Source: Siderastrea siderea
Taxonomy: Eukaryota > Cnidaria > Anthozoa > Scleractinia > Rhizangiidae
Direction of reading: 5' to 3'
NCBI GenBank assembly: GCA_964030785.1
Contig: OZ034975.1
Span: forward strand, 32,579,769-32,643,768
DNA: 64,000 nucleotides
Shown: one piece after another, positions 1-64,000 of the stretch
Layout: each line of letters opens with the position of its first letter
Position numbering within the stretch: position 1 is the stretch's first letter
Notes under the pieces: generated by a model
What the model was told of the DNA's origin: nothing
Database searches by the model: none
What the model saw: only the letters and a program-made list of their open reading frames with translations
Program-made: the position numbers and the translations under genes

Positions 1-223
1 CTGGGGTATCATAGAAAGAATGAACAACGGCGTCAACGAAAGACTGTCTTGTAGGAAAGCGGGCTTCATCTGCTTGACTGTACGTTATTAAGTACACTTT
101 ACGTACAGCACGAGCGTTGATCTCTTGCCAGTTTACTTCAGGCATCTCGGTACCAGTATGCTCCTGTGTTTCACTTGCTTCGGAGGAAGCTGAATCGGAC
201 TCATATCCTTTTATCATTTCCAT
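1..223 (-). CDS. N-terminal part of an unrecognised protein, running off the left edge
   Basis: A minus-strand frame opens at an ATG at 223-221 and stays open to the window edge (74 codons). It starts with an acidic Ser/Glu-rich stretch and then reads VYLITYSQADEARFPTRQSF at about residues 46-65. I recall a YLITYSQAD-type block at the start of a cnidarian repeat-associated family that may be Rep-like (HUH endonuclease), but the diagnostic H-x-H and tyrosine motifs would lie outside the window, so that is only a suggestion. It diverges from the integrase gene to the right. Confidence 0.45.
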   Translation of the reverse strand, partial: MEMIKGYESDSASSEASETQEHTGTEMPEVNWQEINARAVRKVYLITYSQADEARFPTRQSFVDAVVHSFYDTP

Positions 224-736
224 AGTGACTTCAAGAAGGGAAAACAAGTGTTATTATGCCTTGCGAAATTGATTGTGAACGTGCCGAAGACGACAACAAT
301 CACTTTGAAAATCGACATTTGATACGACCAAAAGATATCACACACAAAATTCGTTAGCTAAAAACTTGATTTTTTAATGCTAAAAACTACTACACATGAC
401 AATTTTCTAAATCTGTACTTTACTTGGCAGATATTTCCTTAATATAAATATCGTGAAGACATGATAGCAACCCGTCCACAACAAAAAAGGCAATACTGAC
501 AATATGACCACCTCGGACAATGAGCGACAAAAGTAGTTGAGACATTTTCTAAAATGTAATGGCGGTGTACTCAGTTTCACTTTTTGCTGTTCAGCAAAGA
601 TTTTCAAACACAAATCCCCCCTCCCCCTATCCAATGTTGTACCGGGATAAACGCTGGTTCCCACCTAGCAAATTCAACATTGTTTGGGGGGATGGGGGGT
701 ATATTCTAGTGGGTAAGGGGGATTTTAAAGCTAGGT
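224..736. other. Intergenic stretch, no gene seen
   Basis: AT-rich spacer between the minus-strand partial gene and the integrase. Short open frames on both strands are unlike any family I know. No terminal repeat of the integrase/polymerase element is recognisable here. Confidence 0.4.
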
Positions 737-2200
737 ATGCCAAAAAAAGGGGAATGTCTCAACACTTTTGACGCTCATTGTAGGTCTCGGTGTAAAACAA
801 AGGAAGACAAAAAACGGAAAAGGCCGTCGAGTGAAGAAAACTGGCAAGAAAAATTAGCTGATGAGCTTCATAAACTGATAAAACGTAACTTTACTCGGCG
901 GCGGGTAATTGTAAATCATATTGACGAAATATGGTGCTCAGATCTTATTGAGATGCAACAGTTCAGTCGATGGAATGCTGGCTACAGATATCTTCTTATG
1001 GTTTTAGATGTATTCTCTAAATATGGTTGGATCGTCCCATTAAAAGATAAAAAGGGTGAAACCGTTATGAATGCTTTTAAAACAATCCTTAAAGAAGGTA
1101 GAAAACCGGAATATTTATGGACAGACAAAGGCAAAGAGTATTACAACAAACATGTTAAGGAACTACTTGATAAGAATAAAATAACCTTGTACTCAACTGA
1201 GAATGAGGAAAAGTCTTCAGTTTGTGAAAGATGGAACAGAACAATTAAAACCAAGATGTGGAAACAGTTCACTGTTCAAGGTAATACACAGTATTTAGAC
1301 ATGCTACCTAAATTAGTGAAACAGTATAACAACACCAGACATAGCTCTATCAAAATGACACCCATAGAAGCCAGTAAAAAGAAGAATGAAGGAGTTGTTT
1401 ACACTTATGAAGGAAAAAAACTGAATATTATCAAAAAGGATGATATTTGGTTTCGTGGTAAAACAGTTGCCGACATTTTGGGATATGAAGATACCAAGAA
1501 AGCGATTTTCAAACATGTTGATGAAGAAGATAAATGTTCACTTAAGAGGCTCAAATCCAGGGGGGACGATTCGTCCCCCCTTACATGGAACGCCGGAAAC
1601 ACGATTTATATAAATGAATCTGGATTGTACAGCCTAATATTGAGATCAAAAATGGATAAAGCTAAAGATTTCCAACGATGGGTTACTAAGGAAGTTTTAC
1701 CATCAATCAGAAAAACCGGTAAGTATGAATTCAACAACAGGCCATACAAAATGCTGACATTCAATATCAAAACAGAATATGATTTACATAAAAAGGTAGT
1801 CAACTTTATTAGAAACAATTATCCTAAAGCAATCCTAATCCCAACATTAGGTGAAAACCAAATTAATGGTAACATGAGAATAAAATCATACAACATGGGT
1901 TATCAGAAGGGAGCTTGTGATCTATTCATTGGAAATATGCATTTGAAGTACTCAGGTTTTGCAATCGAATTTAAAACACCAACTGGTTATGGAAAGCTTT
2001 CAGAAGAACAGGAGATGATGCTACAAGAGTACGAAAACAACAATTACAAAATATTAGTCAGCAACGATTATGATGAAATCATTAAAGAAATCATACTTTA
2101 TTTCCAGGGTGTAAGAATCAAATGCAAACATTGTTCCAGAAAATTCAAGTCAACAGAAACATTAAGCAATCATTTGAAATTCATACACAAACACTTATAA
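737..2200 (+). CDS. Polinton-type integrase fused to BRO-N, nuclease-like and C2H2 parts
   Basis: Open 487-residue protein. Residues about 40-215 are a retroviral-type (rve) DDE integrase core: first acidic residue in WCSDLIEM (about 69), second in WTDKGKEYY (about 129), glutamate in CERWNRT (about 164). It is followed not by a chromodomain but by a BRO-N-like domain (about 225-330, with the signatures FRGKTVADILGY and INESGLYSLILRS). Next comes a basic region with a VRR-NUC/restriction-endonuclease-like look (GACDLF then AIEFKTPTGYGKLSEEQ, about 390-425). A single C2H2 finger ends the protein (CKHCSRKF...HLKFIHKH). It should insert the element and may bind or cut DNA with its tail. A type B polymerase gene follows 121 nt downstream on the same strand. 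Integrase confidence is high, nuclease moderate. Confidence 0.88.
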   Translation: MPKKGECLNTFDAHCRSRCKTKEDKKRKRPSSEENWQEKLADELHKLIKRNFTRRRVIVNHIDEIWCSDLIEMQQFSRWNAGYRYLLMVLDVFSKYGWIVPLKDKKGETVMNAFKTILKEGRKPEYLWTDKGKEYYNKHVKELLDKNKITLYSTENEEKSSVCERWNRTIKTKMWKQFTVQGNTQYLDMLPKLVKQYNNTRHSSIKMTPIEASKKKNEGVVYTYEGKKLNIIKKDDIWFRGKTVADILGYEDTKKAIFKHVDEEDKCSLKRLKSRGDDSSPLTWNAGNTIYINESGLYSLILRSKMDKAKDFQRWVTKEVLPSIRKTGKYEFNNRPYKMLTFNIKTEYDLHKKVVNFIRNNYPKAILIPTLGENQINGNMRIKSYNMGYQKGACDLFIGNMHLKYSGFAIEFKTPTGYGKLSEEQEMMLQEYENNNYKILVSNDYDEIIKEIILYFQGVRIKCKHCSRKFKSTETLSNHLKFIHKHL

Positions 2201-2321
2201 AGAGAAAAATAAATTCTTTCAATATAGTTCAAAGGATCCAATCACGGATCATTTGAATTCTCGACCATATAAAACGCAGCAAAAACTACTTAAAAGAATA
2301 TCAATACTATAGTATGTATAT

Positions 2322-5300
2322 ATGGAAATAAAAGAATATAATTATATAGAAATGAACAAAGCTAGTTTGAAGAAACTTAGCAAATCAGAACTTATCAAAT
2401 TGCTATTAAAGCAAGAGAAGAAGAAGCCTGAAATCATAGTGGTTGACGATACCAAGCCAGTTCCAGCATCAGAAACATACAAACCAAGACCACCAGTTCC
2501 AATACCTCGCAAAAGTGTTAAGCAGATGGCTAAAGAATATGAAGAAAACATTATTCTTCCACCTCCAGAATTCAGGGATGATTACAAACCGGTTCCAGCA
2601 CCAAGAACCAAAAAACCAATGGATAAACCGGTTCCAGCACCAAGAACCAAAATAGAACAAACAGACAAAGCCTTAAAAGGTTACACTAAGTCATTTGAAA
2701 TAAATATCAAAAACAATAAAGACCCCTTAGCCCAAATGCAAAACACGAGAAAGGCCATAGAACATCATGTAATAACTTTGTTGAATGAAATGAAAGGCTT
2801 GAAATACGTTGAAACATTGAAAGTCACATTCGAAAAAAATTCAGGTAATGAAATAGTTGAAAAGTCAGCATATTTCAATAGCGCACCCCAAACAATAATC
2901 AACCAAATGGAAATCAATGAAGCATTACAAATGTCTAAACAAAATATCTTAAACCAGATCTCCCAGTGGATATCAGAAGGATCTGGTTGGACAATCAAAT
3001 CAGTCGATAGTCATTACCTCAACATTGTCAAATACAAACCATTGAAAGGATCCTCATATATCCAACTGCCTTACGAACTGCGAAACAGCGCTAAAGGCTT
3101 AATAAACATGAAAAATGAGGATAATGAATGTTTCAGATGGTGTCATATCCGACATTTAAATCCGCAAGATAAATACCCACAAAGAATAAAAAAGACAGAC
3201 AAACCATACGTTGAGAAGTTAGACTACTCAGGAATTGAATTTCCAGTAACTATTAAGCAGTTCAACAAAATCGAGAAGCAAAACAGTATCAATATAAACG
3301 TATTCGGTTATGAAGACAAACAACCGTATCCGATCTATGTTTCCAAAGAAAAGTATGAAGATCATATGGAACTACTTCTGGTAACGAAAGATGAAAACAA
3401 GCATTATGTTCTCATAAAGGATTTCAACAAGTTCATGTACAATCAAACAAAACACAAAGAGAGGAAACACTTTTGTATGTACTGTCTGCAATGTTTCAGT
3501 TCTGAAAGGGTTCTAAACAATCATAAAGAAATCTGTATTCAAGTTAATGGAACACAAGCAGTGAAAATGCCTGATAAGAACAATAACATACTGAAATTCA
3601 ATAATTTTCATAAGCAGCAACCTGTACCATTTGTCATATATTCAGATTTTGAAGCTCTGGTAGAGAAGATTCAAGGATGTCAACAGAATAATGAGTCATC
3701 ATACACTGAAGCCTACCAAAAACACACAGATTGTGGATATGGTTATAAAGTGGTTTGTTGTTATGATGACAAATATACAAAACCAATACAAATATATAGA
3801 GGTGAAAAGGCTGTGTACAAATTCATGGAAAATATGTTAGAAGAAGTAAAATACTGTAAAAAAGTGATGAAAACATTTTTCAACAAACCATTGAGAATGA
3901 CGAAAGAGGATGAAGATGAATTCAAAAAAGCAACAACATGTCACATCTGTGATAAAAAATATACTGAAAAAGACATTCGAGTGAGAGATCATTGCCATAT
4001 TACTGGCAAATACAGAGGCTCAGCACATCAAGACTGTAATCTGAAACTTAGAATAAATCCAGAAGAAATCAAAATTCCAGTGATATTCCACAATTTACGA
4101 GGATATGACAGCCATTTTATAATGCAAGAAATTGGAGCTATTGTTAAGAATAATACATACACCAAAAACGGAAAAGAGGTTAAGATGAATATCAATGCCA
4201 TACCGAACAATATGGAAAAATATATGGCTTTCATGCTTGGTAATCATCTTACCTTCATTGATAGTTTCCAGTTTATGAGCTCAAGTTTGGATAAATTAGT
4301 CAGTAATTTGCCGGCAGAAGCTTTGAAATATACAAGCAAAAAATTCAAAAAAGAAAAATTCAATCTTATGACGCGAAAAGGTATTTATCCATACGATTTC
4401 ATAGACAGTTTTGAAAAATTCGATAAAACAGAATTGCCAACGAAAGAAGAATTTTACAGCATATTGAATAATGAGCACATAACAAATGAGGATTATAGCC
4501 ATGCTCAAAAAGTGTGGAATACATTTCAATTACAAACGATGGGTGAATACCACAATCTATATCTTAAGTCTGATATTCTTCTATTAGCTGACGTGTTTGA
4601 AAACTTCCGTAAGACCTGTCTTCAGTATTACAAACTTGACCCCTGTCACTACTTCACATCTCCTGGTTTGTCATGGGATGCTATGTTGAAGATGACTAAT
4701 ATTCAACTAGAACTAATGACAGACATAGATATGTTTCAATTCATTGAAAAAGGCATGAGAGGTGGTATCAGTTATATAGCCAATCGATATGGTAAAGCGA
4801 ATAACAAGTATATGAGAGAGTACGACGATAAGTCACCCTCAAAGTATATTATGTACCTTGATGCTAATAATTTATACGGTTGGGCTATGAGTCAATAGCT
4901 CCCCACTGATGGTTTCAAATGGTTGACGGAAAAACAAATAAATAAAATCAACTTAGCAAAATACAATGATGACTGCAAGAAGGGATTAATATTAGAAGTT
5001 GATCTAGAATACCCCAAAGAGTTGCATGACCTACATAATGACTATCCTCTAGGTTCAGAAAAAGTGAAAGTAACTGATAACATGTTATCCGATTATTGCA
5101 AGAAAATACAAAACAAATTTAATATTTCCACGGGACTAGTACACAAACTGATCCCTACTTTATGCGACAAAGAAAAATATGTTCTACACTATAGAAATCT
5201 ACAGTTGTATCTTGATCTTGGATTGAAAATAAAGAAAGTGCATAGAGTATTAGAATTCAATCAGTCACCTTGGCTTAAACAATAGATTGACTTCAATACA

Positions 5301-6116
5301 CAAAAACGTACTCAAGCGAAAAATTCATTCGAAAAAGATTTCTTCAAGCTAATGAATAACTCAGTGTTTGGAAAAACGATGGAAAACATAAGAAAGCGTG
5401 TTGATGTTCGACTTATAACAGATGAAAAGAAATTATTGAAAATGACTTCCAAACCAACTTATGTAAGCAGTAAGATATTCAATGAAAATCTGGTAGCAGT
5501 GCATAAAATCAAAGAAACGCTAACTCTAAACAGGCCGGCATATGTGGGTATGTGTATTCTTGATCTAAGCAAAACATTGATGTATGATTTTCATTATAAC
5601 TACATAAAAGAAAAGTATGGAGACAAAGCTAAGCTACTCTTCACTGACACAGACAGTCTGACATATGAGATAGAAGCTAAAGATGTGTACCAAGACTTTT
5701 GGAATGACAAAGATCGATTCGACAACAGCGACTATCCAGAAAACTCTACGTATTTCGATAAGACAAACAAGAAGGTAATTGGTAAATTCAAGGATGAAGC
5801 AGCTGGAATACCAATCACAGAATTTGTCGGTTTGCGATCAAAAATGTACAGTTACATAAAAGACAATCAAAAAGAACAAAAAACAGCCAAAGGAATAAAG
5901 AAAAATACAATAAAGAACAATCTCAAACATAAAGATTATAAAAATGTATTAATTAATAACAAACAAATACATCATACCATGAAAACAATCAGAAGTATCA
6001 ATCATCAGCTAGGTAGTTACGAGCTCAATAAAGTGTCACTCAGCTGTTTCGACGATAAACGATATATAGCAAACGATGGAATAACAAGTTACGCTTACGG
6101 ACATTATAAAATCTGA
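2322..6116 (+). pseudogene. polB: Protein-primed type B DNA polymerase (Polinton/adintovirus type), two in-frame TAG codons
   Basis: One frame encodes a viral/organellar type B polymerase (DNA_pol_B_2), interrupted by TAG at 4896-4898 and 5283-5285. The N-terminus (start 2322 or the ATG at 2352) has proline-rich KPVPAPR repeats. A C2H2-like finger lies near residue 385. Exonuclease motifs are YSDFEA (about 441), HNLRGYDSHF (about 590) and the YLKSDILLLAD block (about 747). A Zn-binding block like endonuclease VII (CHIC, DHCHITGKYRG, CN) lies at about 538-572. Polymerase motif A is YLDANNLYG (about 845), just before the first TAG. The second segment (to 5282) and third segment follow in the same frame; motif B (RPAYVG...) and motif C (FTDTDSL) lie in the third. 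The catalytic residues are present but divided, so as read it is a pseudogene unless the TAGs are read through. It would replicate the element from a protein primer. Confidence 0.85.
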
Positions 6117-7704
6117 AGATGTGACGTCACGCCACAGCTGTGGCGAAATTACAAGTGCCTTAAATCTCGGCTACAAACTTCACTGACAAACTTTACTGAC
6201 AAACTTTACTTCAAATACAAGTTCATCTGATATTACATGACAATCTGATGACTCATCGGGAAAGTCCCATTTCATCATAAACTTCCTGTTTTCACCAGAC
6301 ATGTAGACTTGTTTCTGAGAAAAACTTCCTGCTTTTCTGAGAATTTAAGACTTCCTGTAGTCTGGTGTCACGTGAAGGAAGAATGCGTTGGATACATCAT
6401 GACATATAACATATAGTATCCAAATCCAAATAATTGAACTCATGTAATAAAATACATATAGTTTTCCAAATAAAATGATTGCCATCACATAATGCCATCA
6501 CAAAAAAACATCACAAAAATAGACGCCATCGCTCTTCGAGCTCTTCCCGCCAAGCGTCTATTGCAATGACGAATCATCCATCCCCGTGACTTCGTCTTGA
6601 ATGTATTGCGTTGCAATCATTCAAACCCTTGTCATGCCGATGATTCTATTGCCGTGACGGAGTCATGTGATGAAGCCATGTGATGAAAATAACATATAGT
6701 TTTCCATAAAATAAAAAAACATATAGTTTTCCATAAAATGCTAACCATCAGATGGGAAGTAGTTAAGAGTTGGGATTGGTAACAGAGCATTTTTTCAAAA
6801 TGCTTTGGTACCCCCAACTCTATAACTACTGACCGGGGGGATTCCTTCCCCACCTCCTAACTCCGAGAATATCAAAGCTATGACAACGAAACTTAAAGGA
6901 CAAATAGTACGTCCAAAAATGTTTCTTTTAAGGTCCACAACATCAGCTGATGACGTCATAACGTCGCAATAACGTTTTGTTCTCCGCCATGTTGGATTTC
7001 TGGAATTTTCCGAGGCCTTCGAAAACCACCAAAATTGATCAAATAGTGATCAAAATCAATAAACTAACACAGAAATGTTCTTAAAATTTAAAATTTACTT
7101 CCAAAAAGTTATGATTTTTGATTAAAAAGAGGGAAATTCAAAATTCTGAAAAAAAAACACTTGTCACGAGTGGTTGTCATGATAACGTCAAACTTAATAG
7201 ACAAGGAATTACTATACCAAATTGTTCACAGATAGATGTTAGGAAAAGTCACCAAGTTTAATGTCTTAAGCTTGCTTATTAAAAAAGTTATAAACGTCCA
7301 AAGTCCGTGCGGGCAGAATCCGCTTCCCCCCCCCCCCCGATCTGAATAGTGTTAAGGCACTTCTGAGGCTATTCAGTGCAAGAAACCTTAAACTTCACAA
7401 CATCCATGTTTTGAGTCCTGGGTTTGTTTACCATGGTAAATCATAAGTTATTTCTAATTCATCATCATCTTTCCTTTCGTAGTTTCCCCAGAGGCGCCAG
7501 ACACACAAAAAGGTAGGGGGAGAAACGATAACACTGACGATATTTCTATTTCTACACTTTTATTATTCGAAGGTTAGCTATTTGTTCAGGGTTTCCCAGT
7601 ATTCCACAACTTTAGGTAAGAAAGCAATGGCAACAAGAACAGCAACAAACAAAGAATCAAACAAACGAATAAAGTTAAAATTTAGCTAACTGTTTCAAAA
7701 ATCA
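6117..7704. other. Non-coding stretch between polymerase remnant and DIRS element
   Basis: No supported gene. It contains TGACGTCA palindromes at 6122-6129 and 6949-6956, repeats of a CATATAGTTTTCCA motif around 6456, 6692 and 6720, a nested hairpin at 6758-6830 and a C homopolymer near 7328. I do not see the right terminus of the integrase/polymerase element. Confidence 0.5.
6758..6830. repeat. Nested hairpin, MITE-like
   Basis: An imperfect inverted repeat pairs 6758-6774 (AGTAGTTAAGAGTTGGG) with 6813-6830. Inside it a second palindrome is built on AGCATTTT / AAAATGCT. This looks like a small foldback element or structured spacer; no coding potential. Confidence 0.55.
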
Positions 7705-7864
7705 ATTATACTTCAAAATACTCGTCTCAATTTAACAATGCAATGTCTCTTTATTCACTCTTTCAAACTATGAAATTACAGTGACTTTAAAGAATGCGTT
7801 ACACAACGGTAAAAACGAAACGTATATAGCCGCTGACCCGCCGCTGGCTCTCGTCTTTTTCATT
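7705..7864. repeat. DIRS left inverted terminal repeat
   Basis: Positions 7731-7864 are the reverse complement of 12181-12314 with no difference that I can see. The outer 26 nt (7705-7730) differ from the right end but are complementary to 12007-12033 in the internal complementary region. Confidence 0.85.
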
Positions 7865-7876
7865 CACTCAACTAAG

Positions 7877-9061
7877 ATGGAGACGAATGAAGACCTCGCG
7901 GCCGAAGAAATCCAAAGCAATCCGCCGTCTGAAGTAAGTGTTAGCCGTCAATCTCCCGCCGAATCTATGGTTCAGGCTCTAGTTGCCGACCAGTCCGTTA
8001 TTAATACTCTTTCCCAAGCGATTCTGTCCGCAATCAAACAGGATCTTCCTCAACACGCGACCGAGCGATCGCGAACTGACACTGCCGCAGAGCCTGTGGG
8101 CCAGTCGGCTAAACAATCTGCCGTAGAGTCTGTGGACCAAACCGGCAAAGTCAGGGCAGCAAAAAGAAGCCTCCCAATCGATGTTGTTGTCATCGAGGAG
8201 AATACTCAAGCTAAATATCCGCGCACGGATAAACCCACCATTACTAACACTAGTGGCGAACAAGATAGTCAGTCGCTGGCAGGCGACGATTACGACCTTG
8301 AGGGGCTGTTTTCCCCCAACTCACGCTGGGAACCTAGCGAAGAGCTTGATGCCCTGCTTAAAGTTATGTTGAAACCTCTGCAACGTTTCGAACGACGAGC
8401 AATTATCAAAGAGTTCCCAAGACCAGCTGCGGACGGAGCTTTTACTCCTAACCTTGACAATTTTCTGACGACCATGATTTCGGGAGCCAAAATTCCCGAC
8501 AATTCCCTAAGGGATATCCAGGATAAAATCCTCGACATCTTGGGTCCACTGTGCTCCTTGTACGAGAATATTACCCTCATGCACGAGTCCCTGGAAGATG
8601 ATGCAATTACTTTAGATAAAGCCACCGTTGCGGCTATGCTTGGCTGTGTTAAGAAGGCCATTATGCTGGCAGGAGATACATCTGCCCAGGTTTCCTCAAA
8701 ACGCCGAGAGCAGGTTTTGACCAAACTCAACCCAGTACTGGCCTCGCTAGGAAAAGAAGCATTCCCAGATTCAGGCAAGCAACTATTTGGGGATGGATTC
8801 GAAGCACGCCTCAAACTTCGTTCTGAAACAGCAAATACAGTGGCTGATGCCAAGAAAGCTGGAAAATCGTTTTTTCGAGGCACTGCCCCCCGAAGATTCC
8901 AAGGGCGCTTTCGGGGTGGCAGAGGACAATACCGAGCCCCCTACAGAGGGTACTTTCGCCCAACATCAAGCTATCGCAACACAAGCCCATCATTCAGGGG
9001 CAGAAACAGGGTTCAACTCCCCCAGTCTCAAGGGCCATACCAGCCAAAACCACAGCAGTAA
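7877..9061 (+). CDS. DIRS gag-like protein (ORF1)
   Basis: About 394 residues from the ATG at 7877; the frame is open from 7781, but those upstream codons lie in the terminal repeat. The protein starts acidic (METNEDLAAEEIQ), has a Ser/Gln-rich region and a helical middle, and ends in an Arg/Gly/Tyr-rich tail (RFQGRFRGGRGQYRAPYRG) typical of a nucleic-acid-binding gag C-terminus. There is no CCHC knuckle, as is usual for DIRS. It would package the element RNA. RT starts 33 nt downstream. Confidence 0.72.
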   Translation: METNEDLAAEEIQSNPPSEVSVSRQSPAESMVQALVADQSVINTLSQAILSAIKQDLPQHATERSRTDTAAEPVGQSAKQSAVESVDQTGKVRAAKRSLPIDVVVIEENTQAKYPRTDKPTITNTSGEQDSQSLAGDDYDLEGLFSPNSRWEPSEELDALLKVMLKPLQRFERRAIIKEFPRPAADGAFTPNLDNFLTTMISGAKIPDNSLRDIQDKILDILGPLCSLYENITLMHESLEDDAITLDKATVAAMLGCVKKAIMLAGDTSAQVSSKRREQVLTKLNPVLASLGKEAFPDSGKQLFGDGFEARLKLRSETANTVADAKKAGKSFFRGTAPRRFQGRFRGGRGQYRAPYRGYFRPTSSYRNTSPSFRGRNRVQLPQSQGPYQPKPQQ

Positions 9062-9093
9062 CTGTTGTCCGCCCAAATCATCTTCCCCCAGGT

Positions 9094-11151
9094 ATGTTCA
9101 AAAGTTTTTTACATTCTCTTTCCCACCTGCCCCAAGCGGGTCGGTTAAAACATTTTTTACCAGCATGGGAACAGATTACAAAAGACCCCTGGATCCTTCA
9201 AGTAGTCTCAGGCTACCAGATAGAATTTCTAGACTATCCTGTGCAACACAAAACCCCTGCTCTTATCCCTTGTACACAGGACCACCAAACCATAATAGAT
9301 CAGGAAGTTCAGGAACTGCTATCAAAAGGGGCAGTCCATTACATCCAAGACAATACCTATCGGGAACCCGGATTTGTCAGCTCCCTTTTTGTAGTACCCA
9401 AAAAGGGTGGGGGACACAGACCAGTTATGAACCTAAAACCCCTAGACTGTTTCATACCTTACGAACACTTCAAAATGGAGTCCATACATATGTTGAAGGA
9501 CCTTCTAAGAAAAGGGGATTACATGATAAAAATAGACCTAAAGGATGCATATCTGACGGTCCCAATTTGGCAGAATCACCAAAAATATCTACGGTTCATA
9601 TGGAGAGACTCACTTCTAGAATTCGCATGCCTCCCCTTCGGTTTGGCCAGCGCCCCCAGGGTTTTCACCAAACTGCTAAAACCAGTCTTATCTATACTGA
9701 GACAGAGAGGGATCCGGCTCATAGCATACCTAGACGATATCCTTCTCATGGCACCCTCAGTCGATCAGGTTCTTCAGCACGCTGCTTCGACTCTAAATCT
9801 TCTGGAAGGCCTAGGCTTCACAGTGAACTATCAAAAGTCCATACTGGTACCTTCCCAGCAAATGGAGTTCCTAGGTTCCCTTGTAAACTCAATCAACCTC
9901 ACCCTGAGCCTCCCCAGGGACAAAATAAGAAAGATCCAGTCAAAATGTCAGGACCTGTTAGAAACACCAGTCACTACTGTGAGAGAATTGTCAAAATTCC
10001 TGGGCCTCCTGTCCTCATCCATACAGGCAGTCTTTCCCGCTCCCCTTCACTATCGATACCTTCAACAGGCAAAGAACTCTGTACTAAAATCCAACAAGTC
10101 TTACGAGGCTCTAGTCCATCTAGACTCAGAGTGCCTCCAGGAGGTAAAGTGGTGGAAAGACAACCTAATAGCGTGGAATGGGAAAGCCCTACTCCAGCAA
10201 TCAACAGACCTGGTCATAGAGACCGATGCCTCTCGCAAGGGCTGGGGAGCTTATTGCCAGGGAGTGTCAACAGGGGGCAGATGGCTTCCCCACGAGACCT
10301 CATACCACATCAATTGCCTGGAACTGCTTGCAGGCTCTCTGGCTATAATGTCCTTTACAAAGAACAAAGTCAGAGCTCAGGTATTATTGTTGATGGACAA
10401 CATTTCAGCAGTAACATACATAAACAAAATGGGAGGGACACACTCCCCCATGTTGTCCTACCTAGCCAAAAACCTTTGGGATTGGTGCCTTACCCACAAT
10501 ATCCTAGTGTCAGCTCAATACATTCCAGGGGTACAGAATGTAGAAGCAGATCGGGAGTCCAGAGTATTTCAGGACTCCAGCGATTGGAAATTAAATCCAG
10601 CGGTTTTCGACCGCCTCTATCACAAGTGGGGTCCACTAAACATCGACCTCTTTGCTTCCCGACTCTCCTTCCAACTAGACCAGTTTATGAGCTGGCGACC
10701 AGACCCACTAGCAGTTCATACAGATGCATTCACCCTAGACTGGGCGACCTTTCGAGGGTATGCTTTCCCCCCATTCGCTCTGATAGGCCGATGCCTCAGA
10801 CAAATTCAACGTCAACAAGTGTCACACATGGTGTTAGTAGCACCAGTCTGGCCAGCTCAACCTTGGTACCCTCTCCTATTAGACCTATGCATAGACTTCC
10901 CTGTCCTCATACCAATTCAGGAGGACCTCCTGACACAGGGAACCAGACCCCACCCACTCAAACACTTGCAACTGGCTGGGTGGCTTCTGTCAACACAGGA
11001 TACCAAACGGCAGACATTTCTGATGAGAGTAGAAAAATCCTCATGGCAGCCTGGAGGAAAAACACAACTAGTGCATATTCCTGTGCATGGTCAAAGTGGT
11101 GTAGCTGGTGTAGTCAACGGGGCAATTCTAATCCCCTTTCACCATCTTTAA
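9094..11151 (+). CDS. DIRS reverse transcriptase-RNase H
   Basis: 685 residues, uninterrupted. RT motifs: KIDLKDAYLTVPI (about residue 146), LPFGLASAPRVF (about 187) and the catalytic YLDDILLMAP (about 213). RNase H follows: first Asp in VIETDASRKGWGAY (about 374), Glu in INCLELLAG, Asp in LLLMDNISAVTYI, and a final acidic block in PGVQNVEADRESR (about 481). The order and spacing are those of DIRS RT/RH. Its 3' end overlaps the recombinase frame. It would copy the element RNA to DNA. No catalytic residue is missing. Confidence 0.92.
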   Translation: MFKSFLHSLSHLPQAGRLKHFLPAWEQITKDPWILQVVSGYQIEFLDYPVQHKTPALIPCTQDHQTIIDQEVQELLSKGAVHYIQDNTYREPGFVSSLFVVPKKGGGHRPVMNLKPLDCFIPYEHFKMESIHMLKDLLRKGDYMIKIDLKDAYLTVPIWQNHQKYLRFIWRDSLLEFACLPFGLASAPRVFTKLLKPVLSILRQRGIRLIAYLDDILLMAPSVDQVLQHAASTLNLLEGLGFTVNYQKSILVPSQQMEFLGSLVNSINLTLSLPRDKIRKIQSKCQDLLETPVTTVRELSKFLGLLSSSIQAVFPAPLHYRYLQQAKNSVLKSNKSYEALVHLDSECLQEVKWWKDNLIAWNGKALLQQSTDLVIETDASRKGWGAYCQGVSTGGRWLPHETSYHINCLELLAGSLAIMSFTKNKVRAQVLLLMDNISAVTYINKMGGTHSPMLSYLAKNLWDWCLTHNILVSAQYIPGVQNVEADRESRVFQDSSDWKLNPAVFDRLYHKWGPLNIDLFASRLSFQLDQFMSWRPDPLAVHTDAFTLDWATFRGYAFPPFALIGRCLRQIQRQQVSHMVLVAPVWPAQPWYPLLLDLCIDFPVLIPIQEDLLTQGTRPHPLKHLQLAGWLLSTQDTKRQTFLMRVEKSSWQPGGKTQLVHIPVHGQSGVAGVVNGAILIPFHHL

Positions 11152-11912
11152 CTCACATTTTGGACTTTCTTGCGACACAGTTTCATGAGGGCAAAGAGTA
11201 CAGAACTATAAATGTCTATCGTTCTGCCCTCTCCGCTGTTCTGCCATTGATTGATGGCCACAAAGCGGGTTCACACCCCTTAGTATGTCAGACGCTCAAG
11301 GGGGTGTATCAACTACGCCCACCACAACCTCGTTATGCGACAACCTGGCAGGTCTCGAAAGTAGTACAATTTATTTCATCTTTAGGTCCAAATACCCAAC
11401 TATCCACAAAGCTTTTGTCTTACAAGCTCGTTGGGTTACTTGCTCTTACCGCCGCAGACAGAGCTTCGGGTCTAGCAGCCCGTGACTTGCGCTTCAGATA
11501 CTTCCACCCCGAAGGAGTTCAATTTAAACTCCCAGAACTGACCAAAACTGCCAGACAAGGCCAGGAACCGAAATCTTGCTTTCACGCCAGCTTTCCTGAA
11601 AACGACGATTTGTGTGTATGTAAGTGCCTGCAAGAATATGAGGCTAGAACTCTGCAGTGGAGACCACAGGATTCCTCAAAACCTAACAAGCTTTTGCTAT
11701 CTCACATACGCCCTCACAAACCAGTTTCCCCTGCCACATTAGCCAGGTGGTTAAAAGAACTGATGCATCTAGCAGGCATTGACACTAGTGCTTTTAAGGG
11801 TCACTCTCTGCGTGGGGCCGTTGCTACTGAGGTGGCCAAACAGGGTTTTTCTATCCCCGAAATTTTACAGTTTGCTGACTGGTCTCAGGAGAGTACATTT
11901 ACTAAGTTCTAA
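11043..11912 (+). CDS. DIRS tyrosine recombinase (ORF3), truncated at the nucleophile
   Basis: Replaces an integrase in DIRS elements by recombining the circular DNA copy into the genome. The conserved region starts near the ATG at 11043 (MAAWRKNTTSAYSCAWSKW); the frame is open without stops from 8787. Catalytic Arg in TAADRASGLA (about residue 150) and H-x-x-R in GHSLRGAV (about 255). The frame ends ADWSQESTFTKF-TAA, where the family continues with FY, so the stop sits at or just before the nucleophilic tyrosine; a TAC codon follows the TAA and the same frame then runs 21 codons to 11976. The product should be catalytically dead unless the stop is bypassed. Confidence 0.8.
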   Translation: MAAWRKNTTSAYSCAWSKWCSWCSQRGNSNPLSPSLTHILDFLATQFHEGKEYRTINVYRSALSAVLPLIDGHKAGSHPLVCQTLKGVYQLRPPQPRYATTWQVSKVVQFISSLGPNTQLSTKLLSYKLVGLLALTAADRASGLAARDLRFRYFHPEGVQFKLPELTKTARQGQEPKSCFHASFPENDDLCVCKCLQEYEARTLQWRPQDSSKPNKLLLSHIRPHKPVSPATLARWLKELMHLAGIDTSAFKGHSLRGAVATEVAKQGFSIPEILQFADWSQESTFTKF

Positions 11913-11997
11913 TACAGGCCCCAGTTTGACCCCTCTGCAGGGAGGGCAGTCTTACAAAGTACCACACAGAATTAATACAATAACAGCTTTGAACTTT

Positions 11998-12112
11998 GCA
12001 TTGTTAAATTGAGACGAGTATTTTGAAGTATAATCGGGGATTATGCAAGGCTGTTTACAGCTGATGTGTAATCTAGATTATACGAGAAATAGGAGGCGAG
12101 ATTTAACAATGC
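11998..12112. repeat. DIRS internal complementary region
   Basis: Two abutting segments complementary to the element ends: 11998-12033 is the reverse complement of the left outer end, and about 12027-12112 is the reverse complement of the right outer end (12300-12394), apart from a small duplication on the right-end side (around 12340-12360). DIRS uses this region as template to complete its ends during circularisation. Confidence 0.85.
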
Positions 12113-12180
12113 AATCCCTCCCTAACCCCCCCTCATCTTTGTTACATTTTAATCTGCTTTCTTTCAGGTTAGTCTTCGTT

Positions 12181-12394
12181 CATGAAAAAGACGAGAGCCA
12201 GCGGCGGGTCAGCGGCTATATACGTTTCGTTTTTACCGTTGTGTAACGCATTCTTTAAAGTCACTGTAATTTCATAGTTTGAAAGAGTGAATAAAGAGAC
12301 ATTGCATTGTTAAATCTCGCCTCCTATTTCTCGTATAAACTAGATTACACTAGATTACACATCAGCTGTAAACAGCCTTGCATAATCCCCGATT
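12181..12394. repeat. DIRS right inverted terminal repeat
   Basis: Positions 12181-12314 are the inverse of 7731-7864. The outer part, 12315-12394, is complementary to the internal complementary region and ends in ATT at 12392-12394. Confidence 0.85.
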
Positions 12395-12780
12395 GTACTT
12401 CGTAGTGGCTCCCAGAAACCGAAATCTATAATAAGACGCTCCTTAAAATTGACTCTTTTTCTGAAAAAAAAGTGGTTTTTGACGACCACCGTCCACTCCA
12501 CCTCTTTCCCTCCCCTAATTCAATACTGAGATGTAAGAAGCATTCTGAATAAGGGCTCAATACTGTAAGTAGGAGGGTTAGGGGTGGCTTGGTTAATTTT
12601 ATAGGGTAGGTAGAGAGACCACGTGTTCTTAGACTACTCTCAGTATTCTGCATCAAATGCCACATCTTATCATTACTCGCAAAGCGTTAGCCATCACCTG
12701 TTTTTACATCTGAGTGAAAGCGACAACACAGGTACATCGGCACAGCTTGTCTTTAAAACTGTTGTATATGTTCATTCTAG
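12395..12780. other. Spacer between DIRS element and first kinase exon
   Basis: No gene supported. Probably intron sequence; a pyrimidine-rich tract and AG end at 12780, serving as the acceptor of the transmembrane exon. Confidence 0.5.
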
Positions 12781-15700
12781 GCCATTCGTGTGATGAGCAG
12801 AAGACAGTTCTTCATGCTGCCTACATCACTACCATCATTTTACTTGTGATAGTTAAGCTTATTCTACTTGTCATGCTTCGGAGAACGCGGAGGTGTCTTG
12901 GTAAGTGAGTCATGCTGATTTAAATCAACAATTCCTTGCAGAAAAGATGTATTTTAGATGGAATAATACTAGTTGCAAATTGCTCAGTTACTAACTCCAG
13001 TGTGTTCGTCTTTTTGCAGGGAACCCTAATGCAAACAAGTTAGTGTATTTCTTGTTAATTAATTAGTAAAGTAGGTCAAAACGGACATTCACACTAAAAA
13101 CAAAGAGCTTTTTAGACCACAATTAAGCATCATGCATTATGTTATAAAACGATTATTTGTTGTAAGGAGTTTGCAATTCGCTGCATACTCTTTAAAATAT
13201 TCTTTAAAAATAATTGAATGTATTAAAAGATATTACTTTTCTCTAGCAAAGTAATGTTACAAAACACTTTCTTTCAGCAACAGCTCGAGGTTTTGTTCCT
13301 AGAAACGCAGTTCGAAGATAAAAATACAAATCTCCAAAATTAAGTGAAATCTCAAGACCTGAAGTGTTTTATGTTTGTTTGTTGTTCTTCTGTCTTATAG
13401 CGATTTATCATAGGTAAGTCCTAAGGTTAAAAAGAAAACGATATGATTAAAAAACCGGACAACACAGACATTAAATTCTTCTTACGTTTTAGAAGAAACA
13501 AATGCCCAAGATGCGGGGATCTGGTGGCTATGGTAAGTGATTTTGTCATCTTCAGGATTTGTCCTAGAGGAGCAAAGTCTTTGGACTGAAATAAATCATG
13601 GACCCTTTAGCTTATACTCGTTCACTTAAGACCCACCTGCACTGAAAAGCACGTAGCTGTGACCATTTTATTACACCATCTTCTTATTGCATTGTATTTC
13701 ACCAGTTAATATTTTGCTTAGCATGTTTGGATTCGGGAAATTTTTACTTTGTGGCCACATGATCGTAAACTGTCTGCGAATAGTCATGGATTATCAAGTC
13801 ATTCAGATTGACGTACGTGTGATAAACATCAGGGAATGTCTACCGTAAACTGCCAAAGCTCCATTAAATGCAGTGTTTACCTACAAAAATAATTGAATCT
13901 CTGTGGTGCAACCCCTTTACCCTTGTTATCACCGTCACTTTATGATAGCCCAAGCAGAAGGTCGTGCATTATTTCTTATGTAAAAACCCCTTTCATTCGA
14001 ACACCACGTAAATACACCAAAGTTTCTCGTGGCCTGTTGGAGGTATATTTGTTTTTCAAATATCTTCATTTCTTTCTAGAATCCCATAGCTGTTCGTGTA
14101 GAGGACTCAACACAGCCCTCAAGAGTGGTACATTTGGATGACGATCCAGCCTATGCAACCCCAGTAGGGGGAGACTACATGCCACTTCATCCGTCAACTA
14201 GAAGCTGGGAAATCAGTCGGGAGCATGTCAACATTATCAAAGTCATCGGTAAAGGAGCTTTCTCTCAAGTTGCCCAGGCAACGGTGCGAAATTTGCGTCG
14301 TAGCAAGGAAGGAATCACAGTGGCAGTGAAGATGCTGAAAGGTAGGATTCTAATTTGTGCCCTTCTAGATTCTTTATATGCTCGCATAACGTGCTTTCAC
14401 GCTCAAACCGCTTAGATTGTTTACCATTGTTATCAATTCGGTGTAACATTTAGTAATTATGAACAAAAGAAAAGTCAGGTTAAGAAGAAAATAAATTATA
14501 AAATTTTTAAGTATTTCCTAACGGCGTATGGACTATCTTTTTTTATTGTCGCTTAAGTTCACTTTGGTTTTCAAAATTCAAATGTAACTCGCGTACTAAC
14601 CGAAAATCTCGCGCAAAAATTTGCTTACAAGGGAAAACAATATCGTTCATTAGACATGATCGCTCTACTAAATAAGGAAACAAATGAAAGTGTATTACAA
14701 GTATTACGTACTTCAGCTGTATACAGTGTAGATTAAAGAAGCATTAGCATCGTACTAGTGTGGAATTAAACTCCGTTAATCTCCGTTAAACTCCTTTAAT
14801 CTGTACAAGAGTACATTACTTACTTAAACGTATTATCTGCAGGGAACGCCCCGGCCTCGGATAGAAAGGACCTGCTGTCAGAACTTGAGTTGATGAAAAA
14901 ACTGAAACCACATCCTCACGTGATCAAGCTGATGGGATGCGTCACCGAGAGTGGTAATGCAAAATGTTTTTTTTTTAATATCTTCTACGATGCTTGTATG
15001 GACACGTGATGTAGCCATGTAAAGTTCGAAGTGTTCGAACGCGTTGTTGTAATAGACAATACGAGTCAGGGTCATAGGAGATCGACTTTAAACGTTTGGG
15101 TGTCTCACAATGAGTAAAGAGAATTGCATATTTTCACCGACCAATTGCGGCTTTTACTTTTGTTTTCCTAGCGCTCTAGCCCTGATCACTTTCGAAAGTT
15201 TGTTTGACGGCCATGTTAATATTTCCGATTGTGCACAATGCTGAAGAACATCAGATAATGTATGAACAGCGTAGGCCCGGGTCAAACGCCGTAGGTATCA
15301 TAACCCAAACTAAACCACAGCTTTGGACGAACCGCATTAATCAAATTCGTCTGTAGATTTAATTTGAACTGAATTCCGTCAACCTTAATTACAACGAAAT
15401 AAATAGCAAAGGCAATCGTGTTGGTCAAAAAGCATTGGATCGAGGCTAAGGAGTAGTCATTTTGAAAAGTACAATGTTTGACCTAGAGTGGAATTTCAAC
15501 CGTTATTAACCACTCTCCTAGTCGGGAAGAACGCACAAACCGATTCAAGTGTCCGACAAAGCTGAAAGAAAGGTCGAACCTTCGTGTGCTTCATTCGTTT
15601 GGCTCATGAAAAGAGCCATAACCTAAATAAGTCCTACTCCGTTGTAAGTTATACTCTCTTACTCATCGACCAATATCTTGTTTTATTGGCCATAGACCCT

Positions 15701-16256
15701 CTTTTGGTCCTTATTGAGTACGTACCATTTGGCGACCTGCTGGGCTACTTGAGGAAGAGTCGAGGCTTGCATGACACATACTATAAAGACCCGGATGTGA
15801 AGCCGCAGACCAATCTGACCGCAGAGCAGTTGATGAGGTTCGCTTGGCAGATTGCTGACGGCATGTGTTATTTGTCTTCAAAAAAGGTTAGCCCAACCAC
15901 TCCCCTACCGCCACCTCGCCACCCCCTGCGGCTCCAAAAAACATATCAAAAACGTCTTAAAAAATGAAACGTGAGATAATTTTTTTCTAGATTATACATC
16001 GTGGTTTGGCGGCAAGAAATGTTCTTGTTGGTGAAGGAGAGAAGTGTAAGGTGACAGATTTTGGGATGGCGAGGAATGTGCACCAGGATGAGATATACTC
16101 CAGAAAAAGTCGGGTGAGTGTTAAAAATGGCATTATATTGAAATTGTGGTAGAAGAAAAAATTCACTATACAGCGGTACATTCACCTTCAGGGTCTTTCG
16201 AGGTTTTGGCCAAAAGATAAATAAATAAATAAATAATGATAATGATAATGATAATG

Positions 16257-16292
<36 letters not shown>

Positions 16293-19200
16293 TTAATAAT
16301 AATAATAATAATAATAATAGTAATAATAATAGTAATAATAATAGTAATAATAATACGACCCTTCAATTACCATGGATGAAATCTTTTAAATTGTTTCTTG
16401 AATCCATAAAAAACTTATTAATTACCTAACAATTAATCAATAACTTACTTAATTAGTTAATATATCAAATAATATAAAACATCCGTATAAGAATGGAAAA
16501 GATCACGACAAAATGGATGTCTCGAATCGATTGTAATAAATTCAACTTGATTTCTAATACGTAAACTTGACAATACGATTTTCTCTGTGTGATCATTATG
16601 CTACTCCTAATTACTGTTTGTATTCAAAGGGTCGCCTGCCTGTTAAATGGACTGCTTATGAGGCTTTGATGTACGGAACATACACAACACAAAGTGACGT
16701 GTAAGTACCTTTTTTTGTGATCAAAGAAATATAATTACTCTCTGGGTACTACAGTTTATTATACTTTTACACCTTGAAAATATCGTCTACGTATAAGTTC
16801 TTGGAAAATTTTGAAACATTTTGATAACCTTCGTCCCTTTTGTCCCTTGAAACGAAGTAAACGAAGATTGTTCCTGGAACAAAAAATGTTTACTGAGGTC
16901 TCTGTGCCTTCCATAAAACACCTGCGTTACTTAACAGAAGGTTTTAATGAAACTGTCCCTGTATATCAGAGGATCTTTTTTTTCTCGTTGAGTGTCTGGA
17001 TAAAGAAAAAAATACGGGTTAAGAGACACTAAGCTACAGCTCTAGAAAATCGTTTAGCCATCCAAGACTGTTTGCATAGAGCTTTTACTTATGCTACGCG
17101 TGGTTTATACAATCGGACGCTCATAGTATTAAATCTTGTTAAAAACTGGATCAAAATTTGAGTTTGATGAGAGTCTAGAAAGGTTGACAATATTACTGCT
17201 TGTGAACTCGCGTTACATTGATCGTTCAAACAGGAGAAAACGTACGCAATTCTCTGGCAACGTGAGTTTAAAGTCACAAGCAGTAATATTGCCAACCTTT
17301 TTACTCTTTCTGGCGTTCTGGTATGGATTCGGACGGCAACGTCAGGCATGCTATAAGAACGAAAATGACGTTCTCGCAGATAAGCCCTACGTTACTTATT
17401 TACCAGTGCTATTTTCAAGTCCCTGCTGTTACGCTAGGGTATCTATATGTATTACGGTATTATTTGGTAACTAACGGGTAACTGAAAGAGAGATATAGAG
17501 AGCTACGTCCGCTTGTCTACTCTTATTAATTGGCCCAATCATACTACTTATCCCATTTGATTGTAGCTGGAGTTATGGCATCCTGCTATACGAGATTCTG
17601 ACTGTAGGTAAGTATCAACTTAGTTTTGTGTCTTTGATGTCTTACTTCCGAGTTGCTTTATAGTAAACGTAATTTATGTTGGAGTAACCTCACAGTGTTT
17701 GGACACTTGCTGGCACTAGCCGACACAAAACATAAATGTTATAAGAGAGATGGTGAGTTACGGTCAATCCAGTTTTACACACACTAAATTGTTTAATTAC
17801 GTGCACAATAAAAGCTGTACTTCATGTCGTCTAGGTGGATCTCCATATCCTGGTATTAATGCTCGACAAATCGCCGAGAAACTTCAACAGGGATATAGAA
17901 TGCCAAAGCCAAGACATGTTGATGAAAAGCTGTGAGTAACGTTGTGGTTATTTGTTCCTTTGTTTGTTTCCAATTAAAAGTACTATGTAGGCAAGACACT
18001 TAACACCAATTTTAAACGCTAACATTTGTCAGTGTCAGCTGGAGTGACAAATGAAAAATTGTTAATTCGGTTAAGAGCTCAAAATCCAAGTCCTTTTTCA
18101 TTCTGTGCAGTGTAAAAAGGCAAAAGAGTACTTTCAAAACTCAAATCTAAAAAACTGACGAGACTTGCATTTGATTGTAATGGAGCAGATCGCTAACGTG
18201 CGTTGGAGGTTTTGGATGGACTATCAACAAGAAAGAAAGTAAATATTTAGCTACCTCGGCTTTTAACTAGCCTTACTTCAAACAGTGGCATCATAATCGG
18301 ATATATTTGAGTTGATGCTAATGACAACGAATTCTCTTTTTTTCTTTTCTTTTTCTTTTACCTGGATTAGATATCAGATTATGATGAAATGTTGGGAAGA
18401 AAACCCAAATGATCGACCAACGTTTGACAAACTGAGGAAGATTATGAAAGACATGGAAAGGAACCACAAGGTAAGAGGGTCAAGTTGAAGGAAGATTATA
18501 CATTACCTTTATTCAGATTTGTTTCACTTAATTGGATCATACAACATGGTTTTCGGACGTTATAGTAAAAGGAAACCATGCATTCATTTTATTTACACCA
18601 TAATCGGCACAAATGCAAGATTCCGATATAAAAGGCCCCGAATGCAAGCAGACTTCATGCCAGCTTAGTCCCTTTGACCTTCGAACGTACAGGCAAAGTC
18701 ACATCACACCCCTACCATGGCAGAAGTGTGGGGGTGGGGGTACCACGGAACCACTTCCCTAAGTTTTTGCTGTGTTTCAATATTTCGGAAAAATTTGCCT
18801 TCGATGGGGGCCTGTTACTTCATCCAGTTTGGCCGCCATTTTGGACTTAATCCAAAATTAGAAGTTACCAAAAACGGCGGAATTTGACAATTTCTGATGC
18901 TAGACATGTCAACTATGACATTATATAACATTTGCCTCTTTTTGTGAGCAGTTGTGCTCTTTTCACCTTAAAAGGGTGAAAGAAACATTTTTACCCAAAA
19001 ATATCTTGACTACCTGCTACCTATGACGTTATATCTCGTAATCGTAGGGACCGCCTCACACCAAACTTATGTCAAAATGTGTCTCAGGGATGTGCTTACA
19101 ACTGCTCGAAACGGAATGTGCTGATGAAGAATCATCTTGAAAAATTCAAAAAAGTTCCTTGGGGGTGGGGTGGCATCCCCCCACCTTTGTACGTCCGAGG

Positions 19201-19352
19201 GTTAAGTCACTGAAACGTCTGCTATGGACACAGTATAAAATCTCGAAAAGTCCCAGCTAACGTACGGACCGGTTTTTTTACAGACATATGTCAACCTCAA
19301 CAAGTATGACAACAGCCTGTACGCCAACATCAACGATCTGGCAACAGAGTAG
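12781..19352 (+). CDS. Receptor tyrosine kinase, transmembrane-to-C-terminus exons (multi-exon host gene)
   Basis: Exons with GT/AG junctions and matching phases: 12781-12900 (TM helix from about AAYITTIILLVIV, then RRTRR), 13020-13038, 13493-13532, 14080-14341 (G-loop GKGAFSQV, Lys in VAVKMLK), 14843-14953 (alpha-C Glu in LLSELELMKKL), 15696-15886, 15991-16113 (catalytic loop and DFGMAR), 16630-16700 (PVKWTAYEAL), 17567-17607, 17835-17931, 18371-18470, and 19284-19352 with stop. The short tail has YVNL, YDNS and YANI, candidate SH2-docking tyrosines. The catalytic loop reads HRGLAARN: the aspartate codon of HRD is GGT at 16003-16005. One or two small juxtamembrane exons between 13039 and 13492 are unresolved. 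No extracellular domain is visible; it must lie further left, beyond the DIRS and polymerase insertions, or be lost. It resembles FGFR/Tie-type kinases but I do not assign an orthologue. Confidence 0.88.
16211..16356. repeat. Microsatellite (GATAAT/AATAAT)n in a kinase intron
   Basis: About 145 nt of AATA, GATAAT and AATAAT repeats between kinase exons. The open frames it creates encode only Ile-rich low complexity. Confidence 0.9.
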
Positions 19353-20930
19353 CATAATCATTTCCCCTCCTCGAGAAAGTTAACATTTCCTCGTCAAAAC
19401 TGTCCACAATGTTAGAAAATAGTGGCAATGCAGCATCCATTTCAGCTGGCTTCTTGTGCCATCAGTGTTTTTGATTTACCAATGAGATTGCAAGTTTGGA
19501 ACTGAAAACGAGGTTCCTTGCCTAGATGGAAAAAAGCCTTTCCATATGACAGGGAAAATGTCCGGAATTTCAAACCGGTAAATGGAAAGCACCCCGTCCA
19601 AACGAATTCAAATCCATTCAACAACCACTGTTTCGATTTAAAATGGTTAGCACTTCTAAATTCAGTCATAACGTGTTGATTGATTGTGCTATGTTATCGA
19701 TGCTGGATTAAATGTTTGACGGGAATTACCTTTCTCAACGCTGCTCGATATCATTGATACAAGAATCATTTAACAGGAAAGCCAAACGTCGTAACGACGA
19801 TAACATTAGGGACCTTTGGACCGGACAACGAGTACGAGATTGTGTTCGAATACTACTTGAATGTCAAACAAGCAGCGTTTCCAGAGACGTCACCTCTTCG
19901 TATTGTTCACCAGTAAAGAAGGAAGCTTCTGGAATGAGATTGGGATGCAACGTGATAATGCAAGGCCTGCAAACTGGAATTGAAAACTTGTACTCGTAGC
20001 CAACCTCGTACTCGTACTCAAGTCTTAAGTTCCCGGTCGTACAAAAGTGTATTGAATGTTGTTGAATCGAAATATTAATGCCGTTTGGCCAGGCCTTTTC
20101 CTTACTTTTTAAAATTTTACTGAAAACGAACAACTTTGAAGAAATGATATTTTCCATAACTAAACTTCGTACAATCCCACTTAATTATCTTATGGACAAT
20201 CTAACCTAGAACAAATATTTGTTTTCGGTTTTATCTTTAGAGGAACCTTATACATCAGTGCTCTTTATTATTTAAACATAGTGACTGTACTGCCGTAGTT
20301 ATACCACTACGCAGCCACTTATATAATCTTGTTAAGATTTTAGTTTATTTGACAAGCTTTAATATTGTCGGAGTTAAGAAGGAGGAGGGGGGGATGAGTG
20401 GAATCCTTTCGGTTCACAATTTTCTATGACCATTTTTATTTCAGTGCTCGTGTGCATGAGAAAGATTGTTCGAATTATATGTGACAACTACACGTTCTGA
20501 AAAACTGGCTCGCCAGATTTTATGTGGCAAAGAAAGAATGTCATATGTGAAATTTTCTTGTGTAGATAGGTCGTCAAAGAAAATTTGTCAAAGATTGGTG
20601 GCAAATTAGTTCCCAGACCTTTCGTTACGTTCATGCGTTTTCTTTTTGGGAGCTTTTATGGCGCCCAGCTTTGTGATTTAGCCATTTCAAGCCTTCTTTT
20701 TTTCTGGTTTGAGAAGCATTTTCACTCTACGAACTCTACGAACTCTACGAACCTCCATTTTCCATGGCCACGAGAACCCAGTATCCGTTCATGCTCCACA
20801 TTTTCAGCTGCATGTCGCAATAAAGTTACTGCTGCCGAGTGTCACGGTATAACTAGACTTGCCTTTACTTGAAAACAAAAAGCAACTGAATCTCCTCACT
20901 TATCCTTGTGTAACTTTCCAGTTTTCCCCC
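19353..20930. other. Kinase 3' UTR and downstream DNA, no further gene
   Basis: AT-rich sequence after the kinase stop. Open frames are under 100 codons without recognisable domains. The start presumably holds the kinase 3' UTR; I did not find an unambiguous poly(A) signal. Confidence 0.4.
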
Positions 20931-20933
20931 TTT

Positions 20934-21238
20934 AGGGCCGATTTAGACGGTACGACTTTTGCTTACAACTGTTGTATGCGACTTGCTCACGTCATGTCTG
21001 CAACACGAATAGTGTCGTCTTAATCAGGCGAACAACATCGTCACGACAGTTGCGCAAAGCATAAAAAAATGTCGTAGGATTTTAAAACATGTTTTAAAAC
21101 CCAACGACAGTCGTAGCTACAATCAAAATGTTAGAATGACGAGTTGTTTGCGTTCTTTGCCTGACAAGAGTAGCGCGTGCTACAAAAGTCACATACGACA
21201 GTTGTGAGCAAAAATAGTACTGTCTAAATCGGCCGTTA
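20934..21238. repeat. Foldback MITE, about 305 bp
   Basis: The first about 50 nt (starting AGGGCCGATTTAGACGGTAC) are the imperfect inverse of the last about 50 (ending CTAAATCGGCCGTT). No coding capacity. Confidence 0.75.
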
Positions 21239-21477
21239 GGCCCTTGCTGCTCCACTTTCCAAAAGCCACTGCAGGCACATATTCAATGAGAAAATAGAAA
21301 ATTTGCTACCCGTATACACGGTCAAATCTTTTGTCAAAGAAAATTTGTCGTAGGAATTTTGGTCGTTAAAGGACCAGGCTTTAATGTACATGGCGTAAAA
21401 AAACGGTAGTTATAGGCAGATAACAGAATGTCTGGATATCGTTTTTCGTTGATATCTGGTCGCACAGTACCTAGTTT

Positions 21478-21658
21478 ACACCTTATTCCAAAATGGCGGA
21501 AAATACATTACTCTTTTGTCTCATTGTTAATTGGCCCTTGTTACCTAGATTCCATCTGCAGAATCGAAAAGAATATTTGGCTTGAAACGAGGCAACAAGG
21601 GCCAATTAACATGGAGCCAAAAGAATAATGCATTTTCCGCCATTTTTTAATAAGGTGT
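21478..21658. repeat. Foldback MITE with TA flanks, about 180 bp
   Basis: Arms of about 65 nt are inverted copies: ACACCTTATTCCAAAATGGC at the left and the inverse ending AATAAGGTGT at the right. A TA pair at each end suggests a Tc1/mariner-type target duplication. Confidence 0.75.
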
Positions 21659-21699
21659 ATTGTAATTTAGCTATTTTCTCTTTTGGTTTTTATTGACCA

Positions 21700-24600
21700 A
21701 ACAACGTTAGTTAAGCCGTTGCAATTAATTACTGTAAAGTAAACAATTAGAGATAATTATCAATTCTATTCAGGCTTTTCAGACTCTTTACCTTTCTTCA
21801 TCAACAAGGTGTGGTAATGACGCTTGTTAGATGTTTTTGATCCAGTGCAATACAATCATGTTGAAGTATATGTTTTCTGTCATTTATCCTCCTGTTATCT
21901 AACCTCTAGCTTGCGGTACCCATTCTAAGTTTGCTGGCCTTAGGTCTGTTCCAAGCGTGGAATTGACAAGCGGTTCAGCTGGAAGAGATTGTTTTGAAAC
22001 TTAATGTCAGTAGTTATTCTTGGCTTATAGAAATTTAATTCCCAGTATTGTCTCCTCCGGCTCTCTATGCTGGTCTTACCTCGTGGCTTGCCTGCAAAAG
22101 GGTGCACTCATCGGTTCGTTTCGGAAAATATCTGTTCGGAAGGCCTAAATCACCTGAGATATTCGGATTTAATTCCAGTGAAAACTAACGACTTCTTTGA
22201 CGAAACATAACCTCGGACTTTCGTAACAAGAGGAATAGCAGAAACTACTGGTTGTGAAATTGCTGTTGCTTAAAAATTGAAGAGAGGTGTTGTTTTGTCT
22301 ATTGTTCTTTTTCAACGAAGAACCATTTGGATTTGCAAACAGTACAGAGGAATAGAACCTACGACTCAAAAATTTTTATCGTATCTGAATTGGAGCTCCC
22401 ATCCCCCCCTTCCCCCCCCCCAAAAAAAAATATGGATGAGCGGACGTGGATCGTGTAGTCCCTCTCGAGAGAAATCGATGATTGCCAATAAAGGTCCGCC
22501 TTTATATTAGTCCTTTACTCTTGGAAGGAATATTTTAAGAAACAGAATCCTGTTTGCCGAATTTCCGAGCTGCTGTTGGCTTTTACACTGAACAACATAT
22601 GTGTCCCTCCGGAAACAATAGGAATTGATAATTCTTTTCTGTTTTTGCTTTATTTTTATATCCCACGTGACACTTTCCCAAAGAGGCAATAAGACCCTTC
22701 GACGCCAGTCAATATCATACCGACTTTTGGCAACTAGTTAGTTGCTGGACAGTGCATGTCATTTCCAAAAGGAAAGCCGTTTTTTCCGTATTGTTCGCTT
22801 AAAACAAAGCATTATGCTATCTCAGTTGATTTCAGTTGAAGAACATGTGAGAACGAACGCCTGTAGACTAATGCTAGGCATGACCTGTCAGAGAGCTTGA
22901 AGGGGTAGTACCGGTGACCAACCTAGGCTAATAATTGCATGCACCCTAACCCAACGTTTTTCACTCTGACTGACCATGTGTCTGAATGGACAGGAGGAAA
23001 TTGAAAGGATATTTTGCGATACATATGGTTGCATGACTTGCTATCCCTTGTTCTTGTGGGATTTGGACTATAGCCTTTCTCATAAATAAAGTATTATGGA
23101 GCTGGTAGAATACCGTCTCGAAGTCTCGTTACAGCCATTTTTTACTACTGTGTGCAGGTGTTCCTGTTTGCTGCAAAGTCAGCAAGTCCAGTGGAGTGGA
23201 TTTGGGGACGTTTAGCATGCGTACCATTGTAGGAACCAATGATTTTAATTTAGGTTTACCCCCTTGATTTCGTAAGATCACACCACCCAACATTTGAATA
23301 AATATATCAAAAGGGAGTTTGTGTGTTTCAACATGGGTTCTCAGAACGACAAAGGAAACCTCTACCGTGAAGGTAAAGGTGTACCCCCTTGATTTTGTAG
23401 CAGGATCACACCATCCAACATTTGAATATAGTGCGAGTGTTTTAACACGGGTTCTCAGAACGACAAAGGAAACCTCTACCTTGACGGTGATTTGGATACC
23501 TGATCTTAAACAGCATAAAATTTTGCCAACTTCTGCTTCGAATTTTTCCAAGAATCCTTAATGAATTGAGAAGCTTTATCAAACACTTGAAAGAGTGTTT
23601 CATCAAGTATCCAAAAACCTCCAAGTCGGTGAAAAACTGGGCTGTGCCTCGTTTATTCAGTCTCCTTGGTGTTTGGATATCCTGATGAAACATCCTTTCT
23701 CGTGTTTGACATATTACTTCAAAACACCAAGAAACTGATGAGACCAAGTGCGTTTATCGTAACGAGATGTTTTGAACCCTTGCTGAAACACGAAGCACGA
23801 GTTTTATCTCTTCTCAACCGAGCATTATAATGAGCAAAAGAATTTTCCACATTAAACAATCCCCTTTTGTTTTCAACTGTACAATTAGCGCACAGTTTCA
23901 GAATCAAGTTACAGTCGGATCATTGGTGAACCATTGGCCAGTCGCCGACCCCCGTCACCCAAAAGTGGCAAAAAAATAAAAGAGACTGGTGGAGGAGCAG
24001 TCTTTCCATGCTCATGGATATTACAAGTACACAGGGGAATGACAGAAAGGGAAAAGGAGGTTTTGCTATGTCGACTCCCAGATATCGAGGGTCATGAAAG
24101 CATGGAAGTTAAGGTTTGTGGATATCATCAGAGCTCAGTTTTGTCTGTGAAATTTGTGAAGACAACTATCCTCACTAAGTTTTTTCCAGGAATTGCTCCA
24201 AGTATCTATGTGTATCTGTGGCACAAAATTATTAATTAAGTTTTAGTATTTCTCACATTCCCAGTTAGTTCAGACTGTGCCAGAAAGTAATCAGGTGATA
24301 TGAAATCCACCAGTGTTCTTTTGTACCTGTGTATGCTTTCAAAGTTAGGGGCATAGAATGGTAATTGTTCAACTTCCTGAGATATAAAGCTCCTTATTCA
24401 AACCGTGAACCCAAGTCTTCAATTCTTTCTTTCCCTAAGTTTGACAAGCCTAAGATTCCAAAATATATTTGAGACTTGGGTGACATTTGACAAATGCATA
24501 TCCCCTGAGGTTCTCTAAAAACGATTAATATGTTTATTTTTACATAAAGGCGTTTACATTACTAATGAAAATAAGAGAGTTTTCTATGTTCTGCATGAAG

Positions 24601-25080
24601 GTTATGTGGTCTAGAAAGGGGGCTAGGGGTGCACGAGTGTTAACAAGTGCACTCAGGGGCTTGGCTAGATCTCATGCATGCATTACAGTCTGAAAGGACG
24701 TCACAAGACTGATTTCTTTTCGGTTTAGTTGCTATTCAGTTGTGAATACAGCATAAAAAAATGTATTCCCACACAGCTACATTAGAATCATCATGACTCT
24801 ACAGTGCCCTGCCATGCACACTCAGATTCCATAAGACAAATATGTAGCACCCATATTTTGAAAATGTTATCTTGATGTGAAACGCACATGTACTTGACAT
24901 TTATGGTCAATGCAAAAATAGATTGTAGTCAAAATGGTCAACATTGATTAATCTGTCAATTGTTTCAGGTTCAGCATTCTGCAAAAAAAAAAAACAAAAA
25001 CAATGCTGCAAGTGAAGAGTCAGTTAAAAGAGAACCAATGTGTGATAATGAAGAAAGAAAGATGGTAAATTTTAAGCTCG
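21700..25080. other. Gene-poor stretch
   Basis: No supported gene. Frames at 23129-23551 (-) and 23934-24239 (+) are not recognised. It contains a tandem duplication at 23262-23500 and homopolymer-rich DNA. Other contents unknown. Confidence 0.35.
23262..23500. repeat. Tandem duplication, unit about 120 bp
   Basis: Two adjacent diverged copies share TACCCCCTTGATTT, CACACCA, CCAACATTTGAATA and GGTTCTCAGAACGACAAAGG in the same order. Open frames across it are by-products. Confidence 0.7.
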
Positions 25081-25088
25081 GAAAGAAA

Positions 25089-25152
25089 TGAGAAAGATGG
25101 AATATTCAGTTTGTCCCATGCTCGTGACAAACTGAATATTCCATCTTTCTCA
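25089..25152. repeat. Perfect 27-bp inverted repeat with 10-nt loop
   Basis: Positions 25089-25115 pair perfectly with 25126-25152 around the loop CCATGCTCGT. It is isolated, without terminal-repeat context. It could be a tiny foldback element or a pre-miRNA-like hairpin; perfect pairing argues for recent origin. Confidence 0.8.
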
Positions 25153-26194
25153 GGACCAATGTTGTGTGTTGGACACAGCACCTTTTTTGTTCTTGTCAGG
25201 GTATTTTCTACTTTTTTGGAATTATTGAATCTGTTGGCGCTCAAGAACTCACGCTCACTAAAAGATGAAAACCAATTGAACCAAAGCTTAAATTTGAATA
25301 CTGTGCTTCCCGATCGAATCCCTTAAAGACATTGGACTGTAACGAGTGTAGGAAACACAGTAACGAAGAGTAAAATCTTGAAGTCAACTTGAAGAAGAAT
25401 GACCCGAGGAAACCACTCGTCAGTCCGCTCGATTATAGACCAGACACATTACTCCAGACGTCTAAATTATATGTTTTAAAAATGGATACATCACGGCAAA
25501 AGTTCAAAATACAGAATAAATAGAGAATAAATACGCTCACCAATTCTCTCTCCCGACAGAAAGATAAAAGGCTGTTCGAGATACATTTCGAACTGGCCAT
25601 GGCCACGGAGTTCGATCGCATAGCCGCAAAGATTCTTCTCTCCGAGGTCTAACGGTAAGAAAGGAGATTTATCGCTATTATTGAATGCCAATACAACGTT
25701 TTTTTACTCTTCGCGATTTTAGCTCAGAAAAACTAAAATCAGCGATCAGTGGGTTCTAATCAAAAAGTAGGTAAATTCGCACTAATGACTCTCTCGTCGT
25801 CTACATCTTCAAAATTCTGGTTTGTTTTGAAACGTGATATGAGAATCGCAGCGCGGATTCTCATTGGTTGAAACGCGATTTGCGGCTGTCCTAAAAGATT
25901 GGGATAATCCGGACTGTTCACGCTTTGTAATACTCAATATATTGCGATTAAATTTAAGAGAAATAGCGTTAGATCACAGCGAAAAGCCGTGTATTCTTCA
26001 GGAGTATATAGGTAAAGGTCAGGAGTATATCGTGATTATACTTGTTTTGATTGTGAAGCATACACATTCGATACGAATAGTCAATTTCCGGTTTTGATTA
26101 CATAATGCTCTTGTATGGTGCGATGTTTCATTTTGCTGACGTGACTGAATTCAGTGGAATTCTCTGCGCATGTTAGAGTATTCCAGGCATGACA

Positions 26195-26400
26195 AATCGA
26201 TGATCAATGACATCAATGAGTAGTCAATATATTGGTCATTGATTTATAGTCGATAATCAATGAGTAATCGATGACTAATTCGACACTAATCGAAGAAAAA
26301 CAATTGTAGGTCTATTGATTACTCATCGAGGTCACCGATTACTCGTCCTGTCGTTGATTAATCATTGGTTTAGTTTGCTGATTTATCATTGATTAACTAT
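26195..26400. repeat. Cryptic simple repeat of ATTGATTA / ATCGATTA words
   Basis: About 200 nt of degenerate words such as TCAATGAGTAATCGATGA and ATTACTCATCGA on both strands, forming many short inverted pairs. No coding frame. Confidence 0.6.
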
Positions 26401-26410
26401 TGACACACAT

Positions 26411-26567
26411 AGGGGGTTCTGTTACACTTTTTTACAGAAAGCATTATTTTACGATTTTAAGCCTTGTTCGCCTACCTGCCCAGATCAGCAAACTTTGCAG
26501 GGCAGGTAGGCGAATAAGGTTTAAAATCGTAAAAATAATACTGTGAAAAAGTGTGACAGAACACCCT
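26411..26567. repeat. Foldback MITE with about 70-bp arms
   Basis: The left arm 26411-26481 (starting AGGGGGTTCTGTTACACTTT) is the near-perfect inverse of 26500-26567, around an 18-nt loop. It has the shape of a non-autonomous hairpin transposon. Confidence 0.8.
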
Positions 26568-27160
26568 ACATATATATGCGTGCAAGCGGCCGGAGGAAAT
26601 ATTTTGAATCACCTTGGTGACCAATATGATGTCATGTTAAGCATGTTTAACCAGTTATAAAAATTCCATAAAGCCCCTCTAAAAAATAGGTGAAGAGGAA
26701 TGCAGACGTCAAAGGAAAAAATTACTCGATACCATTACATCTGCGGGGGTTTCCCTTTTGATATTGCATGTATGGAAAGGTTGACGTAATAATTGGCTTG
26801 TTTTTGTCACGGTTGGTGTGTGGGGGAACCCCCTTTGGAGTTAATGCCAATATTATGATATACCAGAAAACTGTCCCAAAGCATTTGATTTTTTTAATTC
26901 GTTTGTTTTGGAGGCGGTATGTTTTTTTTTCCGAAGGAAACAAAAGCTCAAAAACAAAAGTGAAAAATTTCAGAGGTATAATTTTTTTTGAGATTCTATG
27001 AATTCAACCAGAGCATTAAACATAGTTTTAAGTTGTTTGCTTTGTATATGATCAAGCGTGAAACCGCATATCAATTCGCTATATCTTTTCTGTAAATAAT
27101 AGTCGTTGGTTGTGGGAGCCTGCGAGCAAGCTCTCTCGGGGGTGTAGTTGTTGTTTTCTT
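26568..27160. other. Spacer with no gene recognised
   Basis: AT-rich, only short unconvincing frames. It borders the decayed virus-like gene cluster on its right. Confidence 0.4.
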
Positions 27161-27442
27161 TCACCTGATGGCAAATCGGCAGACATATTCAGTCTCATCA
27201 GATTTAATTGTCATAAACACACGGCAGTCTTGCCAAAAATAGATTTCTGGTTTTATACGATAGTCGACAGTTTCCGTAAAATGTAGACATTTGAAGCAAA
27301 AATTTCGTTCGGTTTTTATAATTACTTCGTAACAGAGTTGCGTGGTTTGGCATTCACAGCGTTGACAAAGTTCTGACTTGAACGGGCCTCTTGAAGCGCT
27401 TGTGCCACATCTCTCGAGATGTCTCGAACTTCCCTCAGCCAT
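27161..27442 (-). pseudogene. Decayed small gene of a virus-like element
   Basis: Starts MAEG at 27442. After the fourth codon the plausible coding frame shifts and then reaches a stop, so the open frame printed by this strand is mostly out of register. I cannot name the product. It has the same orientation as the decayed genes to its right and probably belongs to the same element. Confidence 0.35.
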
Positions 27443-27639
27443 TCAGGAGTTAGTAGTTCGTTTATAAAGAACGCAAGGAAGAAAACCCTCGCAAGCATTT
27501 CTGTAAATTTTCTATATGTTTAATAGCCTTTACACATTCTAAACAGAAAGAAATCTTAGTGGCAATAACGATTTGCATCTGTAGATATATATTTAATATG
27601 ATTTTTTTATAAAATCGTAATTGAAAGAGAAGCCGTCTT

Positions 27640-28284
27640 GTGTTTTTTGAACCGAGAAAGTTATTCTGCGGTTAAAATATTTTTTTGAAGCTCTTAGCGA
27701 ACTTCGCTTCGAATCTTTTTTATTCATTTTTTTCAAGATCGTGTGGCTGTTCTTTGGGTGGTTTGTGGCTTTTATTTGTGCTGACGCTTTCTTTGAGCTT
27801 GAAATATTGTTCAAGCTTAGAGTTCACAAGTTGAAATTCGCGATCTGTAATGCTGTTGTCATTCCAAGCCTTGGAAACAAGGGCCTAAATTGAAGCTCGC
27901 TTAGAAACGGCGAGAGAATAGATTTTTTCATGTTTGGTCACTTTGTGACCTAGTTTTTTGCTTGTTTCTGCGAGAGCGGCAGAGGCAGCCCCAAAAAGGG
28001 CCGCTACTCCTCCAAGAGGAGCTCCTATAATGACTCCGGGCCCTGTGAGGCTTGTGGCGACACCAGAGACTGACAGTGCAGCAGCAACAGAGCCTAAACC
28101 GACCGCAGTATAATGCGTTGCGGTTTGGGCCTTTTTTGTATTTTTTAGCCACTGTCCTGTAGTGTTCAGCCTCGTTGAAAATATTTTTTTGGATTTCAGT
28201 GATTCGAGTTAAACGAAAGTTGTCAGCACCCGGCAACTCTGGGTAGAGCTTAGGCGCACTTGGGAGCACGTTTGAAATAGACAT
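27640..28284 (-). pseudogene. Decayed glycine/alanine-rich membrane-type protein of a virus-like element
   Basis: The gene opens at 28284 (MSISNVLPSAPKLYPELPG...) with a helical region ending HYRTVAKKYKK, then shifts frame at an A-run near 28140. The shifted frame holds a hydrophobic Gly/Ala-rich segment, a lysine-rich stretch and, after further damage, a charged tail down to about 27640. I recall the N-terminal block as recurrent in anthozoan repeats, near structural-protein genes. Function unknown; the hydrophobic part suggests membrane association. It precedes another decayed minus-strand gene by 8 nt. Confidence 0.6.
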
Positions 28285-28292
28285 GGTCTATA

Positions 28293-28880
28293 TTAAGTGA
28301 TTTCTAAAACAAACTCTAATGGAAATTGGCCGAAGTCCATTAAAGTATCGCTTTGATCTACAACGGAGAGTGTTATGCTGTTCAAATGTCGACTTTTTGT
28401 TACCTCGCAAAACAGATTGTGAGGCATTTCATAATAAATTTTCTCAAAAGGCTTTCCTTTTACATCAATTTTGGCTAAAAGGGTTGAAGGCCGGCCATTA
28501 AGCAAGTTATTCTGTTTATCAACAATGTCGCAATGAATAAACAAAGATCTGGGGATTTTGGATCTTTTTAACACTAGATCAGGAACAGTATTCTTCTAGA
28601 TATCAAATAACTCGTGTAGTTTTAGATCTAACCATACTGCGTATCTTTTACGGTTTAAGTGACCATTTCCCCACGAGATGTACTTGTTTCTATCGAGAGG
28701 TCGATACCATTTTTGTTGAATAGTTTATTCAGATTGCTTGCCATAGATTCTAGAGTGTAGTGGCCTGGAGGAATGTTTATACCTTTTTGTTTGCTGTTGG
28801 CGGTTATTGTTATTTCTGCCGCTCTTTTCAAAACATTCCATGAGTTGTAAAAAGACGCTGAAATCAGCCTGACACGTGAA
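28293..28880 (-). pseudogene. Decayed minor-capsid/spike-like structural protein
   Basis: The C-terminal third is open from 28574: IPRSLFIHCDIVD, then NLLNGRPSTLLAKID, ending in a beta-rich block with LPLEFVLEIT. Upstream, to about 28880, related coding sequence continues (a YNSW block, an IPPGHYTLES block) but is broken by stops and a frame change. The shape matches beta-rich minor structural proteins of Polinton-like elements in cnidarians; the role is inferred. Confidence 0.55.
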
Positions 28881-28893
28881 GGCTGATTTCAGA
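28858..28893. promoter_or_regulatory. Palindrome in a divergent promoter region
   Basis: CTGAAATCAGCC and its perfect inverse GGCTGATTTCAG surround TGACACGTGAA. It lies between the minus-strand structural pseudogene and the plus-strand gene at 28955, so it may be a shared regulatory hairpin or operator. Confidence 0.4.
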
Positions 28894-28954
28894 TTTGTGT
28901 GCTCATTTTTATGAGCGACAATTGTAATCAAAACCATATAAACATATAATATAT

Positions 28955-29470
28955 ATGGATTCAACGTGGAAGTGGCGTACTTCAAAAGCAGGGCAAAAAG
29001 CCGCACAAGATGCAAAAGACAAGGCCTGGGTAGAGTTCAAAGATCGTTATTCTCGAGCAGATTTGACAAAGTTCACAACAGAAGCGAGCATTGACGATTC
29101 TCACAATGTGACAGCGGATGTAATGTTTGAAGCAGGCCCGGGTGGTTTGATGCAGAGCATGTCTGGTTCAGACCCTAAATACTGGAGTCAAGCTATGAAA
29201 GACGCTTTGGGTCTCGTAAAGGATGGTTTTCCATTTCAGCTAACTTTAAACAAAAACCCAGAAAGGCCGATTCCAGCGGTTGATTTTTCTGCAAGTGCAC
29301 AAAGAGTCGGCAATGTTTTCAACAATGAACAAAAAATCTACGCCACGCCCACGGAGTTTTTCAAAACAAATTTCAGAAACATTTTCAAGGACACAAAGAT
29401 CACACACACAACAGGAAAGGAGGAAAAAAGATGGCTGGCCGGCCCAAATATGAGCTACTGGCCACAGTAG
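28955..29470 (+). CDS. Hypothetical protein of a virus-like element
   Basis: Intact 171-residue ORF starting MDSTWKWRTSKAGQKAAQ at 28955, just after an AT-rich CATATAAACATATAATATAT stretch that could hold a TATA box. Soluble mixed alpha/beta composition, no signal peptide or TM segment, no domain I can name. It is followed on the same strand by another open gene 138 nt downstream; both are flanked by decayed minus-strand genes. Confidence 0.6.
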   Translation: MDSTWKWRTSKAGQKAAQDAKDKAWVEFKDRYSRADLTKFTTEASIDDSHNVTADVMFEAGPGGLMQSMSGSDPKYWSQAMKDALGLVKDGFPFQLTLNKNPERPIPAVDFSASAQRVGNVFNNEQKIYATPTEFFKTNFRNIFKDTKITHTTGKEEKRWLAGPNMSYWPQ

Positions 29471-29608
29471 TTAAACTTTGCCGTGTGGTGTTCAACAACT
29501 GGCTCCGGCATATCACGTCAAATTCTTTTTGAATTGTAATTTAGTTTGAAGCTGCGTTCTTTTTATCTGTTTCACGTTTATTTCACTATTAGGAGAATAT
29601 TGTTTGAG

Positions 29609-30244
29609 ATGGGCGTTATCCAGAGCGTGAGCGCCTTGCCTGGAGAGCCCACTTCTAGCCAGACTAACAACAAATACGACATTGCGTCTTACAATAGGAT
29701 TTGCAAAGAGTTTGAAATCAACCCCAGCAGCGATTTTCGCTACAAAAGTGGTGAAAACCATGGTCTAGGAAAGGTTTTTATCTACGTCGGAGGGGCTGGC
29801 GCCACGCCCACGTACCTAACATACCCTAGCGAGCATGCTAAGTTTAGTGATGAGGGTGGCAAGGCCAGCGACGGCAACGCTGTGTATTTTATCCGCAATG
29901 ATGACGGCACCGAAAACCAGTTCGATTTCTTTGTGCCCGATGAAGCACAAGGACTCACTCAAGCAAGGCTGTCGCTCCTTAACCAGAGCATTGAGGCCTT
30001 TGCTTACTGCGTTCTGGGCTCACAGGTCACTGTGCGCAGCGGCATTCTGGGAGACGGCAGCAGAGCGAAAGAAGCGCAAAGCGAATTCTTGGTGCTAATG
30101 GAAGATGCCATCAGACAGCCGGACCTGTCCAAGAGTGTTGATGAGGCAAAGGTACGTTTGGACTTTGTCGCTTGCCCTGGTACCTGGCTCATGCCCTCGC
30201 AAATGGTGATCAACACAGCGAGCACGGTTGGTTACAACAACTAG
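29609..30244 (+). CDS. Hypothetical protein of a virus-like element
   Basis: Intact from the ATG at 29609 (MGVIQSVSALPG), 211 residues; the frame is open upstream to 29546, but those codons look like leader. Recognisable blocks are FRYKSGENHGLGKVFIYVGG, FIRNDDGTENQFDFFVP, LNQSIEAFAYCVLGSQV and PGTWLMPSQMVINTASTVGYNN. I recall similar proteins in cnidarian repeats but no known function. The open frame, G+C-richer than the surrounding DNA, argues for recent activity or constraint. A small decayed gene starts 22 nt downstream. Confidence 0.65.
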   Translation: MGVIQSVSALPGEPTSSQTNNKYDIASYNRICKEFEINPSSDFRYKSGENHGLGKVFIYVGGAGATPTYLTYPSEHAKFSDEGGKASDGNAVYFIRNDDGTENQFDFFVPDEAQGLTQARLSLLNQSIEAFAYCVLGSQVTVRSGILGDGSRAKEAQSEFLVLMEDAIRQPDLSKSVDEAKVRLDFVACPGTWLMPSQMVINTASTVGYNN

Positions 30245-30265
30245 CTCAAGCAAGCAACTACGAAC

Positions 30266-30591
30266 ATGAAGCTCGGAGTAAATAATAACGTTAACACTGA
30301 GACAAAAAACGTGGGCCTGCGCCTTATGGACGGCGGGCCTTCGAAGGTTAACGTACCAAATAGCCACCCATCCAACCCAATTCACAAAGAGGCAATGAAA
30401 GTACAGGGTACGGGAGGGCAAAAAAAGAGGCACCCAACAAACAAGCCGATCCTGCGCCTAGCGAACAAGCTGCACCTTTGCCTAACAAGGAAGCTGGGAC
30501 CCCCGAGCACGATAAAAATAAAATAATGACCGTTGTTGCTGCGATTGGGGTGGCTGGTTTGCTTGTTTTTTCGTCTTCACGAAAATTGTAA
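30266..30591 (+). pseudogene. Small decayed gene with C-terminal transmembrane helix
   Basis: Opens MKLGVNNNVNTETKNVG at 30266. Midway the plausible frame changes, and the shifted frame ends in a hydrophobic helix (MTVVAAIGVAGLLVFSSS) followed by basic residues at about 30527-30591, suggesting a tail-anchored membrane protein split by a frameshift. Confidence 0.45.
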
Positions 30592-30619
30592 AAACTTGAG
30601 CGGGTTTAGCGGTTGAGTT

Positions 30620-30882
30620 TTATATCCCGTTCAACCGAGAACGCCACGACGGCTAGGATCAATATCCACGTATGCTCTGCCAGAAAAGAAATGACCTGCC
30701 CCGAAGCTTTGAAAATGAAGCTCATGATCGAGCTGATTAGGCCGGGCAAAAAGGAGGCGGTTTTTTTTACTAATTTCTCTCAGACCATTGCTCAAAACTT
30801 TAATCCCCGATTTCAAGGCAGTAATTATTTTGAGCATCGCCGCGCCTATGACCGAGCCAGAGGCCAAAACAGGTCCACCCAT
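30620..30882 (-). pseudogene. Decayed hydrophobic small protein
   Basis: Opens MGGPVLASGSVIGAAMLKI at 30882 with a hydrophobic helix. After REISKK the frame shifts at an A-run; the other frame continues as a second hydrophobic region. Its family is not known to me. Confidence 0.4.
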
Positions 30883-30884
30883 AT

Positions 30885-31951
30885 TTTTTTAATATATCCT
30901 TAACCCTTTCCCAAAGAGGCCGAGCTTCCTCTCTTTCTTGAACCTGTGTTCTTAACCTTGCCAGCTCTTCTTCACGCTCTGCAACTCTGGCTTATGCAGC
31001 TTCTCTTTCAGAAGGCGTAGCGTTTTCATCATTGATCACCGCTTTATCTTCTTTGTTTTGGCGTATAAGCTCTGTCTGTTGTTCTTTTAGTTGTTCAAGG
31101 GTCCTTGTGCTGTTGAGTCTCTCTTCAACAGCATTTTTTTCTTTTTTCTTTGAAAGCAATGGTTCTCCTCAGTTTATCAACTCTCGCTTGTTCTCTGTTC
31201 TTATGTTTTGCTAGTTTTTGAAGGGCTCCTAGTTCTGTTTTCTTGTTTTCAAGATCGGCTTGAAGGTTTTTTTTTCAGCTGTTTCAGTCTTTGCAGTTCG
31301 CTTTCAGTTTCAAGATTTGATCCATGTTCTTCTTCGAGAGCGTCAATCCTGGCTTGAGTTTGCTTGATTCTATTTCTCAGATGTTCCGGATCATCTTTTG
31401 TTCGTTGAAGTTCGACAGCATTTCTTTCCGATTCCTTCAGTTGTTTTTCTGCATCTCGCAACCTTTGTCTCTCCTCTCTTATAGACGCAACATCTTCAGC
31501 TTTTGGCCCAAGAGCGTCTTTGAACGTATCTGTAAATGATTTAAGGAGGTCTTTACCATCTTGCTTGAAGATTTTAGTTTCACCGTCCCTCGTGCCAAGT
31601 GAAACAATATCGTTTTCATTTCCACTTTTTTTGCCAAAATTAATTGGGGCCAGTTTTTTGAAATCCACTTTCGAAAACCTTCTTTTGATAAACTGCCTGG
31701 CTCTGTTAAGCATTGCTGGTTTGTCATTTTCATGTATGAAACCTTCAAGCAAAGGGATGTCTTCATCAAAAGAGGTTTCGGGCAGCCCGCTTTGCTCTTG
31801 GGGCATGGTATGCATTTCAATTTGTTCATCTCCGTGAGAGGGGGTGGATACGGCGCCTGGTTGAAAGGGCTGTGTTGCATTGGTTTCAGTTTCTCCGTCG
31901 TCCCCGTCATCATCGTGATCTAGCCGATAATCAAGGTCGCCGTTCTCGTTG

Positions 31952-31954
<3 letters not shown>
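30885..31954 (-). pseudogene. Decayed coiled-coil protein of a virus-like element
   Basis: The open part runs from about 31954 to 31249: an acidic DHDDDGDDGE start, a Pro/Gln-rich linker, an RRFSKVDFKKLAPINFGKK block, a FTDTFKDALG helix, then a long Glu/Arg/Leu/Gln coiled coil. The coil continues in other frames to about 30885, interrupted by shifts. The 5' end runs into an (AT)n tract at 31956-32001, so the original start is missing. Likely structural; not named. Confidence 0.5.

Positions 31955-31955
<1 letters not shown>

Positions 31956-32001
<46 letters not shown>
31956..32001. repeat. (AT)n microsatellite
   Basis: Uninterrupted AT dinucleotides. Similar tracts recur at about 32203-32218 and 34213-34250, the latter two each followed by TTTAACAA. 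Confidence 0.95.
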
Positions 32002-32003
<2 letters not shown>

Positions 32004-32095
32004 AGCCTTCCAGTCAGCTCCTGTGAAAACACTAAAATTTGTCGGGAGGCCCGTGAGCCATAAAGCCTTAAGTTCGGCTGCGTTGTTGCGTGGTC

Positions 32096-32143
32096 GTCCT
32101 GATGGCGAGGACGCGGGTTCAAATCCCGTTCAGGACAATTTTT
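32096..32143 (+). ncRNA. tRNA-like acceptor/T-arm minihelix with Pol III B box and terminator
   Basis: GTCCTGA (32096-32102) pairs perfectly with TCAGGAC (32130-32136). Between them is a T arm with the canonical B box GGTTCAAATCC (32116-32126). A run of five T follows. D and anticodon arms are missing between the acceptor strands, so it is not a normal tRNA. It may be a SINE head or degenerate tRNA. Confidence 0.4.
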
Positions 32144-32277
32144 AGGGTTTTCACTTTGTGTTTGTTTATTCTTTCTTTGACTGGTTTAAGTTCATTTGTG
32201 TTATATATATATATATATTTAACAAATAAAGAAGCCTCGACTGTGCTCTGTTCTGTTGTAAAGCACGCAGGAAGCGG

Positions 32278-34107
32278 TTAGAGCACGAAAGAAGTGTAGG
32301 GGGAAACACGAGACGTAGTCGAGTGTTTCTCCCTACTTCTTGAGTAAATTGTTCGGTGAAATCCGGCCGAATTGTGGCTCATGAAAACCTGCACATTATT
32401 AACATGACAATTAGAAAACAAACTGCTTAAGGCTTGTGGCTGGTACTTAACAAACTGCTGCGCTGTGTTTCGTGAATGAACAACAGTCGAATTCATGGGA
32501 ACAAGGAGATTGCTCGAGGTGACAGCGTCAGGAAAACGCGGCTGCTGTGACTGCTGTGGCCTTCCACTCAACGCACTGGAAAGGATATCGGAACAAGCTC
32601 TTAGTTGTTCACTCGAAGGGCGGGCGTTGTAGTTTCTGAGGCTTGCTTCACTGCGATGGCCGGAGATCGCCATGATGTGCCGCGATGGAACTTGCCTGTC
32701 GGACCACAGCGTGATCGCAGTCGCTCTGACACTATGATTGGTGACAATTTTTGACAGAGACGCCAGTTTGGAAATCTCTTTCATCATTCCTGCAAGTTTG
32801 TTGACCTCCAGAGGTTTGTTGTCGTACCAGACTTGATCTTCCTTTGTTACAGCTCGTTTTGGGTACTGGAAAAGTGCTTCACACCGGGGATTTAGTTTCT
32901 GAAGATACATCTTTAGGCAGTTGAGGCCGTCAAAAAGCTGGTCATCTGATGTTGAATACATCCTTGCCTCCTTCTCCACACTGCTAACGTCGTCAATTCC
33001 TCCAGGGTGATTTTTCGTGGCCTCGTCGTGGGTCATTGAGACGTACTCGCGTCCGCTCTCGTCCATCAAGCTTTGGAAGCTTTGTTTTGTTAGTTCTCTT
33101 TGACCTTCGCGTCCTCGACGGCACCAGTACAGATTGATGTGAAACCAGACATTCCGCAGAAGGCCCCAAGGATTGTCTCCTCGAATTACACCGGAGGATT
33201 TTAACTTCTGAAGGTCTGCTTCTGGCATGGGAGGTTTGTGTTTGGTGTTTTCTTTGTTTTCTCGCTTGTTTAATTCTATCTGACTCTGTAGCAGCTTGTT
33301 CGAGGCTTGAAAGTCGATTCCTTTCGTAATAGAAATTCCTCGGTTGAGCGGAGGATTGTTGAGGTATCTCTCTATAGCGTTTCGAATGCCAAGGAGGGAT
33401 GACCTTGAGTAAGGTTCACCATCTTTTGTGCGAGCTTCAGCGTAGAAATGACGAAGGTAGTTATCTAGCTCTTTGTTGGTCATTTCGTGAAGGCTTCTCG
33501 CAATTTTTCTTTCACGGCACCAAGCTGTTTTGAAAACGTCAGAAAAAACATTTGTTATATGAGATAGGTCTGTGATGTGTATTGTTGAGGAAAATTTAAA
33601 GTTATTGTTTATATGTGTGTATTCGCTAGATAATTAATTTTCAAGTTTTCTTACTTGTTTTTTTGTTTGTTTGTTTATTTTTTTTTAACATGAAAATGTA
33701 CCATACGAGTGTAAGCCGTGTTTGAGTTTCAATTCCGTACTTTAGCTTATGACATTTTTACAGCATAAAAGGTCATAAAACTTACCTTCAAAAACTCGGA
33801 CAGCCCATTTTGTGTTCTCTTTGGTGTTTTTCGTCTCTGCTTTCTTTATCATTTCGTCAATTTCGGCGCTTGACATGTTTACAAACCTTTGGTTGACTTT
33901 TATGTTGCTACTTGCCGGCTCGCTGTTTTCATCTGTAACTTGTTCCGAAATTTCACTTTCTAACATAGTGTAATTTGTGCTGTTAGTCACAGGATGTTCT
34001 ATATCAACTGAAGCTAAGAGCTCGTTTTCGTTTTCGTTTTCCAGGTCATACAAGACGTCTGGGTCGAAAAAAATCCCGAGAGAGAAGTCCGGGAATTCGT
34101 CGGCCAT
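32278..34107 (-). CDS. Crypton/KIAA1958-like tyrosine recombinase, two exons
   Basis: Exon 1 33786-34107 (start MADEFPDFSLG) is joined to exon 2 32278-33524 by a GT-AG intron of 261 nt; the phases agree and the total is 523 codons. The N-terminus is acidic, then a helical block (MSSAEIDEMIKKAETKNTKE) and a SAM-like core-binding region (NKELDNYLRHFYAEARTKDG). Catalytic signatures: Arg in GREGQRELTKQSF, H-x-x-R in NHSVRATAITL, and GHRSEASLRNYN holding the tyrosine. This is the DUF3504-type recombinase of Crypton elements and their host-domesticated relatives. The last codons run into a hairpin repeat at 32293-32342, so the natural C-terminus may differ. It lies directly left of the 7.2-kb element but outside its target duplication. 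Confidence 0.82.
32293..32342. repeat. Hairpin repeat at the 3' end of the recombinase gene
   Basis: AAGAAGTGTAGGGGGAAACAC is matched by an inverse ending GTGTTTCTCCCTACTTCTT. It looks like one end of a foldback transposon and supplies the last codons of the recombinase frame. Confidence 0.55.
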
Positions 34108-34211
34108 TTTACAAATTGGTCGATGGCGTGACACCGTTACTCTGTGCATCTGTACTCTGATAAGGCACGCTGTTTCAACCAATCAGAGCGCCCGTTATAT
34201 CGAAACTTTAT

Positions 34212-34242
<31 letters not shown>

Positions 34243-34253
<11 letters not shown>

Positions 34254-34338
34254 ACAATTATTCTACGAGGTCGCGCTGGATATCGAATGATAGAAAACCA
34301 ACGAGGCGCGTAGCGCCGAGTTGGTTATAATCATTTGA
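34243..34338. repeat. Left half of a hairpin transposon split by the 7.2-kb element
   Basis: ACAATTATTCTACGAGG, then GATATCGAATGAT, then an inner palindrome around GGCGCGTAGCGCC. Its matching right arm (GATATCCAGC ... GTAGAATAATTGT) is at 41522-41560, beyond the insertion. Together they make one foldback element. Confidence 0.75.
34331..34338. repeat. Target site duplication, left copy (TCATTTGA)
   Basis: TCATTTGA directly precedes the terminal repeat start GAGTATATGTG at 34339; the identical octamer follows the other end at 41514-41521. An 8-bp duplication is what a cut-and-paste insertion would leave. Confidence 0.85.
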
Positions 34339-34705
34339 GAGTATATGTGCGCTCAATTGTTCTAATTTTATGCAAACGAGATTCGGGTCCAGAGGGCTAA
34401 TTTTATGCAATAGCCCGCGAAGCGGGCCTGAACCCTAAGTCGGGAAGCGGGTCGGTAGTGATTGGGATCCCTCATGAATAATAGCCCTAACCCTAAGCGG
34501 TCATCTTGGGTGGAATAACCCTAAGCCACCATCTTGTTTTTGAAGCGGCCATTTTGTTTTGAACCCTATAAATTTCTCGCTTTGAAAAAGCTCAGCGAAA
34601 GAAAGAAAAAGAAAGGATGCGCCAGCCGGGATTCGAACCTGACGAAGATTTAAAGACATGTCCAATTCGTAACCTAATACTTACCTGACTGCGCCAAGCC
34701 CGGGC
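34339..34705. repeat. Left terminal inverted repeat
   Basis: Matches the inverse of 41088-41513: first 38 nt identical, then blocks CCCGCGAAGCGGG, CCTCATGAATAATAGCCCTAA, GCCATxTTGTTTTGAACCCTA, a GAAAGAAAG run, and the tRNA-like module ending GCCAAGCCCGGGCTGAC. Four clusters of CCCTAA lie at about 34431, 34485, 34518 and 34562, the orientation found at a left chromosome end. Confidence 0.82.
34617..34702 (-). ncRNA. tRNA-like Pol III module in the left terminal repeat, pointing outward
   Basis: On the minus strand an A-box-like TGGCGCAGTCAGG is followed about 50 nt later by a canonical B box GGTTCGAATCC. Acceptor and anticodon stems do not fold as a normal tRNA, so this is a tRNA-like or SINE-head sequence. 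Transcription would run out through the CCCTAA region to the element end. Confidence 0.55.
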
Positions 34706-34869
34706 TGACTGAGTAATGACTTGGATGGGTTCTAGTAGTGGCTTCTGAAATAACTACATATTAATCAGCAGGTCCATAACAACCAAGTAAAACAAAGGTC
34801 TATTTCATTTTTGATCTATTTTTATTTCTGTTTCAATAACAAACCATATCCCTGTTTCAAACTGTACAG

Positions 34870-35863
34870 TTAAAACTGACCGCGAAACACGGAACTTGTG
34901 CTAGGTATTTCACCTAATCGTCCCTGGGTAAATTGCTTGGGGGAATCATCCTCGTCTTCTGGACTGTCCTCTTCAGGACTCTCTTCTCCAGCTGTGACCA
35001 TATCGTCTTCATCTGGTGACTCGTCAGGGGACTCGTCGGGTGATTCATCCTCTTCATCAGTGTCTTCATCGGTGTCTTCGCCTTCCTCAGGTTCTTCTAT
35101 CGGCTGGAAGACACGATTGAGAAGGTATTTCCGTTGGTTCACAGCTGCTTCCACGGCTTCATTGTAGTCCATGTCGTCTTCATCGATCATACGGTTTCTG
35201 GTTTCCAAAATGGCTTTGTGTAATGGATCGTCTCGAAGCACGCGAACCAATTTGAGATGTTCAATGTAGACTTGTCTCAGTGCTTTTTGCAGCTCGGGCA
35301 ATATCTCATTATAGGCGCGAATTTTGGCCCGTTTCTTGCTTAAACCAGCCTTTCGCAGTCTTGACCAAGTGCTGAAAGTCTTTGAGTTTGATGGCTTTGA
35401 CACTATCTCGAAACTCGTCCCAGGGGTCTATGTCTGAGACCCCCATGTTGACTGGTGACTTGGGTGATGTAGGTGATTCGGGAAACACATCCAAGGGTTT
35501 CAGACTATCGGGTGACATGGGATCCCCAAAAATGTCGTAGATAAATTTCTTTCCGGATTTAGGATCAATGTGGACAGTAGGCTCAATGATGTCTGCTGAC
35601 TCAACTGTTTTTGGTTCTGCTGTCTCAGCGATTTCGGCTACTTCCGTTGTTTCTGTGTCTGGCGGACTTGGTGGTTCAGCGGGTCTGGGTGAAATCACGT
35701 CGGGTCCTAAGAGTGGTTCGGTTGGACTCGACGGTTCTGTTTGTTTACCTATGGGGTTGATCTCAGTCAAATACTCTTTGACTTTACAAGTTTTTTCGTG
35801 ACGTTTTCGACTATCCGGTCGACTAAATTTTTTCAAACAATAGTCGCAATCGTGACTACTCAT
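34870..35863 (-). CDS. C2H2 finger-acidic protein, split over two overlapping frames
   Basis: The first frame, 35863-35309, starts with a finger CDYCLKKFSRPDSRKRHEKTC, a Pro/Ser/Glu linker, then IDPWDEFRDSVKAIKLKDFQHLVK. The second, 35403-34870, begins at a GTG and has a helical region (AGLSKKRAKIRAYNEILPEL..., then DDPLHKAILETRNRMIDEDD) and a very acidic SPDESPDESPDED tail. They overlap by 95 nt and together look like one protein whose frame changes between about 35400 and 35330: by a frameshift mutation, a small intron or programmed shifting. Probably a DNA-binding regulator or core protein. AATAAA on this strand follows near 34830. Confidence 0.62.
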
Positions 35864-35894
35864 CGAGAGACATCTGCACTGGTTGGTGACTTGA

Positions 35895-36170
35895 CTAAAA
35901 TGCAGTAAACGTGGTAAAATCAGGACTTTTATAGTTTTCTTTTAGATCAGATCGAGGAGGGTCTGCTTCTAACTTGGTTAAATCTAGGATCAGATGTTGA
36001 ATGTTTTTCTGAATTTTTTCCAGCTGTTGTATCAACTCATCTTTGGGGTTATGTTTTGGATAATCAGGTGGCGAATTTTGCTTTCGTTTCCAACAGTTCA
36101 ATCGTTCGTGACGTTTTCTTACCCAATTGGTTTTAAAAACACGTCCGCAATAGAAGCAAGGGTCCGACAT
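35895..36170 (-). CDS. Small single-finger coiled-coil protein
   Basis: 91 residues. Finger CFYCGRVFKTNWVRKRHERLNC at residues 5-26 (C-x2-C...H...C), basic linker, then a helix with regular hydrophobics (LIQQLEKIQKNIQHLILDLTKL). The finger resembles those of the neighbouring genes, suggesting duplication within the element. It ends 31 nt before the start of the finger/acidic gene on the same strand. Its upstream region is the tandem repeat block. Confidence 0.68.
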   Translation of the reverse strand: MSDPCFYCGRVFKTNWVRKRHERLNCWKRKQNSPPDYPKHNPKDELIQQLEKIQKNIQHLILDLTKLEADPPRSDLKENYKSPDFTTFTAF

Positions 36171-36240
36171 GTTGACGGGATCAACGGTGAAACTAAATGG
36201 TCTCTACACTGTTTCGTGATGGTATTTACGTCTTTTATAA

Positions 36241-36782
36241 GTCTACACGAGTTGGTGTTTATCACAGCTTTGTGTTGAAATTTTTTTCTAAGTCTACACG
36301 AGTTGGTGTTTATCACAGGTTGGTGGAAATTTTTTCTAAGTCTACACGAGTTGGTGTTTATCACAGGTTGGTGGAAATTTTTTCTAAGTCTACACGAGTT
36401 GGTGTTTATCACAGGTTGGTGGAAATTTTTTCTAAGTCTACACGAGTTGGTGTTTATCACAGGTTGGTGGAAATTTTTTCTAAGTCTACTCGTGTTGGTG
36501 TTTATCACAGCTTTGTGTTGAAATTTTTTTCTTAGTCTACACGAGTTGGTGTTTATCACAGCTTTGTGTTGAAATTTTTTTCTAAGTCTACACGAGTTGG
36601 TGTTTATCACAGCTTTGTGTTGAAATTTTTTCTAAGTCTACACGAGTTGGTGTTTATCACAGGTTGGTGGAAATTTTTTTCTAAGTCTACACGAGTTGGT
36701 GTTTATCACAGGTTGGTGGAAACTTTTTTCTAAGTCTACACGAGTTGGTGTTTATCACAGGTTGGTGGAAATGTTTCTAGAG
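36241..36782. repeat. Eleven 48/51-bp tandem repeats in two variants
   Basis: The unit begins AGTCTACACGAGTTGGTG, then TTTATCACAG. It ends either GTTGGTGGAAATTTTTTCTA (variant A) or CTTTGTGTTGAAATTTTTTTC (variant B, 2-3 nt longer). Order from left: B A A A A B B B A A A. Units are contiguous with no spacers. The minus-strand frame through part of it is a consequence of unit lengths near multiples of three. It sits between two gene blocks and could be an enhancer, hr-like origin or iteron array. Confidence 0.9.
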
Positions 36783-36821
36783 TAAATACTTCATTGATCA
36801 TTTGCTTTCATGATAGTTGGT

Positions 36822-36837
36822 GGTTCCTAAAAGAACC
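36822..36837 (-). terminator. Histone-like 3' stem-loop
   Basis: Minus strand GGTTCTTTTAGGAACC (6-bp stem, TTTA loop), preceded by AAC and followed by ACC, about 100 nt after the stop of the three-finger gene at 36938. Same hairpin as at 38530, 39869, 40378 and 40900. Confidence 0.72.
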
Positions 36838-36937
36838 GTTGGTTGTCTTCTTTCGCTTGACATTCTGTCGCTTGACATTCTTTCGCAAACGTACTGTTTG
36901 CTGAGATACAAGCTCCGGAAAAAGTTTGCTGAGACGC

Positions 36938-37435
36938 CTACGCATACATCCAACGTTGACATTCTTGGATCGTTGTTAAACGCTCCTTCATGGTTTCATA
37001 GTCCAACCCGAGATAACAGAGTTGGTTGTCTTTAGATAGCCAATACCCATAACTGGTACCATTGCTAGCATGAACATACCCTCGCCAGATTTCAGGATTG
37101 TGTTGTAAAATCTGTAATTTTTCAAATCGATCTTCCAACCATTCTTCTTCCATCGGTTCTGGTGGAACTCGACAATAGTCTTCTTCACGTCTCTGACGTT
37201 GTCCCTCGGTAGTAAATGTTGCATCGCAATAGCTACAAGGAAATCTATGTCTTTCCTTACACCCTCTTTCATGACGATCTCGACTGTCTTTGCGTGTGAA
37301 CTTGGATACGCAGAAACTACACTGAAACCTTCTTCGTTCCTCAACGGGTTTGCAACAAATTTCGTCTCTAACATGTTGATTACGATGACATTTTTGTGTA
37401 AACAGATCGTCACAACGAAAGCATTGGTAAGCCAT
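36938..37435 (-). CDS. Three-finger C2H2-like protein
   Basis: 165 residues from the ATG at 37435 (MAYQCFRCDDLF); upstream codons in frame overlap the next gene and are not needed. Three C-x2-C...H...C fingers: CFRCDDLFTQKCHRNQH (about 5-27), CSFCVSKFTRKDSRDRH (about 38-58), CSYCDATFTTEGQRQRR (about 66-87, final ligands odd). The remaining half contains YGYWLSKDNQLCYLGLDYE and may form a separate domain. Probably DNA-binding. The stem-loop at 36822 marks the 3' end. The upstream gene ends 8 nt before this start, so the two may share one transcript. Confidence 0.72.
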   Translation of the reverse strand: MAYQCFRCDDLFTQKCHRNQHVRDEICCKPVEERRRFQCSFCVSKFTRKDSRDRHERGCKERHRFPCSYCDATFTTEGQRQRREEDYCRVPPEPMEEEWLEDRFEKLQILQHNPEIWRGYVHASNGTSYGYWLSKDNQLCYLGLDYETMKERLTTIQECQRWMYA

Positions 37436-37443
37436 GGTCAAAG

Positions 37444-37752
37444 TTAGGCTGTCTGGTTCTGGGCTGACTCTTTTAACCGTAGCAGACCATCCAACGTCAC
37501 AATAGAAGGAATGGGATGACGTCGGCGAATTTCTTGAAAACAAGGAAACGCGTTCGGACATGTTTCCAACCAAACCATAAACACAATCCAACGACCGATA
37601 TTGCCTTGACAAAGATCCAAAGCTTCTAAAGGATTTTCTACGGGCTCTGGTAAATCATGTCCTTCATACAGCTGCTTACACAAGTAGAGATGCGTCTTGT
37701 AAAGAAACCAATCCGTAAAACTCGACGATAGATACAGAAAACATCCTGTCAT
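37444..37752 (-). CDS. Hypothetical 102-residue protein
   Basis: Starts MTGCFLYLSSSFTDWFLYKT at 37752, ends 37444. Aromatic and hydrophobic, Cys-containing (LDLCQGNIGRWIVFMVWLETC); not a clear TM protein, no family recognised. It forms a divergent pair with the gene at 37963; the spacer holds TGACGTCA at 37831 and mirrored TTTCGTAGAAGAAG / TTTGCGTAAGAAGA motifs. Confidence 0.58.
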   Translation of the reverse strand: MTGCFLYLSSSFTDWFLYKTHLYLCKQLYEGHDLPEPVENPLEALDLCQGNIGRWIVFMVWLETCPNAFPCFQEIRRRHPIPSIVTLDGLLRLKESAQNQTA

Positions 37753-37830
37753 CTTGTATTCACAGCAAAAAGATACTTTTTTTGCGTAAGAAGAAATTCT
37801 GCTGCTTCTTCTACGAAATAGAACAAAGAC

Positions 37831-37838
37831 TGACGTCA
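37831..37838. promoter_or_regulatory. CRE palindrome TGACGTCA in a divergent promoter
   Basis: Perfect CREB/ATF-type octamer between the divergent genes 37444-37752 (-) and 37963-38505 (+). The same octamer sits in the other divergent promoter of this element at 39524. Confidence 0.6.
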
Positions 37839-37962
37839 GCGGGCGAGTTCGGACATGTTTTAGGGTGGGTACTAACAGACATGACGAACAAGTACCTGTT
37901 AGTGTCAGTTTTAGTCATTTGAGTCAACAGCAAGCTTACTTTTGCGTAAGAAGAAAGTCGAC

Positions 37963-38505
37963 ATGGAGCAAATCTGTATGATTCTGGATTTGGATGGGTA
38001 TCGTATACGATCTGGTTTTATTCTGCGTGAAATGGGTGTGTACAGTCAACGTTACGGAAGTTTGAGTTGGATGTTTGAAAACACTCTACCTTTCTTCTAC
38101 TTGGATCGGAAAGATCAACATACGTGTCATTATGTGTACCGTCATGTGCATGGACTCCCGTTTGAATCAACCCCTACAGAAAAAGCGTACCCACAACATC
38201 TCGTCAAACATTTAGTGGATGTGACCTATCATCAATCCAAAACACATGGCAAGCAGCTTGCAGCTTACAAAGGAGGACGACTGGAAAAGGATTTACTGCA
38301 AGAACTACAGATTCCTTGCATCAATTTGGAAGACTTGGGCTGCCCCAAAGTAGAAGAACTCGTTGCTGTTGGATTCAAACCTGGGTCAAGTTGTGGGCAC
38401 CATCTCAAACCCACCCTCCATTGCCCTAAACAGGAAACCGATTTGTTTAACCAATGGATGCAGTCTCAACTTAACAAGCAAACCTTTTCACACAGCTTTT
38501 CGTAG
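37963..38505 (+). CDS. Putative RNase H-fold-like protein of mobile-element type
   Basis: 180 residues from the ATG at 37963 (MEQICMILDLDGYRIRSGF); an in-frame ATG at 37942 lies in the shared TTTTGCGTAAGAAGAAA leader motif and is less likely. Blocks: ILDLDGY near the N-terminus, YVYRHVHGLPF, AYKGGRLEKDLLQELQIP, INLEDLGCPKVEEL, and a terminal C-x-H-H...HCPK zinc-like cluster. The DLDG start and KGG...L.IP...L...CPK pattern recalls RNase H-like exonuclease folds in ORFs of animal mobile elements; no catalytic set is proven. A histone-like stem-loop begins 25 nt after the stop. Confidence 0.66.
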   Translation: MEQICMILDLDGYRIRSGFILREMGVYSQRYGSLSWMFENTLPFFYLDRKDQHTCHYVYRHVHGLPFESTPTEKAYPQHLVKHLVDVTYHQSKTHGKQLAAYKGGRLEKDLLQELQIPCINLEDLGCPKVEELVAVGFKPGSSCGHHLKPTLHCPKQETDLFNQWMQSQLNKQTFSHSFS

Positions 38506-38529
38506 AAAAGCGAGAGACTAAAAACAAAC

Positions 38530-38545
38530 GGTTCTTGTAGGAACC
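38530..38545 (+). terminator. Histone-like 3' stem-loop
   Basis: GGTTCTTGTAGGAACC with AAAC before and ACCCA after, the flanks typical of the histone mRNA hairpin. AAAGTCTGTGACCA lies about 20 nt downstream, matching a motif after the other copies. Confidence 0.72.
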
Positions 38546-38595
38546 ACCCAATTTTATTCAAAGTCTGTGACCAACAAGTATTTTCACAAGATTGT

Positions 38596-39480
38596 TTAAC
38601 TGTTTGTTAAGTTTAACTTTTTTACAAGAGTCATAAATTGTTTGAAATCTTTCACAACATCAAAATGATAGTTTTCTTTGAGTAAAACCAGTTCTGTGTT
38701 TCCCTCTTGTCCATAGGATTGCCATCCAAAACGTTCATACACATCAACGATGATGAGATTGTAGTCGTGTAGATGTTGTTGAAATAGTTTCAGATCGTCT
38801 TCGAAATAAGTTTCCATTTGCCATTTTCTGAATCCTTTTCGAATCGGTACTCCGGCCTCCCGATGTAACTGTTCGGCTGCCTCTTTAATTTCCTTATCCC
38901 ACCATCTTAGATTTTGTGATCGTGCTTTCGCATAGACCAAAGCTCTGGCTAAGATCATGGCTCCAGGTCTTAAATTTAACACGGTTCCGATGAGTTCACG
39001 ACGCCAGGGTTGACATTTCATCTGATGAAAGTCAAAATTACGTTTCTCTGTAAATTCTTCTCGACAGTGTTCACAGACGAGTCTGTTTCGACAACAATGA
39101 TCTGCGTCTGATTTGTGAGCCCATTTACGTCCACAATCTTGACACTTGTGTTTCATTCGATCTAGCAAAGATCGCATGTAGACTTTTTGAAACCCGTTAC
39201 AGCAGACATCGCGTTCATCCGGTGTGTCATAGTGTGTCTTACAGGATCGACAGAGAAAACCATAGGCTAAGAGGAGAGCTAGTCGTTTGTTCGTACCAAA
39301 AAATTCATCGCATCGACGTTTGTAACGAAGGTTCATTTGTTCTTCAACCTCCTCATCGTCTATACGTGATCGTTTGACTTTTAGGTAGTCATATCGGCAG
39401 TTCTTTATCTCGTCATAGGTAGTCAGAACCTGTTGATATTCGTCACATAGAATCTTGAGTTCAACCTCTGTCAACATCAT
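38596..39480 (-). CDS. Cysteine-rich zinc-binding protein with HYDVI-like C-terminus
   Basis: 294 residues. The N-terminal helical charged region is followed by a Cys cluster: LCRSCKTHY...DVCC (about 78-95), HKCQDCGRKWAHKSDADHCC (about 111-130), and a C2H2-like CEHCREEFTEKRNFDFHQMKC (about 136-156). The C-terminus has LIIVDVYERFGW and ELVLLKENYHFDVVKDFKQFM, which resembles the IVVY...HYDVI module at the N-terminus of Polinton polymerases; this is inference. Divergent from the ORF at 39641, with TGACGTCA between them. Role unknown, possibly nucleic-acid binding. Confidence 0.66.
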   Translation of the reverse strand: MMLTEVELKILCDEYQQVLTTYDEIKNCRYDYLKVKRSRIDDEEVEEQMNLRYKRRCDEFFGTNKRLALLLAYGFLCRSCKTHYDTPDERDVCCNGFQKVYMRSLLDRMKHKCQDCGRKWAHKSDADHCCRNRLVCEHCREEFTEKRNFDFHQMKCQPWRRELIGTVLNLRPGAMILARALVYAKARSQNLRWWDKEIKEAAEQLHREAGVPIRKGFRKWQMETYFEDDLKLFQQHLHDYNLIIVDVYERFGWQSYGQEGNTELVLLKENYHFDVVKDFKQFMTLVKKLNLTNS

Positions 39481-39523
39481 GTTTGAATGATTCTACTTCT
39501 TTCTTAGAACATAGGTGGGGTCG

Positions 39524-39531
39524 TGACGTCA
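39524..39531. promoter_or_regulatory. CRE palindrome TGACGTCA in the second divergent promoter
   Basis: Lies 43 nt upstream of the minus-strand start at 39480 and about 110 nt upstream of the plus-strand ORF at 39641. Same octamer and context as 37831. Confidence 0.6.
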
Positions 39532-39640
39532 TCGGATGTGTTTAGACAAGCCCAACGATTTTCAAATCCATCATTCACACATTCAGACACACACTTAGTG
39601 ATCGCTTAAAGAAATACAAAGTCTTTCGTAAGAAAACAAC

Positions 39641-39847
39641 ACGGAGTATTATCGAGATCTCAATCGAAATGACTTCAAGTCAGATGAAGCGTATGAAGCA
39701 GAACGATTTAAACGGGGTTTAGCCTGTGGCTTTACTTTGGAACAGATTTTTCTCCATCAACTCATTGGCGTAGGGCTATGTTTAGGCTTGAGCCAAGCAG
39801 AAATTGAAGCCCATGTTGGCGCAGACTCGGGATATGTGTTTTCATAA
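39641..39847 (+). CDS. Small ORF with ACG where a start codon is expected
   Basis: 68 codons, TEYYRDLNRNDFKSDEAYEAE..., ending YVFS. There is no ATG in frame. The sequence TTTCGTAAGAAAACAAC-ACG-GAG aligns with TTTGCGTAAGAAGAAAGTCGAC-ATG-GAG of the gene at 37963, so ACG occupies the start position: a mutated start or a non-AUG start. The middle is an amphipathic segment (GLACGFTLEQIFLHQLIGVG). A histone-like stem-loop begins 22 nt after the stop, as for its neighbours. Function unknown. Confidence 0.5.
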   Translation, partial: TEYYRDLNRNDFKSDEAYEAERFKRGLACGFTLEQIFLHQLIGVGLCLGLSQAEIEAHVGADSGYVFS

Positions 39848-39868
39848 CCAACGCGGCAAACAACCAAC

Positions 39869-39884
39869 GGTTCTTTTAGGAACC
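39869..39884 (+). terminator. Histone-like 3' stem-loop
   Basis: GGTTCTTTTAGGAACC, followed by ACCCA and then AATAAAGTGTATGACCA. It begins 22 nt after the stop of the 39641 ORF. Confidence 0.75.
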
Positions 39885-40081
39885 ACCCATTTGAATAAAG
39901 TGTATGACCAGATCTTTTTTTATACCGCCCTTTGTGGTACCGATCGGATCGGAATACTAATGTATCTGCATACTAATGTGTCGGCGCGTTGCGTACAAAG
40001 CATGTTTCCTGAGAGGGACCGCTTGTTGTGATAAAATACCGCTCCTTGTTTCTATCATTCAGTAGAAAGCAAAGTAACAAC

Positions 40082-40354
40082 ATGTCTTACATGGTGACTT
40101 CGTGGTGGGATATCTTACCACCCGAAATCCAGCAGTACATTATCAAGTTAGCCGACCGACAGCATCACCGGGACCAGTTAAACCGAGTTCATCAGGTATT
40201 ACGTTTGTTTTGGAACATTTGTAACTGTGGTCCATACCATATGTTACGCGGAATTCATTTCAGCAAGAAATGGAACATGAGCTGTGGTATTAGAGCGTTT
40301 TTTAGAAAACGCAACCAAGTTATCTACAAGTATATCATTTGCTGTCGCAAATAG
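40082..40354 (+). CDS. F-box-like protein, first of three alternative C-termini
   Basis: 90 residues from MSYMVTSWWDILPPEIQQYI. SWWDILPPEIQQYIIKLAD is a good F-box-like helix, suggesting a SKP1/cullin adaptor. After ...NRVHQ (40195) comes CAG|GTATTA, a potential splice donor in phase 0. Unspliced, the frame continues with VLRLFWNICNCGPYHMLRGI. Two related units downstream (40438 and 40673) start with LNKLWGICRCGPFHML-type sequence immediately after TTTCAG acceptors, also phase 0. Hence exon 40082-40195 could be joined to either. The stem-loop at 40378 ends this version. Confidence 0.65.
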   Translation: MSYMVTSWWDILPPEIQQYIIKLADRQHHRDQLNRVHQVLRLFWNICNCGPYHMLRGIHFSKKWNMSCGIRAFFRKRNQVIYKYIICCRK

Positions 40355-40377
40355 TCATTTGTTTGTGAAAAACAAAC

Positions 40378-40393
40378 GGTTCTTTTAGGAACC
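40378..40393 (+). terminator. Histone-like 3' stem-loop
   Basis: GGTTCTTTTAGGAACC in AAAC...ACCACA context, 24 nt after the stop at 40354. A TATGACCA motif lies downstream, before the next acceptor. Confidence 0.75.
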
Positions 40394-40437
40394 ACCACAT
40401 CCATAAAAGCTTATGACCAAAATTTGCTTTATTTCAG

Positions 40438-40680
40438 ATGTTGAACAAACTGTGGGGTATTTGTCGCTGTGGTCCTTTTCATGTGTTGCTAGAAATTCAG
40501 TTTTGTCGGCGACGAAACATACCTGTGACGGTGGGGATGCGTAAATTTTTAGAACTAAAAGGATGGCGCGGAAAAGAAAAAACTGGAAGAAAACGACCCG
40601 ATGTCGTCATGAAGATGAAGACTGAACAAACCTTGGGTTTGTGTAAGACTAAAAAACTTGCTTTCATTTCAGATCCTTGA
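40438..40680 (+). CDS. Second alternative terminal exon of the F-box-like gene
   Basis: Starts directly after TTTATTTCAG. LNKLWGICRCGPFHVLLEIQF parallels unit 1 and unit 3; the remainder is basic (RGKEKTGRKRPDV). A small indel late in the unit appears to shift it off the D-E-D stop used in unit 3, so it overruns into the unit 3 acceptor. No stem-loop remains between units 2 and 3. The in-frame ATG at the exon start might instead allow independent translation. Confidence 0.5.
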   Translation: MLNKLWGICRCGPFHVLLEIQFCRRRNIPVTVGMRKFLELKGWRGKEKTGRKRPDVVMKMKTEQTLGLCKTKKLAFISDP

Positions 40681-40867
40681 CAATCTTTGGCGAATTTGTC
40701 GATGCGGTCCCTACCACATGCTAAAAGAAATACTGTTTTGTAAAAAGAGAAAATGGAAAATCTTATACGGTATGCGTAATTCGTTGGAACGACAAGGCTA
40801 CCGAGGACCCGAACACGCATGGAAGAAAACCACAGCTTGTCGCCGAAACTCCACCGATGAAGATTAA
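40673..40867 (+). CDS. Third alternative terminal exon of the F-box-like gene
   Basis: Starts at ATC directly after CTTTCATTTCAG in phase 0: ILDNLWRICRCGPYHMLKEI, then basic residues and a terminal TDED. 64 codons plus TAA, with a stem-loop 33 nt later. Most similar to unit 2, indicating tandem duplication. Confidence 0.52.
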   Translation: MLDNLWRICRCGPYHMLKEILFCKKRKWKILYGMRNSLERQGYRGPEHAWKKTTACRRNSTDED

Positions 40868-40899
40868 ACAAACCTTTGGTTTGTGTAAAACAAACAAAC

Positions 40900-40915
40900 G
40901 GTTCTTTTAGGAACC
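40900..40915 (+). terminator. Histone-like 3' stem-loop
   Basis: GGTTCTTTTAGGAACC flanked by AAAC and ACCAT, followed by AATAAAGTATATGACCA. Best-preserved example of the hairpin plus downstream motif. Confidence 0.77.
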
Positions 40916-40963
40916 ACCATGTTTAATAAAGTATATGACCATCAAGTATAGAGAAATAAAAAA

Positions 40964-41046
40964 TGTCGAGAGTGGGATTCGAACCCACGCGGATCACAAT
41001 CCATTGGATCTTAAGTCCAACGCCTTTACCACTCGGCCATCCTGAC
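40964..41046 (-). tRNA. trnL-UAA: tRNA-Leu(UAA)
   Basis: Folds as a class II tRNA. Acceptor GTCAGGA/TCTCGAC (one A-C mismatch and one G-U), D arm around GGCCGAGTGGTAAAGGC, anticodon stem TTGGA/TCCAA with loop CTTAAGA (anticodon TAA), long variable arm GGAT/ATCC, T arm GTGGG-TTCGAAC-CCCAC. A and B boxes are intact. It reads UUA leucine codons and is not a stop suppressor. It lies just inside the right terminal repeat. Confidence 0.9.
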
Positions 41047-41084
41047 AAATCAATAGTAGAACTAATTCCATTCACGACTCGGTC

Positions 41085-41172
41085 AGCCCGGGCTTGGCGC
41101 AGTCAGGTAAGTATTAGGTTATGAATTGGACATGTCTTTAAATCTTCAGGTTCGATTCCCGGCTGGCGCATC
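41085..41172 (+). ncRNA. tRNA-like Pol III module in the right terminal repeat, pointing outward
   Basis: Mirror copy of 34617-34702: A-box-like TGGCGCAGTCAGG, B box GGTTCGATTCC about 50 nt later, ending GGCTGGCGCA, then a TTTCTTTTTC run that could terminate Pol III. Not foldable as a normal tRNA. Confidence 0.55.
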
Positions 41173-41513
41173 TTTCTTTTTCTTTCTTTCTTTCTTTCTT
41201 TCTAACAAGACTTAGGGTTCAAAACAAGATGGCCGCTTAGGGTTCAGAGACTTAGAAAAAATTAGGGTTCAAAAAGACTTAGGGTTAGTATGACCGATTA
41301 GGGTTAAAAAAGACTTAGGGTTAGTATGACCGATTAGGGTTAAAAAAGACTTAGAAAAAAATTAGGGTTAGGGCTATTATTCATGAGGGACTTAGGGTTA
41401 GTATGGCCGCTTAGGGTTCAGACCCGCCTCCCGACTTAGGGTTCGCTCGGACCCGCTTCGCGGGCCCGCATCTCCTTTGCATAAAATTAGAACAATTGAG
41501 CGCACATATACTC
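41088..41513. repeat. Right terminal inverted repeat with about eleven TTAGGGTT words
   Basis: Inverse of 34339-34705, expanded by a repeated block GACTTAGGGTTAGTATGACC. TTAGGG runs 5'-3' toward the element end, as at a right chromosome end. A CCGCTTCGCGGG hairpin lies near 41453. The last 38 nt are the inverse of the left terminus. Confidence 0.85.
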
Positions 41514-41521
41514 TCATTTGA
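41514..41521. repeat. Target site duplication, right copy (TCATTTGA)
   Basis: Identical to 34331-34338 and directly abutting the terminal repeat end CATATACTC. Confidence 0.85.
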
Positions 41522-41565
41522 TATCCAGCAAGCCCGAGTAGAATAATTGTTTTATTAAAAACTTA
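41522..41565. repeat. Right half of the split hairpin transposon
   Basis: GATATCCAGCAAGC then GAGTAGAATAATTGT pairs with the left arm at 34245-34290, showing that the 7.2-kb element landed inside one foldback transposon. Confidence 0.72.
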
Positions 41566-44500
41566 ACCACTATTAAAAAAAAATCAAGAAAGAACGGGAA
41601 AAACGAGAAAAGAAATTTAAACGGAACAAGAATCGCTCACATGACTGAACGAAAAAGGCGCCAAAACCTTGCGAAGTGTTGCAGCGTTTCATTGCAAAGC
41701 TGAATGAATCAATGAAAACTGCTCGAAAGTGAACAAAGTAGCACAAGTTTTGGAAAGAAATCTTCTAATTATTGGCTCTGAAATATGGTACATGTTTGAT
41801 TTTTCCTGAAACATTGTTGTTATCATCGTTCAAAGCGGATTGAAGCTGTACAATTTCACCATATTAGCTGCTGGAGTGGAAACTGAACAAGTTTGTAATC
41901 TGTTCGCACAACGGAGCCATCATGTGCGTGTTTCATCGAACTGAAGACAGAACAAATTTGAACTTGAAGAGGTACTTTCCATGCAGCTCAGAAGCAAGAT
42001 TACTGTAGTGAGGAACATTAGAAGTCACCATCATAGTTTGTTAAATGCAAAGTGCAAAATGCAGTTGTTCTCGGTTTAGAGGCTGCGGACGGAATGGTAA
42101 GCTTAAAAACAACATTCAAACAACTGGCAAAGCGATTCAACTCCGTTTACATGGCATCCGATTTCTATCTGAGCATTTGGACCTGTTGGAACACAGAGCT
42201 ACAACGAGTGCAGGTAAACCAGTGTCAATTTTGCGTGTTAAAGGCGAAAAAAATCTCGCCCTTCCTTCCTTCTTGGTAGTTTGCCGCTGTATTTTTTAGT
42301 ACTTGTTTAGACTACTTCATGATTTTCGCACCGACTCGCCATGAATGTGTGATAGTTTTTATTAAATGCTCCTGCTCCATTTCACTGTGTTTTATTTTAT
42401 GTCTTGTCTTGATATTTTGAGGTGGAAAGCTTTCCTGATAAAACCTACCGTGTTCAATTTCAATGATCGACGTGACGATCGATGAAAGAAATTAATTGTA
42501 AACACGACGCTTAATGCTTAAATTTCTATTTCTGCACAGTTTCTTCAAACAATTTTGACTTATGTTGGACGACGCTGTTGGTGATGCTTGTTGGTGACGA
42601 TGTTGGAATTTCTGCTTAATTCAAATTCGCTGCCAAGTGATTTTTCTCGTCCATTTTTCTCGTCGGGTTGCTCGCGAGGAAAAAACTTTCGGCTCACTTT
42701 GTTGTTGAGTGTTCATTGACCATATTTGTCGCAGCAGGAGCCGCAGCAGGTATATGAGCTGATAGCCCAGCTCCGTTCAGCCAATCAAAATGCTAGAAAT
42801 CCAATATACCTAGTCCAGTTTTTAATAAATGTATATATACGAGGCGCCTCACATATATGTATATATATGAGGCGCCATTTTTTGGACCCCTTTTGTGTTG
42901 TCAGGTTCCGTCATTGTCATTCTTCCAGACCCATTTCTTACCTGAAAACCTGCTTGTTCTGATGTACATGTAAGCACGTAGCTACTTGCAGCTGGAAGCT
43001 TGTTGAGGAGAAATGGAACCGTGTAATGGAATCAAGAGATGGAAGACAAACAAACCCAGTTCAGACCGTAACAAGCGGTAATCTTTGGACGGCTGTCATA
43101 TTCCTTGGAGGTCTTCCAGATCCGCGAAAAACTATGGGTAATGTTTTTTCGTAGCGAAACTGGTGTTTGAAGCGGACATGGACGTGTACTTTGGAGCTAA
43201 TCATGGCGTAGAGATGGCCAATTTGAAGTGTTTCCAAAATGGCAGTCTTCATATGTTTGGCGGTGTAGCGCCTGGGCTCCAGTGCTCAGCGTAGGGTGTA
43301 GGGGGATTGTGAACGAGGGAGTTTGACAACTTTGAACCGTTATATCTCGGAGGGGTTTTATTTTGGGCGTTTGGAAAACTGTGGGAATATATGTATTGCA
43401 GACAAATTTCGCGCTGCGCCGGCGTGGTTTTAAGTTGGTGAAATTAAGCTTTCAAAAGTTCCTGGGGTAGGTAAGTTACTTCCATGCCCGCAGTGCTAAG
43501 GACTATGGGATTGGCCGCATTTCAGAATTGGGGACAAGCTTGTTTATGTGCAAGCTCACTGCAACTTAAGGTACAGTATGTGGTCCTTGGTCCGCGAGGT
43601 CCTTGTTCTGTGACTTTTCCGAACCGATGTAATATTTTCTCGTTAATTAAAATACGACAAAAAACGAATGTATCCGATGATTTATTGATTAGTCTTCTTC
43701 CATATGACGATGTTTCGGCTTTCCTGCTGTTGGTGAAGGCGCGGAATTTAAGTTTGTTGACAACACGAGAACCCTCATTAGCTAAGCGGATAACAGGTAC
43801 AATCGTTCACTTGGTGATACAAGCATGAAACTTAGCAGGAATGTTCATATTTGGTTGTTTTTCAATTCTAGTCGATTTGCCACTTGAAATTTGAAAGTAT
43901 AACGGTTTTGAAAATTTTCAGATTTGGCAGCAATTTTTATTAAAGATGGTCGCCACTGTCTAAAAGGTGGTATGCGATCTCCAAAATATACTTTTTTTAA
44001 ACAACTCGTGTGACAAAATTTTGTTTATTCAGTTTCATCTGCATGATAAGAAAAGTTTATTTATACCCGCTGTTTTAGCACATTATGTAACCATGGAGGG
44101 ACAGCCAAAGCCGAGTCCAGATAACGATATCATCGTTTACTTAATGAAACAAGCATGATACTTTGAAGATATATTCTGTTCAGGTTACGTTTTCACTAGT
44201 TTATTAGCCCCTTGAAATTCTTACTTTTAAATGTTTTTTTTAGGTAGTGATAAATTGGTCGCCGTGGCCTCTGATAATAAATTTTTCACTACTTCCGATC
44301 TCGAACAACCCATTTTTCAGAGTAATTTATGCCCCATACGTGTATCGTTCAAGATTAAACATACGTGGTTATTTCTGTACATCACCAAAGTTTTGTAACT
44401 ATCCTTAGCGACAACTTAATTAGGGAAATTTAGCAGTTTCGTGTAAATTAAGTACTCGCAATTTTGACTATGTTAAATGACAAAATTGTTAGAGACTGGT

Positions 44501-44600
44501 GTAAAAGCACTTGAGACCGCTAGCATAAGAAGCGGCTACAAAAGGCATCTGAAGCTATAATCCTTGTCCAAAATTAGTATTCTGAGAAAATGATGCGTAT
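41566..44600. other. Gene-poor stretch
   Basis: No gene supported. Short frames at 42045-42299, 42726-42962 and 43484-43828 have no domain I know. A palindrome built on GAGGCGCCTC and TATATATAC lies around 42830-42885. Contents otherwise unknown. Confidence 0.35.
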
Positions 44601-44637
44601 GTGCTAAAATCAGGCAGTTTAAGTGTTCGTGATGAGG

Positions 44638-44835
44638 CTAGGCCTGGCGTGCGCAGCTACACAAAGCTGTGCAGCTCAGCCCAGGGCGAATGCATTTGCA
44701 CCTCTGGGAACAGTCTTTCTTGCACCCACATTTAAAAAGTGGAAATTGCTGAAAATTTTCTGCAAGATTTGTGAACCACGAAGTCTCCCTTGTGAAACTG
44801 GCAACTTGTGGATGTTGATGTTCGATAAACATCAT
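44638..44835 (-). pseudogene. Cysteine-rich C-terminal exon fragment
   Basis: The frame ends with a dense Cys pattern, KCGCKKDCSQRCKCIRPGL then SCTALCSCARQA, recalling CXC-type zinc clusters at the ends of proteins in animal transposons. Only this end is seen; no flanking exons identified. Confidence 0.4.
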
Positions 44836-47820
44836 GTCTCTAAGGTGAATTGGGAGCCGCCGTGCGTAGTTGATGTTGCTGTTTACGAAGAACTATTGGA
44901 TAAGGTCTGGCAGCGCCTTACGATACAAAACAAAGTGTGCTTCTCCGAATGAACGAATGAGTGATGGCTAGCTCCATAGCAAGAATAAGAATTCAAACTG
45001 CAAACTGGGGGGCTCTCGAGTCTTCGTTAAGAACGTCTCCTGAACTTTGAGAAGCATCTCTGCTATATCTGTCATATACTGATTTCCTCGACTTGTATAG
45101 ACAACATGCTGTGATCTGATGTGCTTGCCGTGTTCTCTAGACGCTCGAGGCTGACAGATATGCGTCAGCAGGACCAGATGAGACAATGCCTTCCTTAACA
45201 AGAGCGCTTGTCCACACACTGTGATGAAGTAAAGTTCCTATGGAATTCAGTGCAGCCATTTCTATATGAAGGCCACCAAACATCATGATGACCTTATTTC
45301 CATAGGCGTACGGGCCGGGGGGCGGGGACGGCGGCAGCCCCCCCACCGAGTTTCGGAGATTGCAGGAATTTTTCGAGCGAGACGCTCACCATTCGGCCAA
45401 CAGCACGTGAGAGAAAAAAAACACACACACACACACAAAGAGAAATGTAGCAACGACTGTCGTTCCCAAACCAATCTCGTTCCCAGAGTCCGCGTTACCC
45501 TAGACCAGCGGTCGGGAACGAGGGACTCTGGGATAAAGCGTTTCGGATCGCATTTTCATTGGCTGAAATTTGAGCATGAGCAGTTAGACCGGAATTGAAA
45601 GTAGCTGTAATTCGTCCCCAGATTCCCAGATTTGGCCTCCATTCTAGAGCCCGTGTTACCTTTTCCAGCGGAGTCTTGAGAACAAAATGGCGGACAAAAC
45701 ACCAATGAAAGAGTGAAAGCTTTGCCTGGAGGTGTAGAACTACAGTACGTTTGAAGATGTTGTAATTCCGGCCCTATAAGACATGCGATAGATTTGTTTG
45801 GGGAAAAATCTAAGAACGACAACCTTTTAAATGTTCTGGAAAAGTTGACCGGATTAGTTGCTGTGTATGGTGACGGACTTCCGAGAAATGAAGTTGCAGC
45901 AGCTGTTGTAGTCGTGCAAAACACTTTTCTGAATCTGGGAACGAGGTTGTTTAAGGACTTGTTTGTGGCTTCACACGAAAAACAAGAAAGTCCCTTGATG
46001 CTGTAGAGAAGGAAAACGCCAGTGAGATTCCGAAGACAGAAGAACAATGACAATCGAAGAGAGGTAAACATCATGCTATTGAACTAATATTATTAACACC
46101 TCCCCAGCCATCACAGATTTATCCTTTGAGGCTGGAAGTCCTCAGTGATATAAATAATGCTTTCACAATTTATAAAATTAGCTTGTTGTGTTTGCATAAT
46201 TTTCAAATTCATTTTTTTATACATGCCAAACTGTCCCTTTTCTTATACTTCAAACATATAAAATACACTTACAACTTCAAAGTCACATTAATATAAAATT
46301 TATAACACTGTTTATTGCTGATTGCACTTTCGAAGTAAAACAGAACATTATTTTTTGCTAACAACTGAACGTTAATTTTCATTATCTTTTTCCATAGGAC
46401 AGGTTGTATTCCTGATCCAAAGACAATCTGAAGGACAAAGAGGTTATGATGTACTTGGTGTTGGAAAGGTGTCAGATTCTATCACATCCCATTCGGCAGA
46501 TCTTATTCCTGTTTTGGTTGCTTTAATGTTGAACCTAATAAAGCAGCTGAATTATTCTCTGTTGGTCAAGTTAGTCTTGTGGCCAAGAACACTAGTAGCA
46601 TTCTATGGGAAGAGAATCACTGAAGCACCACCACCTGTAGAGCCCCCATCCCCTGTCTCTGCTATTCCTACTAGTTCAAAAGAAAACCAGCGAATGAACT
46701 ATGTACTTCAGGTCATGTAGCTGAGACTGCTTCTGATGCAGTTGAATGACACAGAGACAGAAGGTGATGGGGAAAAAAGTCTAAGGAACTGGAAACTTCT
46801 CATGTTTTATTTTAGGGCACAGCCTAGAGGCATGAAATGTGCCTTTGAGGCTATGCATTTTATAGCATTTGTCATAGGTCCTTTACAGTGAACACATGAC
46901 ACATCATATTCTTCATGGTCAGTTTGTGAACCCCAAAGGTGGGGAGGGCAACGATTTGTGTGGTGCAATGACCTTTAAATGGAACATGGTCAAGAATGAT
47001 AAAGGTGCTGTGAAAGCAATATGTGGGAACAAAACTCTCAAAGCAGTTCAAAGATCCACTTCTTCTAGTTAACTGCTAAACGAAACATCAAAGCAGTATG
47101 ACAGGGAAAGCAACATTTCCCCAAGTCAGCAAGCCATACTTATGCATGTACATCTGATGATATCAAAGAAATGATTGAACTTATCAGCAGTCAAAAGCCC
47201 TTCGAACATCAGCCAGGAAAGAGTCTTCAAAGCTTCCCTTCCATTTCTAAGAGCCCTTTAGATCAGCTGGACATATTTGCTTTGCACTCCTAGTTAACTA
47301 AAAACAAGAAATGACTAGAGAGCTAATCCACACAGCTGCGATGACTCTGGATGTGATGATGCTCATGAAAGTGATGGGGAGGAAGACGAAGAGATCATTT
47401 CTCTCGATGAAGGATTTGTTTAATCTCAGAAAACATAAACATTAACATACATTCCCTAGGGCATCAGCTTTCTTCACTATGTTACATAAATATTGGTATT
47501 GCTTTAAATTTGTCAACTGAATAAAATTTATATTTTCAGTCCCACAGAATGAGGAATTTCACTTGCATAGTGGATCACATATTGCTGATACAGTGTACAT
47601 GAGTACATTCCACTCTAACTTACAGTGTAATAGCCACTTCACACCAATGAGGCAATTTTTGTGGTGGAGGGGGTGGGGGTGCAATTAAGCCCTAATAAAC
47701 ATTCATAAGGTCCCAATAACAACATGGAATCCCAAATGACTCAAACTACAGTTATTTGCTTATTAGTTACCCCTGCTCCATAAAATTCTCACTGAAATAT
47801 TACTGTTATTTTTGTTTCCC
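44836..47820. other. Gene-poor stretch with degraded repeats
   Basis: A short CA microsatellite near 45418-45440 and an inverted repeat at 45481-45534 (CCCAGAGTCC with GGACTCTGGG). Plus-strand fragments near 46400-47420 look like scattered decayed coding sequence but match nothing I can name. Confidence 0.35.
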
Positions 47821-47833
47821 CTGATGGTTCACA

Positions 47834-50190
47834 TTATGGAGATTCTACTGCACAAGTCTTCTTGGGAAGGTGTTTCTGAATAATACTGAAAAAATCTGCA
47901 GCCATATCTTTACTGTACACTTGTAAGATGGATTCCTTCTTTTGTACAGAGATAAAGTCTGGCAAGTGTTCAAGGACCAAAGAAATCATTTCAATCGGAA
48001 ACCCACTGGACAGGGCCACATTGCGCACAGTGCTTCTCTCAATATCTTTTTGGAGTTGAAATCTATATTTCTCCATGTCTTGTTTGATTTTAAGTTTGGC
48101 CACAGAAGTAAATAATTGGGAGTTACCCTCATTCTGTTCAGTGAGGGTCATCTCAGACTCATCTTGAACACTGAGTGCCTCAACCTGTTCAGCTGCATGC
48201 ACAAGCAGACAGTTTTCACACTGACAGTGTAGCCTGTGAAAGTCACAGCATGTGTGATCTTGAGGTTGATTGTCTGGAACCTTGTGATCAAAATGATTTA
48301 AAAAAATTTTTCTTTTACATTCCTTGGACTGGACATAGGACCGCATGGCTTCTGGTATGTTTTTTACAGGCTTTTGGAATGTCATAAGAATAATAATAAG
48401 TGTCAGCCCAAGCTGCAAGGCCATTTCTGCCAGCCCTCCCAACCTCGTGTATCTTACCCCAGTGTGAACAATTCTGTGAGTGTCATTGCAGTCAATCCCA
48501 ATCGCAAATGCCACAGTCACAAACAACACACGGTGGCTTGATTTCCCATTTACTAGTTCATCTACTATTCTCCTTCTCTCATGCTTGGAATATTGGGCAT
48601 GATACATGGTAAAAAGTCTGTTCTTTGCTGAAGGCTCGCTGAAGGGTGGTATTGGTCTTTGCCCATTTCATTGGAAAATACAGGAAACAGCCTGAAACTG
48701 TTTCTAGATTTCCATAAATAAGAGTGAGGGACGTTTCCAGCCTCTTTGATTTGCGTGCAACAATTGGCTGCAAAATTCTATCCAATTTGTCATCGCCCCT
48801 ATCAGGACACGCATGGGAGGCGTAAGTCCTGTTTGGACTGCACTCAACTGTTACTGGGGTGGACAGTCCTAAGGCAGTTACAATGCCACTTTTTGTAGCC
48901 GCTGTTGCTGTGCCTGTAAGTGCCAGTAGTGACACTCAGATGGGAACAAATTTGTTAACAGGCTTATTCTTCCATATGCTGGACGAAATGTGCCCCTTAA
49001 CAAAAAACAGAAAAGAAGGTATAAATATAATTTTTTGTCCCACGTGATGTTTAATTTGTAATTATGCAATGACTGAAGTACACCATCCCATAAAATGGTT
49101 CATTTCTCATCCATCTTTCTCTTTTCATGGGTTGCTCTTTATTTAATCTCTGAAAACATGAGTTGCATGGATGAGAACCTCTCTCTGGGTATTTACGCTT
49201 TCTGATTGCTTTCATTTCACAAGCCAGTTATTAACCGGTTTGAATGATAAAAAATGTAGACAGACGGACAGAAGACAGACAGACAGACAGACAGACTTTA
49301 TTTATGCACGATAAAAGTAAAAGCTGTACAGTCTGTGGGGTCATAGGAAAGATTTTAAAAATACAAAAAAACTATTGCAAGTTATTAGCCAGTGAGGTAC
49401 ACTGCAGCAAGTTTGGGGTAACAGTCCTTGGATATAAATTACAATGGTTTGATATTTTCTAGCTAGCAGGGAACCAATTGGATATATTCAAGGGTGTCTA
49501 TTTATCAAACAACATGACTTTTTAACGGTTTTGATTGAAAATAATAACGCATTCAGTAGGAAATTGGTCTATTCTGATCAGATGGTTTTAATATAAGTAA
49601 TAAAAACTATTAGCATTTGTAGTGAACATAATCTTTTAAAAATGTACATTGTACACATGCACACTCAGTTACTTCAAGTTTGAAAACAAAGCAACACGAC
49701 TAGAAGAAAAGATATATTATATAAATACCATTCAAGAACCAAATGAGCCTCGTCGACAACAATGGCTTGCACCCTTTCGCTTTAAGCATTTTGGCAACAT
49801 TCTTGTTGTCCACGAATCGAATACTTCAGGGTGCCCAAACATCAAACAACATTTCTTGATCTCTTCCGGGATGGTGACTTTTCCTTCCCCTTCTCCTTCT
49901 CCCACACTTTGTAAGACACACACATTCAACACTCCTTCCAGTTTTTGCACCTGGTCTCTCATAAACGCGCTCAAAGGCGAAACTACGATAACAACAGAAT
50001 CTTGCCCCACAGCCGCTTCGAATGTAATCGAACATCGAGGGTAAAATCGGATAAGCGATTTTCCGAAGCCTGTCGGCAATGCCACCAGCACACCTTTTTT
50101 CTACACATATAGCTCTTTAATAAGGCATCGTACTGCTCTTTCATTAACACTTTTATCCCTAATTTTTCCAAGGAAAACTCCATTGCCTCG
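47834..50190 (-). pseudogene. RecQ-like DNA helicase pseudogene
   Basis: Minus-strand pieces in order: about 50190-50035 with an LMKEQYDALLKSYM region and Walker A in ALPTGFGKS; 50025-49970 with VVIVVSPLSAFMRDQV (motif Ia); near 49755, in another frame, IVVDEAH (motif II); 48935-48820 with LLALTGTATAATKSGI (motif III); 48560-48480 with VLFVTVAFAIGIDC (motif V), where the usual downstream arginine finger region is missing; then a C-terminal tail with ECKRKIFLNHFD and a Cys/His cluster. Frame changes, a stop after the Q-like motif and long gaps show decay. SF2 3'-5' helicase by motif order; parent gene unknown. Confidence 0.68.
49258..49297. repeat. GACA microsatellite
   Basis: GACAGACAGACAGACAGAC-type repeat followed by TTTATTTATG. 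Confidence 0.85.
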
Positions 50191-50654
50191 TGGAATAATG
50201 ACACCATTTGGTAAAACCGGATGTGCGAATACCTGACGCCTGCGCAGTTTGACTGATCACAGGATTCTTGTTTTCCGGTAAACGCTTTATCCCAGAGTCC
50301 CTCGTAACGCGTTCCAAACTAAAATGCGTTTTTCCAAACTCCAAAATTCCGTTATAAAGCCCAATTTCGCACGGAATAAAATGCGATGTCCGCCAGAAAT
50401 GTACGATACTCGACTGCAAACAAACCATTAGTTCGAGTAATACCCTGTTAACACGGCGAAATCACATTTTTTAACCGTTGTTGTAATTAACCACGTTTAT
50501 TCTGAACACAATTTTACAGTAAAAATCTACAGTTAAAATTGAGCGGAATGGATGGAGCCAAAAAATGACCTGTAAAATTGCAGCATAGCAAAGGTAGTCT
50601 CATCCAAAGGCCTAACAGCTGCAGGTAAACTCTAGAAGAGTAACAATAAAGCAA

Positions 50655-51590
50655 ATGAATGATGCAGAAATTCTGCATCTTCGCCGGGTGGCTTGAGGAC
50701 GTTGGATGCAGAAATTCTGCACAACCTTATTTTTCGCGTGATTCACTACTGTACCGACAACAAATGGATGATGCAGAAATTCTGCATCTCAATTCGGTGG
50801 CTTGAAAACTGTGGATGCAGAAATTCTGCATAACCTTTTTTTGCGCTTAATTCTTTACCTTATCTACAACAAATGAATGAATGATGCAGAAATTCTGCAT
50901 CTTAAATCGGTGGCTTGAAAACTGTGGATGCAGAAATTATGCATGACCTTTTTCCGCTGAATTCACTACCTTATCTACAACAAATGAATGATGCAGAAAT
51001 TCTGCATCTCAAATCGGTGGCTTGAAAAATGTGGATGTAGAAATTCTGCATGACCTTTTTTCCGCTTAATTCGCTACCTTATCTACAACAAATGAATGAT
51101 GCAGAAATTCTGCATCTCAAATCAGTGGCTTGAAAAATGTGGATGCAGAAATTCTGCATGACCTTATTTTCCACTTAATTTACTACCTTATCTACAACAA
51201 ATGAATGATGCAGAAATTCTGCATCTCAAATCCGTATCGGTGGCTTGAAAACTGTGGATGCAGAAATTCTGCATGACCTTTTTTCCACTCAATTCACTAC
51301 GATTTCTACAACAAATGAATAATGCAGAAATTCTGCATCTCAAATCAGTGGCTTGAAAAATTTGGAAGCAGAAAATCTGCACAACCTTTTTTTCCGCTTA
51401 CAGCTGTAATTTAGTACTGTCCCGATAACAAATGAATGATGCAGAAATTCTGCATCTCAACTAATATACTCATAACTGTAAGTGGCTTGAAAAATTTTGA
51501 TCCAAAAAATTCTACACAATCTTATCTTTCGCTTAATTCGCTATTGTACAGGTATCCACAACAAATCAATGAAACAGAAATTCTGCAACT
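50655..51590. repeat. Minisatellite of about 110-bp units carrying paired palindromes
   Basis: About eight to nine units (starts near 50662, 50769, 50883, 50989, 51096, 51207, 51328, 51438 and a degenerate last one). Each contains ATGCAGAAATTCTGCAT, a perfect 8+1+8 palindrome, usually twice, about 50 nt apart, separated by GGTGGCTTGAAAA and CTTATCTACAACAAATGAAT. Units diverge more toward the right end. No coding potential. Confidence 0.9.
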
Positions 51591-51657
51591 TAACCTAGTG
51601 GCTTGAAAAAATGGATGCAAAATATTTCGGCACCTACACTGTAAGGTAAACAGGTTA

Positions 51658-52457
51658 GGGACCATTCATTTTTTATGAGGTAAGGGGGCTGGTGGGATTT
51701 GAGGGGGGCCATGCAAAAAAATATGGCTTCAAAGGGGGGGCCAGCTGGAAAAATATGGTGTGTGAAGGGAGGGGGGTCACCAAAAAAATTTCCTTTAAGT
51801 GCAGTAGTGACAGCATCTGTAATAATGCTAACAATTAGTGCCAGAAGGCCAACAATAGCGATTCTAAGGTTCTGAAAATTCAAATTTTCCCAGGGGAGAA
51901 TGCCCCAGAGCCCCCTACTTTATTATACACCCAACGGCAACTCTACTCCACCAACTGTTTCATTACAAAATACAGCCAGGCGAATGTCAACTCTTTTTTG
52001 GCCTCTGCTGGTCTGATTCTAAAACAACTGATAACAGTGTCCAAAACAGTGCTTTAAACCGGCCTTAATTGTCTGTTTATTTACTTTAGAACGCACCAAA
52101 TTGCATTAGAGCATCTCTAGATTTTCAAATTTTCCAGGGGAAGATACCCCTGGAACGCCTACCAGAAAATTACCTTTAGTGCATGTCAATAAAGACATTT
52201 ACTCCTGCAGGACTTGAGTGTTAAAATTGACTGTTTCATTTAAGCTTGATAAGTTTTAGATTTACTTTATCACTTTTCCCTTTTTTTTCCTTATTTTTTT
52301 TTGGGGGGGGGGGTCATCTCAAATATTTAGGACTACAAGGGGGGGCCAGGTGAAAAATTTCTAATGTAGAGGGGGGTCATTATATTTTACAGGTACTACC
52401 CATCAAATCCCACCAGCCCCCCCCCCCTCCCCTACCCCATAAAAAATGAATGGTCCC
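51658..52457. mobile_element. Non-autonomous inverted-repeat element, 0.8 kb
   Basis: Termini GGGACCATTCATTTTTTATG (51658) and its inverse (to 52457), with further inverted similarity GGGGCTGGTGGGATTTGA inside, and G-run motifs (GGGGGGCCA) repeated. No ORF. The ends suggest a DNA-transposon MITE. Confidence 0.72.
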
Positions 52458-53980
52458 TCACTTGGTCAGAAAAATGCAAAAATGCTGCCTTTCGTACATG
52501 TAGAAACATGATTCGAGCTAGAGGAAGAAGTCAAAACAATGAAAATTTACATGTATAGATTATTAATTTTGAAGTAATTTCTGGAAAAATTTTGCACCCT
52601 TTCCTTCGTAAAATGCAATAATTATAAGGAAAAATATTATTTGCTGCTTAATTATTGCTGATACAGGGTGTATGTATCTATTTGAGCCCTGATCAGCTAG
52701 GTGTATATTCATACAGCAGTAATGATTTTTGAAATAAAATGGAAGAAATCTGCTAAGTTCAGCAAATAGGTGACTTACAGGTGTACACCCTGTGCAGAAG
52801 TAGGCCTTACTGCATACATTTCATGTCTGTGTCAGACAAATTCCCTTATCAGATCTAACTGTTTCACCGTGGTCTGGCACAAATCATGAAGTAAAAGCAA
52901 AATCCTTTTGCTGATTCATTTGTATTCTTAGAATACACTGACGTAGTTCATGTATACCTTGCCACTGATCAAACCAAACGAGACTGTGCCCACACACCAG
53001 GAAGCACTGCGTTAAGCCTCAGTAACATTTTCAGCCCAAAATGTACAGTTTCAGGAGCCTGATAGTATACACTGTGACAGAAGAAAGAAAAAAGACAGAC
53101 AATTAATGTGTTATAACGAGGAGGCCGAGGAGAGAGCCAACCTTGGCCATTATGATACTTACAGGCTGTAAGCCATTTTTGCTTACAGTAGTCAGCTATT
53201 TCATGTGTTGTGAATCGGTAACCCCTTAAAGCCATTTAACTTGTCATCAAAGCACAAGATAACCAGGGCATGAATTGTGCCTAATACATCCACCACTGTG
53301 CCTAAATTTTCCTCACTGTTAACTTTATCCTGAGTTGAAGCATTACAGCCCTTTGTAGGGGATTGTTTGCCACTGTATTTTTGTTTTGTTTTTGTCTGTT
53401 TGTTTTTTGTTATTTATTATTATTTTTTTGCCTGCTTTGAAACTGATGCTCAAGCTGTTTTTATTTTTTAATATTGTCAATATAGATAAAATTATCATAA
53501 ACAATGAGCATATCCCATTTTGTAACACGGTGCCCTTGTATGACAACTATATGTGATGCAGTTGCACTGTTCACTAGGAATTTTACCCTTGGGTAATGTA
53601 TCAGTGAGTAACTGCAACTGGGAAGTGAATCAAAATCCAAAGTAAACCCAACCCAAAGCATTTCCTCAAGGATGCCACGGAGGAAAGGAGCTAGTGCAAT
53701 GTGCGGAACAATTATTCATAACTTTAACATCCATCCCTCCTGACTCTTAAGCATTTATTTGAACTTTTGATGCTCAGGGCTTGTATAAAATCACTGCCCC
53801 CTCCTCCCCCTTTGCCAAAAAAGTGTTCAAATGCCCCTCCCAAAGAACTATTATTTTTTTTAGTGGGAATTATTCATATTATTCTCAGGGACTGTGAGTA
53901 AAAATGTTGCTGGCCTGTTCTGAATGTTCTAGACATCAGCGAGTGAATCAGAGTTGTATCTCCCAAAACAAAGGGAGTAA
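52458..53980. other. Gene-poor stretch before the virus-like gene block
   Basis: AT-rich, short frames only. Base composition changes to about even G+C near 53.97 kb, where compact plus-strand coding begins; I take that as the approximate edge of the virus-like block but see no terminal repeat. Confidence 0.4.
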
Positions 53981-54005
53981 GGCATGGATCGCCATCGCGT
54001 ACGAA

Positions 54006-54725
54006 ATGGAAAAACAACACATGGAAGTCATGATGGATATAGCCAAAATGGACGTGGACGATCAAGCTAAACGACAACAACTAGCCGCTCTCAACCTGGC
54101 TCAACCCTACGTGAAAATCACCAATACAGGTATCGCCTCCGAATTAGATTCCTTGTATGTACTCATTCCAGCCAACATGCAATTTGAAATGGAATGGAAA
54201 TTCGCTCAACTGATGGGACTTGTGAAAGATGGAACGCCAAGTGAACGCATCGTCCAAGAAAAGAATTATCTGGTGAAACATATCGTCGATTACGACGATC
54301 GACACAAATGGACACCAACCGTCGGTCCTGTCAACAAATATCCACCGCATGGCATCGTCTCCGTCAGCTTTACTCACCCCGATTTCGATTATTACTTCTT
54401 CTTGGGTCCGAACCTCAGTCGGCAACCATTTCCCACCACGCAAACTGTCAAACCACAACAAGGACAACAACAATTGATGATTTACACGGATCTCGTCGCA
54501 CAGAGCATTGTCGGAAATCAACAAAAAGGTTTTTTACGTACCTTGGATGCCGGCAATACCGATCATCAATTTGATACCACTCAACGGATGTTTTTTCCTC
54601 TTGGTAAAACCATCTTTGACAGCATTGCCATTGACATTCAAACAGCCAATGGGCAGCCTGCTCCCTTCAAACAAGGCAGCACCATCATCACCCTTCAACT
54701 CTCCAGAAAAAGTCAACGGACATAA
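54006..54725 (+). CDS. Minor capsid-like structural protein of adintovirus/Polinton type
   Basis: 239 residues from the ATG at 54006; the frame is open to an ATG at 53904, but those 34 codons are low-quality and likely host sequence. Blocks: a helical start MEKQHMEVMMDIAKMDVDDQ, PYVKITNTG, SLYVLIPANMQFEMEWKFAQLMGL, a Tyr-rich FDYYFFLGPN, and a terminal beta block FFPLGKTIFDSIAIDI...GSTIITLQL. The terminal block resembles the ends of the two proteins at 61948-62997 and 63020-64000 (P-[LV]...F-x-x-G-x-[ST]-[IL]-[IV]-T-L), suggesting a shared jelly-roll-like fold. It is convergent with the minus-strand block. Confidence 0.62.
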   Translation: MEKQHMEVMMDIAKMDVDDQAKRQQLAALNLAQPYVKITNTGIASELDSLYVLIPANMQFEMEWKFAQLMGLVKDGTPSERIVQEKNYLVKHIVDYDDRHKWTPTVGPVNKYPPHGIVSVSFTHPDFDYYFFLGPNLSRQPFPTTQTVKPQQGQQQLMIYTDLVAQSIVGNQQKGFLRTLDAGNTDHQFDTTQRMFFPLGKTIFDSIAIDIQTANGQPAPFKQGSTIITLQLSRKSQRT

Positions 54726-54882
54726 AAAACAGGACGTGGTTGTTTTTTTATAGAGAACAAAGGTCCTGGGGGAGGAGGGAATGGACCAATCACCTATCAG
54801 GGACATGGGGTCCCCCAGGAGGGGGGACCCCCCTCCCCCCTCTCTGAGGTCCCATCAGGCCTAGCGGGGAACGACGAGAGAC

Positions 54883-54890
54883 CATAAAAA
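54883..54890 (+). promoter_or_regulatory. TATA-like box CATAAAAA
   Basis: Lies 39 nt upstream of the small ORF at 54922, the same placement and word as TATA-like boxes before minus-strand genes of this block. Confidence 0.5.
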
Positions 54891-54921
54891 CAGAGCGAGC
54901 GCCTGGCTGGAGCATCTTATC

Positions 54922-55071
54922 ATGACCACGAGAAATTATTGGAAGAGTTTGAAACATTCGAAGACGATTTTAGAGGTGGAGCAAATTTTGAAGAAGGTGA
55001 AGGCAGAACGTGTCCAAGACAAGAGTCTTGCTGAACAATTAGAGAAGAGAGAGCAGAGGGGAGGTGTGTGA
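54922..55071 (+). CDS. Small coiled-coil ORF of the virus-like block
   Basis: 49 residues, MTTRNYWKSLKHSKTILEVE then QILKKVKAERVQDKSLAEQL; almost wholly a charged amphipathic helix. Too short for the usual ORF cut-off. Supported by the CATAAAAA box upstream. Function unknown. Confidence 0.45.
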   Translation: MTTRNYWKSLKHSKTILEVEQILKKVKAERVQDKSLAEQLEKREQRGGV

Positions 55072-55242
55072 CTTTTTAAAGCACATGTCCCCTGACGAAT
55101 GGGAACAATTGAGATGTGGACGATCCGTTTGATTTGGATGATTTTGTTTCTTGAAAAAAAGACAGGTGCAGACATTTTCATTTTGTTTTATTTTCTCCCA
55201 AAAGAACACAACATGGGCTGTAACACGAGGTGATTAAAACAA

Positions 55243-55602
55243 TTACAATTTTAAACGTTTCTTGGCTTGCATGATTTTTTTGACCACGCGTTCCGTCTTG
55301 GTTTTCTTGCCGGGTAACCGATCAATGGCTTGGATCATCTTCGTATCGGCTTTCCATTTATCTTGCAAATTCTTGGCACGGCTGTAATCAATGTCGTGTT
55401 GTTTGGCGATCTTGTCCAAGCGATTGATGCCGGGATCCCCACGTTTCAGGCGTTTGGCTAAATGCGTGCCAGGGCCCATGTACTGATAACCAGGCCAATG
55501 AAATTCTTTACCGGTTTTAGCGATCCATTTTTGTACATCCAATGGCCCACCGGATTGGCGGCGTTTCCGTTTGATACCCCTTCTCCTCCTCTTGGTGGGC
55601 AT
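55243..55602 (-). CDS. Phospholipase A2-domain virion protein
   Basis: 119 residues. Basic leader MPTKRRRRGIKRKRRQSGG, then a parvovirus-type PLA2 domain: Ca-binding loop YQYMGPG (about 40-46), catalytic His-Asp in IAKQHDIDY (about 69-76), and the later Asp in WKADTKM. The basic C-terminus is KKTKTERVVKKIMQAKKRLKL. In parvoviruses such a domain opens the endosome during entry; a similar role here is inference. The SGG after the basic leader may be a protease site. It starts 2 nt after the stop of the next gene and is the last gene of the minus-strand array. Confidence 0.8.
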   Translation of the reverse strand: MPTKRRRRGIKRKRRQSGGPLDVQKWIAKTGKEFHWPGYQYMGPGTHLAKRLKRGDPGINRLDKIAKQHDIDYSRAKNLQDKWKADTKMIQAIDRLPGKKTKTERVVKKIMQAKKRLKL

Positions 55603-55604
55603 GT

Positions 55605-56261
55605 TTATTCAGTGTCGTAATCCAATCGACGTCGTAACTTTTTGCCACGAGCCCAATCTTCCCAACCGGGTAAAGGTTTCAATCGTTCCACTTCTCGGGC
55701 GGGTCCTTTGCCTTTGCCTTTACCTTTGCCTTTGCCCCAAGGACTCTCGGCTATCTTTTTTTCCAAGGTCTTGCGCTGTTCTCGAATGGCTTCTAAACGC
55801 GACCGGGTATCCCCTCGACTGGTAGAAGGGGCCTCTTTCTTGAGAATGGGAATTTTACTGGTGGTGGCTGCTCCTTTGCCTTTCTTGGTTGTAGGGGTAA
55901 TGGGGCGTTTGGGAGTCGACGGGCTGCCTTTTATCATGCGCTTCAACCATTGTTCCACGGGTCCCGTCACCAAATCCCCGACCTCTTCCTCTTCCTCGCC
56001 TGGCGGGCCACCTGGTGCCCCCACACCCACGCCTCCAGGAAATTGACGGATCCGTTTGGTTAACTTGGTTAATTCTCGACTCAAGGGTTTGGTTTGGGCA
56101 TTGACGAGGGCCGGGGGGAGTTGTGGGTCGGCTAACAACACATGTTTTTTGGCAGCTAACGTGGCGGCTTTGTTCAACAAGGCATTTTCGGTGAGTTCTC
56201 CTTTGTAATATTGAATGAGTTGTTCCAAATCCTGGTGGGGAATCATGTACACTTCATCCAT
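55605..56261 (-). CDS. Core/minor structural-like protein with GKGKGK stretch
   Basis: 218 residues, MDEVYMIPHQDLEQLIQYYK then GELTENALLNKAATLAAKKH: a conserved-looking helical head that I recall in cnidarian virus-like repeats. The middle has Gly/Pro and EEEEE runs (PGGVGVGAPGGPPGEEEEE), then a Lys/Thr/Pro-rich basic part, a GKGKGKGKGKG tract (about 175-185) and a basic C-terminus. Likely a virion core or scaffold protein; function unproven. It overlaps the stop of the zinc-ribbon ORF upstream by 19 nt. Confidence 0.68.
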   Translation of the reverse strand: MDEVYMIPHQDLEQLIQYYKGELTENALLNKAATLAAKKHVLLADPQLPPALVNAQTKPLSRELTKLTKRIRQFPGGVGVGAPGGPPGEEEEEVGDLVTGPVEQWLKRMIKGSPSTPKRPITPTTKKGKGAATTSKIPILKKEAPSTSRGDTRSRLEAIREQRKTLEKKIAESPWGKGKGKGKGKGPAREVERLKPLPGWEDWARGKKLRRRLDYDTE

Positions 56262-56479
56262 CCTAGGTTACACGTTGGGCAAAGTTCCCCGTCTTCTTGG
56301 TCACGACAACGCTCACAAAGAGCAGAGTTCAAGATGTGCAGGTACTCTTGATACAACTGGTCATATTTATGCTGCCAATAATGACAATTGTCTCTCCATT
56401 TCTCTGTTTCTCGATTGGCCTCTTGTAACAGACGTACCCACGTGGGGAGTGTTAACGGGTCGGTCGAGCACATTGACAT
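56243..56479 (-). CDS. Small zinc-ribbon-like protein
   Basis: 78 residues from MSMCSTDPLTLPTWVRLL (56479). A helical middle (ANRETEKWRDNCHYWQHKYD) is followed by CERCRDQEDGELCPTCNLG near the C-terminus, a C-x2-C...C-x2-C pair fit to bind zinc. It overlaps the previous gene by 28 nt and the next by 19, consistent with compact viral coding. An upstream extension to 56533 is possible. Confidence 0.5.
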   Translation of the reverse strand: MSMCSTDPLTLPTWVRLLQEANRETEKWRDNCHYWQHKYDQLYQEYLHILNSALCERCRDQEDGELCPTCNLGWMKCT

Positions 56480-56778
56480 AACACGTGGTGAAGCCCTTGA
56501 AATAACCCGCGTCCTTTTTGTTGGACCAACCACGCACGACGCTTTTTCACCGAATGTTGACGACGTCCCAAGTCGCGTAGCACCTTTTTATAGGGACGAA
56601 GCTTGGCCAGGATGGGTGGTGTGACGGGAATCTTGTTTTTTAAGAAGTTCAAGACCAGTTCACTCACAGCATTGATTTGATCGGCATTGGCATGTTGTAA
56701 AAGGTCTTGACGTTTCAAGCGATTGGCTTCTTGTAACACCGACCGTAAAAACGGTAATTGACGTCGGAGTCGTTGCAT
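56452..56778 (-). CDS. Basic helical core-like protein
   Basis: 108 residues, MQRLRRQLPFLRSVLQEANR, then SELVLNFLKNKIPVTPPILA, KLRPYKKVLRDLGRRQHSVK and basic KKRRAWLVQQKGRG. I recall this helix-basic pattern as a frequent small protein next to capsid genes in cnidarian and mollusc repeats; a virion core role is likely but unproven. The stop of the upstream gene is 3 nt before its ATG. Confidence 0.62.
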   Translation of the reverse strand: MQRLRRQLPFLRSVLQEANRLKRQDLLQHANADQINAVSELVLNFLKNKIPVTPPILAKLRPYKKVLRDLGRRQHSVKKRRAWLVQQKGRGLFQGLHHVLCQCARPTR

Positions 56779-56781
56779 CTT

Positions 56782-56961
56782 TTATCGGTGACGGCGACGA
56801 TACCGTTGGTTGGCTTTTTGGATCACGCGTTTTATACGTTTATCCGTTTCCATCGCTACGGCTTTCCCCAACCCTGCCATGGCTGGGACCAACACGTTCA
56901 AAAAAGAACCTCCTTGTTGACGTCGTCGTTGTCGTCGTCGTCGTCTCCTCAAGGACTCCAT
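56782..56961 (-). CDS. Arginine-rich GG-motif core peptide, pX/mu-like
   Basis: 59 residues. Leader MESLRRRRRRQRRRQQGG, then hydrophobic SFLNVLVPAMAGLGKAVAME, then a basic tail with VIQKANQRYRRRHR. The layout (basic leader, GG, hydrophobic segment) parallels 61720-61914 and adenovirus pX. It overlaps the end of the upstream gene by 13 nt. QQGG-S may be an adenain site. Confidence 0.58.
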   Translation of the reverse strand: MESLRRRRRRQRRRQQGGSFLNVLVPAMAGLGKAVAMETDKRIKRVIQKANQRYRRRHR

Positions 56962-57299
56962 GGACTCGTGGGGTGGGACAACACACGTTGAAGAGCTTTG
57001 TTTTGTTTGATGGCATCCCGCGACTCTTTATAGCCTTGACGGGTGTTGCGTTTGAAATCTTGCCACCACCCACTTCCTTTTTGAGGTCGTTGTCGGTAAT
57101 ACTGTACATTGTCGGTGACGCCTTTCAAGGCTTGAGCGCCTAATTTGCCTAAAGCGAGGCCAAACCCAGGCGCTGGACCCGATAGAACCATACTCAGGCC
57201 ATGGGCTATTTTATCCACCAAACGGGGTTTGCGACGCATTAATGCCCCTCCTCGTTGACGTCGTTTTCTTTGGGTGGTTCTTTTTCGTCGGACGGCCAT
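56949..57299 (-). CDS. Basic GG-motif core-like protein
   Basis: 116 residues. Leader MAVRRKRTTQRKRRQRGGAL, then a basic RRKPRLVDK, an amphipathic IAHGLSMVLSGPAPGFGLAL GKLG segment, and a Lys/Gln/Trp-containing C-terminus. RRQRGG-A is shared with other small proteins of the block. A GATAAAAAG box lies about 35 nt upstream. It overlaps the 3' end of the 2-TM protein gene by 61 nt. Confidence 0.6.
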   Translation of the reverse strand: MAVRRKRTTQRKRRQRGGALMRRKPRLVDKIAHGLSMVLSGPAPGFGLALGKLGAQALKGVTDNVQYYRQRPQKGSGWWQDFKRNTRQGYKESRDAIKQNKALQRVLSHPTSPWSP

Positions 57300-57931
57300 G
57301 GTTCTAGGAGTGTGGGACTGGAGGGGGGCGGCTTTTTATCCTTTTCCGTCCAATACCCTTTGGACATCAACGGACGAGCACATCCGTCCACGTAACATGG
57401 CGCTTCCACGGGTTGGTACACAAAACGACGATGGTAATCTTGCACACATCGTTTGGGTAACGGAGGCGTGAAATCCACAATGGTATCATCCAACGTTTGC
57501 ATCTTGATCAAAAACCTTTCCAGGTCCTCCAAGGGAACACCACGCACATGGGTTTTCAATTCGGTCAAGGCTTTGGCATACGTGGTAAACGCAAACCGAC
57601 TCATGGTCACTTTAAACCGGTATTGTTTAAAATCGTTCCATCCTTTGACCACTGTACCCACGGCCGCCAAACACGCCACCAACGTACTGTTTTCCAAGAG
57701 GGGTCCGGCAATCATGCCCGCCGCCATCAGGAGTAATGCTAAGCCGTTGAATAAGGCGTTGACAAACTTGAAATGATTCAGCATTTTCCGATAACACCAC
57801 CACTGTTTGTGGTAAAAGGCATACAAGGAATCCATGCGTTGCAAAAGTTCCGGTTTGAATTTTTCACCGTGGCTTCTGGACAACGGTCCATTCAGCAAGG
57901 ATACCACGGTTTTTTCTTTTTGGGAAGTCAT
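57239..57931 (-). CDS. 2-TM (SLATT-like) membrane protein
   Basis: 230 residues from MTSQKEKTVVSLLNGPLS at 57931, placed 8 nt after the upstream stop; longer starts would overlap the upstream gene. A long N-terminal helix (YAFYHKQWWCYRKMLNHFKF) is followed by two TM helices, FNGLALLLMAAGMIAGPLLE and TLVACLAAVGTVVKGW, then a helical KVTMSRFAFTTYAKALTELK region, a conserved-looking RFLIKMQTLDDTIVDFTPP, and an acidic proline-rich tail. The helix-2TM-helix order recalls SLATT domains. Possibly a virion-membrane or pore-like protein; inference. Confidence 0.7.
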   Translation of the reverse strand: MTSQKEKTVVSLLNGPLSRSHGEKFKPELLQRMDSLYAFYHKQWWCYRKMLNHFKFVNALFNGLALLLMAAGMIAGPLLENSTLVACLAAVGTVVKGWNDFKQYRFKVTMSRFAFTTYAKALTELKTHVRGVPLEDLERFLIKMQTLDDTIVDFTPPLPKRCVQDYHRRFVYQPVEAPCYVDGCARPLMSKGYWTEKDKKPPPSSPTLLEPWPSDEKEPPKENDVNEEGH

Positions 57932-57939
57932 GGTGGTGC

Positions 57940-58146
57940 CTACAGGTGAAACGGTTGCGTAAGCTTGCGAAGGACGTCGGGATGCATCATCAACTGCCAT
58001 GCTCGATCTTCTAAGGTCCACACCAGTTCACGAAAATACGTTTCGTTGTAACGATCGATTAAACGGTCAATAGATTGGCCTCGTCGGTTTCGAACCAAAT
58101 TATATACCTCTTGCATGGCCTGGTAATCCATGTCGTCCAAACGCAT
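57940..58146 (-). CDS. Small helical protein of unknown role
   Basis: 68 residues from MRLDDMDYQAMQEVYNLV (58146), then RNRRGQSIDRLIDRYNETYF and RELVWTLEDRAWQLMMHP. Charged and helical. The frame is open to 58266 but there encodes a repeated ICWE made by a local direct duplication (58175-58285), so I take the inner start. Located between ATPase and 2-TM genes on the same strand. Confidence 0.52.
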   Translation of the reverse strand: MRLDDMDYQAMQEVYNLVRNRRGQSIDRLIDRYNETYFRELVWTLEDRAWQLMMHPDVLRKLTQPFHL

Positions 58147-58284
58147 GCTATGAAAATAATCACCAACAATTTTTTCCCAACAAATCCAAAACAACGGGGG
58201 AGCCAATCCCTTCAACCTTCTACTTGGTAATCGTCTACTTGGCATCTCCCAACAAATCCAACACAATGGGGGGGAGGCAATCTT

Positions 58285-58959
58285 TTACTTGACATCCTGA
58301 TCACTGCGACGTTTTTGATACGTGCGGGTCCATCCTTCGTCTTTTAAGACGTGACTCAACAAACGTTGTTGATCGGACGAGGCCGGGTGCAAATCCAACA
58401 CCAAATAGCCATACGGTCGTGTGGTGGCCTGATGAAACGTCTCTAAACTGTCTTTCCAAGTGGTGGGAAACGATTGAAGCAACACGTTGCGCACCCCCAA
58501 TTGATCTCGGGGGTTCTTGAACGCCACGATGTAATGGGCATTGCGGGATATACTTTTGGCATATCGGCCCACGGGAAACATGTCTTGGCACAAATACAAC
58601 ACCGTCACACCTTGATGATGCGAATGTTTGGTGAATAAATCCAACACGCGTTTATCCTGACTCCCTTCGTCCATCAAATCATCCAAGACCATCACTCCTT
58701 TACGCCCGGGAGGAAACCATTGCACTAAGGCGTCATGATCGGGAATCCCTTCGTGAAAAACCACCCCACGATCTTGCATGCCTCGAAATCGATCTTGCCA
58801 GGCCCCATAACAGTAATGCAGTTGGGTCGGTGGGGTGTCAAACAAGTCTGGGTTCTCTAACAAGAGTTTTTCCGTAAACACGGTTTTGCCACATCCCGAG
58901 GGTCCCACTACCAAAATACTGGACGGGGTATGAAAACGAAACGGTTTCCCCGTTTGCAT
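58285..58959 (-). CDS. Packaging ATPase (FtsK/HerA-type, A32-like)
   Basis: 224 residues from MQTGKPFRFHTPSSILVVG at 58959, after a CATAAAAAGG box about 35 nt upstream. Walker A GPSGCGKT (about 20-27); Walker B VMVLDDLMDE (about 87-96); a DLFTKHSHHQGVTVLYLCQD sensor-like region (about 105-124) with Gln in the expected position; RNAHYIVAFKNPRDQ next. It should pump the genome into capsids. It lies directly downstream of the protease and a tRNA-like sequence. No key residue is missing. Confidence 0.86.
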   Translation of the reverse strand: MQTGKPFRFHTPSSILVVGPSGCGKTVFTEKLLLENPDLFDTPPTQLHYCYGAWQDRFRGMQDRGVVFHEGIPDHDALVQWFPPGRKGVMVLDDLMDEGSQDKRVLDLFTKHSHHQGVTVLYLCQDMFPVGRYAKSISRNAHYIVAFKNPRDQLGVRNVLLQSFPTTWKDSLETFHQATTRPYGYLVLDLHPASSDQQRLLSHVLKDEGWTRTYQKRRSDQDVK

Positions 58960-59004
58960 GATGAGGACTAAGACCCTGACAAAAAAAGGCACCTTTTTAT
59001 GGAG

Positions 59005-59088
59005 TCGGTGGGACTCGAACCCACTCACGACCCCCAACACCTGTTTTTTCGGGGATCCAAGGCTCTACCGACTGAGCTACGTTTGGAT
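59005..59088 (-). ncRNA. Degenerate tRNA-like sequence
   Basis: On the minus strand GCTCAGTCGGTAGAGC is a perfect D arm, and GTGGG-TTCGAGT-CCCAC a perfect T arm with B box. The anticodon stem is replaced by GATCCCC/GGGGGTC around a 15-nt loop, and the acceptor strands (CCAAACG and CGACTCC) do not pair. A decayed tRNA, or a tRNA-like signal, in the spacer between protease and ATPase. Confidence 0.5.
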
Positions 59089-59127
59089 AGGACACAACAA
59101 AAACAACTGTTTTTTAACTCTTTTTAT

Positions 59128-59664
59128 TTAACAACATTGATGATACAGACTACAACAGATTTGGTACCATCTCTCTTCTTGGCCTACAATCCATTGTTTG
59201 AGGCGTTGACCGGCTTGATGGTCATTGCTTACATAATCATGATCGGAAGACTCATTTAAAAAGTCTTGCAAGGTGCGTCCACGGGCTTTGGCTTTCAAGT
59301 ACAACAAGGCATAATCGCCACAACTCTTGCTATAGATGGCTTGCAAGGACTTGCCATTGGTCACCACGTACTTCCAATGTTGGACAATCCATTCTCGCAA
59401 CGGGGCGGCTTGCTCGTACGCTTCCAACGGCAAGGCATAACTGTCGAGGACTTCACACACGTTCTGATCGGTCCATACCGCTAACCAATGTTGTCCCGGT
59501 TGATCGTGGGGGTCGGTGTTGACAATGTAGCCTTGGGGTTGGGTCTTGACAGGACTCTTGGGTAAACGATCACAGGCCACCATCCCGTAAAAGACAGGTT
59601 TCAATTGGGGGTCGTCGCGGGCTAAATAATCCAACTGCACATTATTCAAGGCCACTTGTTCCAT
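59128..59664 (-). CDS. Adenain-type cysteine protease
   Basis: 178 residues. Catalytic His in GQHWLAVW (about 60), acidic partner in CEVLDSYALP (about 72-80), Gln in SLQAIYSKSCG, and catalytic Cys in SKSCGDYALLYL (about 121). Order and spacing match adenovirus endopeptidase and Polinton proteases (C5/ULP fold). Should cut virion precursors, plausibly at the GG motifs seen in the small basic proteins of this block. It starts 5 nt after the capsid gene stop; probably co-transcribed. Confidence 0.87.
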   Translation of the reverse strand: MEQVALNNVQLDYLARDDPQLKPVFYGMVACDRLPKSPVKTQPQGYIVNTDPHDQPGQHWLAVWTDQNVCEVLDSYALPLEAYEQAAPLREWIVQHWKYVVTNGKSLQAIYSKSCGDYALLYLKAKARGRTLQDFLNESSDHDYVSNDHQAGQRLKQWIVGQEERWYQICCSLYHQCC

Positions 59665-59669
59665 CTTCT

Positions 59670-61097
59670 TTAGTGCTGGTAAATGTTATACAACACAGCT
59701 CCGTTGCGGTCAATCTCCAGCAAGTTCTCAAATTCACCATACACGAGCACGGTTATATTGGTAGCGGGCGCGGCTCCAAATTCCAAGCTGAGTTGTAAAT
59801 CTCCCCTTTGCTTGGGGTTGAGGGTTTGACTGTCGGCACATCCATTGGCTACATTGTCAAACATGTACAAGGTACAATTTTTAGCTTGGCCCCAATCGAG
59901 CAGTTCTACCATATTGCCTTTCTTCTTACACCAGGCGCCACTGGCTTGCAGAAAACGGAAGTACCCTAGATTATCTCGGGTGCCATTGTCGTTCACCAAC
60001 TGCAGGGTTTCATAAGGGTATTCTTCTCCTTTGACAATCTGTTTAATGGAGGTCAGCCCAAATTTCTGGAAACAGAAGGGATCTCGGGTCACATCACCAT
60101 TGAAGGCGCGGCTGTCCACTAACCCCACAATCAATCGGTCAGGCACTCTGTTTTGAAACAGGTTGGGGATATCAAAGCGGACCAGGTTGCCTTACATGCT
60201 AAAGGTCCGGATTTCACTGCGGACGGTGGGGTAGGTAGCGATGGCCCCTTCATTGTGTCTTTTTTCAGACAAACTCCTGTAGATGGCGTCATTCAAACGC
60301 AGGTGACAGAGATGAAACCGTAGTTTGACATCGCCTTCCATCAAACGGCCAGCCAGAGCCACTCCATTCAAAAAGAGGTTCGGGCCATTGAAATGAAATT
60401 TCATCTTGATTTCTATCCCTGGCACCAACAGTTTGCCAGTGTGAAACACTTCCAGGTGCGGGGTAAACACCAGACTGTGGGTAACACCTCCAGCATACTT
60501 GGCGGTTTCGGCTACCATGGCGGCCAAGGCTCCTTTGTGATTGGCACTGAGAGCGTTATAGGCGGCATCAGGTGTGCCATAGTCTGTGTTGGTGGCGGTC
60601 CATTGGGGTGGGGAATCCACTTGATTGAACCAGCCTTGGGGTCCTAGCACGGTCTTGCCATCTTCTCGGTCATAATTCAGCAAGGTTTCCAGGTAAGCTT
60701 TGTAATGATAGGTGTCGGATTGAGGACTAATCAACGTGCCATTCAACTGCAAGTCAATTTGTTTGATGATGGAATGGGCCAGATTGTTGACGGGCCACAA
60801 TTTTTCATTGGCCACCAAGTTCGCGTTATTATCCTTTTTCAATCTCAATTCCATGGTAAAGTAACTGCGTCCCAAATCCACAAAATCGTCCAACCCTGGC
60901 ACAATGAATTCCATGGGATTGATGCCCGTGGTGGTGGGTTGGATGGTGACCATGCGATAGGCATTGATGCTAATGTCGGTCGGAGGCACCTTGAAAATCC
61001 GTAACGCCGGATTCACGGTCCCTTCGGAACGTGGGTGAGCGGGGGCAGCCCCTTCAGAGGAGGTAGGGGGTACCACGCGTGACATAACATTCGGCAT
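59670..61097 (-). pseudogene. Major capsid protein (adintovirus/Polinton double jelly-roll type), one in-frame TAA
   Basis: One frame of 475 codons interrupted by TAA at 60192-60194. The N-terminal part (61097-60195) has DISINAYRMVTIQPTTTGIN, FIVPGLDDFVDLGRSYFTME, HSIIKQIDLQLNGTLI and PGIEIKMKFHFNGPNLFL. The C-terminal part (to 59670) has RVPDRLIVGLVDSRAFNGD and the terminal YGEFENLLEIDRNGAV block typical of capsid proteins annotated as F54H12.2-like in animals. Capsomer-forming role by family. Unless the TAA is read through or is an error, only the N-terminal part would be made. A TATAAAAA box lies 52-59 nt upstream of the start. Confidence 0.8.
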
Positions 61098-61099
61098 GG

Positions 61100-61327
61100 T
61101 TAACGTCGTCGTCGTCGTCGAGTGGTGGCACCCTGTCGTCGTGAGGGGTTTTTATAGCGTCGTCGTCGCGTCAATAGTTGCGCCAAATCAAACCCGGGTA
61201 CTCTCATCACCTCGGGACTCAACCAGCCACCACGTTGTCGTCGCACGAGTTTCCAAAAAGCACCTCCCCATTGAGACAAACCTCGATCACTACGAATCCG
61301 TCGAGGTCGTGAAGGCACGGGTTCCAT
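61100..61327 (-). CDS. Small basic GG-motif core-like protein
   Basis: 75 residues from MEPVPSRPRRIRSDRGLSQW (61327), 1 nt after the upstream stop; a longer start at 61390 would overlap that gene. Contains LSQWGGAFW and RRQRGGWLS, two candidate protease sites, a short hydrophobic VPGFDLAQLL, and a terminal run of arginines. Probably a virion DNA-binding peptide. Confidence 0.55.
   Translation of the reverse strand: MEPVPSRPRRIRSDRGLSQWGGAFWKLVRRQRGGWLSPEVMRVPGFDLAQLLTRRRRYKNPSRRQGATTRRRRRR
61149..61156 (-). promoter_or_regulatory. TATA box of the capsid gene
   Basis: TATAAAAA on the minus strand, 52-59 nt before the capsid ATG at 61097. An identical octamer precedes the gene starting 61655 at 61709-61716, with almost the same spacing. 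Confidence 0.6.
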
Positions 61328-61328
61328 T

Positions 61329-61655
61329 TCACACTCCAAAAATATCTCGCGCTCGTTTGACTTGTTTGGGAAACAAGGCACTGGCCACACGCACGGCGTC
61401 TTTCACGTTCTTCTGATTCAACGCTTTCTTGGCTTGTTTGGTGATTTCCTTTTTAATGACGTCTTCGGCTTTGCGTTTGACACCGCGTGATAACCCGGCT
61501 TTTAAACCACGCACGGTATTACTAGGCAGTTTCAAGGGGTTTCGAGTCCTTTTAAGGCCTTGGAGACCCCCACGCATGACCTCCCTCATCAACCCGTTGC
61601 CGTGTTGATCATACCACTCGTCCGTCCGAAATCGTGTCAAACTTCCCCCACGCAT
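61329..61655 (-). CDS. Basic core-like protein with RGG sites
   Basis: 108 residues beginning MRGGSLTRFRTDEWYDQHGN and continuing REVMRGGLQGL; both MRGG motifs fit the (M/I/L)-x-G-G cleavage pattern of adenain. The remainder is Lys/Arg-rich and helical (RGLKAGLSRGVKRKAEDVIK, ALNQKNVKDAVRVASALFPK), fit for DNA packing, comparable in style to adenovirus pVII or pVI. TATAAAAA lies 54-61 nt upstream. Confidence 0.6.
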   Translation of the reverse strand: MRGGSLTRFRTDEWYDQHGNGLMREVMRGGLQGLKRTRNPLKLPSNTVRGLKAGLSRGVKRKAEDVIKKEITKQAKKALNQKNVKDAVRVASALFPKQVKRARDIFGV

Positions 61656-61719
61656 GGTTGTCTTCTTTGCTCTTCACCAATGTCTGTGCTTCCCGTGATC
61701 CTTTTGTCTTTTTATACCG

Positions 61720-61914
61720 TCATCGGCCTTTCTTTTTCTTCCGAGTGGTCGCTGCTTCCATGGCTTTTTTGCCGCCGTAACCCGCCGCACCACCCACCGC
61801 TCCCAACGCAGCGGCTTTCCCCACCGCCATCAAGGCTGGCACGAGAGCAGCGAGCGGCAAGAGACCGCCTCGTTGCCTTCTTGGTCGTCTTCGACGTGCT
61901 CTTGTCTTTGGCAT
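61720..61914 (-). CDS. pX/mu-like core peptide
   Basis: 64 residues. MPKTRARRRRPRRQRGG leader, then LLPLAALVPALMAVGKAAAL, Gly/Ala-rich segment, basic tail ATTRKKKKGR. Same layout as 56782-56961. RRQRGG-L is a candidate cleavage site. CATAAAAAG lies about 35 nt upstream. Confidence 0.62.
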   Translation of the reverse strand: MPKTRARRRRPRRQRGGLLPLAALVPALMAVGKAAALGAVGGAAGYGGKKAMEAATTRKKKKGR

Positions 61915-61947
61915 CTTTGACGGACTATCCCCTTTTCCCTTTTCTTT

Positions 61948-62997
61948 TTATGCCTTTTTGAAGTGCAAGGTGACCAGGGTGTTGCCTTTTCCAAACTTGA
62001 CCAACTTATCCTCGGTGCCAGACGTTTCGGTGACTTGCATTTGAATGATTTCCACCACTTCATTGCGAAGCGGTAGGTAATGAATGTGCAACGGTTCAAA
62101 GTACATGGTGCCTCTGCCTTCCCGCTTGTAATGGATTTCACGCAACAAATCGGTCACGCGATTGCCGACCATCATACTGCCTGCCACGTCCGAGTACACG
62201 TGCAACGATCGCGAGGGGTCGCCCACCACCGAACGAAACGCCACATTCAAGTTGGTGAAACGCCAACTACAACTCATACTCAATTGTAAATGATCCGGTA
62301 AAAAAGAACGCACCGTCCAAAAGACCGGGTTGTGCTGATCGTCGTTCAAATCGTTCCAATCGTTGTCAACGGGTTGTTTCATGTTGGGGATTTGATCGCC
62401 CATGAATTCTTGCTGTAAGTTAGGTCCCAAAATCAACCCACTGCTAATTTTACGTAACCATCCCATTTTGACAGCTAACTTGGTGTAGATGGCCAGGCCT
62501 GGCGTGTCGTTGCCACAATGGCAGACATTGGTGTTGTCGATGATCAGATCGTCCCCTTCCCAACGAAACTTGACGTAGGTGTGTTTGCCTTGATCGTTGG
62601 TAAAACGGCCGCCTTGAATCGCCGTTTCCTTGCGTTGTTGTTCCAAGTGGCTTATGGTGGCTTTCATGAAACTCACCCCATCCACCACCCAATCCAAATG
62701 TTGAATGTCATTGATGAGGGTCTGAGCCGTGTCTGTTCGATCTTGCATTTCCCCGTCTTTTCCACCCGGTTTGGGATAGGTTTGGTCCCAGGACGTTGAC
62801 ATGATGTACCCATCTTTTTGCACCAAGTCGTACAAATTGACGTGCGTATCCGGTAAGGAAATGGCACTCAACCCCACTTGCCATCCACCCCCGGGTAACC
62901 GTAACGGTTGCGGTAAACGAATCTTGAACGCATTGGCTTGGTTGTTGGGAAATTCATGTCGGTTGGCATGACTGGGTAATGTCACGTAGAACGACAT
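61948..62997 (-). CDS. Minor capsid/spike-like structural protein, copy 1
   Basis: 349 residues, MSFYVTLPSHANRHEFPNNQ, then a FKIRLPQPLRLPGGGWQVGL head that I recall in many cnidarian and mollusc virus-like repeats. The body is beta-rich with GNDTPGLAIYTKLAVKMGWL, then LHVYSDVAGSMMVGNRVTDL, LHIHYLPLRNEVVEIIQMQV and the end FGKGNTLVTLHF. It is a paralogue of the next gene upstream with the same block order, so the pair arose by tandem duplication. A penton- or spike-type role is inferred from position and composition. Start follows a CTTTAAAAG box about 36 nt upstream. Confidence 0.75.
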   Translation of the reverse strand: MSFYVTLPSHANRHEFPNNQANAFKIRLPQPLRLPGGGWQVGLSAISLPDTHVNLYDLVQKDGYIMSTSWDQTYPKPGGKDGEMQDRTDTAQTLINDIQHLDWVVDGVSFMKATISHLEQQRKETAIQGGRFTNDQGKHTYVKFRWEGDDLIIDNTNVCHCGNDTPGLAIYTKLAVKMGWLRKISSGLILGPNLQQEFMGDQIPNMKQPVDNDWNDLNDDQHNPVFWTVRSFLPDHLQLSMSCSWRFTNLNVAFRSVVGDPSRSLHVYSDVAGSMMVGNRVTDLLREIHYKREGRGTMYFEPLHIHYLPLRNEVVEIIQMQVTETSGTEDKLVKFGKGNTLVTLHFKKA

Positions 62998-63019
62998 CCT
63001 GTCTTCTTTCTTTCTTTCT

Positions 63020-64000
63020 TCACACCACCTCCCTTTTAAAGTGCAGGGTTAGGATGGTATGTCCTTCGCCAAATTGGACCAGATCCCCATTGGTTTCGGC
63101 CATCTGGGTTTCCACGATTTCCACCACTTCATTGCGTACCGGGACATATTGAATATGGCGAGGTTCAAAGTGCGTGGTTTCTTGGGGATGGTACTTGATT
63201 TCTCGTAAGAGATCCGTGATGCGACCACCCACCATGCTACTGGTGCCCACATTGCAATACACGTGCAAAGGACGCACCGAGGGAAATTCCGACGAGAGAC
63301 GAAATTTGTCGTTCACATTCACAAAACGCCAAGGGCACGATAGACTCAACTTCACATACTCCCCCTCCACTTTCCAAAAGATGGGCTTGTTGCCGGTATC
63401 GCGGACATCCGTCGGGGTGGGAATGGTGGACATGCCTTGAAATTCTGGCAAGAGATTCGGGCCCAATCGATAAGTCCCGGGAGACACTTGTTCGAGCCAT
63501 CCCATTTTCAGGGCCAAGCTTTTGCCCCATGACACGTGTGCCACTTGTCGTTTGTAATCCACTTGCTTGGTATTCAACAACAAATCCCCTTCCGAGGTCC
63601 ATTCAAAGGTCGGGTACAATTTGAGGCCATCGTTCTCTGTCCATTTGTTTTTGGGTTGCGTTCGTTTAGCACGTTCTTGCTGGTAACGGTACACCACTTG
63701 ATGAAAAAAGTGCCATCCCGTCGGCGACGAGGCCATCTCCTTTTTCATGTCTTGACCCCTTAGGGTGAGTTCGCGCCGTTCATGGAACCACACGTCGTCC
63801 CCTTGATCGTCTTTGTCATACACCCGTTCGTGCCATCGTACGTACAGCAGAGGCTCGGCGTTGCCGACAAAATCTTCCCCCACAGTAGGAATGGAAGGTA
63901 AGGACAAACTCACCATGCCCACCATCCATCCTTTGCCCATAAATCGAATGGGTTTGGGCAACCGGTTTCTGAACTGATGGGGTTTGTTCTCAGGAAACTC
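63020..64000 (-). CDS. Minor capsid/spike-like structural protein, copy 2 (5' end beyond the window)
   Basis: The frame is open to the right edge and begins mid-protein (EFPENKPHQFRNRLPKPIRF), matching residues 14 onward of the copy at 61948-62997. Conserved blocks: GKGWMVGMVSLSLPSIP, VAHVSWGKSLALKMGWLEQV, PLHVYCNVGTSSMVGGRITD, FEPRHIQYVPVRNEVVEIVE and FGEGHTILTLHF. The tandem copies differ in length in the loops. Only the start is outside the window. Confidence 0.75.
   Translation of the reverse strand, partial: EFPENKPHQFRNRLPKPIRFMGKGWMVGMVSLSLPSIPTVGEDFVGNAEPLLYVRWHERVYDKDDQGDDVWFHERRELTLRGQDMKKEMASSPTGWHFFHQVVYRYQQERAKRTQPKNKWTENDGLKLYPTFEWTSEGDLLLNTKQVDYKRQVAHVSWGKSLALKMGWLEQVSPGTYRLGPNLLPEFQGMSTIPTPTDVRDTGNKPIFWKVEGEYVKLSLSCPWRFVNVNDKFRLSSEFPSVRPLHVYCNVGTSSMVGGRITDLLREIKYHPQETTHFEPRHIQYVPVRNEVVEIVETQMAETNGDLVQFGEGHTILTLHFKREVV

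Follow-up and report, generated by a model that had tools for sequence, protein, structure and literature searches.

The element at 34338-41514 of the window (the whole stretch of 64,000 nucleotides that was analysed) is probably a protein-coding satellite that would be integrated in trans by a Polinton-type integrase, shares part of its gene set with Polinton-like elements and carries histone-type mRNA ends. The original prediction had offered a cargo-bearing transposon, a satellite of a virus or an integrated linear replicon; this three-way reading survives. Within it the satellite option has the strongest backing, since both the insertion signature and two of the ORFs indicate a link to Polinton-like elements resident in this genome. 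The boundaries of the window copy are as follows:

34338..41514, unstranded: whole element, 7177 bp, termini AGAGTATATG...CATATACTCT
34332..34337, unstranded: left 6-bp target duplication CATTTG, read in the sequence, length set by the other copies
41515..41520, unstranded: right 6-bp target duplication CATTTG, read in the sequence, length set by the other copies
34338..34740, unstranded: long imperfect inverted repeat of the left end, exact over its outer 39 nt, with four CCCTAA strings
41051..41514, unstranded: right long imperfect inverted repeat, TTAGGG strings (12 in 41041-41514)

An 8-bp target duplication had been proposed, and TCATTTGA does flank the element on both sides, but the true target site duplication (TSD) is 6 bp (CATTTG): as is clear from copies with other duplications, the 8-nt repeat consists of the 6-bp TSD, a single base from the element's own terminus and a flanking base that matches by chance. 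In a boundary test set beforehand, copies without the GAGTATATG/8-bp boundaries were found. The 38-nt inverted termini are exact as described, but the full inverted ends extend to about 420-470 nt and are imperfect; insertion inside a foldback was borne out by the joined flanks (137 nt), which fold at -67.1 kcal/mol. Among the 11 copies with both ends read, the 6-bp TSD is exact in 6 and has one mismatch (5/6) in 2, and the right end is missing in 3, which represent a single duplicated insertion; the C2 copies at 51.95, 52.18 and 52.40 Mb have identical flanks and were counted as one insertion. The AGAGTATATG terminus is present in 8 of the 11, one left end reads AGGG, and the termini of the family are AG...CT with two AG units, not three. 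The many insertion sites with their TSDs demonstrate the mobility of the family, and its end structure includes telomere-like strings that share one orientation at all 8 element ends counted.

The element is densely coding on both strands, with about a dozen open frames, including the following:

34870..35863, minus: acidic C2HC-finger gene, split over two frames in the window copy
35895..36170, minus: 91-aa C2HC-finger protein
36938..37435, minus: 165-aa multi-finger protein, dN/dS 0.19-0.25 against 7 relatives
37444..37752, minus: 102-aa protein whose homologues lie next to Polinton-like integrases
37963..38505, plus: 180-aa protein
38596..39480, minus: 294-aa finger-like protein, dN/dS 0.26-0.33 against 4 relatives
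39632..39847, plus: open frame of 71 codons that lacks an in-frame ATG and has a weak homologue in Polinton-like elements
40082..40354, plus: 90-aa F-box-like protein, codon 39 (GTA, 40196) a potential splice donor
40438..40680, plus: exon 2, an apparent alternative C terminus preceded by a TTTCAG acceptor, without a hairpin of its own
40673..40867, plus: exon 3, an apparent alternative C terminus preceded by a TTTCAG acceptor

The coding sequence of the family is conserved, with purifying selection on the five ORFs tested (dN/dS 0.18-0.33); the near-identical C10:14.12M copy was left out of these tests, its dN/dS of 0.08-1.31 on dS of 0.01-0.04 being uninformative. In the C13 copy the acidic finger gene reads as a single open frame of 307 aa, and the window copy is therefore frameshifted. 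In agreement with the original prediction, a Pfam scan of 10 window-copy ORFs yielded no rve, YR, DDE, polB or capsid family; in the same 10 ORFs no rve integrase match (most other copies being partly fetched), no recombinase, no protein-primed PolB and no capsid/ATPase/protease module were recognised, and no histone match was found among the ORFs scanned in Pfam. Two of the proposed protein labels were not confirmed. For the 180-aa protein, labelled RNase H-like, even an 11-member alignment gave nothing convincing in PDB (best E 0.7) or Pfam (best E 0.14); its predicted structure is uninformative (mean pLDDT 35), and its motifs are reminiscent of a DEDDh exonuclease, an unproven candidate identity. 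For the 90-aa protein, labelled F-box-like, Pfam yields PRANC alone (E 0.14), and its low-confidence model (mean pLDDT 47), with three helices at residues 8-47, has nine PDB structural matches, none with E <= 0.001. The 294-aa protein has weak PDB matches alone (best E 0.21), and its gene occurs among the fetched pieces only in L002 and L004-L012. Searches for relatives outside the host genome were negative in IMG/VR by protein queries and DNA patterns (with a reach of close relatives only), in prokaryote genomes by the hairpin pattern and the 180-aa protein, and in phages by the 294-aa protein, the sole query there.

The AG...CT ends with a 6-bp TSD are described as the signature of Polinton/Maverick elements, with (AG)3 or (AGT)2 motifs at vertebrate Polinton termini (PMC8097293). 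Polinton-type integrase is abundant in the host genome: of 4821 first-look candidates, the 101 that were scored gave 102 matches. In addition, an rve plus chromodomain integrase (L048) lies just outside the window, next to the following feature:

53898..63048, unstranded: Polinton-like neighbour of the element and putative member of the helper lineage, with weak sub-cut-off matches to an A32-type ATPase and an adenovirus-type protease

The ends of this element were not found in the 20 kb fetched past the window. A 22.5-kb Polinton-like element was located on C7 (9866345-9888891): its TSD is TATGTT, it ends in AGTAGT, its inverted repeats measure 576 bp (99.5%) and its integrase frame is open. 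The 102-aa family matches an L048 ORF at E 7.9e-8, the next best of the 524 ORFs reaching 0.11, and it matches the C7 element at E 4.5e-8; the 71-codon frame gives E 5.5e-4 against the L048 ORFs (next best 0.025) and 1e-3 in C7, the two helper copies being mutually related and not independent. A point against the proposed helper relation is that the terminal repeat of the satellite, AGAGTATATG, differs from the one Polinton-like end located, AGTAGTAATG of the C7 element. A fragment of the located Polinton-like element was ruled out as the identity of the window copy, given that different terminal repeat and no recognised Polinton core gene in the 10 ORFs.

The histone 3' stem-loop (Rfam RF00032) is a message-end hairpin that in animals normally belongs to histone mRNAs. 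Five such structures were detected at gene ends of the window copy:

36797..36842, minus: histone 3' stem-loop with downstream element, 100 nt past the finger-gene stop, RF00032 32.5 bits
38525..38569, plus: histone 3' stem-loop, 24 nt past the stop of the 180-aa frame, RF00032 26.8 bits
39864..39908, plus: histone 3' stem-loop, 21 nt past the stop of the 71-codon frame, RF00032 31.0 bits
40373..40414, plus: histone 3' stem-loop, 23 nt past the stop of the 90-aa frame, RF00032 30.1 bits
40895..40939, plus: histone 3' stem-loop, 32 nt past the exon 3 stop, RF00032 30.5 bits

These five RF00032 matches (26.8-32.5 bits) each fall under the Rfam cut-off of 34 bits; across six copy pieces, 6 of 15 matches exceed it at 35.8-36.2 bits (L014, L018, L025). 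E-values alone prove little, as unrelated miRNA families appeared at a sub-cut-off E of 1e-7 in the C13 palindrome in a similar scan. The hairpin pattern has 5 matches in the window against 0.15 expected, all 5 inside the element, and the four plus-strand hairpins sit 21-32 nt past a stop, two of the four preceding 'genes' being the ATG-less frame and a presumed exon. A TGA[CT]C-type downstream element is present in all 19 distinct intact hairpin blocks (17 by script, 2 by eye), with the downstream element AG 13-17 nt past the hairpin in the 17 script-detected blocks and AAAG directly before TGA[CT]C in 14/19. Hairpin and downstream element are kept while the spacer and most upstream bases vary, and one copy has a paired stem change (GGTTC/GAACC to GGCTC/GAGCC). 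The loop variant AUUA differs from the usual histone loop, and one C2 hairpin is broken. Some downstream regions contain AATAAA, for example past the 39869 and 40900 hairpins, and ordinary polyadenylation may therefore occur there; two minus-strand genes have AATAAA past the stop in place of a hairpin. The same hairpin-plus-HDE layout is reported for S-phase histone genes of the cnidarian Hydractinia (PMC5011920). The literature searched by title and abstract opening, with subscription papers mostly excluded, contained no case of a histone stem-loop in a transposon or virus.

Combined, these results suggest a family of protein-coding satellites of about 7-8.6 kb, with no mobility gene recognised in the window member, for which Polinton-like elements of the same genome would supply a Polinton-type (retrovirus-like) integrase in trans. 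This integrase would insert linear satellite DNA with AG...CT ends, leaving 6-bp duplications; the gene set is partly common to the Polinton-like lineage, and replication would depend on the helper. Several transcripts would be processed by the SLBP/U7 route like replication-dependent histone mRNAs, with cleavage past the hairpin guided by the downstream U7-type element, yielding messages that lack poly(A) and would be made in S phase, at a time when the element could replicate. The AATAAA on two minus-strand genes may indicate two expression classes. If this is correct, the S-phase mRNA pathway can be parasitised by a selfish element with histone-type gene ends, and satellite-helper relations in animal Polintons become testable. 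More tentatively, with a chance somewhat short of even, it may represent an undescribed class of animal selfish element, namely a nuclear satellite of Polinton-like viruses whose histone mRNA 3' ends tie its expression to host DNA replication, with telomere-oriented repeats and interchangeable tRNA genes, multiplication via snap-back palindromic linear genomes and delivery by the integrase of its helper. In that case it would be the first known mobile or viral gene set using the SLBP/U7 pathway for non-histone proteins.

P transposons make 8-bp target duplications. The same length is given for Zisupton and hAT (PMC12730594), and the 8-nt direct repeat at the window copy would suit a KDZ, hAT or P type transposon; this candidate was rejected on the 6-bp TSDs of copies elsewhere in the genome (exact in 5 other copies, one mismatch in 2) and is highly implausible; the ORFs scanned match no transposase family either. 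The element could instead be self-mobile, the 294-aa finger-like or the 180-aa protein being a diverged recombinase that produces 6-bp duplications, given that both are conserved under selection and unclassified and that the family has a terminal repeat of its own. However, the C13 copy, whose ends are still good, has no match to the 294-aa gene over its whole length and matches the 180-aa protein over the first 41 residues only, and the AG..CT/6-bp signature belongs to an enzyme abundant in the host genome, which makes self-mobility unlikely. Quite improbable is an independent lineage of small integrated DNA viruses that have inverted terminal repeats, depend on S phase and carry tRNA genes: the gene-dense strands, the ends like those of a linear replicon, the single orientation of the telomere-like strings at the 8 ends counted and the one palindromic copy (C13) favour it, but the 10 ORFs scanned yielded no recognisable capsid, polymerase or replicase, and the IMG/VR queries by protein or DNA pattern, able to reach close relatives only, found none.

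A further doubt concerns the hairpins, which could be a family-specific terminator or a structural repeat copied among genes rather than SLBP sites, as the loop variants, the sub-cut-off window scores, the nearby AATAAA in some cases and the involvement of a single family would suggest. This too is rather unlikely, since hairpin and downstream element are conserved against a diverged spacer and mostly diverged upstream bases, both parts and their spacing fit the histone signal, and 3 of the 6 copy pieces score above the cut-off with the covariance model.

The proposed satellite shares with Polinton/Maverick elements and Polinton-like viruses the 6-bp duplication, AG..CT ends and long inverted repeats, and two of its ORFs have homologues in the local integrase-bearing lineage; unlike Polintons, it is one third the size, has no recognised integrase, polymerase, ATPase, protease or capsid, and has histone-type mRNA ends, tRNA genes and a terminus unlike that of the located Polinton-like element. 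Virophages and phage P4-type satellites use enzymes of a helper and, like the element, combine conserved genes of their own with apparent reliance on helper integration machinery, whereas the helper link here is drawn from the ends and two ORFs. Non-autonomous DNA transposons and MITEs also lack their own transposase, but unlike such short deletion derivatives the element has about a dozen open frames, and purifying selection was shown for five. Metazoan replication-dependent histone genes (RF00032) share the short ORFs, the hairpin near the stop and the purine-containing downstream element, but the element ORFs scanned contain no Pfam histone, and some of its genes have AATAAA or apparent introns (F-box-like locus). 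Mimiviridae, also a non-cellular gene set with hairpin-ended mRNAs, are described as having transcripts that end at hairpin-forming palindromes, where a viral enzyme acting in the cytoplasm makes the cut and poly(A) is added (PMC4402537); the hairpin of the element, in contrast, is of the host histone type.

The finger proteins, the tRNA and the tandem repeats of the original prediction were all confirmed, as finger-like ORFs, a tRNA-Leu gene and 48-bp repeats. The tRNA and repeat features are:

40963..41047, minus: tRNA-Leu(TAA), followed by a T run
34619..34709, minus: tRNA-like unit, 7-bp acceptor-like pairing by eye, box A/box B-like motifs
41082..41170, plus: mirror copy of the tRNA-like unit
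36233..36776, unstranded: 48-bp unit repeated 11 times in tandem, upstream of the minus-strand genes on the left

The tandem repeats could conceivably serve as an enhancer or an origin. ARAGORN and Rfam made no tRNA call on the 34619..34709 unit. Copy L044 carries a unit similar to it, and the tRNA genes differ between copies of the element.

The element at window positions 34338-41514, here called the satellite, belongs to a family that is mobile, leaves insertion footprints of the Polinton type, and combines conserved coding with histone-type signals. Its exact 38-nt inverted termini, the TCATTTGA flanking it on both sides, and the foldback that it splits are present as the original prediction described; the joined flanks make a 137-nt hairpin of -67.1 kcal/mol, so the satellite is a clean insertion. 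The predicted 8-bp target duplication was not borne out: other copies show 6-bp duplications (TSDs) around AGAGTATATG...CATATACTCT, and thereby fix the ends of the window copy. Across the 831 Mb and 402 contigs of the host genome, the satellite matched at least 22 further places, three of them on contig C169, with DNA identity of about 68-98% over parts among the matches listed; two additional copies were recognised by their ends. Both ends were read in 11 copies, the window copy among them, and six of these carry an exact TSD.

Exact 6-bp TSDs by copy (contig and Mb position)
CATTTG, window copy, exact
AATACA, C10:14.12M, exact
ATTCTT, C4:63.47M, exact
CGTGAT, C6:31.24M, exact
GTGGGT, C1:8.94M, exact
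CACTCT, C12:35.39M, exact

Two more of the 11 have a one-mismatch TSD (C10:34.19M, which has AGGG at its left end, and C13:38.65M). Three C2 copies share their flanks and are each missing the outermost bases on the right; they are a single insertion duplicated along with its surroundings. For one more copy, on C7, a single end was read. Within the window copy, the left and right ends are related over about 420-470 nt, with 96% identity in the terminal 49 nt and 87% in a further 174-column block.

AG-starting ends together with perfect 6-bp duplications are reported to be the Maverick/Polinton hallmark (PMC8097293). On C7, a Polinton-like element of 22,547 bp (9866345-9888891) has 576-bp inverted repeats, ends in AGTAGT, a TATGTT TSD, and an open integrase frame; since its ends are 99.5% identical, this copy is probably young. 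Closely related to it is an element situated 12 kb rightward of the satellite (53898-63048, continuing outside the window), with weak, below-cut-off matches to an A32-type ATPase and an adenovirus-type (adenain-like) protease. Its rve-plus-chromodomain integrase sits immediately outside the window (piece L048) and is 98% identical to the C7 integrase across the shared part. Scoring 101 of 4821 first-look candidates gave 102 integrase matches, making this integrase abundant in the host genome. No PolB was recognised in 22 ORFs scanned from the lineage and its surroundings. The lineage (53898-63048, L048, and host-genome pieces L050-L052) also carries a GRF zinc ribbon and a DprA-like gene, and its integrase is open in many copies.

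For the satellite 102-aa protein, a homologous ORF adjoins the Polinton-like integrase: of 524 ORFs searched by profile it reached E 7.9e-8, against 0.11 for the runner-up, and the C7 Polinton-like pieces gave a match as well (phmmer 4.5e-8). The 71-codon satellite frame resembles another ORF of this lineage (E 5.5e-4, next best 0.025; 1e-3 in C7), and the other nine satellite queries gave nothing better than E 0.027 in the profile search of the same 524 ORFs. The C7-type lineage may not be the one mobilising the satellite, because the terminal sequences of the two differ beyond AG.

The satellite contains about a dozen frames on both strands, mainly open, with stops or frame breaks in some copies; the leftmost gene, which is split in the window copy, forms a single 307-codon frame in C13. 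Against relatives, dN/dS was 0.18-0.26 for the 180-aa protein (n=10 comparisons), 0.26-0.33 for the 294-aa protein (n=4), 0.19-0.25 for the 165-aa finger protein (n=7), 0.19-0.24 for the 102-aa protein (n=4), and 0.25-0.27 for the 91-aa protein (n=3); the near-identical C10 copy was excluded, and the comparisons are non-independent, several relatives being close to one another. Many residues are invariant among 11 aligned 180-aa sequences, including D9, E23, H61, H63, E108, E123, D124, C144, H147, H153, C154, and E158. These residues are suggestive of DEDDh exonucleases; Pfam and PDB searches with this protein gave no support for that assignment.

The histone 3' UTR stem-loop family RF00032 matched the window copy five times, with scores of 26.8-32.5 bits and E-values between 2e-6 and 3e-4. 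None of the five reaches the family cut-off of 34 bits, and a scan at cut-off lists none. A hairpin pattern allowing at most two mismatches found the same five sites and no others in 64 kb, with 0.15 expected. Four lie 21-32 nt after a plus-strand stop (one of those frames lacks an ATG and one is a presumed exon), and the fifth lies 100 nt after a minus-strand stop. Six pieces of other copies added 15 matches, six of them above cut-off. E-values from this second scan call for caution, since it also gave matches to unrelated miRNA families at E-values down to 1e-7, under their cut-offs, in the C13 palindrome. Across 19 distinct intact blocks (a broken C2 hairpin was left out), the hairpin is nearly constant, the spacer variable, and TGA[CT]C lies downstream, preceded by AAAG in 14; 17 blocks fit a scripted pattern with its AG 13-17 nt past the hairpin, and two were judged by eye. 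One copy carries a paired change, GGTTC..GAACC to GGCTC..GAGCC. The same two-part layout of hairpin and downstream element is described, together with S-phase expression, for histone genes of the cnidarian Hydractinia (PMC5011920). AATAAA follows the stop in two minus-strand satellite genes and also lies within two window regions downstream of hairpins, so histone-type processing of satellite transcripts is inferred from sequence.

Overall, the best explanation, which we hold to be reasonably probable, is a helper-integrated, protein-coding satellite with histone-type, S-phase-type mRNA ends; the cautions on Rfam E-values lowered our confidence very slightly. Under this explanation, a helper would provide the integrase in trans, linear replication would be carried out by host or helper, and transcripts would be expressed in S phase and processed by SLBP/U7. 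Selected queries found no relatives outside the host genome in IMG/VR, prokaryote genomes, or phages.

The first part of an F-box-like locus (40082-40195) runs on in frame into VLRLFWNICNCGPYH, and two downstream stretches begin directly after TTTCAG with the homologous MLNKLWGICRCGPFH and ILDNLWRICRCGPYH, both in phase with the GT ending the first part. Among the three apparent C-terminal stretches, pS (0.76-0.85) far exceeds pN (0.19-0.34), and the two wrong frames, tried for apparent exons 2 and 3, give the reversed pattern. Because these in-phase stretches differ mostly at synonymous sites, splicing may join a common N-terminal part to one or another of several C-terminal exons. The locus looks like swappable cargo, since no relative was found in the searched pieces of other copies or in C13.

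Seven left ends counted hold 2-16 CCCTAA strings each and none in the opposite orientation, and the window right end holds 12 TTAGGG and no CCCTAA; as at telomeres, the G-rich strand is directed outward. Because the copies share ancestry, this orientation counts as one event, not eight. Intermixed are G[CG]GCCAT[CT]TTG-type motifs, which we take to be YY1 sites (1-9 per end; one in the 56 kb of window outside). Both ends of the window copy also contain a tRNA-like unit with presumptive box A and box B motifs, called by neither ARAGORN nor Rfam. The tRNA gene content varies between copies, and 26 of 34 pieces scanned, most of them not whole copies, had no tRNA gene.

tRNA genes by copy
Leu: window copy
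Met, Trp, Leu, His, and a Tyr-like call: C10:14.12M
His: C4, C6, and C12 copies
Met, His: C2:51.95M
Asp: C1:8.94M

The C13 copy is a near-perfect palindrome (arms 3.08 kb, 99.35%), and in other copies the 180-aa and finger genes recur in mirror arms. Snap-back forms of this kind can arise from linear replicons with inverted repeats, and the palindromic copies would be such forms. At the centre of the C13 palindrome (4058-4527 of piece L046), a self-complementary repeat stretch has sub-cut-off Rfam miRNA matches on both strands. On C169 (49.7 kb), three copies inside about 32 kb may reflect clustering of insertions, a concatemer, or an error of assembly.

Elsewhere in the window, a left-edge element (710-6116) has a frame that combines rve and Bro-N with a C2H2-type finger and a weakly VRR-NUC-like stretch; its next frame carries an endonuclease VII domain and looked to us like PolB, for which Pfam gave no match. 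A retroelement at 7705-12401, presumably DIRS-like, has a reverse transcriptase and 134-bp inverted repeats (100%). At 32278-33633, a DUF3504/tyrosine-recombinase frame, which we take to be Crypton-like, accompanies a weak QRICH1-type stretch. A tandem array with units of roughly 110 bp occupies 50652-51623, close to the Polinton-like element.
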